A stretch of DNA of 64,000 bases, from assembly GCA_017546505.1 (NCBI GenBank), contig JAFYWV010000099.1:62001-126000 (forward strand). Direction: 5' to 3'. This document shows, one piece after another, positions 1 through 64,000 of the stretch. Position numbers and translations under genes: made by a program. Each line of letters begins with the position of its first letter. Within the stretch, counting starts at the first letter, position 1. The notes beneath the pieces were generated by a model. The model did not search any database, was not told where the DNA came from, and was given only the letters and a program-made list of their open reading frames with translations. The DNA is from Bacteroidaceae bacterium (lineage in GTDB: Bacteria; Bacteroidota; Bacteroidia; Bacteroidales; Bacteroidaceae).

Positions 1-287
1 CAGTTGAACTTGCCCAATTCGTTACCGACGAACTCAAAAACCTCATCGTGTGAATATGGTTCAAGGTCAACCTCCCAAGTATACGAGAGCGGTTTCTCGA
101 CATTCTCCTGAGTGATGACGGGATCAATAACAAGCTTTTCGAACTTGTATATATTGTACACAGAGTCTATTCCCTGCTCTATCGTAATATTAGAGAGTGG
201 CTTGTCGGCCGGGGTTGACTTGTCCTCAAAACAGGCAACGAACAACGGAAGAGCAACCAACAACAAAAGCCATTTTAAAGTTTTCAT
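1..287 (-). CDS. PKD-like family lipoprotein, partial (C-terminus outside window)
   Basis: Reading from an ATG at 285-287, the protein starts with a short hydrophobic leader ending in the lipobox-like LPLFVAC, so the mature protein should be a lipoprotein beginning at Cys18. The following part (PADKPLSNITIEQGIDSVYN and onward) has the look of the PKD-like lipoproteins that follow DUF4843 genes in Bacteroidetes SusCD loci. It lies 36 bp after the DUF4843 gene on the same strand and is probably the fourth gene of the SusC operon. The reading frame stays open to the window edge. Family assignment rests on position plus general appearance, not on a search; a surface or periplasmic accessory role in glycan or peptide uptake is inferred. 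Confidence 0.7.
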   Translation of the reverse strand, partial: MKTLKWLLLLVALPLFVACFEDKSTPADKPLSNITIEQGIDSVYNIYKFEKLVIDPVITQENVEKPLSYTWEVDLEPYSHDEVFEFVGNELGKFN

Positions 288-323
288 ATCTGATTATATC
301 TTTGATAATACTACAATAGGTTT

Positions 324-1151
324 TTATTTCACAGCATAAGGGTCGGGAAAATCGAACGGGAAATCGGGAAAATCCGTCAGAATGTAATCCCTATTGGCAG
401 GGTCGTTGAAATAGTCGTACATAGGTTTATAAATGTACTTGATAAACACCGTGCGATATTGGTAAGGGTCGCCGAACTCAATGTGCTCAAGATTCTCGCC
501 ATAGAGTTTTACCATTGCTTTGTATGTCTCGGGCTGAATATCCTTTACTGCGTGGAAAAACTCGACCATCTTAATAAACTTGAGCGGATGCCACTCGCCA
601 AGATATTTCTTCTGCCACACTTTCTCGCCACTGGCATTGTACCACTCGGGCTGATTTACCGAATTGTCGAAGCGGAAGATGCGCACCTGATGCAGAGAAT
701 CAAGCGTTGGGGTAAAGTGGTCGTTCTGCGCAAGTCTTATACAAAGTTTATAACGGGTGTAACCTGTTATGGATGTACCCTCCAACTTATCGCGATAGAT
801 TGTGACCGGTATATAGCCAACAATGGAATCGGGCATCACACAAGCCTCGCCAATGGTATATTGTACCCCTTCCTCGGCAAATGTCGAGTCGGCATCGATA
901 TAATAACCTATAGGACGTTTTTCGCTGCTCACACTACCCATAACCTGCACCGGAATGTTATAAGTGTGGGTCTTTATATCAACCGGCGTTACACTGAACG
1001 AGTAGTTGAGTGTATCCTTGGTAAAGTATATTCCGGAGTTGGAGAGGTCGAACTTCATATAATTTTCGTCCTCACACGAGGCAAGGAGTACTGCAAGTGG
1101 CAACACTGCCGCCATCATTGTACACTTTATAAAATTCTTTATATTCATCAT
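324..1151 (-). CDS. DUF4843 domain-containing lipoprotein
   Basis: This 275-residue protein has a signal peptide ending in a lipobox (VLLASC, Cys26), then a beta-rich region that opens with YMKFDLSNSGIYFTKDTLNY, typical of DUF4843 proteins. These are encoded directly after SusD in many Bacteroidetes loci, as here (57 bp downstream of susD), and are thought to be surface-exposed accessory lipoproteins of the SusCD-type uptake complex. Their biochemical role is not established. Two adjacent ATG codons are possible starts. The C-terminal 60 residues are aromatic- and proline-rich (YDYFNDPANRDYILTDFPDF). The family call comes from recognising the N-terminal motif and the conserved gene order. Confidence 0.8.
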   Translation of the reverse strand: MMNIKNFIKCTMMAAVLPLAVLLASCEDENYMKFDLSNSGIYFTKDTLNYSFSVTPVDIKTHTYNIPVQVMGSVSSEKRPIGYYIDADSTFAEEGVQYTIGEACVMPDSIVGYIPVTIYRDKLEGTSITGYTRYKLCIRLAQNDHFTPTLDSLHQVRIFRFDNSVNQPEWYNASGEKVWQKKYLGEWHPLKFIKMVEFFHAVKDIQPETYKAMVKLYGENLEHIEFGDPYQYRTVFIKYIYKPMYDYFNDPANRDYILTDFPDFPFDFPDPYAVK

Positions 1152-1208
1152 TTATTCTTTTTGTTACAGTTGATAAGTCCGGCTTTCAGTTTTCACCTTT
1201 CTGTTTAT

Positions 1209-2618
1209 TTAGTTGCGGTTTTCCATCTCGGCATCGGGGATAGGTATTTCATAGATACCGCCCGATGGCTGATAGGTTGTCTTGCCGTCATAAGAAAGTA
1301 TGGGGAGATTCTGACGTTTCATATTGAAGTAGGTCTGTCCCTCACCTATCATCTCCTTGTAACGCTCGTCATTTATGAGTTCAATGGTTAGCGGCTTGCC
1401 GGCAAGAGCAACTAGACCGCGGTGCTTTCGCACTGCATTGTAAAGTTCCAAGGCGCGGTCGTAGTCACTATCGAGCAGTGCTTCGGCTGCAATGTAGTAC
1501 ATCTCGGGGATGCGTATCATATTAATGCCCAAAATGAGGTCGGCCGGACGGTTTGCCGCGTTGTTGTTCAACTCATAGATATCGGTAAACTTACACAAAC
1601 GGTATTTTGTACCGCTGCCGGTACCCGACTCGGAGAAATAGGCCATAATGCGGTAATCGGAACCTGCCGCATCCTTCTCGTAGAGTGACATAAAATCACC
1701 GCGCAAATCAAGCGAGTAATACGATGTCATCTGCTGCAATTTGGCACTCACATTTGCATAGAAGCCCGAATAGTAGATACCGAAAATCGTCTCTTTTTTT
1801 GAAAGCACGCCGGCAAGATCATTGATTACCTCGGTCTTCTCTTTCAAAGTATATTTGCCATCATCTATCACCTTGAATGCATAGTGTGCAGCGTTCTCCT
1901 TGTCACCCATTGTAAGGTAGACACGTGCAAGTGTTGCCTGCACGGCACGCAGGTTGAAATGTATCTGGCGGTCGAGCATAAAGTTACTCTCACCCTCATA
2001 CTTATCCTCGTCGGCAAGCAGAAGCTCCGCCTCGTGCAAGTCGGCAAGTATATGCTCATAATTCTTCTCCAAGCTCTCGAAATCGGGAGTTTTTAAAGAG
2101 AATTCTGTAGCATATGGAATACCTTCAGCTGCAGGGTTTACGGTATATTGTTCAGCAAACAGGCGCACAAGGTCAAAATGCATAAACGCACGCAAGCCCA
2201 AAGCCTCTCCACGATAGATTGTATATGGATAGGTTGTAGCATCCTTTACTGACGGAGCGGCAAGAACACTGTTCACGTTAGAGATATTCTTGTACATTGC
2301 AGTCCAAGCACCATCAAAAACACCTTTAACCGATGAGTGTGTCCAATCATATTCGCTCATTGCAGTTACGCCGGCGCTTCCATTGCACCACATTGTCTGT
2401 GAGAGAATCTCCAATGTCGAGTAATAGAGTTCCTGGCCATACAGCGACTGACTGCGCATCTGAGAGTAGACGCCATACATCGCATCCTCAACACCTTGCT
2501 GTGTACTCAGGAGCTCGTCTCGCTTTGCCTGCCCGTCGGGGGTTACATTAAGGAAACCCTCACACGATGTTGTCGCGAGCAACGCCACAGACATCAATAT
2601 ATATATAATCTTTTTCAT
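1209..2618 (-). CDS. RagB/SusD family nutrient-binding outer membrane lipoprotein
   Basis: SusD-type lipoproteins sit as a lid on the SusC barrel and bind substrate at the cell surface. The protein has a signal peptide with lipobox (TTSC) and the usual SusD start (EGFLNVTPDG). The TPR-like helical part follows (ALGLRAFMHFDLVRLFAEQY and RAVQATLARVYLTMGDKENA). It ends with the RagB/SusD signature region (INDERYKEMIGEGQTYFNMKR). A GTG three codons upstream would extend it, but the ATG at 2618 gives a normal signal peptide. It lies 14 bp after susC. At 469 residues it is somewhat shorter than many relatives. The substrate cannot be told from sequence; no glycoside hydrolase is in the visible part of the operon. 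Confidence 0.93.
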   Translation of the reverse strand: MKKIIYILMSVALLATTSCEGFLNVTPDGQAKRDELLSTQQGVEDAMYGVYSQMRSQSLYGQELYYSTLEILSQTMWCNGSAGVTAMSEYDWTHSSVKGVFDGAWTAMYKNISNVNSVLAAPSVKDATTYPYTIYRGEALGLRAFMHFDLVRLFAEQYTVNPAAEGIPYATEFSLKTPDFESLEKNYEHILADLHEAELLLADEDKYEGESNFMLDRQIHFNLRAVQATLARVYLTMGDKENAAHYAFKVIDDGKYTLKEKTEVINDLAGVLSKKETIFGIYYSGFYANVSAKLQQMTSYYSLDLRGDFMSLYEKDAAGSDYRIMAYFSESGTGSGTKYRLCKFTDIYELNNNAANRPADLILGINMIRIPEMYYIAAEALLDSDYDRALELYNAVRKHRGLVALAGKPLTIELINDERYKEMIGEGQTYFNMKRQNLPILSYDGKTTYQPSGGIYEIPIPDAEMENRN

Positions 2619-2632
2619 AATTGGCACGTTGT

Positions 2633-5600
2633 TTAGAGTGTTAGATTAAGATAGAACTCGAATCCCTGGCTGTAGAGGTAATCTGTACCGCGTTCAATCT
2701 TCACGGTAGAGAGGCGCAGGATATCGGTGAAGTTTATACCGACACGCATATTGCGTAACTTGATTTTCTTGCACAACCTGTCGCTGAACTCATAGCTGAG
2801 GTTAAGCGAACCCAATGAAAGGGTGTGCTCCTTCTCGGCAAAACGGTCGGTCTGCTCGGGACGCGAAGTGTCGGCAATATCCTTGTACATAGCGTGGTCA
2901 CCCGGCTGTTTCCAACGGTCGTCAAAGACACGCTGGTCGGCATTGCGCATTGGGTCGGCACCCTCAACCTTTGTGGCACGTGTGGTATTGTATACCCAAG
3001 CACCGGTGCGGAAACTGAACAACGCATATACGCTGAAACCCTTCCAGAACACGTTTGTGCTGAATGTCCCGGTAAAAGCAGGCTCTGTATCGCCAATGAG
3101 TACCTTGTCGGCCGGGTCATAGTCGAATGTATACTCACCATTGCGCTTGATATACACCTCTTTACCAGTAGCGGGGTCGATACCGGCCGAACGCACAAGT
3201 TTGAGCGCGGTGACACTCTCACCCTCGGCATACTGTGGCAGAGGGGTGAGATAAAGGTCGGCATTCTCCTGGTTCTCCTTGTTTATCTCCTCAAGAGCCT
3301 TGTCTATCTTGGTAATCTTGTTACGGTTCATATAACCGCTTGTGGCAAGGCGCCAGTAGAAATCGTTCCTGCGGAAGATGTAGCCGTCAATCTGATACTC
3401 GATACCCTTGTTCTGCAGTTCACCGAGATTCGACGTAGCGCTTGTGACACCTGTTGAGGGCGCTTTTGCCTTGTCAAGAAGCAAATCCTCGGTATTGCGT
3501 ATGTAAGCATCGACAGTAAGATTCAGGCGACGGTCGAACATACTCAAATCGAGACCTACGTTGTAGTTCATTGTACGTTCCCAGGTGAGGTCGACATTAC
3601 CGATTGTCACCGGTATTGCACCAATTCCGTTCTTGTACTCATAGTCATTGAGGTACTGGTACATTGTCATCGCCTGGAATGGGTTGAATGTCACCTTACC
3701 CGTGTAACCGGCACTACCACGGAATTTGAACACATCAAAGTGTTTCTTTATGCTTTTCATAAACGGTTCGTTCATCACATTCCAACCAAGACCACCCGAC
3801 CAGAAATGGCCGAAACGGTTGTTCTCGCCGAATTGCGAAGAACCGGTTGTTCGCCAAGTGGCATCTACAAAATAGCGGTTACGGAACGAAAGGTTACCGG
3901 TGGTAAAGAAACCGACATCGGCAGTCTCGGCCTGTGAGCCGAATGGTTTGCTATCTGTCGGATAGCCGGCAGCATTACCGATGTATGACATATCGTCGTT
4001 GAAGAAACCTATCACCTGCAAAGTCTCGCCACTGCTCTTTGAGCTATTGATTTCCCAACCGGCAGAGAGGCTTACAAGCGACTCATCCTTGAAGAACTTA
4101 TTGAACGTACCCACAATGTTTCCATTGTAGCCGATAGCCTTGGAGATTCCTTTTGTATACTCACCCTTCTTAGAGAGGTCGGTAACATTTTTATAGGCCT
4201 GCGAATTGGGCGACGTAAAGATATCACTGTTACCGGCAGAAGTTGTCACGTTAAAATGTCCTGTGAGCAAAAACATCTTGTTTATATCCCAACGCAGGTC
4301 GGTACTGTTGGTCAATGTACGCTCTCCACTAGTAGAGAAACTGCCGAGAGAAGCCTCATATAAAGGATTGTTCAAATCCCACGCAAGATTCATATTGGGT
4401 GTACCATCGGCATTATACATCTTGTCATAAGGATTCATCTGCACATATTGCGAAAAAGAGCCGTAAGGCGAATTCTTCACAGCCACCTCCTGATATGTAG
4501 TTCGGTTTGAGATTGTCAGGTCGCCCACATAGTAGTCAAGCTTGAAACCGATACCGGTGCGCTTGCGGTAGTCGCCTTTCATAACACCGCGCGTATCGCC
4601 AAAACGGCCTGTCAATTCGTAACGCAGGTTCGACGCACCACCATATACACGCAGTGAGTGGTCGTGTGAGAACGCAGCGCGTGCAGGTTGTGAAAGCCAG
4701 TCGCTACTCTGCCCGGCAGCAATGAGTTTATATCGCTGGTTGTAGAGTTCGTCATACTCGTACTGCAACGGCAGACCTGTTGTTGCACTTATCGCTCCTT
4801 TTGCATCGTAAAGACCGGCAAGACGCTCATATTCGAGTTTCTCGGCAGCCGACAGGACATTGTAGTCGCTGAGCACAGGCAGCTGGAAGTTACCCGTAAA
4901 GTTATACTGTACACGCAGAGTACTCTCCTGAATTGGTTTACGGGTGATTACAATGACACCGTTTGCAGCCTTTGAGCCATAGAGCGCTGTTGCGGATGCA
5001 TCCTTGAGCACTGTAATATTCTCAACCTCGTTAATATCCAGGTCATACAAATCCTGCATAGTGATTTCTGTACCATCAAGAATGATTGTTGGCTGGTTCA
5101 CCTGCTGACCGCTATTGGAGAACGAGCTCATACCACGCAACACAAGCTCGGGAGTGTGATTCGGATTTGAGCCCTGGCTTGTATTCTGCACCATTGCCAT
5201 ACCCGGTGTGAGTGCGGATATCGCACTGATGAGATTCGTACCAGAGACCTGACGCAACTCAACGCCGGAAATTTCGGTTGCCGAACCGGTGAAAGTCTCC
5301 TTATTCTTGGAAACGAAACCAGTGACGACCACCTCGTTCAGGGTGTTGCTCTCCTCTGACAGCTCCACACGCAAATTATGCAACGCACCACTCAGGGAAG
5401 AATATTTCGCTTCGGCATATCCCACATAAGAGATACGCAACTCGAAATCAATCACAGGAGATATGATCTTGAACTTTCCCTCGAAATCGGTTGATGTTCC
5501 GGTGAGCAGACGGCCGCCCGACCACACCGCTACATTCACACTAATGAGAGGTTCACCACTCTTCTTGTCGACAACAACACCCGTTGCGACATTCAAATCA

Positions 5601-5728
5601 TCAGGGCCGGCAGATACACCATCACCCATTCCAGCAAAAGCGCCCACAGGCATCAGAGCCATATAAGCAACAAGAATAAATATCGGCAACGCCCCTTTAA
5701 TATTTCCAAAAAACTGCAATCTACTCAT
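2633..5728 (-). CDS. SusC/RagA family TonB-linked outer membrane protein
   Basis: This is the TonB-dependent outer membrane transporter of the locus, 1031 residues. After a signal peptide comes a CarboxypepD-regulatory-like domain (roughly residues 45-125), a TonB box region (LNEVVVTGF), and a plug domain with the SusC signature (ITVLKDASATALYGSKAANG). A long aromatic-rich beta-barrel follows, ending in FYLNLTL as expected for barrel insertion. It is the first gene of the susC-susD-DUF4843-PKD run. A consensus promoter lies about 40 bp upstream, directly behind the terminator of the preceding gene. It takes up an unknown oligosaccharide or peptide, powered by TonB-ExbBD. Confidence 0.95.
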   Translation of the reverse strand: MSRLQFFGNIKGALPIFILVAYMALMPVGAFAGMGDGVSAGPDDLNVATGVVVDKKSGEPLISVNVAVWSGGRLLTGTSTDFEGKFKIISPVIDFELRISYVGYAEAKYSSLSGALHNLRVELSEESNTLNEVVVTGFVSKNKETFTGSATEISGVELRQVSGTNLISAISALTPGMAMVQNTSQGSNPNHTPELVLRGMSSFSNSGQQVNQPTIILDGTEITMQDLYDLDINEVENITVLKDASATALYGSKAANGVIVITRKPIQESTLRVQYNFTGNFQLPVLSDYNVLSAAEKLEYERLAGLYDAKGAISATTGLPLQYEYDELYNQRYKLIAAGQSSDWLSQPARAAFSHDHSLRVYGGASNLRYELTGRFGDTRGVMKGDYRKRTGIGFKLDYYVGDLTISNRTTYQEVAVKNSPYGSFSQYVQMNPYDKMYNADGTPNMNLAWDLNNPLYEASLGSFSTSGERTLTNSTDLRWDINKMFLLTGHFNVTTSAGNSDIFTSPNSQAYKNVTDLSKKGEYTKGISKAIGYNGNIVGTFNKFFKDESLVSLSAGWEINSSKSSGETLQVIGFFNDDMSYIGNAAGYPTDSKPFGSQAETADVGFFTTGNLSFRNRYFVDATWRTTGSSQFGENNRFGHFWSGGLGWNVMNEPFMKSIKKHFDVFKFRGSAGYTGKVTFNPFQAMTMYQYLNDYEYKNGIGAIPVTIGNVDLTWERTMNYNVGLDLSMFDRRLNLTVDAYIRNTEDLLLDKAKAPSTGVTSATSNLGELQNKGIEYQIDGYIFRRNDFYWRLATSGYMNRNKITKIDKALEEINKENQENADLYLTPLPQYAEGESVTALKLVRSAGIDPATGKEVYIKRNGEYTFDYDPADKVLIGDTEPAFTGTFSTNVFWKGFSVYALFSFRTGAWVYNTTRATKVEGADPMRNADQRVFDDRWKQPGDHAMYKDIADTSRPEQTDRFAEKEHTLSLGSLNLSYEFSDRLCKKIKLRNMRVGINFTDILRLSTVKIERGTDYLYSQGFEFYLNLTL

Positions 5729-5761
5729 TTTTCAGTTCTATATTTCATTGTATTCAGATTG

Positions 5762-5792
5762 CAAAATTACAAAAAATTGGCGCTCTCCACAA
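5762..5792 (-). promoter_or_regulatory. Predicted Bacteroidetes-type promoter of susC
   Basis: On the minus strand TTG, 20 bases, then TAATTTTG (complement of 5762-5769) fit the Bacteroidetes consensus TTTG-N19-22-TAnnTTTG. The box overlaps the T-run of the terminator of the upstream gene. It is predicted only; the -33 half is weak. Confidence 0.6.
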
Positions 5793-5804
5793 TAGGAAAG
5801 CGCC
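5770..5804 (-). terminator. Rho-independent terminator of the repetitive secreted protein gene
   Basis: On the minus strand a 10-bp stem (GGCGCTTTCC / GGAGAGCGCC, one mismatch, 6-base loop) is followed by AATTTTTT. It lies 57 bp after the stop codon at 5861 and immediately before the susC promoter box. Confidence 0.75.
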
Positions 5805-5860
5805 ATATATTATGTTAAATATAAATATATACTAAATATTTAACTAAAGACAATCGATTA

Positions 5861-8302
5861 TTACTTCACAAGCACCTTGTTTCCATTCACAATGTAGAGA
5901 CCGGGAGCGGTGATGGCATCAATCTTGCGGCCCTGCATATCGAAGATACCCTTAACAACAGTATTCTCAACAACAGTATTCTCAATACCTGTAGCACATC
6001 TTGTAGCTTTGATATTCTGATAGAACACAGCACCACTGGTGATTGAATTTGTGCTCCATTCATAGTGTGCAAGGAAGAAATCGGCAATAGAAATTGTACC
6101 GTCCTCATTTGCAGTAAACACAACAGGACCTGTTGAGCCATTCATATCGTAAACCTTCATATACTTAGGATATGAACCGCCTACAAACGCATCTGTCGCC
6201 ATCTCGGCGCTCTTGTTATCCTCGGCAATAGTAAAGAGAATACCACCATAGTTCAAGCCCTTAACATCGTTGCTCATAAACTGAGTAACGAATACATAAT
6301 CGCCGCTCTCTTCAATTGTCATATAGAATGTCTCGGGATACTCCTCGCCATCGTAAGAAGTCTGATAGCCAACAGTCACCTCCCAAGTACCGAACCAGCT
6401 AAATGGTTCATCTTCCTCAGCGTCACCACCAACAGCAGGGATTGTAACGTTCTGGTAGTAAACGGCTGCAGTCTCTGAAGAATTATAGTTCTCGTCATAC
6501 TTCAAGTGCTTGATGAAGAAGTTTGAAACATTCACAGAACCGTCCTCGTTGAGTGTAAACACGATTGGAGATGTAGATGCGTTCATATCATAAAGCTTGA
6601 GATACTCAGGAAATGAACCACCCACAAATGAACCTGTCTTCATCTCGGCGCTCTTGCCATCCTCGGCAATTGTAAAGGAGATACCACCATAGTTCAAACT
6701 CTTTACATCGTTGCCCAAGAACTCTGTTACAAGAATTGTACCATCTACATCGCTTACAGTCATTGTAAACTCAGCAGGATACTCATTGCCATCGTAAGAG
6801 TCAACCTTAGCTGCCTTAACAACGTGCTGACCAATCCAGCTGAATGCAGGAGCTTCTTCCTCCTCTTCACCCTCTGTAGCAGCCTTTGTGACAACAAGGT
6901 TAGAGTAATAAGCATTCAAAGTGTTAGTAGTGCTGCCATACTCTCCTGTAGCTACAGAAAGGCCCATAATAGACATTGTACCATCCTCATTTACAGTCAT
7001 CTTGATTGAACTTGTTGTAAGGTTCATATCAAGAATCTTCATAAACACACCACCACCCAAAGAATAGAGGTTACCGGTCTTGATTTCTGCGCTCTTGCCA
7101 TCCTCGGCAGGTGTCAACATAAGACCACCATAGTTGATAGAGTTGATGTCATAACCGAACACACTTGTCACACAATAGATATCACTTGTCTCGTAGTATG
7201 TTACCTCGAACTGGAACTCTGTTGGCCACTCGATGCCGGCAGTATCAGCAACATACAAATCACCAGCCTTCACGTTATATACACCGGCCCAGTCAAATGC
7301 GGGTGCTTCTGAAGGCAATTTCAAGGTACCGTCCATATACCACTGCTGCAATTCAGTAGCAGGAACAAGTTCGCCCTCAGCGTTCTCTTTTTCGGTATCA
7401 ACAACGAATGAGAAACCGTTGTAGAGCGAGAAAGCCTCCTCTGACTGGCTTTTGAACTCAATAGCGCCTTTCTTCACTGTGCTACCGTTCATATTGGCAA
7501 AGCGAATACCATTTGTTGCATCGATATATGTGCTGTCGTATGCAATAGACAAAGTATTGCCATCGAATGTAGCAGGCAATGTAACAGTCTCAAAGCCCTC
7601 GATAGCAATTGTAGCATTGTAAGCACGGCCAGCGCCGTCGGTCTTTACAAGCGCAACAGCAAACTCTGTTGGAATTGTTGAACCCTCCATTGTACTGTAG
7701 GTGCTGCTGCCAGCCTTGAAATTCCAGTCGCCGCTGATGTCAGCAATCTCCACGGTTGCACCCTCAACAAGAGTCATCTTCACATTTGTATACTTTGCAA
7801 TGATAGTACCCTTGTCGGCAGTGTAGCTTGACAATGTAACAACTGTAAAATCCGGGATTGAGATTTCCTTTGTAGTAGGGTCAAATGTGTAATACACAGG
7901 ACCGTAGCTCTCTACCGCCCACTCACCTGCACTACTGTCCCAAACACCATAAGGGTTGTCGCCATTTTCATTAGCGAGCATAAGTCCATTGCTCCACAAC
8001 GCAGGATTGTTGAGGTTGAGAACCTTGATCATACTCTGCTCAATGCTGATTGCGTTGATGTTCTGCTGTGTCTGTGAACCTGCGAAACCAACAATCTTGG
8101 CACTGTAAGTACCATCCTCTGAAATCTCAGCATCACATTCTGTAGGCAACTGGCTCTTATAAGCCTCGCCCTCTGCTGTAAACTCAATGTCTGCAGTAAA
8201 CTTGTACTTACCGAACAAGTCCACAATACTGCTTACCTGAGCTGTTGCCTGTACTGCCATAAAAAGCATAAGGCAAACCAACATAAAGTAATTCTTTTTC
8301 AT
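5861..8302 (-). CDS. Large secreted protein with repeated beta-domains and T9SS-like C-terminal tail; function unknown
   Basis: The 813-residue product has a signal peptide (cleavage near VQATAQ) and a series of about five related domains of 130-160 residues. The last three are most alike, each containing a NYGG segment, an AEDGKSAE-type segment and a NEDG segment before the next linker. Linkers are acidic (GEEEEEAP, GDAEEDEP). The C-terminus (GIFDMQGRKIDAITAPGLYI, ending NGNKVLVK) matches the sorting-tail style of T9SS substrates in Prevotella and relatives, so surface anchoring or release is likely. It lies between a TlpA-like gene and susC, all on one strand, and may be part of the same functional locus, though its own terminator precedes susC. 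I do not recognise a named family for the repeat. Confidence 0.8.
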   Translation of the reverse strand: MKKNYFMLVCLMLFMAVQATAQVSSIVDLFGKYKFTADIEFTAEGEAYKSQLPTECDAEISEDGTYSAKIVGFAGSQTQQNINAISIEQSMIKVLNLNNPALWSNGLMLANENGDNPYGVWDSSAGEWAVESYGPVYYTFDPTTKEISIPDFTVVTLSSYTADKGTIIAKYTNVKMTLVEGATVEIADISGDWNFKAGSSTYSTMEGSTIPTEFAVALVKTDGAGRAYNATIAIEGFETVTLPATFDGNTLSIAYDSTYIDATNGIRFANMNGSTVKKGAIEFKSQSEEAFSLYNGFSFVVDTEKENAEGELVPATELQQWYMDGTLKLPSEAPAFDWAGVYNVKAGDLYVADTAGIEWPTEFQFEVTYYETSDIYCVTSVFGYDINSINYGGLMLTPAEDGKSAEIKTGNLYSLGGGVFMKILDMNLTTSSIKMTVNEDGTMSIMGLSVATGEYGSTTNTLNAYYSNLVVTKAATEGEEEEEAPAFSWIGQHVVKAAKVDSYDGNEYPAEFTMTVSDVDGTILVTEFLGNDVKSLNYGGISFTIAEDGKSAEMKTGSFVGGSFPEYLKLYDMNASTSPIVFTLNEDGSVNVSNFFIKHLKYDENYNSSETAAVYYQNVTIPAVGGDAEEDEPFSWFGTWEVTVGYQTSYDGEEYPETFYMTIEESGDYVFVTQFMSNDVKGLNYGGILFTIAEDNKSAEMATDAFVGGSYPKYMKVYDMNGSTGPVVFTANEDGTISIADFFLAHYEWSTNSITSGAVFYQNIKATRCATGIENTVVENTVVKGIFDMQGRKIDAITAPGLYIVNGNKVLVK

Positions 8303-8383
8303 AATTAAAATTTAGTTTATAATGATTAAGATAAAAAATTCATATACCAGTCGGAGACGTTCCGTCGGGGCGACAAAGACAAC

Positions 8384-8409
8384 AGGCTTTCAGCAAAAGA
8401 AGAAAGCCT
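8384..8409 (-). terminator. Hairpin after the TlpA-like gene, possible weak terminator or attenuator
   Basis: A perfect 8-bp stem (AGGCTTTC / GAAAGCCT, 10-base loop) lies between the stop of the TlpA-like gene at 8443 and the next start at 8302. It is followed on the minus strand by GTTGTCTTTG rather than a clean T-run, so it may be partial termination or mRNA stabilisation. Confidence 0.4.
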
Positions 8410-8442
8410 TCACCTGATGTCACGACTCGGGAGCGACACAAA

Positions 8443-9789
8443 TCATTTCAAACCACGGAGAAATTGCTTGAGCGGTTCACCTGTACTTGGGCGCTGTGCT
8501 CCGTATGTATGTAACTTACCCTCCTTGTCATATATTACAAAGAATGGTATGCCGCCTACGTTAAGCGCCTTGCCCAAGCTGCCGTCACGGTCGTGCAGTT
8601 GATTACCGTGCATATTGAGTTCCTTAAGCTTTGCTTTCCACGAGTCAGAATCAGCATCTGTAGAAATTGACACAAACACCACATTGCCACCCTCGAGCTC
8701 TTTCTCAAGAGCCTGCAAATAAGGTACTTCTCTACAGCAAGGACCACACCACGACGCCCAAAGATCTACATATACATATTTCCCTTTGAATTTTGAAAAA
8801 TCCACAACAGCACCTTCAGGGTTCACAAGAACCACCTCCTTTGGAAAATCGGCACCTACAAGAGCAGACTTACGTTTCAAATACTCCTCGACATAGCTAC
8901 CCGAAAGGTCAAAATCCTTTACAATCGCCTGCAAATACTTCAGACCGCCGTTAAAATCCATTGCATAATTATAGCGCGCAAGGAAACGGTTCAAAAGCAT
9001 ATCGGCAACACACACCCTCACAGCCGCACATTTATACCCACCATAGAGCACATCAAGCATTCCCCTTGTATCGAGTTTGGTGTCTGCTGTAACCGCTGCA
9101 CACACAGACTGCATTGCAGACGGAACAAGAGCTGCACATTCATTGTCAAGCACCTCGGACATAGATGGCAGAACATCAGCCTCGGTAAACGGTATATCCT
9201 TCTGTTTACGTTTTTGCGCTCCTGGAATGGAAGAATAGAAATTCTTAGCATTCGCATAAGCCGAAGCCCTCATATATTTCGCCACCCTGGGAGAAGGGTT
9301 GTTAACCTTTATTATTGAGTCACAAGCCGTCATATAACCCTCGAACAACGAACGCAGAGCCGCATTCGAAAGCCCTTCATTCATCCACAACTTACGCCTG
9401 CTGGCATATACGATTGAGTTGAGTTCCGACATAGACCTGTTATCAACCGAAGAGGTCTCTTTGAGAGCAACTCCATCAAACTCAATATCAAGTTTCACTC
9501 TTTTGGCCTTTGATGAATAGACAGTCGTCAGCCACTGCCCACCGTTTATAACCATCACAACTTCGTAAAAGCCAGATACCGAAACCGGAACTTTTGCACT
9601 GTATACATTATCTTTCAAGCGCAATGGCACCACCTTGGAAGCAGTGGCATTACCCAATGGCTGAACATACACCTTTGACAAATCGGCAGCAACAGTCGAT
9701 TTGAACGAAATCTCAAAACCGGCGCGCTGAGCCGATGCCGACACCGCAACGCAGATAAACAAAAGAAATAAATACAATCTATTTTTCAT
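8443..9789 (-). CDS. TlpA-like thioredoxin-fold protein, exported
   Basis: This 448-residue protein has a signal peptide (ASAQ cleavage), an N-terminal DUF4369-like beta domain (about residues 20-110), a helical middle, and a C-terminal thioredoxin/AhpC-TSA domain from about residue 310. The active site reads WASWCGPC followed by CREVPYL, and the cis-proline loop is GGIPFFV, so the redox centre is intact. Such proteins are periplasmic or outer-membrane thiol-disulfide reductases in Bacteroidetes, often encoded beside SusCD loci. Here it precedes the repetitive secreted protein and susC on the same strand and has a near-consensus promoter. The partner protein is unknown. Confidence 0.85.
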   Translation of the reverse strand: MKNRLYLFLLFICVAVSASAQRAGFEISFKSTVAADLSKVYVQPLGNATASKVVPLRLKDNVYSAKVPVSVSGFYEVVMVINGGQWLTTVYSSKAKRVKLDIEFDGVALKETSSVDNRSMSELNSIVYASRRKLWMNEGLSNAALRSLFEGYMTACDSIIKVNNPSPRVAKYMRASAYANAKNFYSSIPGAQKRKQKDIPFTEADVLPSMSEVLDNECAALVPSAMQSVCAAVTADTKLDTRGMLDVLYGGYKCAAVRVCVADMLLNRFLARYNYAMDFNGGLKYLQAIVKDFDLSGSYVEEYLKRKSALVGADFPKEVVLVNPEGAVVDFSKFKGKYVYVDLWASWCGPCCREVPYLQALEKELEGGNVVFVSISTDADSDSWKAKLKELNMHGNQLHDRDGSLGKALNVGGIPFFVIYDKEGKLHTYGAQRPSTGEPLKQFLRGLK

Positions 9790-9849
9790 TTTTATACTTT
9801 ATCATTAATAAAAAATGCATAACATAGCCCGCAATAAAATTTGGGGTGG

Positions 9850-9881
9850 CAAAATTACTCACATTCAACGTCACTTGCAAA
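9850..9881 (-). promoter_or_regulatory. Predicted promoter of the TlpA-like gene
   Basis: On the minus strand TTTG (complement of 9878-9881), 20 bases, then TAATTTTG (complement of 9850-9857) match the Bacteroidetes consensus fully. The start codon is about 60 bp downstream. The 318-bp gap 9790-10107 holds this promoter and one for the divergent thioredoxin gene; I see no convincing gene in it. Confidence 0.75.
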
Positions 9882-10059
9882 CAAAACGAAAGAAAAACAA
9901 CCAACACACTGTTAAAAACACACATATTTATAATAAAAATGCACAAATATTCACTTTTTATAAAAAGAACGAAAATCATTATATCCACACAGAAGAGATA
10001 CGAGAAAATAATTTACGAAATATTAACAGCTTTCAACACCAAATATAAAAAATATTCAA

Positions 10060-10067
10060 TACATTTG
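10060..10067 (+). promoter_or_regulatory. Predicted -7 box of the Cys-rich thioredoxin gene
   Basis: TACATTTG fits TAnnTTTG and lies about 40 bp before the ATG at 10108. No clear TTTG sits at the right distance upstream, so only the -7 half is supported. Confidence 0.45.
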
Positions 10068-10107
10068 CGAAAAGTAACATTACTAACCATATAAACCCAA
10101 GAAGACT

Positions 10108-10722
10108 ATGAAACGTATATTCATTATTCTAGCGTGTGCATCCTTTCTGACAGCTTGCGGTGGAAACAAGCCACAGGACAGTAAATGTGGAGAGTGCAAG
10201 ACAGAGTGTTGCGATGAGAAGAAAGAGTGCAACAAGCAGGAGTGCGAAAAGAAGTGCGATAAACAGGAATGTGAAAAGAAATGCGACAAGCAAGAGTGTA
10301 GTGCAGAGAAGAAATGTACAAAACAGGAGTGCGAGAAGAAGTGCGACAAAAAAGAATGCACACAGCAGACTGCAGGATGCATAACACTTGACACTGAGGG
10401 CTTCGCAAACAAAGTTGCCGATTTAAGCAAAGAGTGGAAATATCTTGGTGACAAACCGGCCGTGGTTGACTTCTATGCCGACTGGTGTGGTCCTTGCAAG
10501 GCCATATCTCCAATCCTTGAGGAAATTGCAAAAGAGTATGCCGGCGAGCTCTACATATATAAGGTAAATGTAGACAACGACCCATACATTGCAGACGCAT
10601 TCAACATCCAGGCTATCCCGACATTACTTTTCATTCCTATGGAGGGACGTTATAAAGTTCAGACCGGTGGCGTAGAGAAGGAGGAGCTTGTAAACTTGAT
10701 TAAAGAAAATTGCTTCAAATAA
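10108..10722 (+). CDS. Thioredoxin-family lipoprotein with Cys/Lys/Glu-rich repeat segment
   Basis: The 204-residue protein begins with a lipoprotein signal (lipobox LTAC, Cys17). A strange linker at residues 26-91 follows, containing 15 cysteines in a repeating pattern (units of KQECEKKCD). From about residue 95 to the end comes a complete thioredoxin domain with the active site WCGPC (Cys127, Cys130) and a cis-proline loop (IQAIPTLLF). Thioredoxin lipoproteins should act in the periplasm or at the outer membrane. The repeat segment looks like a metal- or thiol-binding tether, perhaps a reservoir of exchangeable disulfides, but this is inference. It is transcribed divergently from the TlpA-like gene, which suggests a shared redox role. 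A strong terminator follows. Confidence 0.88.
   Translation: MKRIFIILACASFLTACGGNKPQDSKCGECKTECCDEKKECNKQECEKKCDKQECEKKCDKQECSAEKKCTKQECEKKCDKKECTQQTAGCITLDTEGFANKVADLSKEWKYLGDKPAVVDFYADWCGPCKAISPILEEIAKEYAGELYIYKVNVDNDPYIADAFNIQAIPTLLFIPMEGRYKVQTGGVEKEELVNLIKENCFK
10228..10359 (+). repeat. Short tandem repeat encoding the CxxxC-rich linker
   Basis: Degenerate copies of a 27-bp unit of the type aagcaggagtgcgaaaagaa run through codons 41-84, encoding KQECEKKCD and variants. The regular unit length suggests expansion by slippage, so the copy number may differ between strains. Confidence 0.75.
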
Positions 10723-10744
10723 AAGATTTTCTCTTTTTAACCAG

Positions 10745-10779
10745 AATCCCGCAGATTTTAAAAGTCTGCGGGATTTTTG
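10745..10779 (+). terminator. Rho-independent terminator of the thioredoxin lipoprotein gene
   Basis: An 11-bp perfect stem (AATCCCGCAGA / TCTGCGGGATT) is followed by a T-run, 22 bp after the stop codon. The longer gap 10723-11201 holds this terminator, the tRNA-Gln gene and the rsfS promoter; nothing else is evident. Confidence 0.85.
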
Positions 10780-10881
10780 GGCTATATTGTCCACCTGCAA
10801 AGTTGAAGTGAACCACAACATCCCGGGGACATCTTCTCAAAAAACATAAAAAAAAGAGATTTCCGCTAGGAAATCTCTCTG

Positions 10882-10952
10882 TTGGGCTACCCGGACTCGA
10901 ACCAGGAAAGGCAGGACCAGAATCTGCAGTGTTACCATTACACCATAGCCCA
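10882..10952 (-). tRNA. tRNA-Gln (anticodon CTG)
   Basis: The minus strand folds into a cloverleaf: acceptor stem TGGGCTA / TAGCCCA, D-stem GTGT / ACAC, T-arm with GGTTCGAGTCC, and anticodon loop TTCTGGT giving CTG, which reads CAG glutamine codons. The last pair of the anticodon stem (A-C) is a mismatch. The discriminator base is A, and the CCA end is not encoded. The 71-nt length is normal for tRNA-Gln. Confidence 0.93.
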
Positions 10953-11102
10953 AGGCTCAAATGCGTTGCAAAGGTACAACTTTTTTTCGTAAAAAAAATA
11001 TTTTCGTCTTTTTTTTGCATAAAAAAATGAAAAAAGTTTCTTTTTTCCGTGTTTCCCATTAAAAAGCACCTGTTTTTATTTTAAAATCGACAAAATAAGA
11101 AA

Positions 11103-11110
11103 TATCTTTG
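11103..11110 (+). promoter_or_regulatory. Predicted -7 box of the rsfS-ftsH-cdsA operon
   Basis: TATCTTTG matches TAnnTTTG about 90 bp before rsfS. T-rich sequence upstream (11071-11082) could serve as the -33 part, but no exact TTTG is present at the ideal distance. Confidence 0.5.
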
Positions 11111-11201
11111 CAGTAATAACAGATATTCTCAAACATAAAGACAAAAGAGATAAAGCCCTTTCACAAAATTTTTATTTTATAGCAAACTAAATTATTATAA
11201 T

Positions 11202-11573
11202 ATGCAGACAGAAAAAATAGATGCACAAGACGTTATCAAGCAAATAATAGAGGGTATACAAGATAAAAAAGGCAAGGAAATTGTTATAGTTGATATGCTG
11301 AAGCTCGGGAACAGCGTTTGCGACTACTTTGTAATTTGCCAAGGAAACTCTCCAAATCAGGTAAGCGCAATAACGGATTCCATTGAAGATACAGTACGCA
11401 TCAACTGCAAGAAAAAGCCCTACTTCATTGATGGCTTACGCAACTCGCAGTGGGTCGCAATGGATTACGGAGATATTCTGGTACACATATTCCTGCCCGA
11501 CGTGCGTAAATTCTACGACATTGAGCACCTATGGGCAGATGCAACATTAACAACAATCCCCGACATTGACTGA
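11202..11573 (+). CDS. rsfS: Ribosome silencing factor RsfS
   Basis: RsfS binds ribosomal protein L14 and stops the large and small subunits from joining when nutrients run short. The 123-residue protein has the family hallmarks: KGKEIVIVDM, CDYFVICQGNSPNQVSAI, then the second half with WVAMDYGDILVHIF and EHLW. Length is standard. It precedes ftsH, with only 7 bp between its stop and the likely ftsH ATG, a conserved order in Bacteroidetes, so the genes are probably co-transcribed. Confidence 0.95.
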   Translation: MQTEKIDAQDVIKQIIEGIQDKKGKEIVIVDMLKLGNSVCDYFVICQGNSPNQVSAITDSIEDTVRINCKKKPYFIDGLRNSQWVAMDYGDILVHIFLPDVRKFYDIEHLWADATLTTIPDID

Positions 11574-11580
11574 TAGACGA

Positions 11581-13551
11581 ATGAACAAGAACAACAAAAT
11601 ACCCAAATTCTCATTCTCCTGGTTATATCTGATAATTGGCATTGCACTGGTGTCCATTTGGATGTTTGACGACGGCAACACCAACCAGAGAGTAAAAAAA
11701 TCATACACAGAGGTCGAGGATTACATAAGAAACGGATATGTAGAGGAAATCTCTGTCATAAACAACAGGATACTCGAGGCGTATATTCTAAAGGATTCGG
11801 CTGCTAAAGTCTTTGACAAGCCTATAATAGATGGCACACGCCCGAAAGTAGAGACCACAATAGGCTCCATCGATAACTTTGACAACTTCATACGCCAGCA
11901 AAGAGAGAGTAAGGATGGCAAGTTCAAGGGCGTAGTAAATTATGAGGAGCGACAAAACCTTTGGGGAGAGCTGTTCTGGAACATAGCTCCGTTCATTCTC
12001 TTGATATTTGTCTGGATTTTCATAATGCGACGTATGAGCGGTGGCGGCGGAGCACAAGGTGGCGTTTTCAATGTCGGAAAGTCACAGGCAAAACTTTTCG
12101 ATAAAGAGAACAGCAGCACACGCATAACGTTCAAGGATGTTGCAGGACAGGAGGGGGCAAAACAGGAGGTACAAGAGATTGTGGACTTCTTGAAAAGCCC
12201 GCAGACATATACAGAACTTGGTGGAAAAATCCCCAAGGGAGCACTGCTTGTAGGGCCTCCGGGAACAGGAAAGACTCTGCTTGCAAAGGCTGTTGCAGGC
12301 GAAGCCAACGTACCGTTTTTCTCAATGTCGGGCTCTGATTTTGTAGAGATGTTCGTAGGAGTGGGTGCATCGCGTGTGCGCGACCTGTTCCGCCAGGCAA
12401 AGGAAAAAGCACCTTGCATAATATTCATCGACGAGATTGACGCTGTGGGGCGCGCGCGAGGCAAGAACCCTTCAATGGGTGGCAACGACGAACGCGAGAA
12501 CACACTGAACCAGTTGCTGACCGAGATGGACGGTTTTGGGACAAACAGCGGAATAATTGTGATTGCAGCGACCAACCGCGCCGACATCCTTGACAAGGCA
12601 CTGTTGCGCGCAGGACGTTTTGACAGGCAGATACACGTAGACCTCCCCGACCTCAACGAGCGCAAGGAGATATTCGGTGTACATTTGCGTCCACTGAAGC
12701 TGGACCCATCTGTTGACGTAGATACTTTGGCGCGACAGACACCCGGTTTCTCGGGAGCAGACATTGCAAATGTGTGCAACGAGGCAGCCCTCATTGCAGC
12801 ACGCAACAAGAAAAAAGCTGTCGACAAACAGGATTTTCTTGATGCTATTGACCGCATTATCGGCGGTCTTGAGAAAAAGACCAAAGTTATGACCCAGAAG
12901 GAGAAAGAGGCCATAGCCATCCACGAGGCCGGACACGCTACAATATCCTGGTTCCTCGAGCACGCCAACCCGCTGATAAAAGTAACCATTGTGCCACGCG
13001 GTAGAGCATTGGGCGCAGCCTGGTATATGCCCGAAGAGCGACAGATCACCACCAAAGAGCAGATGCTCGACGAAATGTGCGCCACACTTGGTGGCCGCGC
13101 CGCCGAGGAGTGTTTCATTGGGCACATCTCCACCGGTGCGATGAACGACCTTGAGCGTGTGACAAAGCAGGCATACGCAATGGTAGCATACGCAGGTATG
13201 AGCGACAATCTCTCGAATCTGTGCTACTACAACAATCAGGAGTTCTCGTTCAACCGCCCATACAGCGAAAAGACGGCTGAAATGATTGACACCGAGGTTC
13301 ACAAGATGATTAAGGAACAGTATGAGAGGGCAAAGGAGCTACTCCGTGAACACAAGGAGGGGCACGCCAAACTTGCAAGAGTCCTGATTGAAAAGGAGGT
13401 GATTTTTGCCGAGGATGTTGAAAATATTTTTGGCAAACGCCCTTGGACATCACGCAGCGAAGAGATTTTTGGCAAGAACGACAAAGAAAACAGCGAAGCC
13501 ACAGACGACACGACTGTTAACGGATTGCAGGAGAACAACGTTGCTGAGTGA
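11581..13551 (+). CDS. ftsH: ATP-dependent zinc metalloprotease FtsH
   Basis: FtsH is the membrane-anchored AAA+ protease that degrades damaged membrane proteins and regulatory proteins. The sequence shows an N-terminal TM segment, a periplasmic domain, and a second TM segment ([13 protein letters not shown]). The AAA domain has Walker A GPPGTGKT, Walker B IIFIDEID, and the second-region-of-homology arginines. The zinc site HEAGH starts near residue 448. The frame extends upstream to a TTG at 11566 inside rsfS, but the ATG at 11581 is the more natural start and gives 656 residues. The C-terminal tail is acidic and low in complexity, as is common. Confidence 0.96.
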
Positions 13552-13616
13552 GAGAAGAGAAACAAAGAGCCTCTTTTCAGAAAGACAAATAAAACACAAC
13601 AATAAAATAAGGCAAT

Positions 13617-14453
13617 ATGAAAAAATTCATCGTACGCACACTTAGCGGTGCACTGTTTGCGGCAGTCCTGGTCGGCTCGATACTTTATGGGTTCAACACA
13701 TTCAGGCCTCTGTTCCTTGTCTTTATGGCTTTGGCCGTGAACGAGTTCACAACATTGTTGCGCCAGCACAAAAACGCAACATTCAGCCCCGTTGTGACAG
13801 TTCTATGCAGTATCCTGCTATATATAGGATTTACGAGTATAGCCCACAGCGAGACGATACCGACATTATTGGTATTCACACCATATATATTGACAATACT
13901 ATGCGTATTTATCGGTCGCCTCTTTTCCAAGAAAGGGAACAATATAGAAAACCTTGCCTACTTTGCACTCACACAGCTTTATGTGGCACTGCCATTCTCG
14001 CTGTTGCAGATTTTGTCGACAGCCGGAGCACCTGAAGGTGAGACATACCATTGGCTGTTCCCACTTTCAATATTCATCTTCATTTGGTGCAACGACAGTG
14101 GTGCATACTGTATAGGTTGCCTCATAGGCCGTCACAAGATGTTTGAGCGCATATCGCCAAAAAAAACTTGGGAGGGATTCTTTGGTGGAGTGGCTGTTGC
14201 TGTCGGAGCAAGCATTGTGATGGCACAATACTTTGATGTGATGAATATATGGCAGTGGATTGGTATGGCCGTTGTTGTTGTTGTATTCGGCACATTGGGC
14301 GACCTTGTCGAGTCGAACATTAAACGCGAAATGCAGATTAAAGACTCGGGCAACGTTCTCCCCGGACACGGTGGATTGCTCGACCGCTTTGACAGCACAC
14401 TGTTTGCTGTGCCAAGCGTCATTGCCTACCTGACTTTTATCGGTATTCTTTAA
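13617..14453 (+). CDS. cdsA: Phosphatidate cytidylyltransferase CdsA
   Basis: CdsA makes CDP-diacylglycerol from phosphatidic acid and CTP, the precursor of all membrane phospholipids. The 278-residue protein has about seven hydrophobic segments. The family signature stands near the C-terminus: SNIKREMQIKDSGNVLPGHG, then a GLLDRFDS segment. It lies 65 bp downstream of ftsH, likely in the same operon. Its end overlaps the end of the convergent lpxB gene by 4 bp. Confidence 0.95.
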   Translation: MKKFIVRTLSGALFAAVLVGSILYGFNTFRPLFLVFMALAVNEFTTLLRQHKNATFSPVVTVLCSILLYIGFTSIAHSETIPTLLVFTPYILTILCVFIGRLFSKKGNNIENLAYFALTQLYVALPFSLLQILSTAGAPEGETYHWLFPLSIFIFIWCNDSGAYCIGCLIGRHKMFERISPKKTWEGFFGGVAVAVGASIVMAQYFDVMNIWQWIGMAVVVVVFGTLGDLVESNIKREMQIKDSGNVLPGHGGLLDRFDSTLFAVPSVIAYLTFIGIL

Positions 14454-15592
14454 GATTTACTTTTCAACAAAGAGACAATCTTTTGGGCAGCTCGTTGCGA
14501 TGCACCCGGCTTGCCCAAGATTTCCATCATACGGCTATACTCGGAGAGCATAGCCGTTCTTTTTTCTCCATCGGCAGGCAATAGGGCACCCAGTTCCTCA
14601 ACCACATTGCTCAGTTTCATATCTGCTGCAATCAGTTCACGGACCACCTCTTTGCCGGCAACAAGATTTACAAGAGAAACAAATTTAACATTAAGGAAGT
14701 TATTCTTCAGCCACGAATACAAGCGCGCCATCGGTGTCGCATAGCACACCACCTGCGGCACATTGAACAATGCAGTCTCAAGTGTTGCCGTGCCCGAAGT
14801 CACCAGTGCCGCATAAGAGTTGTTTAGGATGTCGTATGTCTGCCCAAAGACAATCCTTGCTCCGGCATTTAGATAAGGTGCATAAAAATCCTTGTCAATA
14901 CCGGGAGCACCCGCAATTACCGGCTGATAACCGGGATATTTTTTCAAAGCCTCAATCATCACCGGCAGATTTGCTTTTATCTCCTGCTTGCGGCTTCCGG
15001 CCAGCAAAGCTATTATGGGTTTATCAGACAATCCGTTCTTCTCAAAGAAAGCGGCCCTGGACAAGGCCTTATTGCGCTTGAAATCATCAACGGCATCTAC
15101 GCAAGGATTGCCGACATAGTTGATTCTGTAATTATGTTTCTTCTCAAAGAAATCCATTTCAAACGGCAAGATAGAAAACAGTTCATCAACATCGCGCTTG
15201 ATATTCTTTATACGATACTCCTTCCACGCCCATATTTTCGGTGAGATATAATAATACACAGGGATTTTTGTATTCTTGTGGATATATTCGGCAATCGAGA
15301 GATTGAACCCCGGATAATCAACAAGTATCAAAGCATCGGGCATCCAGCCCTCAACATCACCCTTGCAGAGTCTCATATTGGCAAATATGGTTCTAAGGTG
15401 CATAAGCACAGGGATAAAACCCATATATGCGAGTTCACGATAATGCTTAACACGAGTACCACCAACGGCCGACATCAGGTCACCGCCAAAGAAACGGAAT
15501 TCAGCATCCCCGTCAACACTTTTAATAGACTTCATCAAATTTGAGGCGTGCAAATCACCCGAAGCCTCGCCAACAATGAGATAGTATTTCAT
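14450..15592 (-). CDS. lpxB: Lipid-A-disaccharide synthase LpxB
   Basis: LpxB joins UDP-diacylglucosamine and lipid X into the lipid A disaccharide at the inner face of the inner membrane. The protein (380 residues, normal for the family) starts with YYLIVGEASGDLHASNLM, contains FRFFGGDLM and YYISPKIWAW, and has the donor-binding LLAGSRKQEI and TSGTATLETAL motifs of GT19. It lies 15 bp downstream of surE on the same strand; the surE-lpxB pairing occurs in other Bacteroidetes. Confidence 0.96.
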   Translation of the reverse strand: MKYYLIVGEASGDLHASNLMKSIKSVDGDAEFRFFGGDLMSAVGGTRVKHYRELAYMGFIPVLMHLRTIFANMRLCKGDVEGWMPDALILVDYPGFNLSIAEYIHKNTKIPVYYYISPKIWAWKEYRIKNIKRDVDELFSILPFEMDFFEKKHNYRINYVGNPCVDAVDDFKRNKALSRAAFFEKNGLSDKPIIALLAGSRKQEIKANLPVMIEALKKYPGYQPVIAGAPGIDKDFYAPYLNAGARIVFGQTYDILNNSYAALVTSGTATLETALFNVPQVVCYATPMARLYSWLKNNFLNVKFVSLVNLVAGKEVVRELIAADMKLSNVVEELGALLPADGEKRTAMLSEYSRMMEILGKPGASQRAAQKIVSLLKSKS

Positions 15593-15607
15593 AAGTTCTG
15601 TTTTTTA

Positions 15608-16369
15608 TCAAAAATTCCACTGCTCCATCTCCTTGAGCAAACGATAATCGGTCATATCAATCGTAGTTGGGGTGATGGAGACATAATTATTATCCAGAGC
15701 TACACGGTCGGCCGACAAAGAGTTGTCCTCAACAACAAAGTCACCTGTCAACCACCACCACTCTCCTCCACGCGGATGACAATGCGACTCCCACTCATTA
15801 ACCCAGCGTCCCATTGCCTGGCGGCACACCTTTATGCCTGCATACGACTGAGTATCAGGAAAATTCACATTCAGACAACTGCCCGATGGCAAGCCACGTT
15901 CAAGAACAGCAGCCACAACCTTGCGTATAACATCGTATGTGGGAGTGAAATCGGCATCTGCATCGTGCGAACAGAGCGAGAAAGCCACAGATGGTATTCC
16001 CTTCATACACCCCTCGAGCACAATACCCATCGTTCCCGAATAGTGTGCATTTACGGCAGAATTGTCACCGTGGTTTATTCCACCCACAACAAGGGTGGGA
16101 CGACGCTCAAGTACACTATGACAGGCCACCTTGACACAATCACAAGGTGTTCCGGTACAAGAGTAGACCTGCAGACCCGGTTCCGAAGTTACAAGTTCCA
16201 CTTTCAATGGGACTTCACTGGTTATTGCACATCCCTTGCCCGAACGGCCGGTATGCGGCGCCACCACAACAACATCCCCGAACTCCATCAGCACTCTTGC
16301 AAGACAGTTGATACCTTTGGCACGATAGCCATCATCATTCGACACCAATATAAGAGGTCTTTCATTCAT
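15608..16369 (-). CDS. surE: 5'/3'-nucleotidase SurE
   Basis: SurE is a metal-dependent phosphatase acting on nucleoside monophosphates, linked to stationary-phase survival. The 253-residue protein has the metal-binding start ILVSNDDGYRAKGI, followed by the loop with SGTPCDCV-type sequence (here CTGTPCDCV) and GGINHGDNSAVNAHYSGT, which are diagnostic. A divergent promoter region separates it from the GH84 gene, and lpxB follows directly. Confidence 0.96.
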   Translation of the reverse strand: MNERPLILVSNDDGYRAKGINCLARVLMEFGDVVVVAPHTGRSGKGCAITSEVPLKVELVTSEPGLQVYSCTGTPCDCVKVACHSVLERRPTLVVGGINHGDNSAVNAHYSGTMGIVLEGCMKGIPSVAFSLCSHDADADFTPTYDVIRKVVAAVLERGLPSGSCLNVNFPDTQSYAGIKVCRQAMGRWVNEWESHCHPRGGEWWWLTGDFVVEDNSLSADRVALDNNYVSITPTTIDMTDYRLLKEMEQWNF

Positions 16370-16399
16370 AATATCTGTATAGTTTTCACATTAATGACG

Positions 16400-16433
16400 C
16401 AAATATAACAAAAATTTGCGTATTTCACCCAAA
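16400..16433 (-). promoter_or_regulatory. Predicted promoter of surE-lpxB
   Basis: On the minus strand TTTG (complement of 16430-16433), 22 bases, then TATATTTG (complement of 16400-16407), about 30 bp before the surE start. It interleaves with the GH84 promoter on the other strand. Confidence 0.65.
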
Positions 16434-16446
16434 ACCGCTATTTTTG
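16415..16446 (+). promoter_or_regulatory. Predicted promoter of the GH84 gene
   Basis: TTTG at 16415-16418, 20 bases, TATTTTTG at 16439-16446: a full match to the Bacteroidetes consensus, about 45 bp before the ATG. Confidence 0.75.
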
Positions 16447-16491
16447 CCATATTACCAGCAAAATCGCAAAACGTTATAAACAATTGATTAT

Positions 16492-19392
16492 ATGAGAAAA
16501 ATGTTCATTGGGCTTGCCACATTGTTTTTTATGGCACTCACATTAGGCGCAAGCGCACAGACCGCGAATGTTTACCCCACGCCACAAGAGATTGTATGGG
16601 GCAATGAGATTGCATTTGAGAACAATGCAAGCTACACCATTACAGGCGAATCTGACGCAGACAAAGACGCCATAGACCTTTTCAGGAAGAAGTTTGACAC
16701 ATCGAACGGTACAATCGAACTAATCATCGGTGAAAGGGGGGATGCATCTGTTGCAGAATATGAGAGTCTTATTCCACAAAAAGACGAAGGATACTACCTT
16801 GCCGTAAGCAAAGGAAAAGTGGTCATTGCCGGCAACGACGGTTCGGGCACCTACTATGGTGTACAGACATTCATACAGATGGCATCACAGCCGAATGTAA
16901 TGTGCGCTACAGTAACCGATTTCCCAAGCGTACCACAACGCGGACTTGTCGAGGGCTACTACGGCAACCCATACAGCGAGGCTGACCGTATGGGACTCTT
17001 GAAGATGTTTGGCGAAATGAAGATGAATGTATACATCTATGGCCCAAAGGACGATGCATACCACAAGAGCAAATGGCGTGAGGAGTACCCGGCAGAACTC
17101 GGAAAGAAAATCACAGAATATGCAAACTTTGCAAAAGCCAACAAAATAGAATTTATGTGGGCAATCCACCCGGGCGAGGACATACAGTGGAACAATACAG
17201 ACCGGGCAAATATAGTAAACAAGCTCAAGGCGATGTGCGCTTTGGGAGTGAGGAGCTTTGCCGTATTCTGGGACGACCTTTGGGGCGATGACGGCACACA
17301 CGGCGACGAACAGGCCGAGCTGATGAACTACATTGCAGTAGAACTGAGAAAGGCATACCCAGATGTAAAGCCACTCACAATATGCCCCACGCAATACAAC
17401 CGTGGTTGGGCAAACAGCATCTATCTGCCTGCACTCGGAGACATAATGGACAGCGACATCAATATTATGTGGACCGGTAACAGCGTTGTAGATATGATTA
17501 ACTACAGCGATATGACGTGGATTAACAACCAAATCAAGCGCAAAGCATACATTTGGCTCAACTACCCCGTAAGCGACTACTGCATCAACCACCTGTTGAT
17601 GGGCCCCACATACGGCAACGACCTGAACATTGCCGATATGCTCTCGGGCTTCGTTTCCAACCCAATGGAGTATGCCGAGGCATCAAAAGTTTCACTTTTC
17701 AGCATTGCCGACTACACTTGGAATATGCCGGCATACGATGCAGACAAATCGTGGGAGGCTGCAATGAAATATCTGATGCCCGAGAATTACGAGGCATTCC
17801 GTTTCTTCTGCGAGAACAATGTCGACTTGGGCGTAAACACACACGGTTTGCGTCGTATGGACGAATCACCCGAATTTGTCAAGGCCAAAGAGACCTTCAA
17901 CAACAAGATTACAACAGACAGAGAGGCGGCATACGCAGCTGTGGGTGAACAGTTCCACAAGTTGGTGAATACAGCAGAAACGCTTTTGACAACCGACGAA
18001 TATCCGGCATTGACAAAGGAGATAGAACCCTGGATACAATCAATGAAATACCTCGGACAAAGAGGTGTATGCATTATTGAGATGAACAAGGCCCTTGCAA
18101 ACGGTACACCGGAGGCATTCATTGACAACTATTTGAAATACAAAGAGTATGATGAAGCCCAGGCTGCATTGCGTTCACGTGATTTTACAGGTTCACTAAG
18201 AGTTGCCACGCCGGCAGTAGGCACTGTACACATTGAGCCGTTCATAAAGGACATTGTTGGTACACTTGTTGCTGAATACAAGGAGGTATATGATTATCGC
18301 ACCGATGTTTTCCCGGCACAGGCTTTGGAAAACGGCACATACTACATTATGTACAACGGCAAATATCTTACAAACAACAATAAGGCAGCAGGAACAAAGC
18401 CTGTATTCCAGGCCGAGCAGGATAACATACGCCCACAGCGACAGGAGTGGAAGATAAGCCTGGACCCAAGCACAAACCGTTACAAGATTATAAACCTTGA
18501 GGATAACCGTTACCTCAACGAAAACGGTAGCTTCACAGTCAGCGACGCAACCAACCCATACGAAGCCGTTTGGCACACATACGAAATAACACTGCTTGCA
18601 AACGGCAAATACGCCATCCAAAATGGCGGTAGCGCAGGCACTGCATTCTGGAGCGTAAGCGGCACACAGATACAGAAAGGAAATTCCACAGCACTGCCCG
18701 ACAAGTATATTTTCGACCTTGTACCACTGGGCGGAACACCTAAAGAGGAACTTATTGACGGAGCTGAACTTTATTACATCACAGACGGCAAGCGCTACCT
18801 CACCAACAACAATGTAAATGGTAGTGGAGGCACACCGACATTCAAGGAGATCGACGACGAGCCCACCGCTGCACAGGAGTGGAAAATCAGCGTCGATACA
18901 AATGGAAAGAGATGTTACAAAATCATCAGCAATGCCGATGGCAGATACCTCAATGAATACGGAGTATTCGGAACAAACCAGTATTACAGCGACTGGAATA
19001 CATACCTGTTGACTTTGATGGGTGACAAGTGGTCAATCCAATGGACACAATCGGCAATAAAGAATGGAGTAAGCTACATTGTAGTATCGGGTGACAGGCT
19101 CGAGTCAAAAGGTGTTGCACACTCTGAGAGTTACACTGTAAACATAATCAAGAAGGGCGAGAACACCTCCATCGGCAATATACACAATGACAGTTATGGT
19201 TTTGAGATAAACAATGACTTCATAGTGTGCCACCCGGAGATTGAGTCGGTTGCACTATATACCCCCGATGGCCGATTGATTAGAAAAAGCAATGGGAATA
19301 TATTGTCTGTCAAAAATCTGGTAAAAGGATTATACATTTTAGCCGTAAGCAACGACAACAAAGAGCATAGCTACAAGATAATCATCAAGTAA
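16492..19392 (+). CDS. Secreted GH84 beta-N-acetylglucosaminidase (NagJ/O-GlcNAcase-like)
   Basis: GH84 enzymes remove terminal beta-N-acetylglucosamine from glycans or glycoproteins by substrate-assisted catalysis. The 966-residue protein has a signal peptide (GASAQ), a GH20b-like N-terminal domain to about residue 140, and a GH84 barrel starting RGLVEGYYGNPYS. The catalytic Asp pair is Asp261-Asp262 (FWDDLWGDD). A helical domain follows. Two similar modules then occur (about residues 610-745 and 755-885), each beginning with a YYI segment and containing a YLTNNN motif. They look like beta-trefoil carbohydrate-binding units. The last 70 residues form a T9SS-type sorting tail (YTPDGRLIRKSNG, then GLYILAVS). 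It stands alone between surE and parA; host mucin or dietary glycans are plausible substrates. Confidence 0.92.
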   Translation: MRKMFIGLATLFFMALTLGASAQTANVYPTPQEIVWGNEIAFENNASYTITGESDADKDAIDLFRKKFDTSNGTIELIIGERGDASVAEYESLIPQKDEGYYLAVSKGKVVIAGNDGSGTYYGVQTFIQMASQPNVMCATVTDFPSVPQRGLVEGYYGNPYSEADRMGLLKMFGEMKMNVYIYGPKDDAYHKSKWREEYPAELGKKITEYANFAKANKIEFMWAIHPGEDIQWNNTDRANIVNKLKAMCALGVRSFAVFWDDLWGDDGTHGDEQAELMNYIAVELRKAYPDVKPLTICPTQYNRGWANSIYLPALGDIMDSDINIMWTGNSVVDMINYSDMTWINNQIKRKAYIWLNYPVSDYCINHLLMGPTYGNDLNIADMLSGFVSNPMEYAEASKVSLFSIADYTWNMPAYDADKSWEAAMKYLMPENYEAFRFFCENNVDLGVNTHGLRRMDESPEFVKAKETFNNKITTDREAAYAAVGEQFHKLVNTAETLLTTDEYPALTKEIEPWIQSMKYLGQRGVCIIEMNKALANGTPEAFIDNYLKYKEYDEAQAALRSRDFTGSLRVATPAVGTVHIEPFIKDIVGTLVAEYKEVYDYRTDVFPAQALENGTYYIMYNGKYLTNNNKAAGTKPVFQAEQDNIRPQRQEWKISLDPSTNRYKIINLEDNRYLNENGSFTVSDATNPYEAVWHTYEITLLANGKYAIQNGGSAGTAFWSVSGTQIQKGNSTALPDKYIFDLVPLGGTPKEELIDGAELYYITDGKRYLTNNNVNGSGGTPTFKEIDDEPTAAQEWKISVDTNGKRCYKIISNADGRYLNEYGVFGTNQYYSDWNTYLLTLMGDKWSIQWTQSAIKNGVSYIVVSGDRLESKGVAHSESYTVNIIKKGENTSIGNIHNDSYGFEINNDFIVCHPEIESVALYTPDGRLIRKSNGNILSVKNLVKGLYILAVSNDNKEHSYKIIIK

Positions 19393-19415
19393 CGCCACAA
19401 ATGCTTTCTGCACAT

Positions 19416-19453
19416 AAAAAATGTTACTGCGCACAGGCGCAGTAACATTTTTT
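19416..19453 (+). terminator. Rho-independent terminator after the GH84 gene
   Basis: A 17-bp perfect stem (AAAAAATGTTACTGCGC and its complement) with a 4-base loop ends in a T-run, 24 bp after the stop codon. Confidence 0.85.
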
Positions 19454-19520
19454 ATGACTTATTATAAACCGCTGTTAATAAGTATAGGGATATTTTTTAC
19501 CACCAACGAACTTTTTTTAC

Positions 19521-19528
19521 TACCTTTG
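19521..19528 (+). promoter_or_regulatory. Predicted -7 box of the parA operon
   Basis: TACCTTTG followed by CA fits the TAnnTTTG consensus exactly. T-rich sequence around 19493-19499 may serve as the -33 element. The parA ATG is about 70 bp downstream. Confidence 0.6.
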
Positions 19529-19598
19529 CAAGTGTAATATTTGAAATTTGTCACTTTGCCGAATGATGTTTACGGCAAAACTAAACAATTGAGACAAA

Positions 19599-20363
19599 AT
19601 GGGAAAGATAATAGCATTGGCAAATCAGAAAGGTGGTGTCGGCAAGACAACGACAGCCATAAACCTTGCTGCATCGCTTGCCGCATTTGAAAAAAGAGTA
19701 CTTGTTATAGACGCCGACCCTCAGGCAAACGCATCATCGGGATTGGGTATTGACATCAGAGAGATAAACAGTTCCATATACGAATGCCTTATAAACAAGT
19801 CAATAGCCGAGAAAAGCATCACCCCAACTTGTGTAAAGGGATTGGACATAATACCTTCACACATCGACCTTGTGGGAGCTGAAATAGAGATGCTCGACCT
19901 GCCCAACAGAGAGAAGATTATGCGTGAAGCCCTGGCGCCCATTAAAGAGAAATATGACTATATTCTCATTGACTGTTCGCCATCACTCGGACTTATAACG
20001 GTAAACTCACTGACGGCCGCCGATTCGGTGATAATTCCTGTACAGTGTGAGTATTTTGCACTCGAAGGCATCAGCAAACTATTGAACACAATAAAAATAA
20101 TAAAATCGAACCTGAACCCCACGCTCGACATTGAAGGCTTTCTGTTGACAATGTTCAACTCACGTCTGAGATTGAGCAATCAGGTATACAACGAAGTGAA
20201 GAAACACTTTAGAGAATTGGTATTCGACACCGTCATACAGCGCAACATCAGATTGGGAGAAGCACCCAGTATGGGTATTCCGGCACTGATGTACGATGCC
20301 GAGTCTACCGGAGCAAAGAACTATCTGTCCCTGGCCGAGGAAATCCTAAACAGGAAGGGGTAA
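19599..20363 (+). CDS. parA: Chromosome partitioning ATPase ParA (Soj)
   Basis: ParA is a Walker-type ATPase that works with ParB to segregate replicated origins. The 254-residue sequence has the deviant Walker A motif KGGVGKTT near the N-terminus, the Asp box DADPQANAS, and the Walker B-like YDYILIDCSPSLG. Its length is typical of chromosomal Soj proteins, without the extra N-terminal HTH of plasmid ParA. parB follows after 179 bp, and further genes of the conserved Bacteroidetes cluster come after it. Confidence 0.95.
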   Translation: MGKIIALANQKGGVGKTTTAINLAASLAAFEKRVLVIDADPQANASSGLGIDIREINSSIYECLINKSIAEKSITPTCVKGLDIIPSHIDLVGAEIEMLDLPNREKIMREALAPIKEKYDYILIDCSPSLGLITVNSLTAADSVIIPVQCEYFALEGISKLLNTIKIIKSNLNPTLDIEGFLLTMFNSRLRLSNQVYNEVKKHFRELVFDTVIQRNIRLGEAPSMGIPALMYDAESTGAKNYLSLAEEILNRKG

Positions 20364-20542
20364 GAAACATTTTCTATGAAACTGTCAAATATCATTCAGC
20401 TCAGATATGCATAGAGCACACAACTTGGGCACAGAGAAAAACAAGCAACTTGTAAAGAGAATATAGACACTTTCTACTGAAGGAACAAAAAACAACAGTT
20501 TCTAAAAGGAAATATTTTATAGATATTTAAACTGTTACAGAA

Positions 20543-21427
20543 ATGGCAAAACAGAAATTCACACTCGGACGCGGACTGGACGCACTCATATCAACCGAGG
20601 CAGTCCGCACATCGGGTTCATCATCAATAGGCGAAATTGAGCTTGACAAGATTGTAGCCAACCCCAACCAGCCACGCCACGACTTCAACGAAGAGGCACT
20701 GCAGGAACTTGCCGACTCCATCAATGAGTTGGGCGTGATACAACCCATCACGTTGCGAAAGATGGAGGACGACACCTACCAGATTATCGCCGGAGAGAGA
20801 CGTTTCCGTGCGTCGCAGCTTGCCGGCAAGAGCACAATACCGGCATATATATTGAAAGCCGACGATGAGGAGACAATGGAGATGGCACTCATTGAGAACA
20901 TTCAGCGCGAGGACTTGAATGCACTTGAGATAGCCTTGGCCTATCAGCAACTCATCGAGCAGCACAACCTCTCGCAGGAGCAGTTGAGCAAACGTGTAGG
21001 CAAGGGACGCGCAACCATTGCAAACTTCCTTCGTCTGCTCAGATTGCCGGCAGTGATACAGGTAGCGTTAAAGGAAAAGAGGATTGATATGGGACACGCC
21101 AAAGCACTGCTCTCATTAGACTCCCACAGTGAGCAGATAGCTCTTTTCAACGACATTGAGAAAAACAGCTACTCGGTACGTGAAGTGGAAGAGATGGTTC
21201 GACGCATAAAAGAGGGTGATGACACAAATGTTGCCGCACAGAAAAAGAGCACCGAAAAGAAACAGGATGCAATGTTCCATCAACTGAAAAAACAGCTTAC
21301 AAACTTTTTCCAAGCACCGGTGCAGATGACCTGTTCTGCTAAAGGAAGCGGCAAAATCAGCATAAAGTTCAAAAACGAAAAAGAACTGGAGCGCATTATA
21401 TCTATTTTCGACCGACTTAACAATTAA
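20543..21427 (+). CDS. parB: Chromosome partitioning protein ParB (Spo0J)
   Basis: ParB is a CTPase that loads at parS sites and spreads along DNA to guide segregation. The 294-residue protein has the N-terminal domain with IVANPNQPRHDF and the CTP-binding motif GERRFRA. The HTH region (LSQEQLSKRVGKGRATIANF) and a C-terminal dimerisation domain follow. No canonical parS site was found in this window by eye. The gap before it (20364-20542) may hold its own promoter, but no clear consensus is visible. Confidence 0.95.
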   Translation: MAKQKFTLGRGLDALISTEAVRTSGSSSIGEIELDKIVANPNQPRHDFNEEALQELADSINELGVIQPITLRKMEDDTYQIIAGERRFRASQLAGKSTIPAYILKADDEETMEMALIENIQREDLNALEIALAYQQLIEQHNLSQEQLSKRVGKGRATIANFLRLLRLPAVIQVALKEKRIDMGHAKALLSLDSHSEQIALFNDIEKNSYSVREVEEMVRRIKEGDDTNVAAQKKSTEKKQDAMFHQLKKQLTNFFQAPVQMTCSAKGSGKISIKFKNEKELERIISIFDRLNN

Positions 21428-21435
21428 CTCAGGCT

Positions 21436-22215
21436 GTGACCGTAAACAGACTTACATATAAGTTCATTCTGGCTGTCGCTATGCTATCAGCACTCGCGAC
21501 CAACGTCATTGCACAGACGTCACACACCATAATAGGTGACACACTGCGCATTGCCGCGCCCAACGACACGCTGGGCATTGACAAACTTGAGCCTCTAATG
21601 CCGGACAAGCATCTTGTTGACAGCACATACAGGGAGATTACATTTGCAACCATTGGCGAAAAGCCCGACAGCATCAACCCTGACACGAATGTAAAGAAAG
21701 TGAGGAGCAGGAAGATGCAGTTCAGAAAGCCCGACCCCGAGACAGCAACCTGGCTTGCATTGGCAATTCCCGGCGGCGGACAAATATACAACCGCAAATT
21801 CTGGAAACTGCCCATTGTCTATGGAGGATTCGTGGGCTGTCTGTATGCCTACAACTGGAACGGGCAGATGTATAAGGATTATCGCCAGGCCTATCTGGAC
21901 ATTATGGACAGCGACCCGAACACGAACTCCTACAAGGACTTCTTCCATTATGGATATGACTACGAGGCCAATAAAGAGTATCTGAAAGACGTGTTCAAGA
22001 AAAGAAAAGACCGCTATCGCCGCTGGCGCGACCTGAGCATATTCTCTTTTATAGGAGTATATGTCCTATCTGTCATTGATGCCTATGTGGACGCGCAACT
22101 ATCCAATTTCGACATCAGCGAGGATATAAATCTGAGCATTGAGCCACAAATTATCAACAGCAGACAGATGTATGGAAAGGATTTCTATGGCTTTAACTGC
22201 AATATCAGATTTTGA
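21436..22215 (+). CDS. DUF5683 domain-containing protein, predicted exported or membrane protein
   Basis: The frame starts at GTG (21436), 8 bp after the parB stop; no upstream ATG fits. A signal peptide (ATNVIAQ) is followed by about 60 polar residues. The DUF5683 core then begins with WLALAIPGGGQIYNRKFWKL, and two hydrophobic stretches are present. This gene lies between parB and mltD in many Bacteroidetes genomes. Function is not known to me. The GGGQIYNRKFWK motif is the strongest identification. Confidence 0.85.
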   Translation: MTVNRLTYKFILAVAMLSALATNVIAQTSHTIIGDTLRIAAPNDTLGIDKLEPLMPDKHLVDSTYREITFATIGEKPDSINPDTNVKKVRSRKMQFRKPDPETATWLALAIPGGGQIYNRKFWKLPIVYGGFVGCLYAYNWNGQMYKDYRQAYLDIMDSDPNTNSYKDFFHYGYDYEANKEYLKDVFKKRKDRYRRWRDLSIFSFIGVYVLSVIDAYVDAQLSNFDISEDINLSIEPQIINSRQMYGKDFYGFNCNIRF

Positions 22216-22221
22216 CATACA

Positions 22222-23586
22222 ATGAAGAATACAATATTCACAATCACCATATTTGCACTCATTGCCACACTGCACTCCTGTGGTATGTTCAAGAGTACAA
22301 CAAACAGTGAGGCAGCCTCAAACAAAGGAGCTGCAGACAGTGATTGGATACAATATACCGAGCCACAGACGATTGCCACAGATGTCAGATACGAAATAAA
22401 TCTCGACACAATGATTGGCAACGGGTACACATTCGAGCTGCCAGAGAGTATGAATGCCGATATTGACAGCCTGCTCAACAATTGGCAAGCGCGCAATATG
22501 CTAAAAAAACTGGCCTGCAAGAGCCTGGAGCAAGAGGTTGTTCCCTTGACAGACACAATGTTCGCAAAACGTTTGGCAGCACAGCCAACCATTGTAAGAA
22601 TGCCATACAATAATATGGTTCGCGCCTGCATCGACCGTTATGTAAAGAATGGTCGCTCACAAGTCTCTTATCTGCTTGGGATTTCGGAGCTATACTTTCC
22701 TTTAATTGAAGATGAGATTGACCGCATTGGTGTTCCGAATGAACTGAAATATCTGCCAGTCATCGAATCGGCTATGAACCCTAAAGCAACTTCAAGAATG
22801 GGTGCAAAAGGATTGTGGCAATTTATGTTCACCACAGGCAAACTTTATGACCTGAAAGTAAACAACTACATAGACGAGCGTATGGACCCCAAAAAGTCCA
22901 CCACAGCAGCACTGCTCTACTTGAAGGACCTTTACGGGATGTTCCAAAACTGGGAACTCGCCATTGCTGCCTATAATTGCGGCCCCGGAAATGTCAAAAA
23001 GGCCATTATACGCTCAGGTGGGAGCACCGATTTCTGGAAGATATATCCTTGGCTGCCACGTGAGACACGTGGCTACCTGCCGGGATTTATTGCAGCAAAC
23101 TACATAATGACATATTACAAAGACCACGGTATATACCCAATGGAGCCTGCACTACCGATAGCCACAGATACCGTGCACGTGAACAAGAACCTTCATTTCA
23201 ACCAGATAGTAGATATTTGCGGAACAGACATTGAGGAAATACGTGCACTTAACCCTCAATACCTAAAAGATATAATCCCTGGCGAAAACGAGACATACAT
23301 ACTGCGCCTTACCAACAAATCCATTACAAAATTTGTTGAGAATGAGGACACCGTCTACAAGCACAATGCCGACAAATACTTCCCTGAAGTAGATATTGAA
23401 AAGATGCTCAAGGAGGCTAAGGAGAACAATGGCGCAGGCAACCTCATTCGCCACAAGATAAAGAATGGGGAGACGCTTGGAGCCATAGCTTTGAAATACA
23501 GAGTCTCTGTAAAGCAAATTATGAAATGGAACAATTTGCGCAACTCCAATATACGCGCCGGTAAGTATCTGAAAATATACAAGTAA
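22222..23586 (+). CDS. mltD: Membrane-bound lytic murein transglycosylase D (MltD-like) with LysM
   Basis: This enzyme cleaves the glycan backbone of peptidoglycan, making 1,6-anhydro-muropeptides. The 454-residue lipoprotein (lipobox LHSC, Cys20) has an SLT domain with the catalytic-Glu segment LPVIESAMNPKA, then GLWQFMFTTG and AYNCGPGNV. It has one divergent LysM-like region around residue 330 and a clear C-terminal LysM (HKIKNGETLGAIALKYRVSV). It starts 6 bp after the DUF5683 stop, in the par operon. Confidence 0.93.
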   Translation: MKNTIFTITIFALIATLHSCGMFKSTTNSEAASNKGAADSDWIQYTEPQTIATDVRYEINLDTMIGNGYTFELPESMNADIDSLLNNWQARNMLKKLACKSLEQEVVPLTDTMFAKRLAAQPTIVRMPYNNMVRACIDRYVKNGRSQVSYLLGISELYFPLIEDEIDRIGVPNELKYLPVIESAMNPKATSRMGAKGLWQFMFTTGKLYDLKVNNYIDERMDPKKSTTAALLYLKDLYGMFQNWELAIAAYNCGPGNVKKAIIRSGGSTDFWKIYPWLPRETRGYLPGFIAANYIMTYYKDHGIYPMEPALPIATDTVHVNKNLHFNQIVDICGTDIEEIRALNPQYLKDIIPGENETYILRLTNKSITKFVENEDTVYKHNADKYFPEVDIEKMLKEAKENNGAGNLIRHKIKNGETLGAIALKYRVSVKQIMKWNNLRNSNIRAGKYLKIYK

Positions 23587-23590
23587 CACA

Positions 23591-25831
23591 ATGGACAATC
23601 ACGACGAGATAAAGTACATTGATGAAGAGAGCATAATAAATGACTCATTCAAGGAACTCCTGGACATTTATTTGGCATCACAACACCGCAAGAAAGTTGA
23701 ACTGATAACAAAAGCATTCAACTTTGCCCGCCAGGCACACAAAGGTGTAAGGCGACACAGCGGTGAGCCATATATAATGCATCCACTCGCCGTTGCCCGC
23801 ATTGTATGCAAGGAGATAGGCCTTGGTTCAACATCCATTTGTGCCGCCTTGCTTCACGACGTTGTTGAAGACACCGACTACACTATTGAGGACATACGCA
23901 ACCTGTTCGGAGACAAGATTGCCGATATTGTTGACGGACTCACAAAAATCTCGGGAGGCGTGTTCGGCGCACACGCATCGCAACAGGCCGAGAACTTCAA
24001 GAAGCTGCTGCTCACGATGAGTGAGGATATACGCGTTATACTCATAAAAATTGCCGACCGTCTGCACAATATGCGCACACTGAAATATATGCAGACAAAC
24101 AAGCAATACAAGATTGCCGGTGAGACGCTATATATCTATGCCCCCATTGCATACCGCCTTGGTTTGAGCCGCATAAAGACAGAACTCGAGAACCTCAGTT
24201 TCCAATATGAACACCCCGAGGAGTATGCCCGCATAGAAAAAAAGATAGAAAAGACACAAAACGAACGCGACATTCTGTACAACGAGTTCACACAACCGAT
24301 ATGTGAACAACTGAACGCAATGGGGCTGAAGTTCAACATCATAGGACGTGTCAAATCGCCATACTCCATCTGGAACAAGATGCAGAAAAAACACGTGGCA
24401 TTCGAAGACATCTTTGATATCCTTGCCGTGCGCATCATATTCACTCCACGCGAAGGAAAGGATGAGAACAACGAATGTTTCAACATATACATTGCGCTGA
24501 CAAAGCTATACAATGCCCACCCCGACCGTTTGCGTGATTGGGTAAACAAACCACGGGCTAACGGCTACAAGGCACTTCACGCCACTTTTATGAGCCAACG
24601 TGGCGAGTGGATAGAGGTGCAGATACGCAGTGAGAAGATGAACGAAGTTGCCGAGAGAGGCATTGCGGCACATTGGAAATACAAAAGCGAGAACGACAAC
24701 ACCAATGACGACCAGCTTGAAAACTGGCTGCACACCATCAAGGAGATACTCGACGACCCGCAACCCAACGCCCTCGACTTCCTCGATACAATCAAGCTCA
24801 ATCTCTACGCCACCGAGATATTCGTATTCACCCCCAAAGGCGACATAAAGACAATGCCACAGAACTGCACGGCTCTGGACCTTGCATACAGCATACACAC
24901 ATTCCTGGGCAACCACTGCATTGGAGCAAAAGTCAACCACAAGCTTGTTCCTATGAACCACCAGCTACAGAGTGGAGACCAGGTTGAGATACTCACCTCC
25001 AACTCATCGCGCATCGACGAGAGCTGGCTCTCATTCGCAACAACCGCCAAGGCTCGTGCCAAGATACAGGCAGCACTGCGCCGTCAACAACGCATACAAC
25101 AAAGAGACGGTGAAGAAAAGTTAACAAAATTCCTTGAGAAAGAGGGGCTGAGCAACTATCTTGGCAATATTGAAAAGCTGTGGAAGCTACACAAGCTCAA
25201 CGACCGCGATGAGCTGCTTGTTGCCATTGGAAAGGGCACTGTCATACTTGGCAATGAGGACAAGGATGCACTGCTTGGAAACAAAAAGTTCAGCCTGCAA
25301 TCACTATTCTCATTCAGCGGTAAGGAGAAGAAAAAAGAAGATATAAAAGAGACGGTTAAACAATATGAAGATATTGACAGAAAGAACCCAATCAACCTCA
25401 CCGATGAGAACCTGAAAAACGGCTACATCATTGCCGACTGCTGCCATCCCATCCCGGGCGACGATGTCCTTGGCTACTACAACGAGCAGAAACAAATAAT
25501 AATCCATAAACGGAACTGCCCTGTTGCAAACACGCTCAAGAGCAGCCACGGCGACAGGATTCTGGCCGCAACCTGGGAGACACACAAACAGCTCTATTTT
25601 GTAGTCCCCATTCAAATAACAGGTATCGACGATATGGGCGTGCTGCACCAGATAACAACCATAATCTCGCAACAGCTCAATGCCAACATACAGAAGATGC
25701 ACATAGAGAGCAACAACGGTATTTTTGAAGGCACATTCTGGGTTAATGTACACGATGTGCAGGATGTAAAAACCATCTGTGAGAACCTAAAAAAGGTAAG
25801 CAACATAAAGACAATTGCACGAATCGGATAA
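23591..25831 (+). CDS. Bifunctional (p)ppGpp synthetase/hydrolase, RelA/SpoT family
   Basis: It makes and destroys the alarmone (p)ppGpp in the stringent response. The 746-residue protein has an N-terminal HD hydrolase domain with the metal-binding residues intact (RRHSGEPYIMHP and ALLHDVVEDTD), so hydrolysis should work. The synthetase domain follows (YSIWNKMQKK, VRIIFTP, RANGYKALHATF), then TGS (IFVFTPKGDI), a Cys-containing zinc-finger-like region (ADCCHPIPGDDVLGY), and a C-terminal ACT domain. It is the last gene of the par operon. Its 3' end is directly followed by the truncated RHS copy on the other strand, the edge of the accessory island. Confidence 0.95.
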   Translation: MDNHDEIKYIDEESIINDSFKELLDIYLASQHRKKVELITKAFNFARQAHKGVRRHSGEPYIMHPLAVARIVCKEIGLGSTSICAALLHDVVEDTDYTIEDIRNLFGDKIADIVDGLTKISGGVFGAHASQQAENFKKLLLTMSEDIRVILIKIADRLHNMRTLKYMQTNKQYKIAGETLYIYAPIAYRLGLSRIKTELENLSFQYEHPEEYARIEKKIEKTQNERDILYNEFTQPICEQLNAMGLKFNIIGRVKSPYSIWNKMQKKHVAFEDIFDILAVRIIFTPREGKDENNECFNIYIALTKLYNAHPDRLRDWVNKPRANGYKALHATFMSQRGEWIEVQIRSEKMNEVAERGIAAHWKYKSENDNTNDDQLENWLHTIKEILDDPQPNALDFLDTIKLNLYATEIFVFTPKGDIKTMPQNCTALDLAYSIHTFLGNHCIGAKVNHKLVPMNHQLQSGDQVEILTSNSSRIDESWLSFATTAKARAKIQAALRRQQRIQQRDGEEKLTKFLEKEGLSNYLGNIEKLWKLHKLNDRDELLVAIGKGTVILGNEDKDALLGNKKFSLQSLFSFSGKEKKKEDIKETVKQYEDIDRKNPINLTDENLKNGYIIADCCHPIPGDDVLGYYNEQKQIIIHKRNCPVANTLKSSHGDRILAATWETHKQLYFVVPIQITGIDDMGVLHQITTIISQQLNANIQKMHIESNNGIFEGTFWVNVHDVQDVKTICENLKKVSNIKTIARIG

Positions 25832-25993
25832 CCAATTCGCGCAATAACACTTCCCGTCCGGGTCTACAAGGTTCACCGGGTCGCCGGCGCAGTAGGCGTA
25901 GGGCGAGAGGTGGTAGTACTTCTCGGCCAAGGGGTCGATGGTGGAGAAACGCGGTATGAGCGAGTATTGCCAACGGGCACCGGAGTCGTACAA
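25787..25993 (-). pseudogene. Truncated orphan RHS core C-terminus abutting rel
   Basis: This frame encodes the last part of an RHS core (WQYSLIPRFSTIDPLAEKYY and onward to NLVDPDG), almost identical to residues 850-896 of the full RHS protein upstream. After DPDG the frame runs for only about 20 more codons, antisense to the 3' end of rel, and stops. No ATG is in frame; the Met of the full-length copy is TTG here, and a stop lies about 25 codons further upstream. It begins about 30 bp after the candidate immunity gene. It is best read as the remnant of a second toxin cassette that lost its tip, or a recombination scar, rather than a working gene. Confidence 0.8.
25854..25992 (-). repeat. Direct repeat of RHS core end, copy 1 (orphan)
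   Basis: This 139-bp stretch matches 27209-27347 with only about 4 visible substitutions and no gaps, in the same orientation. It spans the conserved end of the RHS core up to the codons for DPDG, the place where variable tips begin. Confidence 0.93.
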
Positions 25994-26021
25994 GTTAACT
26001 TCGCTTTTAACAATACAGTCA

Positions 26022-26573
26022 TTAGTAATGTGTTTTAATTTTATTTAAGTGAAAGAGTTTTTTCCCATATATAGTATCACAGTCTGGTAGCACATTAAAA
26101 AGTATTGTATCCATCATTTCATCTATTAAATAATGTCCAATAATTTTTATTGAATAAATTGTATCGTTACAAAAAGTTGAATATACTGTTTCAAAGTCTG
26201 CGCCATCACCGTAATCTCTTGCCACTAATATTATATCTTCATTGTTGTATTGGTCATAGCCTATAAGATATTCCTCAGCAGATTCATCATCGACACGTAT
26301 AAATCCTTTATAATTAGAATTGTAAGGTAAATGATAGTAACGGAACCAATTACCGTATTGGTCTTTCAATTTTCCTTCTTTATTTATGTCTCCAATAATC
26401 TTAGCTATGCAGTGAATTTCATTAGAATCATTTATCAAGTTTCTCTCCTCAACAACATCTTCAAGTTTATATTTATCATTTACATACCCATCATCTAATG
26501 TAAAATACAAAATCGAAGAACATCCGCTAAAGAGCAACAACACAAATGGCATTAATACTATTTTCTTATTCAT
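26022..26573 (-). CDS. Small lipoprotein, candidate immunity protein of the RHS peptidase toxin
   Basis: The 183-residue product has a lipoprotein signal (LLFSGC, Cys18) and an acidic, Tyr/Asp/Asn-rich mature part with no family I recognise. Its start lies 4 bp after the stop of the RHS toxin gene on the same strand, the usual place for an immunity gene. If the toxin tip is a murein peptidase, the immunity protein has to act in the periplasm, and a lipoprotein fits that. The gene is clearly more AT-rich than rel on its other side, a sign of recent transfer. The immunity role is inference from position and localisation only. Confidence 0.7.
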   Translation of the reverse strand: MNKKIVLMPFVLLLFSGCSSILYFTLDDGYVNDKYKLEDVVEERNLINDSNEIHCIAKIIGDINKEGKLKDQYGNWFRYYHLPYNSNYKGFIRVDDESAEEYLIGYDQYNNEDIILVARDYGDGADFETVYSTFCNDTIYSIKIIGHYLIDEMMDTILFNVLPDCDTIYGKKLFHLNKIKTHY

Positions 26574-26577
26574 AAAA

Positions 26578-29500
26578 TTACTCTACAATATTTATGTCAG
26601 GTCTAAAGCCTTGGATATGTAAATGATGGTGGTGTTTAATAACACTTCTTGTGTTTTGTAAAAGCCAGCCATCTTCATTTCTTTTAAATGACAATATATC
26701 CTTGAAACCAAATTTATTCAAACTATTAACAAAAATCTGATTGCTTTTTTCATCGAAATACATATCATCAACTGTTACTGAAGATAATTGTCTATCTGTC
26801 CTAATATATCTAACATCTACATTCCTTCCATTTACATGACTTGTTTTTCCTCCCGTGTGAGCTACACCAGGTTTTCCACCATCAAATGAACTCATATCAC
26901 CAAATTGAATTATTATATTATTGTCATATTTATATATATCATTAACGGCCCCAAATAAAGCAGCAGCTGCTGAAGGTTGTATTGAATGGTCACCTCCTTC
27001 ATCTTGTTCCCCATATCTGCTAAATCCAATTCCTGATGATGGGAATTCAACCAAATCAATACCATCTTTAGTCGTATATTTATCTAATTTAGCAACATAT
27101 TCTAGTGTATTGTCATTATTTTCTATGTAAAATTCATCATACTTGTTGCTGTTAATACGTCTCGTTAATGTTCCGTTAGAGTGTATAATCCATTCATCAT
27201 AAAATCTCCCATCCGGGTCTACAAGGTTCACAGGGTCGCCGGCGCAGTAGGCGTAGGGCGAGAGGTGGTAGTACTTCTCGGCCAAGGGGTCGATGGTGGA
27301 GAAACGCGGTATGAGCGAGTATTGCCAACGTGCTCCGGAGTCGTACATATCGAAGCCGTGCAGCTCTACCTCTTCCTTGCCGCAGAAACGGCGAGGTTGC
27401 ATAGAGGGGTTTACACGATTGTATGGAACACCAGATGGAAGGTATTCAAGGCTCTGCAGCACCTCGCCGGTGTTGCCATCGCAGGTGAGGCGTACATTGC
27501 CAAGGTAGTCCTTGACAAAGAAATAGAGTTTCACATCGGGCTGTTGCGTGGTGTCATTCTGCAAAGAGATGTAACCGCCGGGAATGTCGATGTGTGACAT
27601 TATACCGTTCTTGAATACTAACGGGCCGGTACGGGTCTCTGTGTAGAGGGTGATTGGGTCGCCGCTGTATATGTTGTTGGCGGTCGGTGACACAAGGGCG
27701 GTTTGTTGCACCAAGGCTTTGGTGCCGACGCGCCTGCCGTCGGCAAGATAATAGAACTGCAGGATGTTGCCGCCGGTGAAGGTTATGCTGTCGGGGAGGT
27801 TCAGATGGTTGTATCTTGCATAGAGCATATCACGCGTGAGGTCGCGTGTCTCGTTCCCGTTGAGGTCGTATGCATACGTATCGCTATCGAGGCTTTGCTG
27901 TATGTACATATATTCATACTCGAGGGGATAACGCTGACTGGCACAGTCGTCGGCTTTTACACGCTGGTTGCCGTTCAGGGTGAAATCCATTACATTGACA
28001 TCGCCTTCGGGCATTGTGCGGCAGATGTGCTTGATGTTGCTCATATCGTCGTATCCGAACACCTCTTTGATATGTTTATAGCCGTATCCATTGCCATCAT
28101 AAGCTTTAGCTTCGGTGTAACGTGCAAGGTGGTCGTAGAGTATGTCAAATCGTGTACCGGCGGTATTGCCGTTCTGGTAGGTTTCTATGGCAGAGATTCT
28201 GCCATTGTTGTATTGTGCGCCGTAGGCGTTAGCGGTTTCTCCGTAATGGAGATATTGTGTAAAACTGTCACTCTCTACCCCACGGTATTTCCCGTCGTTG
28301 TGGTAAAGGTGTAGCATGTTGTAAATGCTGTCAAGAATGTTTTCTGTTGTCTTGCGGCAGAACTCGTCATACGAGGTGGTGTGTAGGGTGTGATTGACAC
28401 TTTTGGTTTCTGTTCCCAATGTATTAGTTACAGAAATCTCACATTCTGTTTCGCGCCCGCCGGTATCATAGTTGTACTCGTACGTAATGTCGAGCACGCC
28501 TGTTGCAGTGGTATATCTCGTTTCTTCTTTCAATAAGCGGTTGTTGAAGTCATAGCTGTAGTGGGTGCTTGTGCCGGTGTTGTTTATGTTTTCATATTCG
28601 GCTGTGTGTATATTCCTGCCGCGGTTGTCGTACCAATGGGCGGTGACTGAATATTTCTCGCTGTTGCCAAGCAAGGCTGTATATGTTCCTGTCAGCATTG
28701 TCTTGGGAGGGTAAAACGAGCTGGGTGCGGCATCGGCGGTCTCATAGAACTGGGGTTGCGTGATAAAATCGTATGTGTCGTAATAGTAGACCTTCAGTAC
28801 TTGTGCTGAGGTTCCAAGGTTTATGTTATCGGTGTAGCCAAAAGGCTTGCTTATGTCAAATGTTTCCTTGACACAAATGCCGTTCAGCATTGCGGATAGT
28901 GTTGACGGTATGGCTGCATTTGTGATGGTTCCTTCTATTACGACTCTGCCAAGGGCGTCATATTTTGTATAACTCCATTCGTTACGGATATATTGTTCGG
29001 GGGTGCTGGTCATTACCGGGCGTGAGTCGGCATCGTATATGGTATAGTGCCAACCGGTTGCCGGCAGTTTGGCGCTTGTGCGGCGGTTGCGGTGGTCGTA
29101 TTCGTAGAAGTAGGCGTATTGTTCAAGTTGCGTGCAGTCCGAAAGGTTATAATCCCCTGTTGAAGCTGTGGCTTCGGAGGCTATTGGAGGCAGAACACAA
29201 CGGAGATTACCGTAAATGTCATAGATATGGTAGGTGTCGGTATTCTGACCGTAGGCTGTCACGCGACGTTCAAGTATAATTTTCTCATCATTGTCCTTGA
29301 ATACTAAGATTGTATTGCCATCCTCGTCTGTTGTACGGGTATAGGAGAGTGCCCCCGGAAGGTAGCTGCCATTGTTGGTTATGGTTGTCCCGTCTATGGT
29401 ATAGCGCGTAATGCCAGTACTGTTATATCCGTATTCGTATGTTACAGACTTGCCTGGTGTGTTTGCTCCGGTTGTAGATAACAGGCGCCCACCCGGCATT

Positions 29501-29895
29501 GTCTCGTATGAATAATCAATATGGTAAGCACTGCTGTATCCCGAACTCTCAAATGCTGACAACGGTACGTAGGAGCCTCCTTGTGTTCCTAGCGGCAATG
29601 CTGCCCAGTCACGTACTCTTCGGCCAAGGCTGTCATAGGCTATGTGGGATACGAGGTCTTTGCCTTGTGGGGTTGTTCCATGCAAGACGGTCTGCACTTC
29701 ACGGCCTGCAACGTCATAGTATTGTGTCGTTGTCATTGAGTTGCTTTCCGATGCGCCGGTTGCCGGCGACACGGATTCTACGGGAATTCTCTTTCGTATG
29801 TGGTTCTGTTGTGCAAAGACAGTACTGCAGGTACACAGCAGAAGAGATATTGCAAAATATCCCGTTGTGTTTATAATATTATTCTTCTGTCGCAT
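26578..29895 (-). CDS. RHS-repeat polymorphic toxin with C-terminal LAS/MepA-like murein peptidase tip
   Basis: The 1105-residue protein has a Sec signal peptide (CSTVFAQ), a DUF6443-like N-terminal region (VESVSPATGASES, YYDVAGREVQT) and many YD/RHS repeats (YDSLGRRV, YDIYGNLR, YDALGRVV). The RHS core closes with SPYAYCAGDPVNLVDPDG, Gly896. The remaining 209 residues are a different, AT-rich module. It contains FGDMSSFDGGKPGVAHTGGK, then SHVNGRNVDVRYI (His1020, Gly1023, Asp1027) and HHHHLHI (His1091, His1093). The H-x2-G-x3-D plus H-x-H pattern is the zinc site of LAS peptidases (VanX, MepA), which cleave peptidoglycan cross-links. RHS cores normally encapsulate the toxin and cut at the DPxG region. 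The start overlaps the upstream RHS gene by 17 bp. Confidence 0.88.
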   Translation of the reverse strand: MRQKNNIINTTGYFAISLLLCTCSTVFAQQNHIRKRIPVESVSPATGASESNSMTTTQYYDVAGREVQTVLHGTTPQGKDLVSHIAYDSLGRRVRDWAALPLGTQGGSYVPLSAFESSGYSSAYHIDYSYETMPGGRLLSTTGANTPGKSVTYEYGYNSTGITRYTIDGTTITNNGSYLPGALSYTRTTDEDGNTILVFKDNDEKIILERRVTAYGQNTDTYHIYDIYGNLRCVLPPIASEATASTGDYNLSDCTQLEQYAYFYEYDHRNRRTSAKLPATGWHYTIYDADSRPVMTSTPEQYIRNEWSYTKYDALGRVVIEGTITNAAIPSTLSAMLNGICVKETFDISKPFGYTDNINLGTSAQVLKVYYYDTYDFITQPQFYETADAAPSSFYPPKTMLTGTYTALLGNSEKYSVTAHWYDNRGRNIHTAEYENINNTGTSTHYSYDFNNRLLKEETRYTTATGVLDITYEYNYDTGGRETECEISVTNTLGTETKSVNHTLHTTSYDEFCRKTTENILDSIYNMLHLYHNDGKYRGVESDSFTQYLHYGETANAYGAQYNNGRISAIETYQNGNTAGTRFDILYDHLARYTEAKAYDGNGYGYKHIKEVFGYDDMSNIKHICRTMPEGDVNVMDFTLNGNQRVKADDCASQRYPLEYEYMYIQQSLDSDTYAYDLNGNETRDLTRDMLYARYNHLNLPDSITFTGGNILQFYYLADGRRVGTKALVQQTALVSPTANNIYSGDPITLYTETRTGPLVFKNGIMSHIDIPGGYISLQNDTTQQPDVKLYFFVKDYLGNVRLTCDGNTGEVLQSLEYLPSGVPYNRVNPSMQPRRFCGKEEVELHGFDMYDSGARWQYSLIPRFSTIDPLAEKYYHLSPYAYCAGDPVNLVDPDGRFYDEWIIHSNGTLTRRINSNKYDEFYIENNDNTLEYVAKLDKYTTKDGIDLVEFPSSGIGFSRYGEQDEGGDHSIQPSAAAALFGAVNDIYKYDNNIIIQFGDMSSFDGGKPGVAHTGGKTSHVNGRNVDVRYIRTDRQLSSVTVDDMYFDEKSNQIFVNSLNKFGFKDILSFKRNEDGWLLQNTRSVIKHHHHLHIQGFRPDINIVE
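27209..27347 (-). repeat. Direct repeat of RHS core end, copy 2 (within the full gene)
   Basis: This is the intact copy of the 139-bp core-end sequence shared with 25854-25992. It encodes the residues leading into DPDG. Two such copies flank the toxin tip and immunity gene, which allows homologous recombination and tip exchange or loss. Confidence 0.93.
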
Positions 29896-32800
29896 AATGG
29901 TACTCTATTTGCTCAATAATGTTTTCTGCGTCACCAACTACTTCTATTACTTGATGCAGGCGGTTGAACTCATCGTATGTGTAACGGGTCTCTACTCCAC
30001 GTGCATCGGTCTGTGATACCATACCAACGAGCGGCTCGTATCTGCTTACTGTAACTTGTGCATTTGGCAATACATTGCGCAAGTTATGCAATTTATTCCA
30101 ATCTGCATCGTCCGGAAAAGGTTTTTCGGCCAATTCATCGATATTTATGCCACTGTTGATAACATCCTGTAGGGTCGCGTTGTTTATTTGTGCTACAATA
30201 TGTTGGTTTCCATAGCTCCAAAGCAGAACAACACGACGACCACCACGACTGATGAGTTCGGTCACACGTCCTTTGGCGGTGTAGCTGTTATATGTCACAT
30301 CGGCAGTAGTGGAACTGTCCATCGAAAGCGTTACTGGGCTTTTGTCCAAGCCTTGGTTTCCTATAAAACTATATTCTTTATACGGCTTAACTATTGTAGA
30401 GTTGTGATGGGTCTTTACAATGGCCTTTTCCAATGTATTGCCGGTATAATATTTTTCCATTAGAGGGACTGTTTTTAATTGGCTGTCTTTGAACGTACCA
30501 CCTAAATATGAGGGGTAGTCTACAGAGTATGAATATTCAATTCTCTTTGTAGGGTGCCCTGTTGCATAAATCCTTGCTGTTTTCAACTTGAAGATTGAAT
30601 CGTGATAAGTGTATTTGAAACTCTTGACATTCTCATCCTCTTTAATACTCATACTGTCGAGGTATGTGTAAAAATTCTTAACATAGTAACATCTTGAGTA
30701 ATTTGCATCACCTATTTTCAGACATTTTATTTTTTCAGTGGAAATAGTATCGTATTTGTATATGATATCTTTTTGAGGAATTTCATTGTAGAACTGAACA
30801 TGCCTTGTCATAGTCCCATTCAATGGATTATGCGTGCCTTGATCATTGTAATAATAATAATCAGTCTCTGGTTTGTTAAAGAATGTGTGTGATTCCGTAA
30901 TACTATCTCCTGAGCAAAGTGTCGTACTATATACTTTTGAATAACCAATATGATTACCGTTATATGGATTATAAGCACTACGAGTTGTAAATGAATTAAA
31001 CGCAACTGTATAAAAAACAGCATTTACAATATAAAGCCCGGCACAATATGTGTAAAAATAATAAATTGTGGGATGCGAATGCCTCGGTTCTCTTAATAGC
31101 AAGCCAGTGCTATACCCATTTTCTGCATAAAAATAGTTGATAGTAGAGAGAGGGGATTTTATTTGGGAAATCCTCACACCTCCGACAATATCTTTTTTAA
31201 GAGCCGTTTCTATTTTTTGTATTGATAAGTTAATATATACCTGTGCGTTTCTGATAGACTCCAATTTGAGGGTAAAAGTGTCCAAATACGCGTTTTGATT
31301 TATAAGCCCTTCAAGAGTAAATGTTTTTTTTATACTATCTCCATTCGTTTCGGTAATTGTACTTTGTGGATAAGAGAAGCATCTTATATACCCTGGCAGT
31401 GTATATATTCCAATCTTGTTGTTTGTGTTATTAAAAACTTTATTTTCTTGGTATTCTAATTTAATACGGTATGCATAATTATTATCAATTTCTACAGGGA
31501 TTTTTAAAATTGTATCACTGGAAATATTGTTTATTGTAAAGTCCTGCATCTTCGTTGAGGTATATACAGTATCAAGTTTTGTTGTGTATATATCATTACA
31601 ATCATATTTAAAACGAGTTGATGCTCCAGTTGGAGTTGTTAGTCCTGTCAATATCCAAGTTTTTGCAGCAGTATCAGGTTTTGGATCATATTCATCTTGA
31701 TAGTAATATGTTTGACCCTTAGGAACTACAATTTTGGTTTTGTCAATAGATATTCCACCGGCTGCAATGTTGTCTGTTTTATAAGCATACCAATTGTCTG
31801 TAATTGTACAAGGATAGAATGATTCCTTTTTGAAATTGTTTGTTGTGTAAAACCCCCATTTGTCAGTGAAATGGTCATTTTTTAGTGGCAGATTATTGCT
31901 CATATCATATTCCATCGTGTATTTTTGTGCGTTATTAATAGTGATAGAATCCAAACGTAACCTTGCTGCCAGATAATTTGTTGTGTCGTATACCACTTCT
32001 TGATTATATCTGTATTTCCCAACAAAATATGAATGGTGTAGTTTGTATGAAAGAATGGGTGAGTCGCCATATATAGGGTATATGTTAATATATTCAAGTG
32101 CCCTATTTTCACTTGGCACACGCCTACCTTTTTCATATCCGGTTATGTCAAATCTCTCATTTAAATTTCTTTTAAATTCAATAGTTCCTTGATTCCATGT
32201 AATTGAATTTAAAATATATTCGGTCTTGTTCAAATCCATACTCCAATAACGTCTGTCTTTTGGCTTGCACTCATCCTTGGATATGATTGGATCGAAAAAG
32301 AAATATTGTTCTTCCAATATCTTGTATTTTGTATAAGATTCATAAGCAGGGCTTAGGTATGAATTTGTCAGCATTACGTAGTTGAATTGTATGGAATTTC
32401 CATTTGGAAGGATAATCTTGCTTAACAACCAACTTGTGACTGTTGTAGGATATGAAAAAATTGTTTCATCGTATGGAACATAATCGCTGTCGTAGCCGAG
32501 GGTTTCACTACCTTGTTTCTCGTCTTCAAAACACATATTACAAGTCGCTCTTTGTTCTATGTCATTAAAAATGAACTTTGTATTGTCTTCTGCAGTGATT
32601 GTAAAACAATTGTCACATCCTTCTATGCGTAAATTGTCTTCTGGATTAAGCAACATAAATCTGCTTTCATCTTCTCTCTCATATTCGCCTTTACGCACGA
32701 TGAATTTACCGGAATATCCGGCAAAGTTATAGTGATAAATATCTGATTCTGTGTCAAGTTTAGAGTTGCTGATATTATCTGTCTCTAATAATGGAGACTC

Positions 32801-33277
32801 GTAGTGGTCTGGAAAATCATCAGAACACATATAAAATCCGAATTCATCAAAATCATCTCTTTCCTGTATTGTCCTGCTTATACAGCCACCGGCATGTAAA
32901 CTCCATCCAAGTCCTACACGACTTGCTTCTTGCGCGACTTTTATCCCGGAGGCATGGTATCTTAGTGAAATTGGCAAACTAAAATTGCCGACATTTATGG
33001 TATAAATGGGTATTGAAATGTCGGGAATACCAGTGTATAGCGATACCGGGATATCTGAGTATTGCATTAAAGCATGAGATTCCGGTGATGGAGCATGGTC
33101 TTTGAAAATTTCATTTGCACCGCTGTGAACAGAAGCTTTTGCCGGCAAAGTTAAAGTGTCTGATAATATGCATTTACTCTCTTGCTTGACAGATAGCATA
33201 GACTCCTCATTAAGAATCTGTGCATTTGAAAGCAATGCTGTAAAAACAAAAAGTAATGATAATGTTGTTTTATTCAT
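29879..33277 (-). CDS. RHS/YD-repeat-family large secreted protein (N-terminal partner of the RHS toxin)
   Basis: This 1132-residue protein has a signal peptide (ALLSNAQ) and the typical N-terminal region of Bacteroidetes RHS proteins (SLYTGIPDISIPIYTINVGN, then LRYHASGIKV and GLGWSLHAGG). A long beta-rich middle follows, and YD-type repeats appear near the C-terminus (VETRYTYDEFNRLHQVIE). It ends without an RHS core or toxin tip. The next RHS gene begins 17 bp before its stop, so the two behave like two halves of one giant RHS polypeptide made separately. The arrangement recalls the separate B and C subunits of Tc toxins, but I see no other Tc signature. Its role may be to form part of the RHS shell. 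Confidence 0.85.
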   Translation of the reverse strand: MNKTTLSLLFVFTALLSNAQILNEESMLSVKQESKCILSDTLTLPAKASVHSGANEIFKDHAPSPESHALMQYSDIPVSLYTGIPDISIPIYTINVGNFSLPISLRYHASGIKVAQEASRVGLGWSLHAGGCISRTIQERDDFDEFGFYMCSDDFPDHYESPLLETDNISNSKLDTESDIYHYNFAGYSGKFIVRKGEYEREDESRFMLLNPEDNLRIEGCDNCFTITAEDNTKFIFNDIEQRATCNMCFEDEKQGSETLGYDSDYVPYDETIFSYPTTVTSWLLSKIILPNGNSIQFNYVMLTNSYLSPAYESYTKYKILEEQYFFFDPIISKDECKPKDRRYWSMDLNKTEYILNSITWNQGTIEFKRNLNERFDITGYEKGRRVPSENRALEYINIYPIYGDSPILSYKLHHSYFVGKYRYNQEVVYDTTNYLAARLRLDSITINNAQKYTMEYDMSNNLPLKNDHFTDKWGFYTTNNFKKESFYPCTITDNWYAYKTDNIAAGGISIDKTKIVVPKGQTYYYQDEYDPKPDTAAKTWILTGLTTPTGASTRFKYDCNDIYTTKLDTVYTSTKMQDFTINNISSDTILKIPVEIDNNYAYRIKLEYQENKVFNNTNNKIGIYTLPGYIRCFSYPQSTITETNGDSIKKTFTLEGLINQNAYLDTFTLKLESIRNAQVYINLSIQKIETALKKDIVGGVRISQIKSPLSTINYFYAENGYSTGLLLREPRHSHPTIYYFYTYCAGLYIVNAVFYTVAFNSFTTRSAYNPYNGNHIGYSKVYSTTLCSGDSITESHTFFNKPETDYYYYNDQGTHNPLNGTMTRHVQFYNEIPQKDIIYKYDTISTEKIKCLKIGDANYSRCYYVKNFYTYLDSMSIKEDENVKSFKYTYHDSIFKLKTARIYATGHPTKRIEYSYSVDYPSYLGGTFKDSQLKTVPLMEKYYTGNTLEKAIVKTHHNSTIVKPYKEYSFIGNQGLDKSPVTLSMDSSTTADVTYNSYTAKGRVTELISRGGRRVVLLWSYGNQHIVAQINNATLQDVINSGINIDELAEKPFPDDADWNKLHNLRNVLPNAQVTVSRYEPLVGMVSQTDARGVETRYTYDEFNRLHQVIEVVGDAENIIEQIEYHYATEE

Positions 33278-34409
33278 TTAGGTTGTCCTCCATATATATT
33301 TTTTTACAAATTACCTTATTTTCATAGCTAACGATAAGCAGGTATGTCCCTTGTTGCAAATCGGTCAGGTCAAAAGTTGTTTTTATCAGATGACCTTCTA
33401 ATGTTTTTAAGTGTACATTCTCGAACGCTATACCACCAATACTTGCCAATGCGATGGAAATATCAAGATTCCTGTCTGTCATTAGCTCAATGGCTAATGT
33501 ATTATGATTATCCTGGTGACAACTCAGTCTTATATCATCGTCACCAATTTCTGAAATCCCGGTATTGCAAAGCGTGTTTTCTTGTGTAAAAAGATTTACA
33601 TGACGAAGTGTGTCGGATTTATTTATCGTAATAGTTTTTTTCTCTTGCCCGTAAATTGGGTAGTAATATGAGTTTGTACTATGTAATGTCTTTTTGCCAT
33701 CCTTTAGCAGATATGTAATTGTTGTCTCTATTATGGAATGTTTGTAGTCGGGGATATACCAATTATAGTTCTCTATAATCCAGGTTAATGAATCTTGCTT
33801 TAATCTATCGTATATTGATGAATTGGGGCTATGTATATCATCATAAATCTTGGTATCCGGTGTGAGAATCTGTCCAATATGCTTTCTCTTTAACGTTCGG
33901 TATGCACCGTACCTCACGCTGTCTCCCGGCAAGACTATTGAGCCATATGAGTCTATAGAATAGATAGAATTCCCGTACACATACATATTCAAGATACTGG
34001 AATATTTTCCTTCACCATATATATGCGAAGTGGTTGCAATGCCATATTGTAAGCTATTAATCTTATGAATTTCCGGCTTTATGTATTTCAGTTTTGTATT
34101 TTTGGTATTATAACCAATGCAATAAAGTGTGTCACCGGAATTTTTATAGTAGTTGTAACAGAATGGGGTTATCTCTACTGTTATAGAATCGTTTTGTGCT
34201 ATATATTCATCTATATGCTCCTCATCATAGATGCACAGCTCTCCAAAATCCCAAAACTTACTCTCACCAGCTTCACCCGGATGTGCGAATTCAATAGTTT
34301 TCCGGATGATTGTTTCACTGTTATTTAGCATTGCACTTTGGGATTGTGGAGAAACGGCAATGTTGCTTAAAGTGAAAAACAAGAAAAATATAAAACAACG
34401 ATATCTCAT
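33270..34409 (-). CDS. Secreted protein with T9SS-like C-terminal tail; function unknown
   Basis: From the ATG at 34409 (a TTG two codons upstream is also open) the product has 379 residues and a signal peptide (FFLFFTLSNIAV). The body is Tyr/Asn/Ser-rich with no family I recognise. The C-terminal 80 residues look like a T9SS sorting domain, ending with LQQGTYLLIVSYENKVICKK. It overlaps the start of the next RHS gene by 8 bp, so translation is probably coupled. In this operon it may be an export or surface adaptor for the RHS proteins, which themselves lack such a tail; this is inference. Confidence 0.75.
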   Translation of the reverse strand: MRYRCFIFFLFFTLSNIAVSPQSQSAMLNNSETIIRKTIEFAHPGEAGESKFWDFGELCIYDEEHIDEYIAQNDSITVEITPFCYNYYKNSGDTLYCIGYNTKNTKLKYIKPEIHKINSLQYGIATTSHIYGEGKYSSILNMYVYGNSIYSIDSYGSIVLPGDSVRYGAYRTLKRKHIGQILTPDTKIYDDIHSPNSSIYDRLKQDSLTWIIENYNWYIPDYKHSIIETTITYLLKDGKKTLHSTNSYYYPIYGQEKKTITINKSDTLRHVNLFTQENTLCNTGISEIGDDDIRLSCHQDNHNTLAIELMTDRNLDISIALASIGGIAFENVHLKTLEGHLIKTTFDLTDLQQGTYLLIVSYENKVICKKIYMEDNLNE

Positions 34410-34489
34410 AAACAAGCTTTTTATTATTGTAAACCAAAATATACACTATAAAATTGACATACACATATCCTCATATAACGGCTACTCCT

Positions 34490-34903
34490 TTACTCAATTT
34501 CAAACTCTCCTTGGAAGCAGCGGCAGCCAAAATCAAATACTATCTTATAAATACCTACGGGCAGCAGCGGCAGCCACAATTCAACATCAATACCTTTTGG
34601 AAGAACAATTTCGCTTTGCTGCAGAACAGAACCAAAACCGTCCACAATGTAATATGTAACCGATTCGAATGTTACATAAGGGCTCGTTACTGTCAATCGA
34701 GTATCTGCAGCATTGTAGAACACTGTTGGCAGGATGGAATATATATCCAAATCCCTCTCAGGTATACCTATTCTATCAATATCACCATCACCTTCTAACT
34801 TTTCCAAAACAACTTGTTTTGTTTCATCTGACTGTGCGTAAAGGAAGCTACTCGAGGATAATAGAAATAAACACAAAAATACTTTGTTGATAATTTTTTT
34901 CAT
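34490..34903 (-). CDS. Small exported protein, DUF3244-like
   Basis: The 137-residue product has a signal peptide (SSSFLYAQ) and a single beta-sandwich-like domain. It ends with LPLLPVGIYKIVFDFGCRCF and a short GEFEIE finish, which resembles the DUF3244 family of small Bacteroidetes secreted proteins. It is the first gene behind the island promoter, about 80 bp from the next gene. DUF3244 genes are often found beside RHS genes and TPR-HTH regulators, as here. Function is unknown. I see no start alternative to the ATG at 34903. Confidence 0.7.
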   Translation of the reverse strand: MKKIINKVFLCLFLLSSSSFLYAQSDETKQVVLEKLEGDGDIDRIGIPERDLDIYSILPTVFYNAADTRLTVTSPYVTFESVTYYIVDGFGSVLQQSEIVLPKGIDVELWLPLLPVGIYKIVFDFGCRCFQGEFEIE

Positions 34904-34930
34904 ACTTTTTAAATTTTGTTTAAATTATTA

Positions 34931-34961
34931 CAAAAATATAGGCTATAAAGTATTCTCCAAA
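34931..34961 (-). promoter_or_regulatory. Predicted promoter of the RHS toxin operon
   Basis: On the minus strand TTTG (complement of 34958-34961), 19 bases, TATTTTTG (complement of 34931-34938): full consensus, 28 bp before the first start codon. Confidence 0.75.
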
Positions 34962-34970
34962 GAAACCCGT

Positions 34971-34986
34971 GTCCGAGCTTGTCCGA
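34971..34986. promoter_or_regulatory. Direct repeat GTCCGA-N4-GTCCGA, candidate operator
   Basis: Two copies of GTCCGA with a 10-bp period lie just upstream of the -33 box of the RHS operon, in the gap facing the divergent TPR-HTH regulator gene. One helical turn between the copies suits a protein binding two sites on one DNA face. There is no experimental support. Confidence 0.4.
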
Positions 34987-35165
34987 CTTTTTCAAGAAGT
35001 CATTTTATAGCCTTATATTATTAATAATAAACGTATTAAAACAGTAATATTTTTAAAAAGCCGAAAGGTATAAATAGGAAATCAGACACATTCGTACAAG
35101 TGACGCCTTAAAAACTCAATTATTTACATTATTTTAGCATACACAGAACAATAGAGAAAAACACT

Positions 35166-36895
35166 ATGAGATATTTTATTCGGATATTACTGTTTTCATC
35201 GCTACTTTTTACAGCGTGCAGCAAACAGGAAAACGAAGTTCTATTAAAAGAGTTGAACGACATAAAGGCTATGGGCGATACATTGCCACAAGCTGCAATG
35301 CGAAGACTCGATTCCATAAAGCCACAGTTCGACAACGAGACGGAATATATGTGCAATAAACTGGCTTTGCTTGAAATAAGGCTACAAGACAAAGCGTATA
35401 TTACCCACACAACTGACAAACAGATAAAAAACATCTGCCGTTTTTTTGAGAAAAACGGTACAAGCGTTGACAAACAGGAGGCCTATTATTATATGGGCAG
35501 TGTGTATCGCGACCTTAATGACTACCCGAATGCAGTGACATTTTTTCTGAAATCAGCAGCCATTGCAGAAGAAACGTCTAATGCCGAGTTGCATTATGGG
35601 GAAATTCTTATTCACAATTATCCCATCTGTATAGAACACAATTAAATTACACCGAGGCTTTAGATGTCGCACTTAAACGACTTGAAGTTGCAGAACGTAA
35701 TGACAATGCCAATAATAGGACATATATGACTATTGCAAGCTGTTACTCTAAATTAAACGATACCATAAATTCCGTAAAGTTCTATAACCTAATTATAAAT
35801 AATTTAAACAATGCAGTTATTGATAGAAAAAATGCAGATATAATCGCAACAGCAATGGGAGATTACGCACTATATGGATATAAAGACGAAGCTACACATT
35901 GCTATGAATTACTAAACAGGCTCAACAAAAAAGAACGCCCATTCAACTATCTATCAAACCTATCTGTCTATTACGAATGTTTCGTATCAATTGACAGCGC
36001 AGCAGGTGCTAGGTTAGAACTTTATAACACAACTTCACGAATTGAATCAAAATATGATGCTTCGCAATGGTTGACAAGGTATTATGCTTCCATTAAGGAT
36101 TATGAAAAAGCTACAGAATTTGCCATAAAATTCATTGATGCAAATTTGGCGGTAAACAACAAAAGAAACCTTGAGCACACTACGAATGCAAAGAATTTCT
36201 TCCAATACAGGCGCGATAAGGAAGAGGAGACAAGGGTGATGCAAAATGCCGCTAAAGACAGGTATAACCTTGTAATTGGGGTTTCAATATCAATAATAGT
36301 GCTATTAGGAACTGTAACACTGCATTATAGACGAAAAAAACGTTTGCTCGACATCATTCTCAACAAGGAAAAGAATATAGAAAGTGCAAAGGTATTGATA
36401 GAAAAAAGAGACTTTGAAATTGAAAGAGAGAAAAGGTGCATTGAAGAGAAGGAAAAAGAATTGAGAAAACTGAACGCTGCCAATTCAAGGCTATCAAAAG
36501 AGTTGCAAAATGCAAAGGAAGATTTCGATATGCTTGTTGCGCAGAACTGCGAGTTGACGAAGCTGACCATTATGAATAATATGGCCAAAAGCAATGGCGA
36601 TATCATTGAAAAGGTTAAAAAGACATCCAAAGGCAAATACCACCTGAGCGACGATGAGTGGAAGGAGTTGCTTGGCGCCATTGACAAACTATACCCCGAG
36701 TTCACTCACGAGGTACAGGCCAAGTTCAAGAAAATCAACGAGCCGCTGCTGCGTGTATGCTATCTTTTGAAAATAGGGTTGACCGGCCCGGAGATTGCGA
36801 ATATAACGGATTACCCGCGCCAGACAGTTTGGGACAGGATTAAAAAAGTTAAGGAGACAATCAAGCTGGGAGCTACTTTTTCTCAAAGAAACTAA
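35166..36895 (+). pseudogene. TPR-transmembrane-HTH regulator, broken by a frameshift
   Basis: Two frames make one protein of about 575 residues. Frame one (35166-35645) encodes a lipoprotein-like signal (LLFTACSK) and the first TPR-like helices. Frame two is open upstream of the ATG at 35726 and reads SYSQLSHLYRTQLNYTEALD before joining later TPRs. It continues with a TM segment (LVIGVSISIIVLLGTVTL), a coiled coil (about 80 residues rich in Glu and Lys) and a C-terminal HTH (LLKIGLTGPEIANITDYPRQ). The break lies near 35597-35602, a GGGG run; adding one base there restores the frame. This is a known Bacteroidetes regulator architecture, placed divergently to the RHS operon. It could be a real pseudogene, a phase-variable state or a sequence error. 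The end overlaps convergent rsmD by 23 bp. Confidence 0.8.
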
Positions 36896-37409
36896 AATTC
36901 ACACTGCCGTAGGCAACGTGGCGGAAGAAACAGGGATGCTCACTGAAGTCATTATCCTTTCCGTGCTCAAAGACAAGCATACCACCGCTCTTCAACAAGT
37001 TACTTTCAAGCACCAGGTCCGGGATACTCTTGAGCTCCTTGAGCGCGTACGGTGGGTCGGCAAATACAAGGTCATAGGCCGCAGGGCAGCGACGTATATA
37101 ACGGAACACATCATCGCGCACAACGCTCCAGGCATCATCGCCAAGTGCCACAGATGTCTTTTTAAGATGAGCCGCGTGCTGTGCATCCATCTCAACAGAT
37201 GTGACAGCCTTGCAACCGCGTGAAAGGAATTCAAGACTAATGCTACCTGTTCCGGCAAAGAAATCCAGCACTGACAGCTCCTCAAAATCCACCATATTAT
37301 TGAGGATATTAAAAACATTCTCTTTGGCAAAATCGGTTGTCGGACGCGCCTTGAAATTGCGTGGTACATCGAAATGACGCCCTCTATATTTTCCACTAAT
37401 TATTCGCAT
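36873..37409 (-). CDS. rsmD: 16S rRNA (guanine(966)-N(2))-methyltransferase RsmD
   Basis: RsmD methylates G966 of 16S rRNA using S-adenosylmethionine. The 178-residue protein starts MRIISGKYRGRHF, has ARPTTDFAKENVFNIL, the SAM-binding loop LDFFAGTGSISLE, and the catalytic motif DPPY. All are characteristic. It starts inside the end of the DUF3822 gene (10-bp overlap), and both follow the 38.2-39.2 kb gene, so the three form an operon. Confidence 0.95.
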   Translation of the reverse strand: MRIISGKYRGRHFDVPRNFKARPTTDFAKENVFNILNNMVDFEELSVLDFFAGTGSISLEFLSRGCKAVTSVEMDAQHAAHLKKTSVALGDDAWSVVRDDVFRYIRRCPAAYDLVFADPPYALKELKSIPDLVLESNLLKSGGMLVFEHGKDNDFSEHPCFFRHVAYGSVNFSFFEKK

Positions 37410-38203
37410 AGTATCAATGATTGTAAATCAAAAGGAATGCCATCCATTCTGTTCAACAAAGTCAATGGGAAGAGTTCATTCGCATTCAAACGCTTGCATT
37501 TCTTTATGAAACGGCCTATAGTCATCATATTCTGCTCCACACCCTTGTCACCACAGAGATAAAGAGTATTCTCCTCCTGCGACAATCCTTGCTCCTTCCA
37601 TATACTCAACAGGTAGTAAACACTATCGACCCCACTCTCGCATCTGAAAGCGTTGACAAGACTCATCTTATCCTCTTTCATTGAAATATAGAAAACAAGG
37701 CCACCCTGGAAATATGCCAACATATAATTCTCCTCGCCAACAGGTTTACTATCCATCAAACCCAACAAAATACTTGGCGTTGAATAATAGGTAACATCAC
37801 CCAGCTGCTGCAAGCGCTCATACAATGATTTTTCCACAGGGAATATGACTGTGAGCCCTTGAGCATTCAGCTTGTTTGCAACAATCTCGACACGAGCCTC
37901 ATTCTTGGGGAAACAAAGACGAAAATAAGCCTTATAACTCTGCCTGTCATCAAATTCAACAGGTATTGTCGTAAACTCCTCGCTCTCAACAATTACCTTC
38001 ACCTCATACTTCTCGTCCTTTGACACAAATGGACAAAGTTCCACACCTTTCTGCAAATTCATTGCCAGCGTCAAGCTCTTCTCCGGTTTGTAAAAGAAGT
38101 ATTTTAGCGAATCGGGGAGTGATGAGGTGTAACTGCAAAAACAAAATCCATCCGTACTGATACGAATGGATAATGTTTTATTTTGAATGTTATCCTTTGC
38201 CAT
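37400..38203 (-). CDS. DUF3822 family protein
   Basis: The 267-residue product from the ATG at 38203 (MAKDNIQNKTLSIRIS) resembles DUF3822 proteins. These are found next to rsmD in Bacteroidetes and have an actin-like/ASKHA fold of unknown role. An upstream in-frame ATG exists but would run into the preceding gene, so 38203 is preferred. It overlaps rsmD by 10 bp and lies 4 bp after the preceding gene. Two related halves (residues about 10-130 and 130-267) seem present. No catalytic motif is visible. Confidence 0.8.
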   Translation of the reverse strand: MAKDNIQNKTLSIRISTDGFCFCSYTSSLPDSLKYFFYKPEKSLTLAMNLQKGVELCPFVSKDEKYEVKVIVESEEFTTIPVEFDDRQSYKAYFRLCFPKNEARVEIVANKLNAQGLTVIFPVEKSLYERLQQLGDVTYYSTPSILLGLMDSKPVGEENYMLAYFQGGLVFYISMKEDKMSLVNAFRCESGVDSVYYLLSIWKEQGLSQEENTLYLCGDKGVEQNMMTIGRFIKKCKRLNANELFPLTLLNRMDGIPFDLQSLILCE

Positions 38204-38207
38204 TCTA

Positions 38208-39182
38208 TTAGGGCCAGTTTCCGGCGTTGTTGTTATTCTTGGTAACATCACCCACCTTGCGGCAAGGAATCAGTCTTTTAAGAACACCATTTGCACCCAT
38301 CAAAGGCTCACCGTTCTTGTCTTTTCTAATCTCCTCTCTATACTCGGTTCCACTTGTGGTCACCTTCAAGAGATAGTTGTTGAGTTCCTGCTCGTTCAGG
38401 CCCTGGAGGTAGTCAGCAAAATCGGCACGTGCCTCAAATACCTGAATATAACCACCGGCCTTGCGGTTAGCCTGCGCATTAGGCAAGATACTGTCCGCCT
38501 TCAACCAGAACTCGATAGGCTGGCCAACGCTATCCTGGCTGAAAGGAATATATCTCAACTGCTGGATATCGTATGCCGGATTGTGATACAGCGTATCAAC
38601 GTATGCAAGGCGGATTGTATCACGATGGAATGACTCGGCAATCATTGTAGCATCTACAACAGCCTGACGTGTTGTGTCATACTTTTCTACACCATCAACA
38701 ACAAGAGTGTCAATGCTTACAACCCAAGTTGTGTCACGACGATACAAAGCGTCCAATTTCTCAATGCGCTTTGCATTCTTCTGAAGGTTCTTCTTGTTGT
38801 CATCTGTGAGAATGTTGAGCACAATCTGGTCAGCCTCATCCTCTGAGAATGTCATCTCATCGGCATTCTTTGGTTTTGTATCCTCAACCTTGAAATCTCT
38901 AACCAACGCCAACTGCTTGTCATTAAGGATGTAGGTCTTGTTGACAACCTTCATACTGTCATCAAGGAAAGAAATCAGTTCGTCAAAGGTAGCTGCATAT
39001 CTGCCGTTCTGTGCACGGTATTCCACCTGAGCCGTTCTGATATCAATAAGACGTTCTATAACAACCTGGTCACGCTCCAGACGCTGCTTGTCGAAATCGA
39101 GTGGTGCATTCACACTGCTGAAATTTGCATAGATAAGCGCAATGGCAAGACCAAGCAAAACTACATTTAATACTTTTTTCAT
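38208..39182 (-). CDS. Conserved hypothetical protein with N-terminal membrane anchor
   Basis: The 324-residue protein has a single N-terminal TM helix (VLNVVLLGLAIALIYANF) without an obvious cleavage site. A pilin-like helical start follows (RLIDIRTAQVEYRAQNGRYA), which resembles the periplasmic part of type IV pilin-like or GspG proteins. The rest is charged and beta/alpha mixed, ending in a short Asn-rich tail (NNNNAGNWP). It is the first gene of an operon with DUF3822 and rsmD. I do not assign a function; the ARYxxNGRYA-like motif is the only hint of a pseudopilin-like fold. Confidence 0.75.
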   Translation of the reverse strand: MKKVLNVVLLGLAIALIYANFSSVNAPLDFDKQRLERDQVVIERLIDIRTAQVEYRAQNGRYAATFDELISFLDDSMKVVNKTYILNDKQLALVRDFKVEDTKPKNADEMTFSEDEADQIVLNILTDDNKKNLQKNAKRIEKLDALYRRDTTWVVSIDTLVVDGVEKYDTTRQAVVDATMIAESFHRDTIRLAYVDTLYHNPAYDIQQLRYIPFSQDSVGQPIEFWLKADSILPNAQANRKAGGYIQVFEARADFADYLQGLNEQELNNYLLKVTTSGTEYREEIRKDKNGEPLMGANGVLKRLIPCRKVGDVTKNNNNAGNWP

Positions 39183-39275
39183 TGTTATATCTTTTTATTT
39201 AATTATTTTCGTGTCACAAAAATAAGATAAAAAAACGAATATACCTTTTTTATATAACTTTTTTTACCATTAAAA

Positions 39276-40700
39276 GTGATAAATAAATATTTAGCCTCGC
39301 AAATTAAATTAAATTTTCCTTTCCATCCAACTATTGAACAGGAAAATGCAATAGATAAATTGTCTGATTATCTTTTATCGGGCGATGACCGCAAGGTTTT
39401 TCTGCTATGCGGATACGCCGGTACAGGAAAAACCTCGCTAATCTCTGCGCTCGTGCGGACAATGGAACAGCTTGAGCGAAAGACGATACTGCTTGCCCCA
39501 ACCGGGCGAGCCGCCAAAGTATTCACCTCCTACTCTGGAAAAAGCGCCCACACAATACACAAATGCATATATCGGCAGAAATCCATTATGGAGAATTCCG
39601 TCTTCACACTCTCCGAGAACAGAGCACAGAACACCCTGTTTATCGTTGACGAGGCATCTATGATTTCAAATAGCGGCAATGCAATGACAGGCAGCGGCGG
39701 ATTGCTCGACGACCTTATTGAATTTGTATATTCGGGGCGAGGATGTTCTATGCTTCTGCTTGGCGACACAGCCCAGCTCCCCCCCGTGGGCGAGCAGAAC
39801 TCTCCGGCGTTGGAAGAGGGCTATCTGCGTTCAATGTTCCTGAACGTAACATCAGTCGAATTAAAACAGGTTATGCGACAGCTCGATGATTCGGGCATAC
39901 TCTGCAACGCCACGACATTGCGCCAGAAGATAGAAGAGGATAATGTTTATACTCTGCCAAAGATTGATTTGAAAGGCTTTACAGATATATGCAACGTACA
40001 AGGCGAAGAGCTTATAGAAGCCATTGAGACAAGCTACAACAAGGCCGGCACAGACGAGACCATTGTACTTTGCCGTTCGAACAAGCGTGCCAACATATAC
40101 AACGAGGGTATACGCCGTCGCATCCTCTACCGCGAGGACGAGTTGAGCCGTGGGGACATACTGATGATTGTAAAGAACAACTATTACTGGCCGGAGACCC
40201 TTGGCAAAGAGGACAAGACACTGCTCGAAAAACTCGACTTCATAGCCAACGGCGACATTGCAGAAGTTATCCGTGTCCACGGAACAGAGGAGATGTACGG
40301 TTTCCGCTTTGCCGACGTGACACTCTCGCTAATCGATTATGAGGATTGCGAAATAGATGTAAAGATTATGCTCAATACACTCACAAGCGAGTCGCCTTCA
40401 TTGACAAGGGAAGAAAGCGAGCGACTCTTCAACGCCGTATGGGAAGATTACCCCACCATACGTTCAAAACGCAAACGTATGGAAGAGTTGCGCAAAAACC
40501 CCTATTACAATGCCCTGCAAGTAAAATATGGCTATGCCGTCACCTGCCACAAGGCGCAAGGCGGCGAATGGAAACGTGTTTTCATAGACCAGGGTTACAT
40601 AAGCGAGGAGATGATTAACCCCGACTACTATCGTTGGCTCTACACTGCATTCACCCGCGCAAGCGAGAAGTTGCACCTTGTAAATTGGAAAACAGAATAA
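39276..40700 (+). CDS. SF1 DNA helicase, RecD/Dda-like, with UvrD_C_2 domain
   Basis: The 474-residue protein, from a GTG start at 39276, has Walker A (LLCGYAGTGKTSL), motif Ia (APTGRAAKV), Walker B (FIVDEASMI), the QLPPVG motif III, and the C-terminal motifs VTCHKAQGGEW and YTAFTRASEKL. This is the compact RecD2/Dda-like helicase fold without the RecBCD partner genes. Likely roles are DNA repair or replication restart. A shared bidirectional terminator separates it from convergent alaS. No clear promoter was seen in the short divergent gap. Confidence 0.9.
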   Translation: MINKYLASQIKLNFPFHPTIEQENAIDKLSDYLLSGDDRKVFLLCGYAGTGKTSLISALVRTMEQLERKTILLAPTGRAAKVFTSYSGKSAHTIHKCIYRQKSIMENSVFTLSENRAQNTLFIVDEASMISNSGNAMTGSGGLLDDLIEFVYSGRGCSMLLLGDTAQLPPVGEQNSPALEEGYLRSMFLNVTSVELKQVMRQLDDSGILCNATTLRQKIEEDNVYTLPKIDLKGFTDICNVQGEELIEAIETSYNKAGTDETIVLCRSNKRANIYNEGIRRRILYREDELSRGDILMIVKNNYYWPETLGKEDKTLLEKLDFIANGDIAEVIRVHGTEEMYGFRFADVTLSLIDYEDCEIDVKIMLNTLTSESPSLTREESERLFNAVWEDYPTIRSKRKRMEELRKNPYYNALQVKYGYAVTCHKAQGGEWKRVFIDQGYISEEMINPDYYRWLYTAFTRASEKLHLVNWKTE

Positions 40701-40740
40701 TAACAGCAGGTGGTTTGTTTCAGAACCACCTGCTGTTATT
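40698..40740. terminator. Bidirectional terminator between the helicase gene and alaS
   Basis: A 17-bp perfect stem (AATAACAGCAGGTGGTT and its complement) with a 9-base loop, flanked by A and T runs on both sides, lies between two convergent genes. Confidence 0.85.
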
Positions 40741-40762
40741 ATTATCTACTTATGACGTTTGA

Positions 40763-43381
40763 TTATCCTTTTATAATCTCAAACACCTTGTCTATTGCAG
40801 CGGTCACACCGGCCGGGTTCTTTCCACCGGCCTGCGCAAAGTGCGCCTGACCACCGCCGCCACCCTGCATCTCGCGTGCAGCCTGGCCTACAATCTTGCC
40901 GGCATTCAACCCTTTCTCTACCAGGTCGGCGCTGACAGAGATTGTCAACTGTGGTTTCTCATTGTAAATGCTGCCTACTACAACAAGCAGATTTTCAGCT
41001 TGCTCCTGACGCAGCATAAAGACAATATCCTTCACTGTTGCCGGTGCCAAAGGAAGTACGGCACTTATGTAACGTATTCCACTGAACTCCTTGATATCCT
41101 TGAGCAGTTCGGTTTTCACCATAGCAGCCTTCTCCTTTGCGTATGCCTCAATTTCTTTCTTCAGCTCGGCATTCTCGGCAATAGACTTCACAATTGTAGC
41201 CTTCAGATTAGGCACGTTGTTGAACAATGCTTGAATCTCCTTCAGCAAGCCCTGCACCTTGTAGTTGTGATTTTCAAGAGCTTCGCCTGTGATAGCCTCA
41301 ATACGACGTACGCCGGCTGCGACAGAGCTCTCGCTGATAATTTTCACCATACCGATGTTGCCGGTAGCTGCAACGTGTGTACCACCGCAGAACTCTATCG
41401 ATGAGCCAAACTGTACAACACGCACGTGATCGCCATACTTCTCGCCGAACAGTGCAATTGCACCTAGTTTCTTGGCCTCCTCAATGGGGATGTTGCGGTA
41501 GTCGGTCAAAGGAATGTTCTCGCGGATGCGCGCATTGACAATGCGCTCAACCTGCTCAATCTCCTCGTCTGTCACCTTCTGGAAGTGCGAGAAGTCGAAA
41601 CGTATGCCTTCCGGAGTAACAAGCGAACCCTTCTGCTCTACGTGAGTACCCAGTACCTGACGCAATGCCTGGTCGAGCAAGTGTGTACAAGAGTGGTTGG
41701 CAGCACAAGCCGCACGCTTTGCCTTGTCAACCTCGGCAACAAATTCGGCAGCAGGGTTTGCAGGCAACTGCTTTGTAATATGTATCGGAAGATTGTTCTC
41801 TTTCTTTGTGTCCACCACCTCAATGCGTTCGTCACCGCAAACAAGGTAACCGGTATCACCCACCTGACCACCGCTCTCGGCATAGAAAGGAGTCTCCTTG
41901 AGCACAATCTGGTAATATGTCTGATTTTTCTGCTTTGTCTGGCGATAACGGAGGATAGTTGTCGCGCACTCTGTGCTGTCATAACCCACGAACACGCTCT
42001 CGCCCTCGTTCACAGTAACCCAGTCACCGTTCTCAACAGCGGCAGCATTGCGGGCACGCGCTTTCTGTTTCTGCATCTCCTCATCAAACTGTGCCATATT
42101 CACAGCGAGGTCACTCTCGCGCAGGATAAGCTGTGTAAGGTCTATTGGAAAACCGAATGTGTCATAAAGAGTGAAAGCCTCGACACCGCTAATCTCCTTG
42201 TTACCGGCAGCCTTTGCAGTTGCTATTATCTTGTCGAGCATACCCATACCGGTCTCCAGGGTGCGGAGGAAAGAGTCCTCCTCTTCTTTCATCACCTTTG
42301 TTATAAGTTCCTGCTGCTGTTTGAGTTCGGGATAAGCATCACCCATATTCTCAATTAATGCAGGAACAAGCTTGTACATAAAAGCCTGTTTCTGACCGAG
42401 GAAAGTATAACCGTAACGCACTGCACGTCGCAAGATGCGGCGGATTACATAACCGGCCTTGGCATTGGACGGGAGCTGGCCATCTGTAATTGAGAATGAG
42501 ATAGTACGGATGTGGTCGGCTATGACACGCATTGCAACATCAACCTGTGCATCGTTGCCGTAAGCCTTTCCCGATATTTCACCGATAGCCTTGATTATTG
42601 GTTGGAACACATCTGTGTCATAGTTCGACTGCTTGCCCTGGAGCGCCATACAAAGACGCTCGAATCCCATACCGGTGTCGATAACCTTTGCAGGGAGTTC
42701 CTCCAGATGACCGTCGGCCATACGGTTGAACTGCATAAACACAAGGTTCCATATTTCAATAACCTGCGAGTGTGAGCCGTTCACAAGGTCGCGACCGTTG
42801 ATTTTCGCTCTTTCTTCGTCACTGCGGAGGTCTATGTGTATCTCCGAGCAAGGACCGCAAGGACCTGTATCGCCCATCTCCCAGAAGTTGTCTTTGTGAT
42901 TACCGTTGATGATGCGCTCCGCGGGCAGATGCTTTTCCCAAATTGCAGCGGCCTCATTATCACGCTCAAGCCCCTCTGACTCGCAACCCTCGAACACTGT
43001 CGCGTACATACGCTCCGGGTCGAGTTTTACAACCTGTGTCAAGTACTCCCAAGCCCAGTTGATGGCATCTTCCTTGAAATAGTCACCAAATGACCAGTTT
43101 CCGAGCATCTCGAACATAGTGTGGTGATAAGTATCGTGACCCACCTCTTCAAGGTCGTTGTGCTTACCGCTCACGCGCAGACACTTCTGCGAGTCTGCCA
43201 CACGCTTGCTCTTGGCCGGTGCATTTCCGAGTATGATATCCTTGAACTGGTTCATACCGGCGTTGGTAAACATCAGTGTAGGGTCGTCTTTAACTACCAT
43301 CGGAGCAGAAGGAACAATGAGGTGTCCTTTCTCTTCAAAAAACTTTTTGAACGATTCTCTAATTTCTTTAGATGTGAGCAT
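40763..43381 (-). CDS. alaS: Alanine--tRNA ligase AlaRS
   Basis: AlaRS charges tRNA-Ala and edits mis-charged Ser and Gly. The 872-residue protein is full length. It has the class II catalytic core ([39 protein letters not shown]), the editing domain with zinc ligands ([11 protein letters not shown] and [13 protein letters not shown]), and the C-terminal C-Ala domain ([14 protein letters not shown]). It is transcribed alone, divergent to the M23 peptidase gene. Confidence 0.97.
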
Positions 43382-43460
43382 ATTTTACATTTTTTTAATT
43401 TTCAAAAACTCTTGGTTTGCCTCGCGCGCAAGCAATGTACCCGCGAGCGCACAAACAGCG

Positions 43461-43468
43461 CAAATTTA
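43461..43468 (-). promoter_or_regulatory. Predicted -7 box of alaS
   Basis: On the minus strand TAAATTTG fits TAnnTTTG, about 80 bp before the alaS start. No TTTG is at the ideal distance, so only the -7 part is supported. Confidence 0.4.
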
Positions 43469-43559
43469 CAACTTTTTGACAAAAAAAACGACGACAATAC
43501 AAATAATATTGACAACAAAGAGCATCTTTACCCTCAAAGTGCGCTTTAAATGAATAATA

Positions 43560-43591
43560 TTTGGATTAAAAGCAGGCTTTTACTATTTTTG
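43560..43591 (+). promoter_or_regulatory. Predicted promoter of the M23 peptidase-MerR operon
   Basis: TTTG (43560-43563), 20 bases, TATTTTTG (43584-43591): full consensus, 18 bp before the ATG. The leader is therefore very short. Confidence 0.75.
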
Positions 43592-43609
43592 TCATAGCAA
43601 AAGAGAAGA

Positions 43610-44584
43610 ATGCGAAAGAATTATTACATATTCAACCCCGACACAAGGACATACGAGCGTGTCTACCCCACTCCGGCACAGAAGTTCATCACAGCTCTTC
43701 GCCGTGCGCTGTTTTTTATAATATTCGGGGCAGGCTCATTCCTTCTGTTTCATATATTCATAGACAAACCTTCTGTCGAGGAGTTGGAGAATGAGAACTC
43801 GCAGATTCTTGCACAATACAAAATTCTATCGAAACGTCTTGACGAAGCGATGCTCGTCCTGCAGGACATACAACAGCGTGACGACAATCTCTACAGGGTT
43901 ATGCTTGACGCCGAGCCAATTTCGGCAGATGCCAGAAATGCCGGATACGGAGGTACAAACCGCTATGACGAGCTGTTAAAAATGGACAATTCAGAGTTGC
44001 TTGTAGAGACGACACAGAAAGTGGACCTTCTTGAAAAACAGCTCTATATGCAGATAAAATCCTTTGACGAGATTGTCGCTCTCGACAAGGATTCAAAGAC
44101 ACGCTTGCGCCACATCCCGGCCATACAGCCAATTGCCAACCGCGACCTCAAACGCACAGCCTCGGGATATGGATACAGAATAGACCCCGTGTACAATGTG
44201 CGCACGTTCCACAAAGGAATGGATTTCTCGTGCGACAAGAAGACCCCTGTATACGCAACAGCAGACGGTGTCATAGAGAGCGCAAAATGGATGTCGGGAT
44301 ATGGCTACACGGTAGTCATCGACCACGGATACGGCTACAAGACACTCTATGCCCATCTCCTAGACAAGAAATTTCTCGTAAAGAAAGGACAGAAGGTCGT
44401 GCGTGGCGAGCAGATAGCATTGAGCGGCAACTCGGGCAAGAGCACAGGCCCGCACCTCCATTACGAGGTTATAGTAAAAGGCAACCACGTCAACCCCATC
44501 AACTACTACTTTATGGACCTGGATGCCGATGGATATGACCAGATGTTGCAGATGGCCGAGAACCACGGAAAAATATACGATTGA
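43610..44584 (+). CDS. M23 family (LytM/NlpD-type) peptidoglycan peptidase, membrane-anchored
   Basis: The 324-residue protein has an N-terminal TM helix (ALFFIIFGAGSFLLFHIFI), a coiled coil (about residues 60-170) and a C-terminal M23 domain. The zinc-binding motifs are FHKGMDFSCDKKTPV and GPHLHYEV (H-x-H), and the middle YAHL-type loop is also seen (KTLYAHLL). M23 enzymes cut peptidoglycan cross-bridges or activate amidases during division. It is followed 1 bp later by a MerR regulator, with probable translational coupling. Confidence 0.93.
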   Translation: MRKNYYIFNPDTRTYERVYPTPAQKFITALRRALFFIIFGAGSFLLFHIFIDKPSVEELENENSQILAQYKILSKRLDEAMLVLQDIQQRDDNLYRVMLDAEPISADARNAGYGGTNRYDELLKMDNSELLVETTQKVDLLEKQLYMQIKSFDEIVALDKDSKTRLRHIPAIQPIANRDLKRTASGYGYRIDPVYNVRTFHKGMDFSCDKKTPVYATADGVIESAKWMSGYGYTVVIDHGYGYKTLYAHLLDKKFLVKKGQKVVRGEQIALSGNSGKSTGPHLHYEVIVKGNHVNPINYYFMDLDADGYDQMLQMAENHGKIYD

Positions 44585-44585
44585 T

Positions 44586-44936
44586 ATGGCACTGAACACA
44601 AATAAAGACCTGAAGATGTACTACTCCATCAAGGAGGTTGCACAAGAACTCTCAGTAACAGAGACCACGCTGCGTTATTGGGAAAGTGTGTTTCCACAGG
44701 TGTCACCATACAAGGGTGCCAACGGCGTGCGCCGATACACAAAAGAGGACATAAAAACCTTGCGCACAATCTGCCATCTTGTAAAAGACTGCAAGCTCAC
44801 ACTTGCCGGAGCAAAGAAACAACTGAAAAACGGAGGCACAAAAGAGACCGCCGAGACAAACAGCGACGTAATAGACCGTCTGAAAGCAATAAAAGAGGAG
44901 CTGTTGGGCATCAAGCAGGAACTCGATGCGCTATAA
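44586..44936 (+). CDS. MerR family transcriptional regulator
   Basis: The 116-residue product from the ATG at 44586 (MALNTNKDLKMYYSIKEV) has a MerR-type winged helix: YSIKEVAQELSVTETTLRYW and GVRRYTKEDIKTL. A short helical dimerisation segment ends at DAL. No effector domain follows, so it is a minimal MerR. It begins right after the M23 stop; a frame extension upstream into that gene is not needed. The target is unknown. This M23-MerR pairing is common in Bacteroidetes. Confidence 0.9.
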   Translation: MALNTNKDLKMYYSIKEVAQELSVTETTLRYWESVFPQVSPYKGANGVRRYTKEDIKTLRTICHLVKDCKLTLAGAKKQLKNGGTKETAETNSDVIDRLKAIKEELLGIKQELDAL

Positions 44937-44960
44937 AACAATAAAAATCAGGTACCGGCA

Positions 44961-46451
44961 CTACAATAGCGGAGAGAACAGTTTAACGAACGACTCGGCA
45001 CAACGCTTGAAGAAAGAGCGCCTGCGATATTCGCTTGCCGTCAATTGCCGGCACTGTTTCAAATCATTCAGAAAAGCCTCTTTAACATCCAAGGCAACAG
45101 CCTTGTCATAGACAAAAGCACTGACCTCAAAATTATAGAAGAAGCTCCTGAAATCAAGATTTGTCGATCCTATGGACGAAAGGTAATCATCACAGACAAC
45201 GCTCTTGCAGTGCAACATCCCTCCCCGATACAAAAAAACCTTCACACCCGAATCCAGCAAATCCCCAAGATAGGACATTGAAGCGTAATCAGCTATTGTG
45301 CTGTCCGATTTTTCAGGTATCATAAGCCTAACATCCACTCCGGACATCGAAGCACACTTCAACGCCTGCAAGAAAGCCTCATCAGGCATAAAATATGGCG
45401 TCTGCATATACACATACCCCTTTGCCAAAGACAACACTTTTATATAACCGGCAACGATAGCCCTGACGTCACCCACCGGATTTGAAGTCACAATCTGCAC
45501 ATAAGAGCCTCTGTCCACATCAGCCAATGGAAAGTAGCGTTTGCCGCTTATCTGCGTACCATTTGCAAAGTACCAGTCGACCACAAACGATGTTTGCAAC
45601 CCATTGACTGCCGCACCCCGCAACAGCAGCATCGTATCGCGCCAACAGCCACCGTTTACCCCTTTGAGATAACGGTCGGCAATATTACAGCCCCCGACAA
45701 GCCCCACCTTGCCGTCAACAACCACAATCTTTCTGTGATTACGATAGTTAACCCTGTTTGACAGCAATGGGAAAAAGACTTTAAGGAACGACTCCACATA
45801 CACCCCGGCACAGCGCAGGCTCTCAAAAAAGCCTCTATCTACCCTCCAGCAACCCACGCTGTCATATATCATCCTGACCTCGACACCCTGCTTTGCCTTT
45901 GCAACCAACACATCGCGCAGACGGCGACCGAACTCGTCGTCCTCAACTATATAGAACTGCAAATGTATGTGGTCCTCAGCTGCCGATATAATCTCAAAAA
46001 GGCGCTCATAGAACAGTCTGGTATCAGATATCACCTCGGCCGAATCAAACGACAGCAACGACGCCGACGAAACATTCTCAAAAAAAGTCACAAGTGGTTG
46101 ATACTCGGGCTGTACTCCACCGTTCATCCTGCCGCCAACCTTCAAAGAGCTACGTTGTTTTATCTGGGAAATAAGACGTTTGCCAGCCATTCTTTTTTTA
46201 CGCGTATCACGGCCGAAGAAGAAATAGAGCAACAGCCCCAGGAAAGGCATAAAAACAAATACCATAATCCACGCCAGTGTCTTTACGGTATCACGTTTTC
46301 TGAGCACGACTCTGGTCATAATGAACAATGCCACAATCCAATACAACCAATAGAGAAGCCACATAAAAGAGGTATCACTCCACTCCATCCGAATCTCTGT
46401 TTTTTGCGAAGATAAACATAAAGAGACAAAAAAAGAGGCAAAAACAATCAT
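44961..46451 (-). CDS. cls: Cardiolipin synthase (phospholipase D family)
   Basis: The enzyme joins two phosphatidylglycerols into cardiolipin. The 496-residue product has two N-terminal TM helices, then two HKD motifs: HRKIVVVDGKVGLVGG and LHCKSVVCDDYLSSIGSTNL, each with H-x-K-x4-D. Start is uncertain: the ATG at 46451 gives an extra hydrophobic leader, and an ATG at 46388 (MEWSDTSFMW) is the alternative that fits most homologs better. It is convergent with the MerR gene. Confidence 0.9.
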   Translation of the reverse strand: MIVFASFFVSLCLSSQKTEIRMEWSDTSFMWLLYWLYWIVALFIMTRVVLRKRDTVKTLAWIMVFVFMPFLGLLLYFFFGRDTRKKRMAGKRLISQIKQRSSLKVGGRMNGGVQPEYQPLVTFFENVSSASLLSFDSAEVISDTRLFYERLFEIISAAEDHIHLQFYIVEDDEFGRRLRDVLVAKAKQGVEVRMIYDSVGCWRVDRGFFESLRCAGVYVESFLKVFFPLLSNRVNYRNHRKIVVVDGKVGLVGGCNIADRYLKGVNGGCWRDTMLLLRGAAVNGLQTSFVVDWYFANGTQISGKRYFPLADVDRGSYVQIVTSNPVGDVRAIVAGYIKVLSLAKGYVYMQTPYFMPDEAFLQALKCASMSGVDVRLMIPEKSDSTIADYASMSYLGDLLDSGVKVFLYRGGMLHCKSVVCDDYLSSIGSTNLDFRSFFYNFEVSAFVYDKAVALDVKEAFLNDLKQCRQLTASEYRRRSFFKRCAESFVKLFSPLL

Positions 46452-46498
46452 TTTTCACCTCTTTTAACACAAAAACTGTTACAAGGCCTTACAGCGCT

Positions 46499-47122
46499 CT
46501 ACAACCCCTTCAGACACTCCAGCAATTTGCAACGCCAATCCTCGCCATTGGCCACCTTGAGAGTCTTTATCCCCACCCTTGCAGCAGCCTCAAGATTCTT
46601 GTCGCTATCGTCCAGAAAGAGAGTCTCTTCGGCAACCATCGAACCCTCGGCAAGCATCTTGCGGTAAATCTCCCCGCCAGGCTTTGAGCACCCCATACAG
46701 TAGCTCAAGAAGAGCTTGTCAAAGTAATAGTCGAGCGACTTGCCGCAAGAGGTAAACTGCGGCGAACGAGCCCATCCTTGAATAAAGGGATTGGTATTGC
46801 TCAACACCGACAGACGGTATTGCGGACGTAAGGTCTGAAGAAATTCAAGATACTCTTCGTGCACCTCAGTTATAAACCCGCACCACGCGTGCTTTGCTTC
46901 ATCGTAGCCAACCGTTCTTTTGCAAAGCACACCCAATTCCTCACAAAATTCATCGGCAGTAATATCCCCGTTTTCAAGAGCAAAAAAAGGGCCTTTCTGG
47001 CAATAAGAATTTATATATTCATTCGGATTGCACACCCCCAACTCCTTAAAACGCCCAAGCGCCCTATCAGTGTCAATAGTTGTGAGTACACCTCCAAAAT
47101 CAAAAACAATATCCTTTATCAT
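46499..47122 (-). CDS. HAD superfamily phosphatase
   Basis: The 207-residue protein from the ATG at 47122 has the HAD motif I FDFGGVLTTIDTD, motif II LSVLSNTN, and motif III/IV with KPGGEIY and LFLDDSDKNLEAA. This is the HAD-IA group of small-molecule phosphatases (phosphosugar or nucleotide). A GTG two codons upstream would extend it slightly. The Asp nucleophile motif here is DFGGV (second acidic position replaced by Gly), a variant seen in many Bacteroidetes HAD-IA enzymes such as those with alpha-D-glucose-1-phosphatase-like folds. Substrate not predicted. Confidence 0.88.
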   Translation of the reverse strand: MIKDIVFDFGGVLTTIDTDRALGRFKELGVCNPNEYINSYCQKGPFFALENGDITADEFCEELGVLCKRTVGYDEAKHAWCGFITEVHEEYLEFLQTLRPQYRLSVLSNTNPFIQGWARSPQFTSCGKSLDYYFDKLFLSYCMGCSKPGGEIYRKMLAEGSMVAEETLFLDDSDKNLEAAARVGIKTLKVANGEDWRCKLLECLKGL

Positions 47123-47180
47123 AATCACGTTGCATTATTTCCCGCGAAGATAGTCAAATCGTCATTAATAGAGCAACTTT

Positions 47181-47213
47181 TTTGTTTTATTAAACAATAA
47201 TACATTAACTTTG
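47181..47213 (+). promoter_or_regulatory. Predicted promoter of the DUF456 gene
   Basis: TTTG (47181-47184), 21 bases, TAACTTTG (47206-47213): a full consensus match, about 24 bp before the ATG. Confidence 0.75.
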
Positions 47214-47237
47214 CCGCCATAACCGAAAACAGATATT

Positions 47238-47723
47238 ATGGACATTCTACTTGTTATTCTGGCTCTGGCACTTGCCATCATAGGCATCATCGGAGCCGTT
47301 GCGCCTGTTCTCCCCGGGCCGCCACTCGGCTTTCTCGCGCTGCTGTTGCTAAAGTTCTGCAGCGGCAACGACATCTCAACAACATCTGTAATTCTCGTCG
47401 GCATAATAGCCGGTTTAATCACCGTTATCGATTACATAGCCCCTGTGTGGCTTACCAAAAAGACAGGAGGGTCCAAACAGGGAACATTGGGTGCTACCAT
47501 AGGTCTCATCATAGGAATGTTCGCCGGGTTGCCCGGCATTCTTCTTGGCCCGTTCTTGGGAGCATACATTGGAGAAATTGCAGCGAAAACACCGTCTGAA
47601 AAGGCGTTCAAGGTTGCAAGTATGTCATTCGTAGCCTTTATGCTGACAAGCGGACTCAAATTTGCATACGGCGCATACATACTTGTCAAAGTAATCTCCT
47701 ACGGTTGGGGAATACTTTTCTGA
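47238..47723 (+). CDS. DUF456 domain-containing membrane protein
   Basis: The 161-residue protein is very hydrophobic with about four TM segments and Gly/Pro-rich loops (GAVAPVLPGPPLGFLALLLL, GLPGILLGPFLGAYIGE). These match the DUF456 family of small inner-membrane proteins, whose function is unknown. It stands alone with its own promoter and a terminator. Confidence 0.88.
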   Translation: MDILLVILALALAIIGIIGAVAPVLPGPPLGFLALLLLKFCSGNDISTTSVILVGIIAGLITVIDYIAPVWLTKKTGGSKQGTLGATIGLIIGMFAGLPGILLGPFLGAYIGEIAAKTPSEKAFKVASMSFVAFMLTSGLKFAYGAYILVKVISYGWGILF

Positions 47724-47737
47724 ATTCCACACATAAA

Positions 47738-47780
47738 TACAGAAAGCCCATCACAGATTTGCAGTGATGGGCTTTCTGTA
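47738..47780. terminator. Bidirectional terminator between the DUF456 gene and the outer-membrane protein gene
   Basis: A 17-bp perfect stem (TACAGAAAGCCCATCAC and its complement) with a 9-base loop lies between two convergent genes. Confidence 0.85.
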
Positions 47781-47791
47781 TATTATACAAA

Positions 47792-50758
47792 TTATCTCAT
47801 CCTGGGAGGCATCATACCGGCCGGAGGAGTCATTCCTGCCGGTGGTGTCATTCCCGGAGGAGGCATCATACCTTCGGGCATATTATACTCACGCGCACCC
47901 TTACCCTTCTTGCTGTCACCACCTGTATTGTTGAACTTGTAGGTCAGGTTCAACATACCATAACTGTATATAGCATTGGTCTCGGAATCCCTACGGTAGA
48001 GAGCCTCAACAACGCGGCTGATATTGCTCTGCTGCTGCAGAATATCAAAAACCTGCAACGACACCGTCAGAGCGTTCTTTGGCAAAAAGCTTGCCGACAA
48101 TTGGGCATTCCACAACAACTCATCGGTGTTGGCATTGGGGTCGCTGTAACCGCGGCGGCTGCTCATTGACAAATTTGTAGAGATGCGGATATTATACCAC
48201 GGCAAGGTATAGTTCACACTTGGACCGTATGAGAAGTTGAACACATTCATCTTGTCCTCGGGCTGCGCAGTTGATTTCGAGTGCGAGTAGCGCAAGAAAC
48301 CACTGAGCGAGATATCCCAGTTATCAGTACGATAGTTTGCCGTCAGTCTCTCGCTCACATTCACCGTCTTGGCCGTACTCTTCACACTGCCCTGCACACC
48401 CTGCATACTGATATATGATACCCTCTCGGAGTAACCGCCATCCGTAAAGGTACTATATGTAAACTTGGTATTTGCCGGTATTGCCGAGTTGAACACAAAG
48501 CCACCGTTCACATTCCAGTTACCGTTGATATTCTCGGGCTGTGTTGTTGTAGCACCGGTAACCTCATTGTATGTAGCCTTGCGTGTAATGGCATTTATTG
48601 TATTCGAATAGCCTGCAAACACATTAATACCACGCTGCGCCTCGGTGTTATACGTATTGAAATTCGCATTCACGCTGTTCGAGAACGAAGGCTTCAATCC
48701 CGGATTACCCTTTGTGATATTCAAAGGATTCGAGTCATCTGTTATATCCAGAAGGTCGGTCATCGATGGCTGCGATGTAGAACCGCGATAACGGATGTTC
48801 AACGTTGTCTGCTTCGACCACTTGTAACGGAAGCGGATGTTCGGCGACACATAATTGAGGACCTTGCGTGTGAGCAGCGTGTCAATGCCCTGATACTTAT
48901 AGTCAAGAGCTGTCAATTGCGGCAACCAGTTGACGCCGGCATTAAGGTTCATCTTCTCTGTCACATATCTGAACGTAACGCCCAACTCGTGTTTCTGTGT
49001 ACGATAGGTAGAGAAACGGCTCAAATCCTTGTCTAGATATTGTTCCAGATTTTCCGGCAGCTCAGGACGTGTAAAATCGGGGCTTACCTCAAGGATATAA
49101 TCAACCAAATCATCAAATTTATATGTTGAACGGTCGGTGTTATTATAGCTGTAGTTATAGCTATAATTTATCTGCAGGAAGAGGTTTTTCAGCAAAGGCT
49201 CCGTATAGCTTGCATTGAGATTGTAGCTCCAGTTGTTACCCGGTGTTGCCGAATAGCGTCGTTGCTTTAGCCCCTTGTCGTCAACAGGCTGCTGATAGTA
49301 TCTCACATCATTCTGCGAATAGCTGTCGTTCTTGCTGTAGGCATAGGAGTAGTTACCCCTGAAAGTCAAGTTACGTCCGGGCTTGTTCAGTTTGCGGTTA
49401 ACCTGCAACCTTGCACTCACCGAAAGGTTCTCGCCCAAAGATAGCGACTCGTTCCTATTGTCATTTATTGCAATATCCTCCAAAGCCTCGGACACCTCGC
49501 CATATTTATCCTTGTCATAGTCACTCTCATAATCGAACGGATTTTCATTGAACGTTGCCGAACGGTTCTCGTTCCAGGCTTCATTGCCCGAATAGCTGAA
49601 TGTGGGAGTGAATATGATGTTTGTCAACGTATCGGGTTTCCACTCAAGACGGAAGTTCGCATTCACCCTTGTCGTGCCGTTCAAGCCTTCGCTACGACTG
49701 TTCGAGAACTGATTTCGTCCAATCTGTGGCATAAAAGTCTCGGTCGAACTCCAGCTCCTTATGTCATTCTTCACGCGGTTGCCACGCACATTGCCACCCA
49801 CTTCAATCTTGTCGTTCTCGTATGCAAAATTGAAACCGGCCAGCTTTGGCGAAGAGATACCGCTGCCGCCAAAACCACCAAATCCACGGCCGCGGCCATC
49901 AGAAAAGCCCTGATCGCCCAAATTGTTTGCCGACAGCACAAGAGTGTACTGGGCATTGTCGTTGTAGTAGCTTGTCGTGTTACGCAAACGGTAGAGCAGA
50001 TGTTCGGCACTGAAATCAGAGCCGCCACCGACATCGGTATTGGAGAAGAAACCGTCAGTAACACCCTTTTTCATCTGCAGGTCGAGCACCGTCTCCTCCT
50101 CACCGTCATCAATTCCTGTCATACGCGTGAAGTCACTCTTCTTGTCATAGAACTTCACCTTGTCAACAGCATCAACCGAGATATTCTTCAATGCCACATC
50201 CTTGTCTGTGCCAAAGAAATCCTTACCCTTCATAAGGATGCGGTTCACTGTCTTTCCGTTAATCTTTATAGTACCATCCTCGGCAATCTCAACACCCGGA
50301 TATTTTTTTATCAGTTCCTCAAGCATTGAGCCCTCGGGCACACGGAAGGCTGCGGTGTTGAACACCAAAGTATCCTCGGCCGCAGTAACAGGGGGCACCT
50401 CTTCACTCACGACAACATCGTCAAGCAACTTGCCGCTGGGCTGCATATCAATCCTGCCCAGTTCACACAACTTGCCACTTTCAATTGTCACATTCCTGTC
50501 AACCGTCTTGCACCCGACGTACGATATACGCGCATAATATTTTCCCGGCTGGACCTTCACGGTTATTTTACCGTCAAGGTCACTTGGTGCACCGACCTTA
50601 AAAACAGAATCGGGCAACGAGTACAGCTGAAGAATAGCCGAGGTCATAGCCTCGCCGGTCTCCTTGTTATACACCTCGGCAGAGAGAGTTCCATCCTTCT
50701 TTTGCGCAAATGCTAAAGAGGAAATGAACAATAAAAAAAGCAATAGACCTTTTTTCAT
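47792..50758 (-). CDS. Outer membrane beta-barrel protein, TonB-receptor-like, with CarboxypepD-like domain
   Basis: The 988-residue protein has a signal peptide (ISSLAFAQ), a CarboxypepD-regulatory-like domain (about residues 25-105), a plug-like segment (residues 120-250, with VEIAEDGTIKINGKTVNRIL) and a long barrel. This is the outer membrane beta-barrel family (OMP_b-brl_3) rather than classical SusC. The barrel ends near FNNTGG and is followed by a short tail of Met/Pro repeats (GMTPPAGMTPPAGMMPPRMR). No SusD partner is adjacent, so the role could be transport of a small substrate or a structural function. Confidence 0.88.
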   Translation of the reverse strand: MKKGLLLFLLFISSLAFAQKKDGTLSAEVYNKETGEAMTSAILQLYSLPDSVFKVGAPSDLDGKITVKVQPGKYYARISYVGCKTVDRNVTIESGKLCELGRIDMQPSGKLLDDVVVSEEVPPVTAAEDTLVFNTAAFRVPEGSMLEELIKKYPGVEIAEDGTIKINGKTVNRILMKGKDFFGTDKDVALKNISVDAVDKVKFYDKKSDFTRMTGIDDGEEETVLDLQMKKGVTDGFFSNTDVGGGSDFSAEHLLYRLRNTTSYYNDNAQYTLVLSANNLGDQGFSDGRGRGFGGFGGSGISSPKLAGFNFAYENDKIEVGGNVRGNRVKNDIRSWSSTETFMPQIGRNQFSNSRSEGLNGTTRVNANFRLEWKPDTLTNIIFTPTFSYSGNEAWNENRSATFNENPFDYESDYDKDKYGEVSEALEDIAINDNRNESLSLGENLSVSARLQVNRKLNKPGRNLTFRGNYSYAYSKNDSYSQNDVRYYQQPVDDKGLKQRRYSATPGNNWSYNLNASYTEPLLKNLFLQINYSYNYSYNNTDRSTYKFDDLVDYILEVSPDFTRPELPENLEQYLDKDLSRFSTYRTQKHELGVTFRYVTEKMNLNAGVNWLPQLTALDYKYQGIDTLLTRKVLNYVSPNIRFRYKWSKQTTLNIRYRGSTSQPSMTDLLDITDDSNPLNITKGNPGLKPSFSNSVNANFNTYNTEAQRGINVFAGYSNTINAITRKATYNEVTGATTTQPENINGNWNVNGGFVFNSAIPANTKFTYSTFTDGGYSERVSYISMQGVQGSVKSTAKTVNVSERLTANYRTDNWDISLSGFLRYSHSKSTAQPEDKMNVFNFSYGPSVNYTLPWYNIRISTNLSMSSRRGYSDPNANTDELLWNAQLSASFLPKNALTVSLQVFDILQQQSNISRVVEALYRRDSETNAIYSYGMLNLTYKFNNTGGDSKKGKGAREYNMPEGMMPPPGMTPPAGMTPPAGMMPPRMR

Positions 50759-50888
50759 AAATCTTTATCAAATACTTTATTTTCAATGTAAGACTGGAAA
50801 TACGACCGAAAGTTTAAATATATTTTGCAAAAATCAGTCAAAATAAAATAAAAACAGCATAAAATGACTTTTTTTTACAATCATACAC

Positions 50889-50896
50889 TACATTTG
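50889..50896 (+). promoter_or_regulatory. Predicted -7 box almost touching the start codon of the next ORF
   Basis: TACATTTG matches TAnnTTTG and lies only 5 bp before the ATG at 50902. With start-site spacing usual for this class the mRNA would be leaderless or nearly so. A T-run at 50870-50877 could serve as the -33 region. Confidence 0.5.
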
Positions 50897-50901
50897 CATC
50901 A

Positions 50902-51318
50902 ATGAAAACAGCAGGACACACACCAGGCACCCCCGGCATTGACGATGACTTCAAGAAAATCGTCGGCACCGCGCCGCCCGCCGGCTTTGGCGAGCCATTC
51001 ATCACAGCCTTCAAAAAGTTGTACAACGGCAAGCCTGACGAGATATCGGCAGCAGCATATACCTGTTCGCTCTTTCTTTCGGCAATTTTCGAAGAGTTCC
51101 CCACTACAACACTCCACACCTTTGTTCACTACATTCAAGAGAATTACAAACGTTTCTCGTTCAACTGCAGAATGTATGAACACATTTTCAAAGAGATGAA
51201 CACCGACACGCCGCAAGCAGTATCAGTCTGTTTGCTCAGCAACACCAACCTGCACACCACACGCAAATGCAGCAAAGATGATATTTTTGAAGCTTTTGAC
51301 TTCTACACCAACCGATAA
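50902..51318 (+). CDS. Hypothetical protein, 138 residues
   Basis: This small soluble protein has no signal peptide or TM segment and no family I recognise. It is mostly helical by appearance (DEISAAAYTCSLFLSAIFEE, TTLHTFVHYIQENYKRFSFN). The reading frame is long and codon use resembles neighbours, and the divergent gap upstream carries a promoter box, so I consider it real. It could be a transcription- or stress-related accessory gene, but nothing shows that. Confidence 0.6.
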   Translation: MKTAGHTPGTPGIDDDFKKIVGTAPPAGFGEPFITAFKKLYNGKPDEISAAAYTCSLFLSAIFEEFPTTTLHTFVHYIQENYKRFSFNCRMYEHIFKEMNTDTPQAVSVCLLSNTNLHTTRKCSKDDIFEAFDFYTNR

Positions 51319-51731
51319 CAGCCATCACTAAAAAAGCGCAAAAACAAACCACAAGACTAAAAGTTCAAATCTTTCACCTTTCTTAAGATTTTTTTTAGCA
51401 TTTTATCCTCTTTTTTTACTATGTTTGCAAGATAAATACAACTTTATGTATTATTTGGGATAATAGAACCCATAAAAATCTTTTTAAACATTTATAAAAA
51501 CATCATTAAAGTAAGGAATAGAAACTATCGACAAAAACCCCACTTAGAAGCTGTTTGGATTTAATCGCCAAGTTTTCATAGCGAGAATAGAATGTTTATC
51601 TATTTTCAAGTGCACATAGCGGTCTATGCAACTGCGAAAAAGAGAGAAACAGACGTTTTAAATATGAAAAACGGCGAAAATGCCGGCTTCTACAAGAAAA
51701 TCTATTTTAAAAACTTAAACACACTCTTATT
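51319..51731 (+). other. 412-bp intergenic region with promoter box, long leader and inverted-repeat element
   Basis: TATGTTTG at 51421-51428 fits a -7 box, which would give the following lipoprotein gene a leader of nearly 300 bases. That leader contains the imperfect inverted-repeat element 51545-51692. I see no credible open reading frame here. The region is AT-rich apart from the element. Confidence 0.6.
51545..51692. repeat. Imperfect inverted-repeat element (MITE-like or structured leader)
   Basis: The ends TAGAAGC and GCTTCTA are exact complements. The inner arm segments also match in order: ATTT/TCGCC near the left and its complement near the right, then GTTTTCAT and ATGAAAAAC. A small hairpin with ATAG/CTAT sits in the middle (51614-51634). 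The arms together are about 30 bp with mismatches. No target duplication is evident. Confidence 0.6.
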
Positions 51732-52664
51732 ATGAACAGGATTTTTTTCAACATAGCTGCAGCTTTACTTCTTGTCGCTTTTGCATCATCTTGCAGCGAA
51801 GAGCCCACAAACACCTACAACCCTTTTGACGAGAACAAAAAGGGAGAATTCCTTTCATCCGATATCACCATCAACAAAAGCACAGACAATTTCACCTTGT
51901 GCGAAACGTGGTCAAACATCACCAGAGACAATGAAAACAGAATAACCGGTTACAAATACAAGTACGAATACAACACAACCACCGGTGACATAACCAACGA
52001 GGAGAGGGTTTGCAGGATAAACTACTTCAAAGACCACACCGGGAAAGACATCATCACAGCCGAGACCGATATTGAATACTATCAGAACCAGAAAGGTATT
52101 CAGAACCAATACACACAAAGATTTGACGAGTCTATTACGCTAAACGAGAACGGACTAATAAACAGGATTGTCACTACAATAAAGAATTTTGAGAATGACA
52201 CCACCATTATGACCACAAGCGAAAGGACATTCTCATACCACGACGACTTCTGCACATCAAGCACATACAACGACAACACCAGCCGCATAACCTACACCTA
52301 TAGCTGGAACGCATACCAGCTTGTAGACATCAGCATTCTCAAGGACAACACCGACGGAATAATCGAGTACGAGAAATACCAGTACACATACGACAAAGAG
52401 CTGTATCTCTATTCGGGAACAGAGTTGTTGCCTTTTGTACAAAGAGGCCTCCCCGAGATTTTTGCCTCAATGGGATATTTTGGCAAATGCACACCCTATG
52501 TGCTCTCCGAGGAGAAATTCAGCAGACGTATAATACACAACAACATCACAACATCTACCGAAATTGACAACAAATACAGTTTCAGCGACAACATAAATTT
52601 TGAGATGAGATACGCTGCACTCTCAAACATATATAGTGATTTTGATATTGTATTCAGAAAATAA
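51732..52664 (+). CDS. Lipoprotein of unknown function
   Basis: The 310-residue product has a lipoprotein signal (LVAFASSC, Cys21) and a beta-rich body with many YxY/TYxY segments (YKYKYEYNTTTGD, RITYTYSWNAYQL, YEKYQYTYDKEL) spaced about 40 residues apart. It may form a beta-strand repeat like YD/RHS or DUF4595-type proteins, to which it has a weak resemblance. It is followed 2 bp later by a sigma-like factor, so the two are probably co-transcribed. Assignment is tentative. Confidence 0.75.
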   Translation: MNRIFFNIAAALLLVAFASSCSEEPTNTYNPFDENKKGEFLSSDITINKSTDNFTLCETWSNITRDNENRITGYKYKYEYNTTTGDITNEERVCRINYFKDHTGKDIITAETDIEYYQNQKGIQNQYTQRFDESITLNENGLINRIVTTIKNFENDTTIMTTSERTFSYHDDFCTSSTYNDNTSRITYTYSWNAYQLVDISILKDNTDGIIEYEKYQYTYDKELYLYSGTELLPFVQRGLPEIFASMGYFGKCTPYVLSEEKFSRRIIHNNITTSTEIDNKYSFSDNINFEMRYAALSNIYSDFDIVFRK

Positions 52665-52666
52665 AG

Positions 52667-53311
52667 ATGTCAAACAATAACGATAAATATTCACAGCTTA
52701 GCGACCAGGAGCTGATAGAGAGACTGACCGCTACACCTGTCGACGAGAAACTGCACAACTACTTCTTTACGAAGAAATGTAAGCAGTTCTTGAGGTATAT
52801 ATCATTGAATATATACCAGTGTGAAAGTGAAAATCAGTTATGGGGCGAGTTCTATGAATTTCTCTCAAAGGACAATTGGGCTGTAATGCGTAACTGGAAA
52901 AACAGGAACGGAGCATCCCTCTACACCTACCTTGCCTACTGCGCAACAAACCATTTCATCCACAAGAAACTGACGGAGAAGAAAGAGCAGGAACAACTTT
53001 TTGTTCCATCGTCACAGGGTACGTACGAACAATTGGCAGGTTTTGTCGAAGAGGAAGAGGAGATTGAGACCTATCCAATCAGGGAAGCATTCAATATGCT
53101 CAGTCAACGCGACCAGACAATACTGCGGGCACTTGTCATTGACGGACACAGCGCACTCGAGGCAGCCCCTGTCATTTGGAAACACATCAAAAACAAAAAG
53201 AACCTGGACGAGATGGACCCCAAGCGAGTGCAATGCACCATTGCAATGGCCAAGCACCGCGCACAACTGGCACTACTCACAAACCTGAGAGAAATATCAA
53301 AGAACCATTAA
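52667..53311 (+). CDS. Sigma-70-like (ECF-type) RNA polymerase sigma factor, tentative
   Basis: The 214-residue protein has no TM segment. The N-terminal half contains a region-2-like helix with FLRYISLNIYQCESENQLWG and ASLYTYLAYCATNHFIHKKL. The C-terminal half has the region-4 style AFNMLSQRDQTILRALVIDG, then SALEAAPVIW, where a HTH recognition helix would lie. It is longer and more divergent than standard ECF factors. It follows a lipoprotein gene; a lipoprotein-sigma pair might form a signalling unit, but no anti-sigma is visible. Confidence 0.65.
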   Translation: MSNNNDKYSQLSDQELIERLTATPVDEKLHNYFFTKKCKQFLRYISLNIYQCESENQLWGEFYEFLSKDNWAVMRNWKNRNGASLYTYLAYCATNHFIHKKLTEKKEQEQLFVPSSQGTYEQLAGFVEEEEEIETYPIREAFNMLSQRDQTILRALVIDGHSALEAAPVIWKHIKNKKNLDEMDPKRVQCTIAMAKHRAQLALLTNLREISKNH

Positions 53312-53347
53312 AAAATATCGCCGACCTAAAAGCCGGCGATATTTTTT
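53311..53347. terminator. Bidirectional terminator between the sigma-like gene and the GNAT gene
   Basis: A stem of 13 bp (AAAAATATCGCCG and its complement) around a 10-base loop, with A and T runs outside, lies between convergent genes; it overlaps both stop codons. Confidence 0.75.
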
Positions 53348-53783
53348 AATCCATATTCATCTTGTAAACATTCGTCTCCCTCTGCTCAAACCCGCAGGAG
53401 CGGTACAAAGCATTTGCAGCCACACGCGACGGACGCGATGTCAGCATCAGCGCCCCATTGCCAAGCCTCTGTGCATATTCAACCGCATACTCAACCATTG
53501 CGCGACCGAACGAACGCCCCCTGACGGCAGCGTCAACCACTACATCCTCAATCCACATCTTGCGACCGGTGGGAGCAAGATACTCACCCAACGTAAGCAT
53601 TGCCACAAACTCCCCGTTGCATTTCCCCAGGAAAAGATGCGATGCAGCACTCTCCACCATCTCCTGCAACTGCCCGGCCGTAAAGACTCTCCCCGACGTC
53701 GACAACTGCGCAAGCAGGCGGTTCACAGACTCCACATAGCAGTCACAAGCCTCTGTCACCTCAAAAATCTCAAGTTCATCCAT
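53346..53783 (-). CDS. GNAT family N-acetyltransferase
   Basis: The 145-residue protein has the GNAT fold: the acetyl-CoA loop RGRSFGRAMVEYA, the strand before it (KMWIEDVVVDAAVRG) and the C-terminal ANALYRSCGFEQRETNVYKM. Substrate is not predictable. It starts 3 bp after the stop of the GHL10 lipoprotein gene, and so is likely in the same operon. Confidence 0.9.
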   Translation of the reverse strand: MDELEIFEVTEACDCYVESVNRLLAQLSTSGRVFTAGQLQEMVESAASHLFLGKCNGEFVAMLTLGEYLAPTGRKMWIEDVVVDAAVRGRSFGRAMVEYAVEYAQRLGNGALMLTSRPSRVAANALYRSCGFEQRETNVYKMNMD

Positions 53784-53786
53784 TGT

Positions 53787-55295
53787 CTACAGTTTGACTT
53801 TGTATTTATAACCTTTCGACTCGTTCTGCATACGGTCGAGCACCGTCACCACAAAGGTATATTTACCATCCAGCCCCTCGGGCAACTTATAGAAAGGTTT
53901 TGATGTTATTGCAACAATATTCTCCACCTTATCAAGTTTCACCTTCTCGCCCTTCCCGAAACAATAGACAACATAGCGATACGGTGCATTCATCTTGTCC
54001 TTGTCAGCTTTCCTATTCAGCAGCCACACAAGCACTTTTTCGCCATCCTCCTCAATGAGCCTTACTCCATCTACCTTTTCAGGAGCTTTATCATCAATGA
54101 ATTCATATCTCGGCATCAATGCCGGATAGCCGAACAGTCCTGTTTCAAGATAGTCGCGATAACCGTCGACATTATTTGCCGCCGATGCCGCATCCCAAAA
54201 ACAAGCCCCCTGCACATTGCCCTGCTCGCGCTGCAACCTGTACTTCTCGGCCTGTTGGTTACCGGTAATGCTTTCTTCATCCTTGGCCTTTACCGTGCGC
54301 TGCACATCCTGGCCAATATACAACGGACGCCCCGAAGCATATTTAGCCCACCATTTCACCAATGTATCATAGTCGGCTGCCTTGTGCCCAATCTCCCAAT
54401 ACACCTGTGGAATACAGTAATCCACCCACCCCTGCTCAATCCAGTAAAGCACGTCGGCATAGAGGTCGTCATAACACTGCAAACCGTTTGTCTTGCTGCC
54501 GAACTCCCAGCTGCCCTCATTGCGGTAAATACCGAACGGAGAGACACCGAACTTCACCCAAGGTTTCACCTCGCGCACAGTGCGGTGCAACTGATGTATC
54601 AAGCTATTCACATTCTCTCTTCTCCACTCGCCCTTGTCAGCTGCGCCACTGTTCTTGAACCACCGGCCATCGGCAAACTCCTTGCCAGCCACAGGATAGG
54701 GGTAGAAATAGTCGTCGATGTGCAAGCCGTCGACATCGTAACGGTTCAGTATATCGCGCACAATGCCGCAAATGTGGTCGCGGTTGCACTGCAATGATGG
54801 ATTGAAATAGAGTTGCCCTTCGTATCTTATGAAATCACCTGGTTTCTTTGCACTCAAATGGTTTGCCGCCACCTTTGTCGTACCTTTTGTGCGTGCACGA
54901 TAAGGATTAATCCAAGCGTGCAGCTCCATATTACGTTTGTGGCACTCATCGACCATAAAAGCCAAGGGGTCCCAGCCCGGAGACTGCCCCTGAACACCTG
55001 TCAGAAAGCGGCTCCACGGCTCGTAACGCGACTCATACAGGGCATCACCCTCCACGCGCACCTGAAATATCACAGCGTTCACATTCACCTTCTGCAAGTT
55101 GTCGAGCATATCGGTGAGATACTTTTTCATCTCCGGCTCACTCATACCGGTAAACTGTCCGTTCACCGCCTGTATCCAAGCACCACGGAATTCACGTTTG
55201 GGATGTTCGGGCACACAGTTGTCAAGGTTTTTCTTGCTTGCACAAGAGAGAAGCAGAAACGCCAACATCAAAAGAGAGAAATATTTCAGTCGCAT
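53787..55295 (-). CDS. Glycosyl hydrolase-like 10 (GHL10/DUF187) lipoprotein
   Basis: The 502-residue protein from the ATG at 55295 (MRLKYFSLLMLAFLLLSCAS) is a lipoprotein. It starts with FRGAWIQAV, contains the GHL10 signatures NAVIFQVRVEGDALY, ELHAWINPYRA, DGLHIDDYFYPYP and FGVSPFGIYRN, and ends with a fibronectin-III-like domain from about residue 415. GHL10 (YngK-like) proteins are predicted glycan hydrolases, possibly acting on surface or cell-wall glycans. The longer frame upstream (to 55415) lacks a leader and is not used. Confidence 0.9.
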   Translation of the reverse strand: MRLKYFSLLMLAFLLLSCASKKNLDNCVPEHPKREFRGAWIQAVNGQFTGMSEPEMKKYLTDMLDNLQKVNVNAVIFQVRVEGDALYESRYEPWSRFLTGVQGQSPGWDPLAFMVDECHKRNMELHAWINPYRARTKGTTKVAANHLSAKKPGDFIRYEGQLYFNPSLQCNRDHICGIVRDILNRYDVDGLHIDDYFYPYPVAGKEFADGRWFKNSGAADKGEWRRENVNSLIHQLHRTVREVKPWVKFGVSPFGIYRNEGSWEFGSKTNGLQCYDDLYADVLYWIEQGWVDYCIPQVYWEIGHKAADYDTLVKWWAKYASGRPLYIGQDVQRTVKAKDEESITGNQQAEKYRLQREQGNVQGACFWDAASAANNVDGYRDYLETGLFGYPALMPRYEFIDDKAPEKVDGVRLIEEDGEKVLVWLLNRKADKDKMNAPYRYVVYCFGKGEKVKLDKVENIVAITSKPFYKLPEGLDGKYTFVVTVLDRMQNESKGYKYKVKL

Positions 55296-55461
55296 ATCTT
55301 TGATTTGTATTTGTTTTGAGATGCGAAGATAACCAAAATTTATCTCATATAAGACATTTAAACCATTTCTTGTAACAATTAACACTCCATATCCATCTAT
55401 TTTGGACAAATACAAACAATATGCCCATTTTTTTTGTAAATTCGCGAGATTGATTTACGAT

Positions 55462-58245
55462 ATGAAGGATAGCAACAAGAACATCATAATAAAAGGCGCA
55501 CGCGTCAACAACCTGAAGAATGTTGACGTAGAAATTCCGCGTGGTAAATTCGTTGTCATCACAGGCCTTTCCGGGTCGGGCAAGTCATCACTTGCCTTTG
55601 ACACGCTCTATGCCGAAGGACAGCGCCGCTATGTAGAGTCTTTGTCATCATACGCCCGCCAGTTCCTTGGGCAGATGAACAAGCCCGAGTGCGATTTCAT
55701 CAAAGGCATACCGCCGGCCATAGCCATTGAGCAGAAGGTCAACAACCGCAACCCGCGCTCCACTGTGGGCACATCGACCGAGATTTATGAATATCTTAAG
55801 CTGCTCTACGCCCGCATCGGCAAGACCTATTCACCCATAAGCGGCAAGCTGGTGAAAAAGGACACGCCGGAGGACCTTGTAACCTGTGTACAGAGCCGCC
55901 CTGAGGGGACAAGATACCTTCTTCTTGCACCCATTCCAAAACGCAAGGGGCGCACTCTCGAGCAACAGTTGCAGATATACCTTCAGCAGGGTTTCACGCG
56001 CATAGCACTGGGCAAGGAGATTATACACATCGAGGAGTACACGCCAAAGAAAGGCGACACCCCCACACTGCTCATCGACCGCCTGACTGTAAGCGAGAGC
56101 AAGGAGTCTGTCAGCCGTCTGCTCGACTCGGCCGAGACAGCCTTTTACGAAGGCAACGGCGCCTGCCAGCTTCAGTTTATGGACGAGGAACAGCCCCACA
56201 GTTTCAACATACGTTTCGAGGCCGACGGCATTGAGTTCGAAGAGCCAACCGAACAGATGTTCTCGTTCAACTCACCCATCGGTGCCTGCCCCGACTGTGA
56301 AGGCTTCGGCCGCATTGTGGGCATCGACGAGGACCTTGTAATCCCTAACAAGACATTGAGCATCTACGACGGAGCAGTCTTCTGTTGGCGAGGCGACAAG
56401 ATGGGCGAATGGAAAACCGAGTTCTGCCGTCGCGCGCCACAGGACGATTTTCCAATCTTTGAACCATATTACAACCTCACACAGGAGCAGAAAGACTACC
56501 TTTGGCACAAAGGCCCTTATATCGAGGAGTATGGCGAGAGCATCTGCATCGACAATTTCTTCAATATGGTAAAAGCCAACCAGTACAAGATACAATACCG
56601 CGTTATGCTTGCACGCTACCGCGGCAAGCCCATCTGCCCCACCTGCCGTGGCACACGATTGAAGAAAGAGGCCACATACGTAAAAGTAGGCGGCACAAGC
56701 ATCACCGAGCTCATTGAAATGCCGGTAACAAAGCTGAAGATATTCTTTGACAACCTCACTCTTGACGAGCACGATGCAGCCATAGCCAAACGCATACTCA
56801 CCGAGATACGCAGCCGCATAGACTGCCTGATGGATGTGGGCTTGGGCTACCTCACCCTCAACCGCCTTAGCAACACCCTCTCGGGTGGCGAGAGCCAACG
56901 CATCAACCTTGTCACCTCATTGGGCAGTGCACTGGTGGGTTCGCTCTACATCCTTGACGAGCCGAGCATAGGACTGCACAGCCGCGACACCGACCGCCTT
57001 ATCAAGGTGCTCTACCGTCTGCGCGACCTGGGCAACACAGTTGTTGTCGTTGAACACGACGAAGAGATCATACGCGCAGCCGACTACATCATCGACGTCG
57101 GCCCCAAAGCCGGCTCGTATGGCGGCAACATCGTCTACCGTGGCGACCTTGCCGACATTGCCCCCGGCAGCAACAGCTACACATTGAAATATCTGCTTGG
57201 CGAGGAGACCATTGACGTTCCAACGCACCGTCGCACGTCAAACAACAAGATAAGCATCAAGGGTGCCCGCGAGAACAACCTCAAAGGCATAAACATTGAT
57301 ATTCCGCTCAACACATTCACCGTTGTGAGCGGTGTCAGCGGCTCGGGCAAGTCGACACTTGTGCGCAACATACTCTACCGTTCACTGATGCGTCACTTTG
57401 GCAACGTCTGCGATGCCCCGGGGCAATGCGAAGGTGTTGAGGGAGCACTCAAGCATCTTGGCGGCATAGAATTCATCGACCAGAACCCCATTGGCAAATC
57501 ATCGCGTTCCAACCCCGTGACATACCTCAAGGTATACGACGACATACGCCACCTCTTTGCACAGCAGCCCCTTGCCAAACAGTTGGGCTTCGGCGCAGGA
57601 CACTTCTCGTTCAATGCCGACGGTGGCCGTTGCGAGGAGTGCAAGGGCGAGGGCACAATCACCGTGTCAATGCAGTTTATGGCCGATTTGAAACTCGAGT
57701 GCGAGGCCTGCCACGGAAAGCGCTTCAAGAACGACGTACTGGAAGTCAAATTCCACGGCAAGAACATATACGACATTCTGGAAATGACCATAGGCGATGC
57801 CATCAACTTTTTCCAGCAACACGGGCAGAAACGCATTGCCGAGAACCTGCAACCGCTGCAGGATGTAGGCCTTGCATACATAAAACTTGGTCAATCGTCA
57901 TCAACCCTCTCGGGCGGTGAGAACCAACGCGTAAAGCTCGCCTATTACCTTAGCCGACAGAGCGACCGCCCCACGATGTTCATTTTTGACGAGCCCACCA
58001 CAGGATTACATTTCCACGACATAAAGAAATTGCTTAAATCGTTCGAGCGCCTGCTTGCACGCGGACATTCATTGGTAGTCATTGAACACAATATGGACGT
58101 AATCAAGTGTGCCGACTACCTCATTGACCTGGGCCCCGAAGGCGGTGAAGAGGGTGGCAATCTTGTTGCCGCCGGTACCCCAGAGGAGGTTGCAAAATGC
58201 GAGGCGTCATATACAGGAAAGTTCCTGAAGGAGAAATTATTATAG
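55462..58245 (+). CDS. uvrA: Excinuclease ABC subunit UvrA
   Basis: UvrA recognises DNA damage with UvrB in nucleotide excision repair. The 927-residue protein from the ATG at 55462 ([20 protein letters not shown]) has two ABC ATPase modules: Walker [10 protein letters not shown] and GVSGSGKST, and LSGGE signatures in each ([22 protein letters not shown]). The zinc-finger pairs are intact (CPDCEG/CPTCRG and [14 protein letters not shown]). It is a single gene, divergent to the GHL10 operon; a bidirectional terminator follows. Confidence 0.96.
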
Positions 58246-58280
58246 CATAAACGGCAAGCAACGCTTGCCGTTTATGCTAT
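58242..58280. terminator. Bidirectional terminator after uvrA
   Basis: An 18-bp perfect stem (ATAGCATAAACGGCAAGC and its complement) with a 3-base loop overlaps the uvrA stop codon. The 195 bp that follow to 58476 hold nothing I can identify. Confidence 0.75.
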
Positions 58281-58476
58281 ATAATACAGCTACACATACA
58301 AAAGCATTTCACTTTAACCACACTTCGTGTGCTTGAACCTGCTTTCGCTCGCTTTGTGTGTAAGCAAGCTTCCACACATTAACATTGTTGATTTCTTTAT
58401 CACTCGCAGTATAACATCAAACAAGTTTGTGTTAAGCTCGCTTAATCAAGAAATTCGCTTACCCGCAGCTTCCCAC

Positions 58477-59058
58477 TTATATCAACCCATAGAACACCCC
58501 ACCGAACACACCGGCAAGGAGAAGAATTAAAATTGGACTTACCTTAAAGAATTTCATTGCGACGAACGCAGCCACAAACAGTGCCACGCTAACCCAGAAC
58601 TGCAAAGGCGTTTCCGTTGGCGAGCCGAAATTCTCCTCGGTCATCAGCAGCAGTGCAGCCGATGCAATCAAACCCACCACTGCGGGGCGCAACAGACGGA
58701 ACACCGCCTCAACATTCCTGTGCTTGCTATATTTCATAAAGAAACGGCTCACAATGAGCATCAGCACAATCGAAGGCAACATCACTGCAAACGAAGCTGT
58801 CAACGAGCCAAGCACAGCCAACACCTCATTGCCTGTGGCATTGAATACGGCAGTATAACCTACGTAGGTCGCTGAATTTATACCAATGGGGCCGGGTGTC
58901 ATCTGGCTCACCGCCACAATGTCGGTAAACTCCGATGCTGTGAGCCACGCGTGGCGCGTAACCACCTCGCCCTGTATTACCGAGAGCATACCATAGCCAC
59001 CTCCAAAAGAGAAGAGGCCTATCATAAGGAACGAGCAGAGAAGTTCAATAAAAATCAT
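58477..59058 (-). CDS. Chromate transporter family protein ChrA, second half
   Basis: This 193-residue membrane protein matches one CHR domain: the start IGLFSFGGGYGMLSVIQGE, the PGPIGINSATYVGY motif, and about five TM segments. ChrA-type transporters extrude chromate or related anions. In Bacteroidetes they are often made as two separate half proteins that likely pair. It overlaps the upstream half gene by 4 bp, so the two are coupled. The true substrate in this organism is unknown. Confidence 0.9.
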   Translation of the reverse strand: MIFIELLCSFLMIGLFSFGGGYGMLSVIQGEVVTRHAWLTASEFTDIVAVSQMTPGPIGINSATYVGYTAVFNATGNEVLAVLGSLTASFAVMLPSIVLMLIVSRFFMKYSKHRNVEAVFRLLRPAVVGLIASAALLLMTEENFGSPTETPLQFWVSVALFVAAFVAMKFFKVSPILILLLAGVFGGVFYGLI

Positions 59059-59600
59059 TGTTTGCCCCTCCCAATTTTACCCCAAAGAAAACCGGCAACG
59101 CCGGCAACAAGAATCACAAACACCGGCGACACCCCGAATGCCACTATCAGCATTGCCGACAGCACCGGTATCCACGCCATTGTCCACCCCACTTTTGCAC
59201 TCTTTGCCACGTTGAACACAGGCACGGCAATCAGCGCCACCACAGCCGGGCGCAAGCCCTTGAACACGTTGTTCACCACCTCAATGTGGCGGAACTGACG
59301 GAAGAACAGTGCTATGAGCAGTATTATGATAACCGATGGCAACACACAACCGAAAGCAGCCGCCAAAGCACCTGCGACACCGCGCAGCCTGTAGCCTATG
59401 AATACAGCCATATTGACGGCAAACACACCCGGCGCCGACTGCGCCACAGCCAGCAAATCCACAAAATCCTGTTTCTCAATCCAACGGTTACGCTCAACAA
59501 CATCGCTCTCAATGAGCGGTATCATCGCATACCCGCCGCCAAAGGTAAATAGCCCAATGCGGAAGAATGTTGTAAAGAGTTTAAAAAGGGATGTTGGCAT
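59055..59600 (-). CDS. Chromate transporter family protein ChrA, first half
   Basis: The 181-residue partner of the next gene has the CHR motif FRIGLFTFGGGYAMIPLIES and SAPGVFAVNMAVFIGY, with about five TM segments. Here the second motif reads APGVFAVN instead of the TPGPIGIN seen in the other half, so the two halves are not equivalent. The end overlaps the second half by 4 bp. The 200 bp between it and purL contain no clear gene. Confidence 0.9.
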   Translation of the reverse strand: MPTSLFKLFTTFFRIGLFTFGGGYAMIPLIESDVVERNRWIEKQDFVDLLAVAQSAPGVFAVNMAVFIGYRLRGVAGALAAAFGCVLPSVIIILLIALFFRQFRHIEVVNNVFKGLRPAVVALIAVPVFNVAKSAKVGWTMAWIPVLSAMLIVAFGVSPVFVILVAGVAGFLWGKIGRGKQ

Positions 59601-59800
59601 AAAATGTTGTATTATTAAAGAGAATTAAGGGAAACTAAGGTACATTAATGTTCCTTAATTCCCCTACAATTCCAATTATCAGTGGAATGAATAAAAAGAT
59701 AAAGTTCAAGGCTTGCGAAGCCCGATAAACCGCAGTTTACTTTTGCGTAAATGAGGATTTAGAGGGCAAGCGTAACGCAGAAATTTACTTTTTAGTCATT

Positions 59801-62800
59801 TCACTTTACTTTTTCTGCAACCCAGTTATAAGCATTGCGGAAAATCTCAATCCACGGTGTAACATCATCGGCCAAGTGATTAGCAGGATATGTTGCACAC
59901 TGCCAAGGGAAGATAGCACGCTCGGGGTGAGGCATCATTGCAACGTGACGTCCGTTTGCACTTGCAAGAGCTGCAACGTTGAAATCGGAACCGTTGGGGT
60001 TCGCAGGATAGCCCTCGTAAGCATACTGTGCCACGATGTTGTACTTCTCGGCATCGTAAGGGAGTGAGAACTTACCCTCGCCGTGAGCAACCCAAACACC
60101 AAGACGGCTGTTGGAGAGTGAGCCGAAGAGAACACTGTTGTTCTCGGGGATATTCACGCCCACGAACGACGACTCGAACTTGTGCGAGTTGTTGTGCAAC
60201 ATACGGCCACGCTCCTCAAACTCGGGGTTGATAAGGTTTAGCTCCATCATCAGCTGGCAACCGTTACATATACCCAGTGACAGAGTGTCCTCGCGCTGAT
60301 AGAAACGGTCGAGAGCAGCCTTTGCCTTTGGATTGAAGAGGAAGCCACCGGCCCAACCCTTTGCAGAGCCAAGAACGTCGGAGTTAGAGAAACCACCGCA
60401 GAATACGATGAAGTTCACCTCGTCGAGTGTCTCGCGGCCACTGATGAGGTCGGTCATTGTAACGTCCTTCACGTCGAAGCCTGCAAGGTGCATAGCGTAC
60501 GCCATCTCACGCTCGCCGTTTGTACCCTTCTCACGGATGATTGCCGCACGAACACCCGATTTCTCGCGACGGTCGGCCGACATACCGTAATCCTTCAGCA
60601 TACCGCTGAAGCGTGAAGGCAGACGGAAACGCAAAGGCTGGTTCTTGTAGTTCTTCAGACGCTCGCTCGCGCAACCGTTGAAGCTCTGCTTCAAATCCAT
60701 CAGGTACGAGCTGTCATACCATACATCGCGGTAGTGGTCGATATCGAACAGGCGTGTGCGCTTCTCCTTTGCAACGGCAATGTGACGTTTCTCGCAAGGA
60801 ACACCAATCTTCACAAAGCAGATGCCTGCCTCGTCAAGAATCTCCTGCATACGGCACTTGTCCTTGTCGGCAACCTGGATTACCAACGCCGGGTTCTCGG
60901 CAAACAGCAGTTTAACGATATCCTTTTCTACAACGCCGTTGAGGTCAATCTCCATACCGCCTGTCGTGTTGGCGAAACACATCTCAAGCAATGTTGTGAT
61001 GAGACCGCCGGCCGAAATATCGTGACCGGCCATTACAATACCCTCTTTCACAAGGCGCTGTACAGCGTCGAATGCCTCGGCAAAATATTCGGGATTAGCC
61101 ACTGTAGGAACATCGTCACCAATGCAGTTGAGGGTCTGCGCAAAAGCAGAACCACCAAGACGCAAGTGGTCGAAGCTGAAGTCGATATGATAGAAAGCAC
61201 TCTTTGGCTCGTTGACCATTACAGGAGAAACCACCTTGCGTACATCCGATACCTCACCGCCTGCCGAAACAATAACTGTTCCCGGGCTGATTACCTTTGT
61301 ACCATCAGGGTATTTCTGTGTCATTGAGAGAGAGTCCTTACCTGTAGGAACGTTAATCTTCAAGGCGCAGCAGAAGTCGCTGAGTGCCTCAACGCCACGG
61401 TAGAGACGTGCATCCTCACCCTCCTGTGAGCGGCAAGGCCACATCCAGTTGGCACTGAGCGAGATGCTCTTGATGCCGTTTGCAAGCGGAGCGAGGGCTA
61501 TGTTTGTCAAAGCCTCGGACACGGCAAGCACAGAGCCCTTTGCAGGGTCGGCAAGGCCGGCCTGTGGCGCGTGGCCGATAGATGTTGCAATACCCTGCTT
61601 TCCACGGTAGTCGAGTGTAACCACACCGCAGTCGCTGAGTGGCAACTGAATCTCACCCTGGCACTGCTGACGGGCAATCTTACCTGTCACCGAACGGTCT
61701 ACCTTGTTTGTCAACCAATCCTTACAAGCAACAGCCTCAAGACGCAGAACATCGGTCAAGTAATCCTCAATGTTCTCGGCGTCGTACTCGGCATCCTTGT
61801 AGTGGCGCTCGACAGTCTTGTCAAGCATATATGTCTTAGGTGAAGAACCGAACATCTGGCTCACCGAGAGGTCGAACGGACGAACACCGTCGGCCTGCTC
61901 GAATGCAAAGCGGGCATCACCTGTTGTCTCACCTACTACGTACATTGGAGCACGCTCACGCTCGGCAACCTTGCGTACATACTCAATTGCATCTTCCTTG
62001 ATGAGCAAGCCCATACGCTCCTGTGACTCGTTGGCAATGATCTCCTTTGCCGAGAGTGTGCTGTCACCTACAGGCAGGTTTGCCATATTGATTACACCAC
62101 CGCACTCCTCGACAAGCTCGGACAAGCAGTTCACGTGACCTGCCGAACCGTGGTCGTGGATTGAGACAACAGGGTTTGTCTCGTCCTCGCAGAGCGCACG
62201 CACAACGTTGTATGCACGTTTCTGCATCTCGGCATTGGCACGCTGCACGGCGTTCAGCTCAATACCCGAAGAGTAACGGCCTGTATCTACCGATGATACC
62301 GAACCGCCACCAAGACCGATGCGGTAGTTGTCACCACCCATCACAATAACTTTGTTGCCCGGCTCGGGAGCGCCTTTGAGGCAGTCGCGGCGTGTACCGT
62401 AGCCCACACCGCCGGCAAGCATAATAACCTTGTCATATCCGTAGACCTCGTCGTTCTCCTTGTGCTCGAATGTAAGCACTGAGCCGCAGATAAGCGGCTG
62501 GCCGAACTTGTTACCGAAATCCGATGCACCGTTTGATGCCTTTGTCAAAATCTGCTCGGGTGTCTGGTACAACCACTTGCGCACGGGGAGCATCTCCTCC
62601 CACTTGCGGTCGTTATATGTACGTGGATAAGATGTCATATAGACCGCAGTACCGGCAATTGGCCAAGAGCCCTTACCGCCACCCATACGGTCGCGGATTT
62701 CACCACCTGTTCCTGTAGATGCGCCGTTGAAAGGCTCAACGGTTGTGGGGAAGTTGTGTGTCTCGGCCTTGAGCGAGATAACGGTTTCAATATCCTTTAT

Positions 62801-63502
62801 TACGAAATAGTCGGGGATTGAGTGGTCGGCCGGAGCGAACTGCTCAACAACCGGGCCCTGCGCAAAGGCAACATTGTCCTTGTAGGCCGAGATGATGCTG
62901 TTGCGGTTCTCGTTTGTAGTGCGCTTAATCATTGCAAAGAGCGACGATGGCATCTCCTCGCCATCGATGATGAATGTACCGCCGAAAATCTTGTGACGGC
63001 AGTGCTCCGAGTTAATCTGCGCAAAGCCGAACACCTCACTGTCGGTGAGCTTGCGGCCAAGCTCGCCCTCAACACGGTGCAAGTAGTCAATCTCCTCCTT
63101 TGAAAGTGCAAGACCCTCCTGCTCGTTGTAGCTCTCCAAATCCTCGATGAACTCTATTGGCTTTGGCTCAATGTCAACAGTGAATATCTCCTGGTCAAGA
63201 CCACGGTACATACGCTGCAACATTGGGTCATACTCGGCATCCTCATTCTCCACCTCGAAATACTCCTCAATGCGCTGAATGCCGCAAAGACCCATATTCT
63301 GGGTAATCTCCACAGCATTTGTACTCCAGGGAGTAATCATTTCACGACGTGGACCGACGAAAAAGCCATCGACCTTCTCGCCCTCGACCAAAGTTGCCTC
63401 ACCATACAGCCAACAGAGCTTCTCAACATCCTCGGCTGTCAAAACGTTCTTTGTCTGGGTAGCAATTACAGAACCACCCTGTGTACTGAAAAAGTAAATC
63501 AT
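59801..63502 (-). CDS. purL: Phosphoribosylformylglycinamidine synthase PurL (large form)
   Basis: PurL makes FGAM from FGAR, glutamine and ATP in purine synthesis. The 1233-residue single-chain form has an N-terminal PurS-like domain, two AIRS-like synthetase halves (NSEHCRHKIFGG, KAETHNFPTTVEPFNGASTG) and a C-terminal glutamine amidotransferase with the catalytic Cys in ICNGCQLMMEL and the HPERAIFPW end. This fused form is typical of Bacteroidetes and Proteobacteria. It has its own promoter and no neighbour in an operon. Confidence 0.96.
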   Translation of the reverse strand: MIYFFSTQGGSVIATQTKNVLTAEDVEKLCWLYGEATLVEGEKVDGFFVGPRREMITPWSTNAVEITQNMGLCGIQRIEEYFEVENEDAEYDPMLQRMYRGLDQEIFTVDIEPKPIEFIEDLESYNEQEGLALSKEEIDYLHRVEGELGRKLTDSEVFGFAQINSEHCRHKIFGGTFIIDGEEMPSSLFAMIKRTTNENRNSIISAYKDNVAFAQGPVVEQFAPADHSIPDYFVIKDIETVISLKAETHNFPTTVEPFNGASTGTGGEIRDRMGGGKGSWPIAGTAVYMTSYPRTYNDRKWEEMLPVRKWLYQTPEQILTKASNGASDFGNKFGQPLICGSVLTFEHKENDEVYGYDKVIMLAGGVGYGTRRDCLKGAPEPGNKVIVMGGDNYRIGLGGGSVSSVDTGRYSSGIELNAVQRANAEMQKRAYNVVRALCEDETNPVVSIHDHGSAGHVNCLSELVEECGGVINMANLPVGDSTLSAKEIIANESQERMGLLIKEDAIEYVRKVAERERAPMYVVGETTGDARFAFEQADGVRPFDLSVSQMFGSSPKTYMLDKTVERHYKDAEYDAENIEDYLTDVLRLEAVACKDWLTNKVDRSVTGKIARQQCQGEIQLPLSDCGVVTLDYRGKQGIATSIGHAPQAGLADPAKGSVLAVSEALTNIALAPLANGIKSISLSANWMWPCRSQEGEDARLYRGVEALSDFCCALKINVPTGKDSLSMTQKYPDGTKVISPGTVIVSAGGEVSDVRKVVSPVMVNEPKSAFYHIDFSFDHLRLGGSAFAQTLNCIGDDVPTVANPEYFAEAFDAVQRLVKEGIVMAGHDISAGGLITTLLEMCFANTTGGMEIDLNGVVEKDIVKLLFAENPALVIQVADKDKCRMQEILDEAGICFVKIGVPCEKRHIAVAKEKRTRLFDIDHYRDVWYDSSYLMDLKQSFNGCASERLKNYKNQPLRFRLPSRFSGMLKDYGMSADRREKSGVRAAIIREKGTNGEREMAYAMHLAGFDVKDVTMTDLISGRETLDEVNFIVFCGGFSNSDVLGSAKGWAGGFLFNPKAKAALDRFYQREDTLSLGICNGCQLMMELNLINPEFEERGRMLHNNSHKFESSFVGVNIPENNSVLFGSLSNSRLGVWVAHGEGKFSLPYDAEKYNIVAQYAYEGYPANPNGSDFNVAALASANGRHVAMMPHPERAIFPWQCATYPANHLADDVTPWIEIFRNAYNWVAEKVK

Positions 63503-63562
63503 ATATATGATGTTTTGTTTTACATAGCATTTCGCCCAATACTATACGGGCACAATATGGAA

Positions 63563-63570
63563 CAAAAATA
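63563..63570 (-). promoter_or_regulatory. Predicted -7 box of purL
   Basis: On the minus strand TATTTTTG lies about 60 bp before the purL start. T-rich sequence upstream may serve as the -33 element; no exact TTTG is at the ideal distance. Confidence 0.45.
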
Positions 63571-63664
63571 AACAAAAAAAACAATATTACAGATATTTTC
63601 ACAACATTTGTTTTTGTTAATGCAAGATTATTGCAAGAAGCATATTATTATGCGCCGTTTTTTA

Positions 63665-63672
63665 TAACTTTG
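63665..63672 (+). promoter_or_regulatory. Predicted -7 box of the ZIP transporter gene
   Basis: TAACTTTG fits TAnnTTTG; the leader of about 90 bases that follows holds two short hairpins before the ATG. The -33 part is not clear. Confidence 0.45.
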
Positions 63673-63705
63673 CTACAGAAATCCCCTCTACCACCAAAGC
63701 CCTCA

Positions 63706-63736
63706 CTCTCACAGAGAGGAGGTGTCACAAGGTGAC
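63706..63736. repeat. Two adjacent short inverted repeats in the ZIP gene leader
   Basis: CTCTC-ACA-GAGAG (63706-63718) and GTCAC-AAG-GTGAC (63724-63736) are perfect 5-bp stems with 3-base loops, separated by 5 bases. They resemble the palindromic units of intergenic repeats seen in many bacterial genomes; a regulatory role is possible but unsupported. Confidence 0.45.
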
Positions 63737-63768
63737 GGATGGGAGCAATACCGTAAAATAGAAATACA

Positions 63769-64000
63769 ATGGAAACAATCATAGGACTTACAATCCCCTT
63801 CTTGGGAACAGCGCTTGGCGCAGCCATCGTGCTGATGATGCGTGGTGGCATAAGTGAAAAGACAAACAGCGCAATGCTCGGCTTTGCATCGGGCGTTATG
63901 GTGGCAGCCAGTTTCTGGTCGCTGCTGCAACCCGCATTGGAGCAGGTTGGCGATGGCATAGGCAACACCTGGCCTGTACTCACAGGCTTTGCTGCCGGCA
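63769..64000 (+). CDS. ZIP family metal transporter, partial (N-terminus only)
   Basis: The visible 77 residues read METIIGLTIPFLGTALGAAI, then a TM region with GFASGVMVAASFWSLLQPAL, which matches the start of ZIP (ZupT/GufA-like) transporters of zinc, iron or manganese. The metal-binding His residues would lie outside the window. The start is the ATG at 63769, preceded by the leader with two small hairpins. Confidence 0.85.
   Translation, partial: METIIGLTIPFLGTALGAAIVLMMRGGISEKTNSAMLGFASGVMVAASFWSLLQPALEQVGDGIGNTWPVLTGFAAG

Follow-up and report, generated by a model that had tools for sequence, protein, structure and literature searches.

The window, the whole 64-kb stretch of DNA from a Bacteroidales bacterium analysed here, probably carries the gene of an exported Rhs polymorphic toxin whose tip is a divergent, M74-like peptidoglycan endopeptidase, together with the gene of a periplasmic lipoprotein that would act as the antidote. 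This pairing of a toxin tip with a candidate immunity protein, proposed by a first-pass annotation, was the best-supported reading of the locus: the Asp and H-x-x-H-x-H residues recur throughout the tip family (20/20 aligned rows), a stand-alone protein (L028) bridges the tips to M74, genes with a signal-like start follow 18 of 19 tips, and G416, a genome of the same genus, has an almost identical lipoprotein gene but not the tip. A cell-wall-cutting tip and a periplasmic antidote, both predicted, would give the system a clear target compartment.

Organization of the Rhs locus

Both open reading frames claimed by the first-pass annotation were present, with a 4-base gap between them, in the following arrangement:

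33270..34415, minus strand: 381-aa protein weakly matching a T9SS type A sorting domain; its gene opens the run of overlapping genes
29879..33277, minus strand: upstream gene, 1132 aa; N-terminus signal-like by eye, a single match to the RHS repeat
26578..29895, minus strand: Rhs gene, 1105 aa, with a signal peptide-like N-terminus (by eye)
Rhs protein residues 41-141, N-terminal side: DUF6443 domain match
Rhs protein residues 831-896: Rhs core, TIGR03696, 38.2 bits (cut-off 32.5)
26578..27207, minus strand: tip, residues 897-1105 (209 residues) of the Rhs protein, a predicted divergent M74/MepA-like LAS peptidase domain
26022..26573, minus strand: lipoprotein gene, candidate immunity, 183 aa, lipobox LFSGC
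25853..25992, minus strand: second Rhs core-end copy, lying 3' of the lipoprotein gene and agreeing with 27208-27347 at 136 of 140 bases

The 29879..33277 gene overlaps the Rhs gene by 17 bases. A variable tip behind an Rhs core end, the layout expected of an Rhs polymorphic toxin, was borne out by the TIGR03696 match, which lies above its cut-off directly before the tip, and by the G416 array, where other tips (YkuD, Peptidase_M91) stand behind near-identical core ends. Recombination at the core end would swap tips, and immunity genes could remain as orphans. The described shift to AT-rich sequence at the tip was likewise seen (GC 0.316, compared with 0.494 in 27208-29895 and 0.288 in the lipoprotein gene), and 1.3% of 630-base windows (step 50) across the 64 kb were equally AT-rich; the tip shares its low GC with the run's two upstream genes (0.356 and 0.35).

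Resemblance of the tip to MepA

The tip had been likened to LAS peptidases such as VanX and MepA on account of His1020, Gly1023, Asp1027, His1091 and His1093. All five residues were located as described, and an overlooked histidine, His1088, makes the C-terminal motif H-x-x-H-x-H, whose E. coli MepA counterpart is H206-x-x-H209-x-H211. Asp1027, His1088, His1091 and His1093 correspond to MepA D120, H206, H209 and H211, and His1020 to H113; both residue signatures of M74, H-x6-D and the C-terminal H-x-x-H-x-H, are thus found in the window tip. H-x6-D (His1020 and Asp1027 in the tip) we take to be zinc ligands of the MepA type. The tip would fold like MepA, with His1020, Asp1027 and His1093 holding zinc and His1088 and His1091 completing the site, and, in a neighbouring cell's periplasm, would cut peptidoglycan at its peptide cross-links.

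Profile searches with residues 897-1105, the check suggested for this assignment, placed the window tip below the Pfam M74 cut-off of 25 bits (16.3-17.5 bits, with E 0.0079 at 16.3 bits) and also below the NCBIfam MepA cut-off; because of this, such tips may escape annotation. Among the window tip's matches with E up to 1 there was no M15 family (VanX/VanY), and a VanX/M15 identity was discarded for lack of any profile match, so that the MepA half of the original comparison stood, through H-x-x-H-x-H and the bridge protein, but the VanX half did not. An M74 match up to E 1 was absent in 17 of the 20 aligned members, the tip did not match E. coli MepA significantly over the full length, and PDB profile searches did not recover MepA. 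PDB matches to unrelated proteins, with alignments ending mostly in His-tag-like runs, were set aside, a Pfam HSF_DNA-bind match (E 0.066) was taken as chance, and PHROGs returned nothing for the tip.

Using hhalign, the tip profiles aligned on E. coli MepA 92-122, with GDM...H-x6-D on GDM...H113-x6-D120, at probabilities of 2.5-13% and over about 30 residues. E. coli MepA scored 4.0 bits against the profile of the 19 tips, a value reached by 3 of 2000 shuffles. L028 (34.3 bits against Pfam M74, above the cut-off) scored 29.8 bits against the profile of the 19 tips alone, which was reached by 0 of 2000 shuffles (1265 scored at all).

A family of related tips

Alignment A5 contained 20 rows, namely 19 family tips and L028, with one row for each genome found twice (L013=L042, L036=L043, L037=L050, L009=L047, L024=L048); L049, a broken tip gene split over two frames, was excluded from alignments, and further matches lay outside the aligned set (L002, L007 in G230, L018 and L023 in G580, L022 in G787). 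Asp1027, His1088, His1091 and His1093 were invariant in all 20 rows, an invariance that is partly circular because members were gathered with profiles already containing these residues. The first His stood 7 residues before the Asp in 11 rows and 12 before it in eight, and was missing from one (L041). The expectation that homologues keep the motif residues held for the Asp and H-x-x-H-x-H in every row, but not for the first His, which was not at -7 in 9/20. Carrier proteins of 11 of the 19 tips were scanned with TIGR03696 and all matched it, two of them below the cut-off; other carriers were one RHS_repeat protein (L026) and two DUF4280 proteins (L009=L047, L038), and the L010 tip adjoins a DUF4280 gene.

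Less likely, the tip could be a toxin of the LAS metallopeptidase clan but of another type than MepA, either a carboxypeptidase or an enzyme with a different envelope substrate. Its direct similarity to MepA is weak, the two first-His spacings may mean different substrates, and M15-type tips occur near by in two loci (L008, L026); however, the C-terminal H-x-x-H-x-H is as in MepA, and the relative that does pass a Pfam peptidase model, L028, passes M74.

Downstream genes and an orphan lipoprotein gene

Each of the 19 tips has a downstream gene, at an offset of -4 to +95 bases. A signal-like N-terminus was present in 18 of the 19 downstream proteins and in 57 of 137 control ORFs (Fisher p = 7e-6), by a crude criterion that 42% of control ORFs pass; a strict lipobox was found in just 7/19. 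BLASTP at 1e-3 sorted the downstream proteins into four clusters (L008, L039, L040, L045 and L048; L010 and L011; L042, L043 and L050; L044, L046 and L047) and six singletons (window, L025, L026, L027, L038 and L041), and a single ancestry for all of them was rejected at this threshold. The window lipoprotein accordingly resembled none of the proteins encoded behind the other 18 tips at 1e-3; in PHROGs it matched one weak unnamed family, and PADLOC gave no useful result. The lipoprotein, anchored facing the periplasm, would bind the tip and block it in producing cells and their kin.

A lipoprotein search of 101 genomes gave seven with a match: the window's own, G416, G420, G423, G427 and, weakly, G453 (L064) and G463 (L065), the last judged an unrelated membrane protein. 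Wide occurrence of the lipoprotein without the tip had been named as an argument against the pair, and this was found in part, since homologues in three same-genus genomes that lack the tip (G420, G423, G427) are 46-49% identical, belong to longer proteins (377-449 aa) and lie outside Rhs loci.

In G416, also of the same genus, the lipoprotein gene was identical at 549 of 552 positions, with all three differences synonymous, while two neighbour genes were 79-85% identical to those of the window, and the last 12 tip codons were kept before the lipoprotein gene. Of 44 genomes of the genus, only the window's own showed tip DNA beyond these codons, in a DNA search that diverged tips could escape; a protein search of 101 relatives matched, besides the window's genome, just G491 and G230 (unrelated, as judged by eye), and plasmids and viral contigs gave no useful match. 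The G416 gene is read as an orphan of the putative immunity gene, with almost all of the tip before it lost, a candidate antidote retained after its partner had largely gone.

That the toxin is real while the lipoprotein is a passenger or accessory behind the tip, rather than its antidote, seems to us rather unlikely. The homologues outside Rhs loci and the lack of BLASTP similarity to the other downstream proteins would fit a passenger, but G416 keeps a near-identical gene with the tip end still before it, and signal-like genes follow nearly all tips (18/19).

Secretion and delivery

The Rhs protein would be exported by Sec and then probably helped by the type IX system. The T9SS component GldM is present in both G416 and the window's genome (G000, 86% complete), and the product of 33270..34415 matched Por_Secre_tail at E 0.018 and 15.8 bits, below the cut-off of 27. 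TssD, the single T6SS family searched, was not found in either of these genomes and is present in G012 and G285.

A degenerate or never delivered tip, in a locus serving as a recombination reservoir, is improbable. Consistently with it, L041 is without the first His, the tip gene of L049 is broken across two frames, the 86% complete genome yielded no TssD, and the domain search reported no sorting-domain match on the Rhs protein itself; yet the window tip has an open frame of full length with all five pattern residues, on a protein with a signal-like N-terminus and beside a lipoprotein gene.

Beyond the toxin and antidote of the window, we lean slightly towards a Bacteroidota-wide family of MepA-derived tips, lying outside Pfam and NCBIfam models and having two active-site spacings, that may pass back and forth between effectors of T6SS type and exported Rhs proteins with a probable link to T9SS. 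Each copy would have an exported immunity gene from one of several families that BLASTP does not join, and these immunity genes may cross species and outlive the tip.

Chance expectation of the motifs

H-x6-D followed by H-x-H arose in 6.3% of shuffled tips (n = 20,000), so the two motifs first noticed are weak by themselves; with H-x-x-H-x-H in place of H-x-H the share fell to 0.16% of the shuffles, and with an upstream GD as well to 0.035%. A chance motif on an unrelated domain, which that 6.3% and the Pfam match below cut-off might suggest, is very improbable given the residue pattern in 20/20 rows and the M74 bridge protein.

Comparison with known systems

MepA is the penicillin-insensitive murein endopeptidase of Pfam M74, called a LAS peptidase in a reference title in PMC7400221. 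The window tip shares with it GDM...H-x6-D and H-x-x-H-x-H in the same order, but MepA is a housekeeping enzyme whereas the window domain is a putative toxin tip below the M74 cut-off. MepA-like domains also serve as effectors in WHIX T6SS proteins with a MepA-like DD-peptidase domain, of which 13 unique proteins are tabulated in PMC12135965; the window tip would therefore be a variant of an effector kind already known. In WHIX effectors this domain is N-terminal to WHIX and T6SS-delivered (PMC12135965), in contrast to the C-terminal position on a signal-peptide Rhs protein in the window's genome, where TssD was not found. A MepA-like gene beside an immunity candidate, upstream of a t0735 homologue, is described in a paper on the S. 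Typhi immunity islet, although it is not called an Rhs tip in that account (PMC7400221).

Among Bacteroidota, Apibacter rhs genes similarly adjoin T9SS type A sorting-domain genes and have displaced tip arrays, but the main text of PMC8125069 contains neither "peptidoglycan" nor "peptidase". TANFOR proteins, like the window toxin, are Bacteroidetes polymorphic toxins with a proposed T9SS link and downstream immunity genes; they differ in their TANFOR N-terminus, and the peptidoglycan hydrolase tips named in PMC7073777 are lysozyme-type. A lipoprotein as immunity protein has a parallel in Imm65, described as the only one in its collection, which pairs instead with Tox-JAB-1 (PMC3482391).

M15-type tips lie close by in L008 and L026, and two papers listed as containing both 'Peptidase M15' and 'Rhs' (PMC10210955, PMC6833914) may bear on Rhs tips of this type.

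An Rhs protein with a putative M74-like peptidase tip

The Rhs gene, its tip and the lipoprotein gene behind it are laid out in the window as follows:

26578-29895, minus strand: Rhs gene, an open reading frame of 1105 amino acids
Residues 41-141 of the window Rhs protein: DUF6443, profile match
Residues 831-896 of the window Rhs protein: Rhs core TIGR03696 (38.2 bits, cut-off 32.5)
Residues 897-1105 of the window Rhs protein: tip
26022-26573, minus strand: lipoprotein gene, an open reading frame of 183 amino acids, 4 bases behind the Rhs gene

GC content dropped from 0.494 over 27208-29895 to 0.316 across the tip, and the lipoprotein gene stood at 0.288. Two Rhs-type proteins stand in tandem (29879-33277 and 26578-29895, overlapping by 17 bases), each with its own N-terminus that looks signal-like by eye; by the same judgement, the window Rhs protein and both upstream genes have signal-like starts.

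The first-pass annotation had read the tip as a LAS/MepA-type toxin from two motifs, H-x2-G-x3-D and H-x-H. These residues are present in the window Rhs protein, and the pair, taken as H-x6-D followed by H-x-H, is weak on its own, arising in 6.3% of 20,000 shuffled tips; adding His1088 (H-x-x-H-x-H) lowered this to 0.16%, and further adding an upstream GD to 0.035%. In an alignment of 19 family tips and the stand-alone protein L028, Asp1027, His1088, His1091 and His1093 were invariant (20/20 rows), an invariance that is partly circular because members were collected with profiles already containing those residues. A His lay at -7 from the Asp in 11/20 rows, the window and L028 among them, and at -12 in 8/20; L041 had none within the 16 preceding residues. 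This member (5200-6252), which lacks the first zinc His, is possibly inactive. All the E. coli MepA residues H110, H113, D120 and H206-x-x-H209-x-H211, which we take to be the zinc ligands, are common to L028.

Direct similarity to M74, the Pfam family of MepA, was weak for the tip alone (E 0.0079, 16.3 bits, cut-off 25; best stretch 100-142), as it was to the NCBIfam MepA model (E 0.005, 16.3 bits, cut-off 272; best stretch 153-198); a shorter piece matched M74 over two stretches (E 0.0032, 17.5 bits). Three of the 20 family members, including the window's, matched M74 at E 1 or better, the best value (1.8e-8) presumably being that of L028, which lies above the Pfam cut-off (34.3 bits). A profile of the 19 tips, L028 excluded, scored L028 at 29.8 bits, equalled by 0/2000 shuffles (1265 scored at all); E. 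coli MepA scored 4.0 bits directly, equalled by 3/2000 (779 scored at all). Alignment with MepA by hhalign gave E 0.0022-0.019 at a low probability (2.5-13%) over about 30 residues around the first motif, and profile searches of the PDB did not retrieve MepA. The tip is best called M74-like, because its homology rests on the bridge protein L028 and the residue pattern rather than on a direct significant match; the MepA-like toxin proposal stands at the level of sequence, sharpened to a putative M74-like tip with H-x-x-H-x-H.

MepA-like DD-peptidase domains are listed among WHIX T6SS effectors (PMC12135965), and a t0735 homologue has been reported with a MepA-related gene upstream (PMC7400221). 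Rhs toxins of the L,D-peptidase type have been described, as has a single lipoprotein immunity protein, Imm65 (PMC3482391); the main text of that paper, over most of its length, does not mention MepA, M15 or VanY. No paper turned up in literature searches on DUF6443 or on Rhs combined with M74, and in a looser search combining the enzyme name with Rhs, immunity and effector, the name was absent from the matches listed; mostly at the level of search listings, we saw no description of a Bacteroidota Rhs protein with an M74-like tip.

Tip family, carrier proteins and export

Tip searches matched 6/395 genomes for the phylum, 9/395 for the class, 7/393 for the order and 3/101 for relatives, counts that include the window's own genome and matches judged false. 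A related-locus search gave 9 loci, including Chryseobacterium, Capnocytophaga, Flavobacterium, Echinicola and one Cyclobacteriaceae genome. TIGR03696, scanned on the window protein and 10 of the other 18 tip proteins, was present on all (below cut-off on L045 and L048). L026 matched RHS_repeat, and DUF4280 was found on L009 (=L047) and L038; L010 adjoins a DUF4280 gene. No Pfam family was found at E 0.01 on the L010 protein itself, L011, L027, L044 or L046. In L038 (2618-6670), a GH19 match under the family cut-off lies between DUF4280 and the terminal M74-like tip, so that one T6SS-type protein possibly holds two wall-cutting domains. VanY/Peptidase_M15_4 tips occur on Rhs fragments close to M74-like tips in L008 (7564-8721) and L026 (1169-2332), so that LAS peptidases of two kinds stand close together there.

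GldM (T9SS) was found in the window's genome and in G416, a same-genus species. TssD (T6SS) was found in G285 and in G012, the genome of L010, and not in G416, G154 or the window's genome; absence of a T6SS from the latter is unproven, because that genome is 86% complete and TssD was the single T6SS family searched. Export of the Rhs protein may include a T9SS step; a similar Rhs/T9SS neighbourhood has been reported in Apibacter (PMC8125069), and a T9SS link has been proposed for TANFOR toxins (PMC7073777).

The downstream lipoprotein as candidate immunity protein

All 19 tips are followed by a same-strand gene starting at -4 to +95 bases (the L008 gene being counted from an internal Met that looks signal-like). 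A simple hydrophobicity rule gave a signal-like N-terminus for 18/19 downstream proteins (exception L027) versus 57/137 control ORFs from these loci (Fisher p 7e-6); a strict lipobox was present in 7/19 versus 14/137. The window lipoprotein satisfies the strict pattern. Surface-exported lipoproteins of Bacteroidota typically carry acidic residues just after the Cys; the window lipoprotein has none directly there, which suggests that it faces the periplasm. The existence of a surface-export signal in Bacteroidota is documented (PMC11885536).

In G416, as in the window, the lipoprotein gene has the relA/spoT-like gene as its neighbour; it follows an array of further Rhs tips with their downstream genes (locus L060, G416:C12):

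2-7339: array of Rhs tips and downstream genes
2906-3631: Peptidase_M91 tip (26.6 bits, cut-off 25)
4610-5353: YkuD (L,D-transpeptidase) tip (38.9 bits, cut-off 23.4)
6000-6563: Peptidase_M91-like tip, below the cut-off (19.0 bits)

Between the window and G416, 549/552 bases of the lipoprotein gene are identical, the 3 changes all being synonymous; the neighbouring spoT-like and MltD-like genes (names assigned by eye) are 84.8% and 79.0% identical. The match reaches 39 bases into the tip, so that its last 12 codons (2 changed) and stop precede the lipoprotein gene. In a DNA search, tip DNA beyond these bases was found in 1/44 genus genomes, the window's own. We infer that G416 lost the tip and retained the downstream gene after recent exchange or recombination between species. 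Orphan immunity has been described in Bacteroidales (preprint PMC12247911). Such retention would be the behaviour of an immunity gene and is no proof of neutralisation; together with the signal-like downstream genes, it lends genomic support to the candidate role that the first-pass annotation gave the lipoprotein. Against specificity for the tip count homologues (46-49% identity) in three same-genus genomes (G420, G423 and G427), which are longer proteins outside Rhs loci.

These lipoprotein relatives of 377-449 aa (L061, L062 and L063) are solitary, and in L062 and L063 they are flanked by antiporter-like and glycosidase-like genes (names by eye). In Echinicola pacifica (L049), the tip gene (5785-6500) is broken into two reading frames, and L049 was excluded from the alignment; the lipoprotein gene behind it (6611-7219) keeps an open frame and may likewise be an orphan immunity gene.
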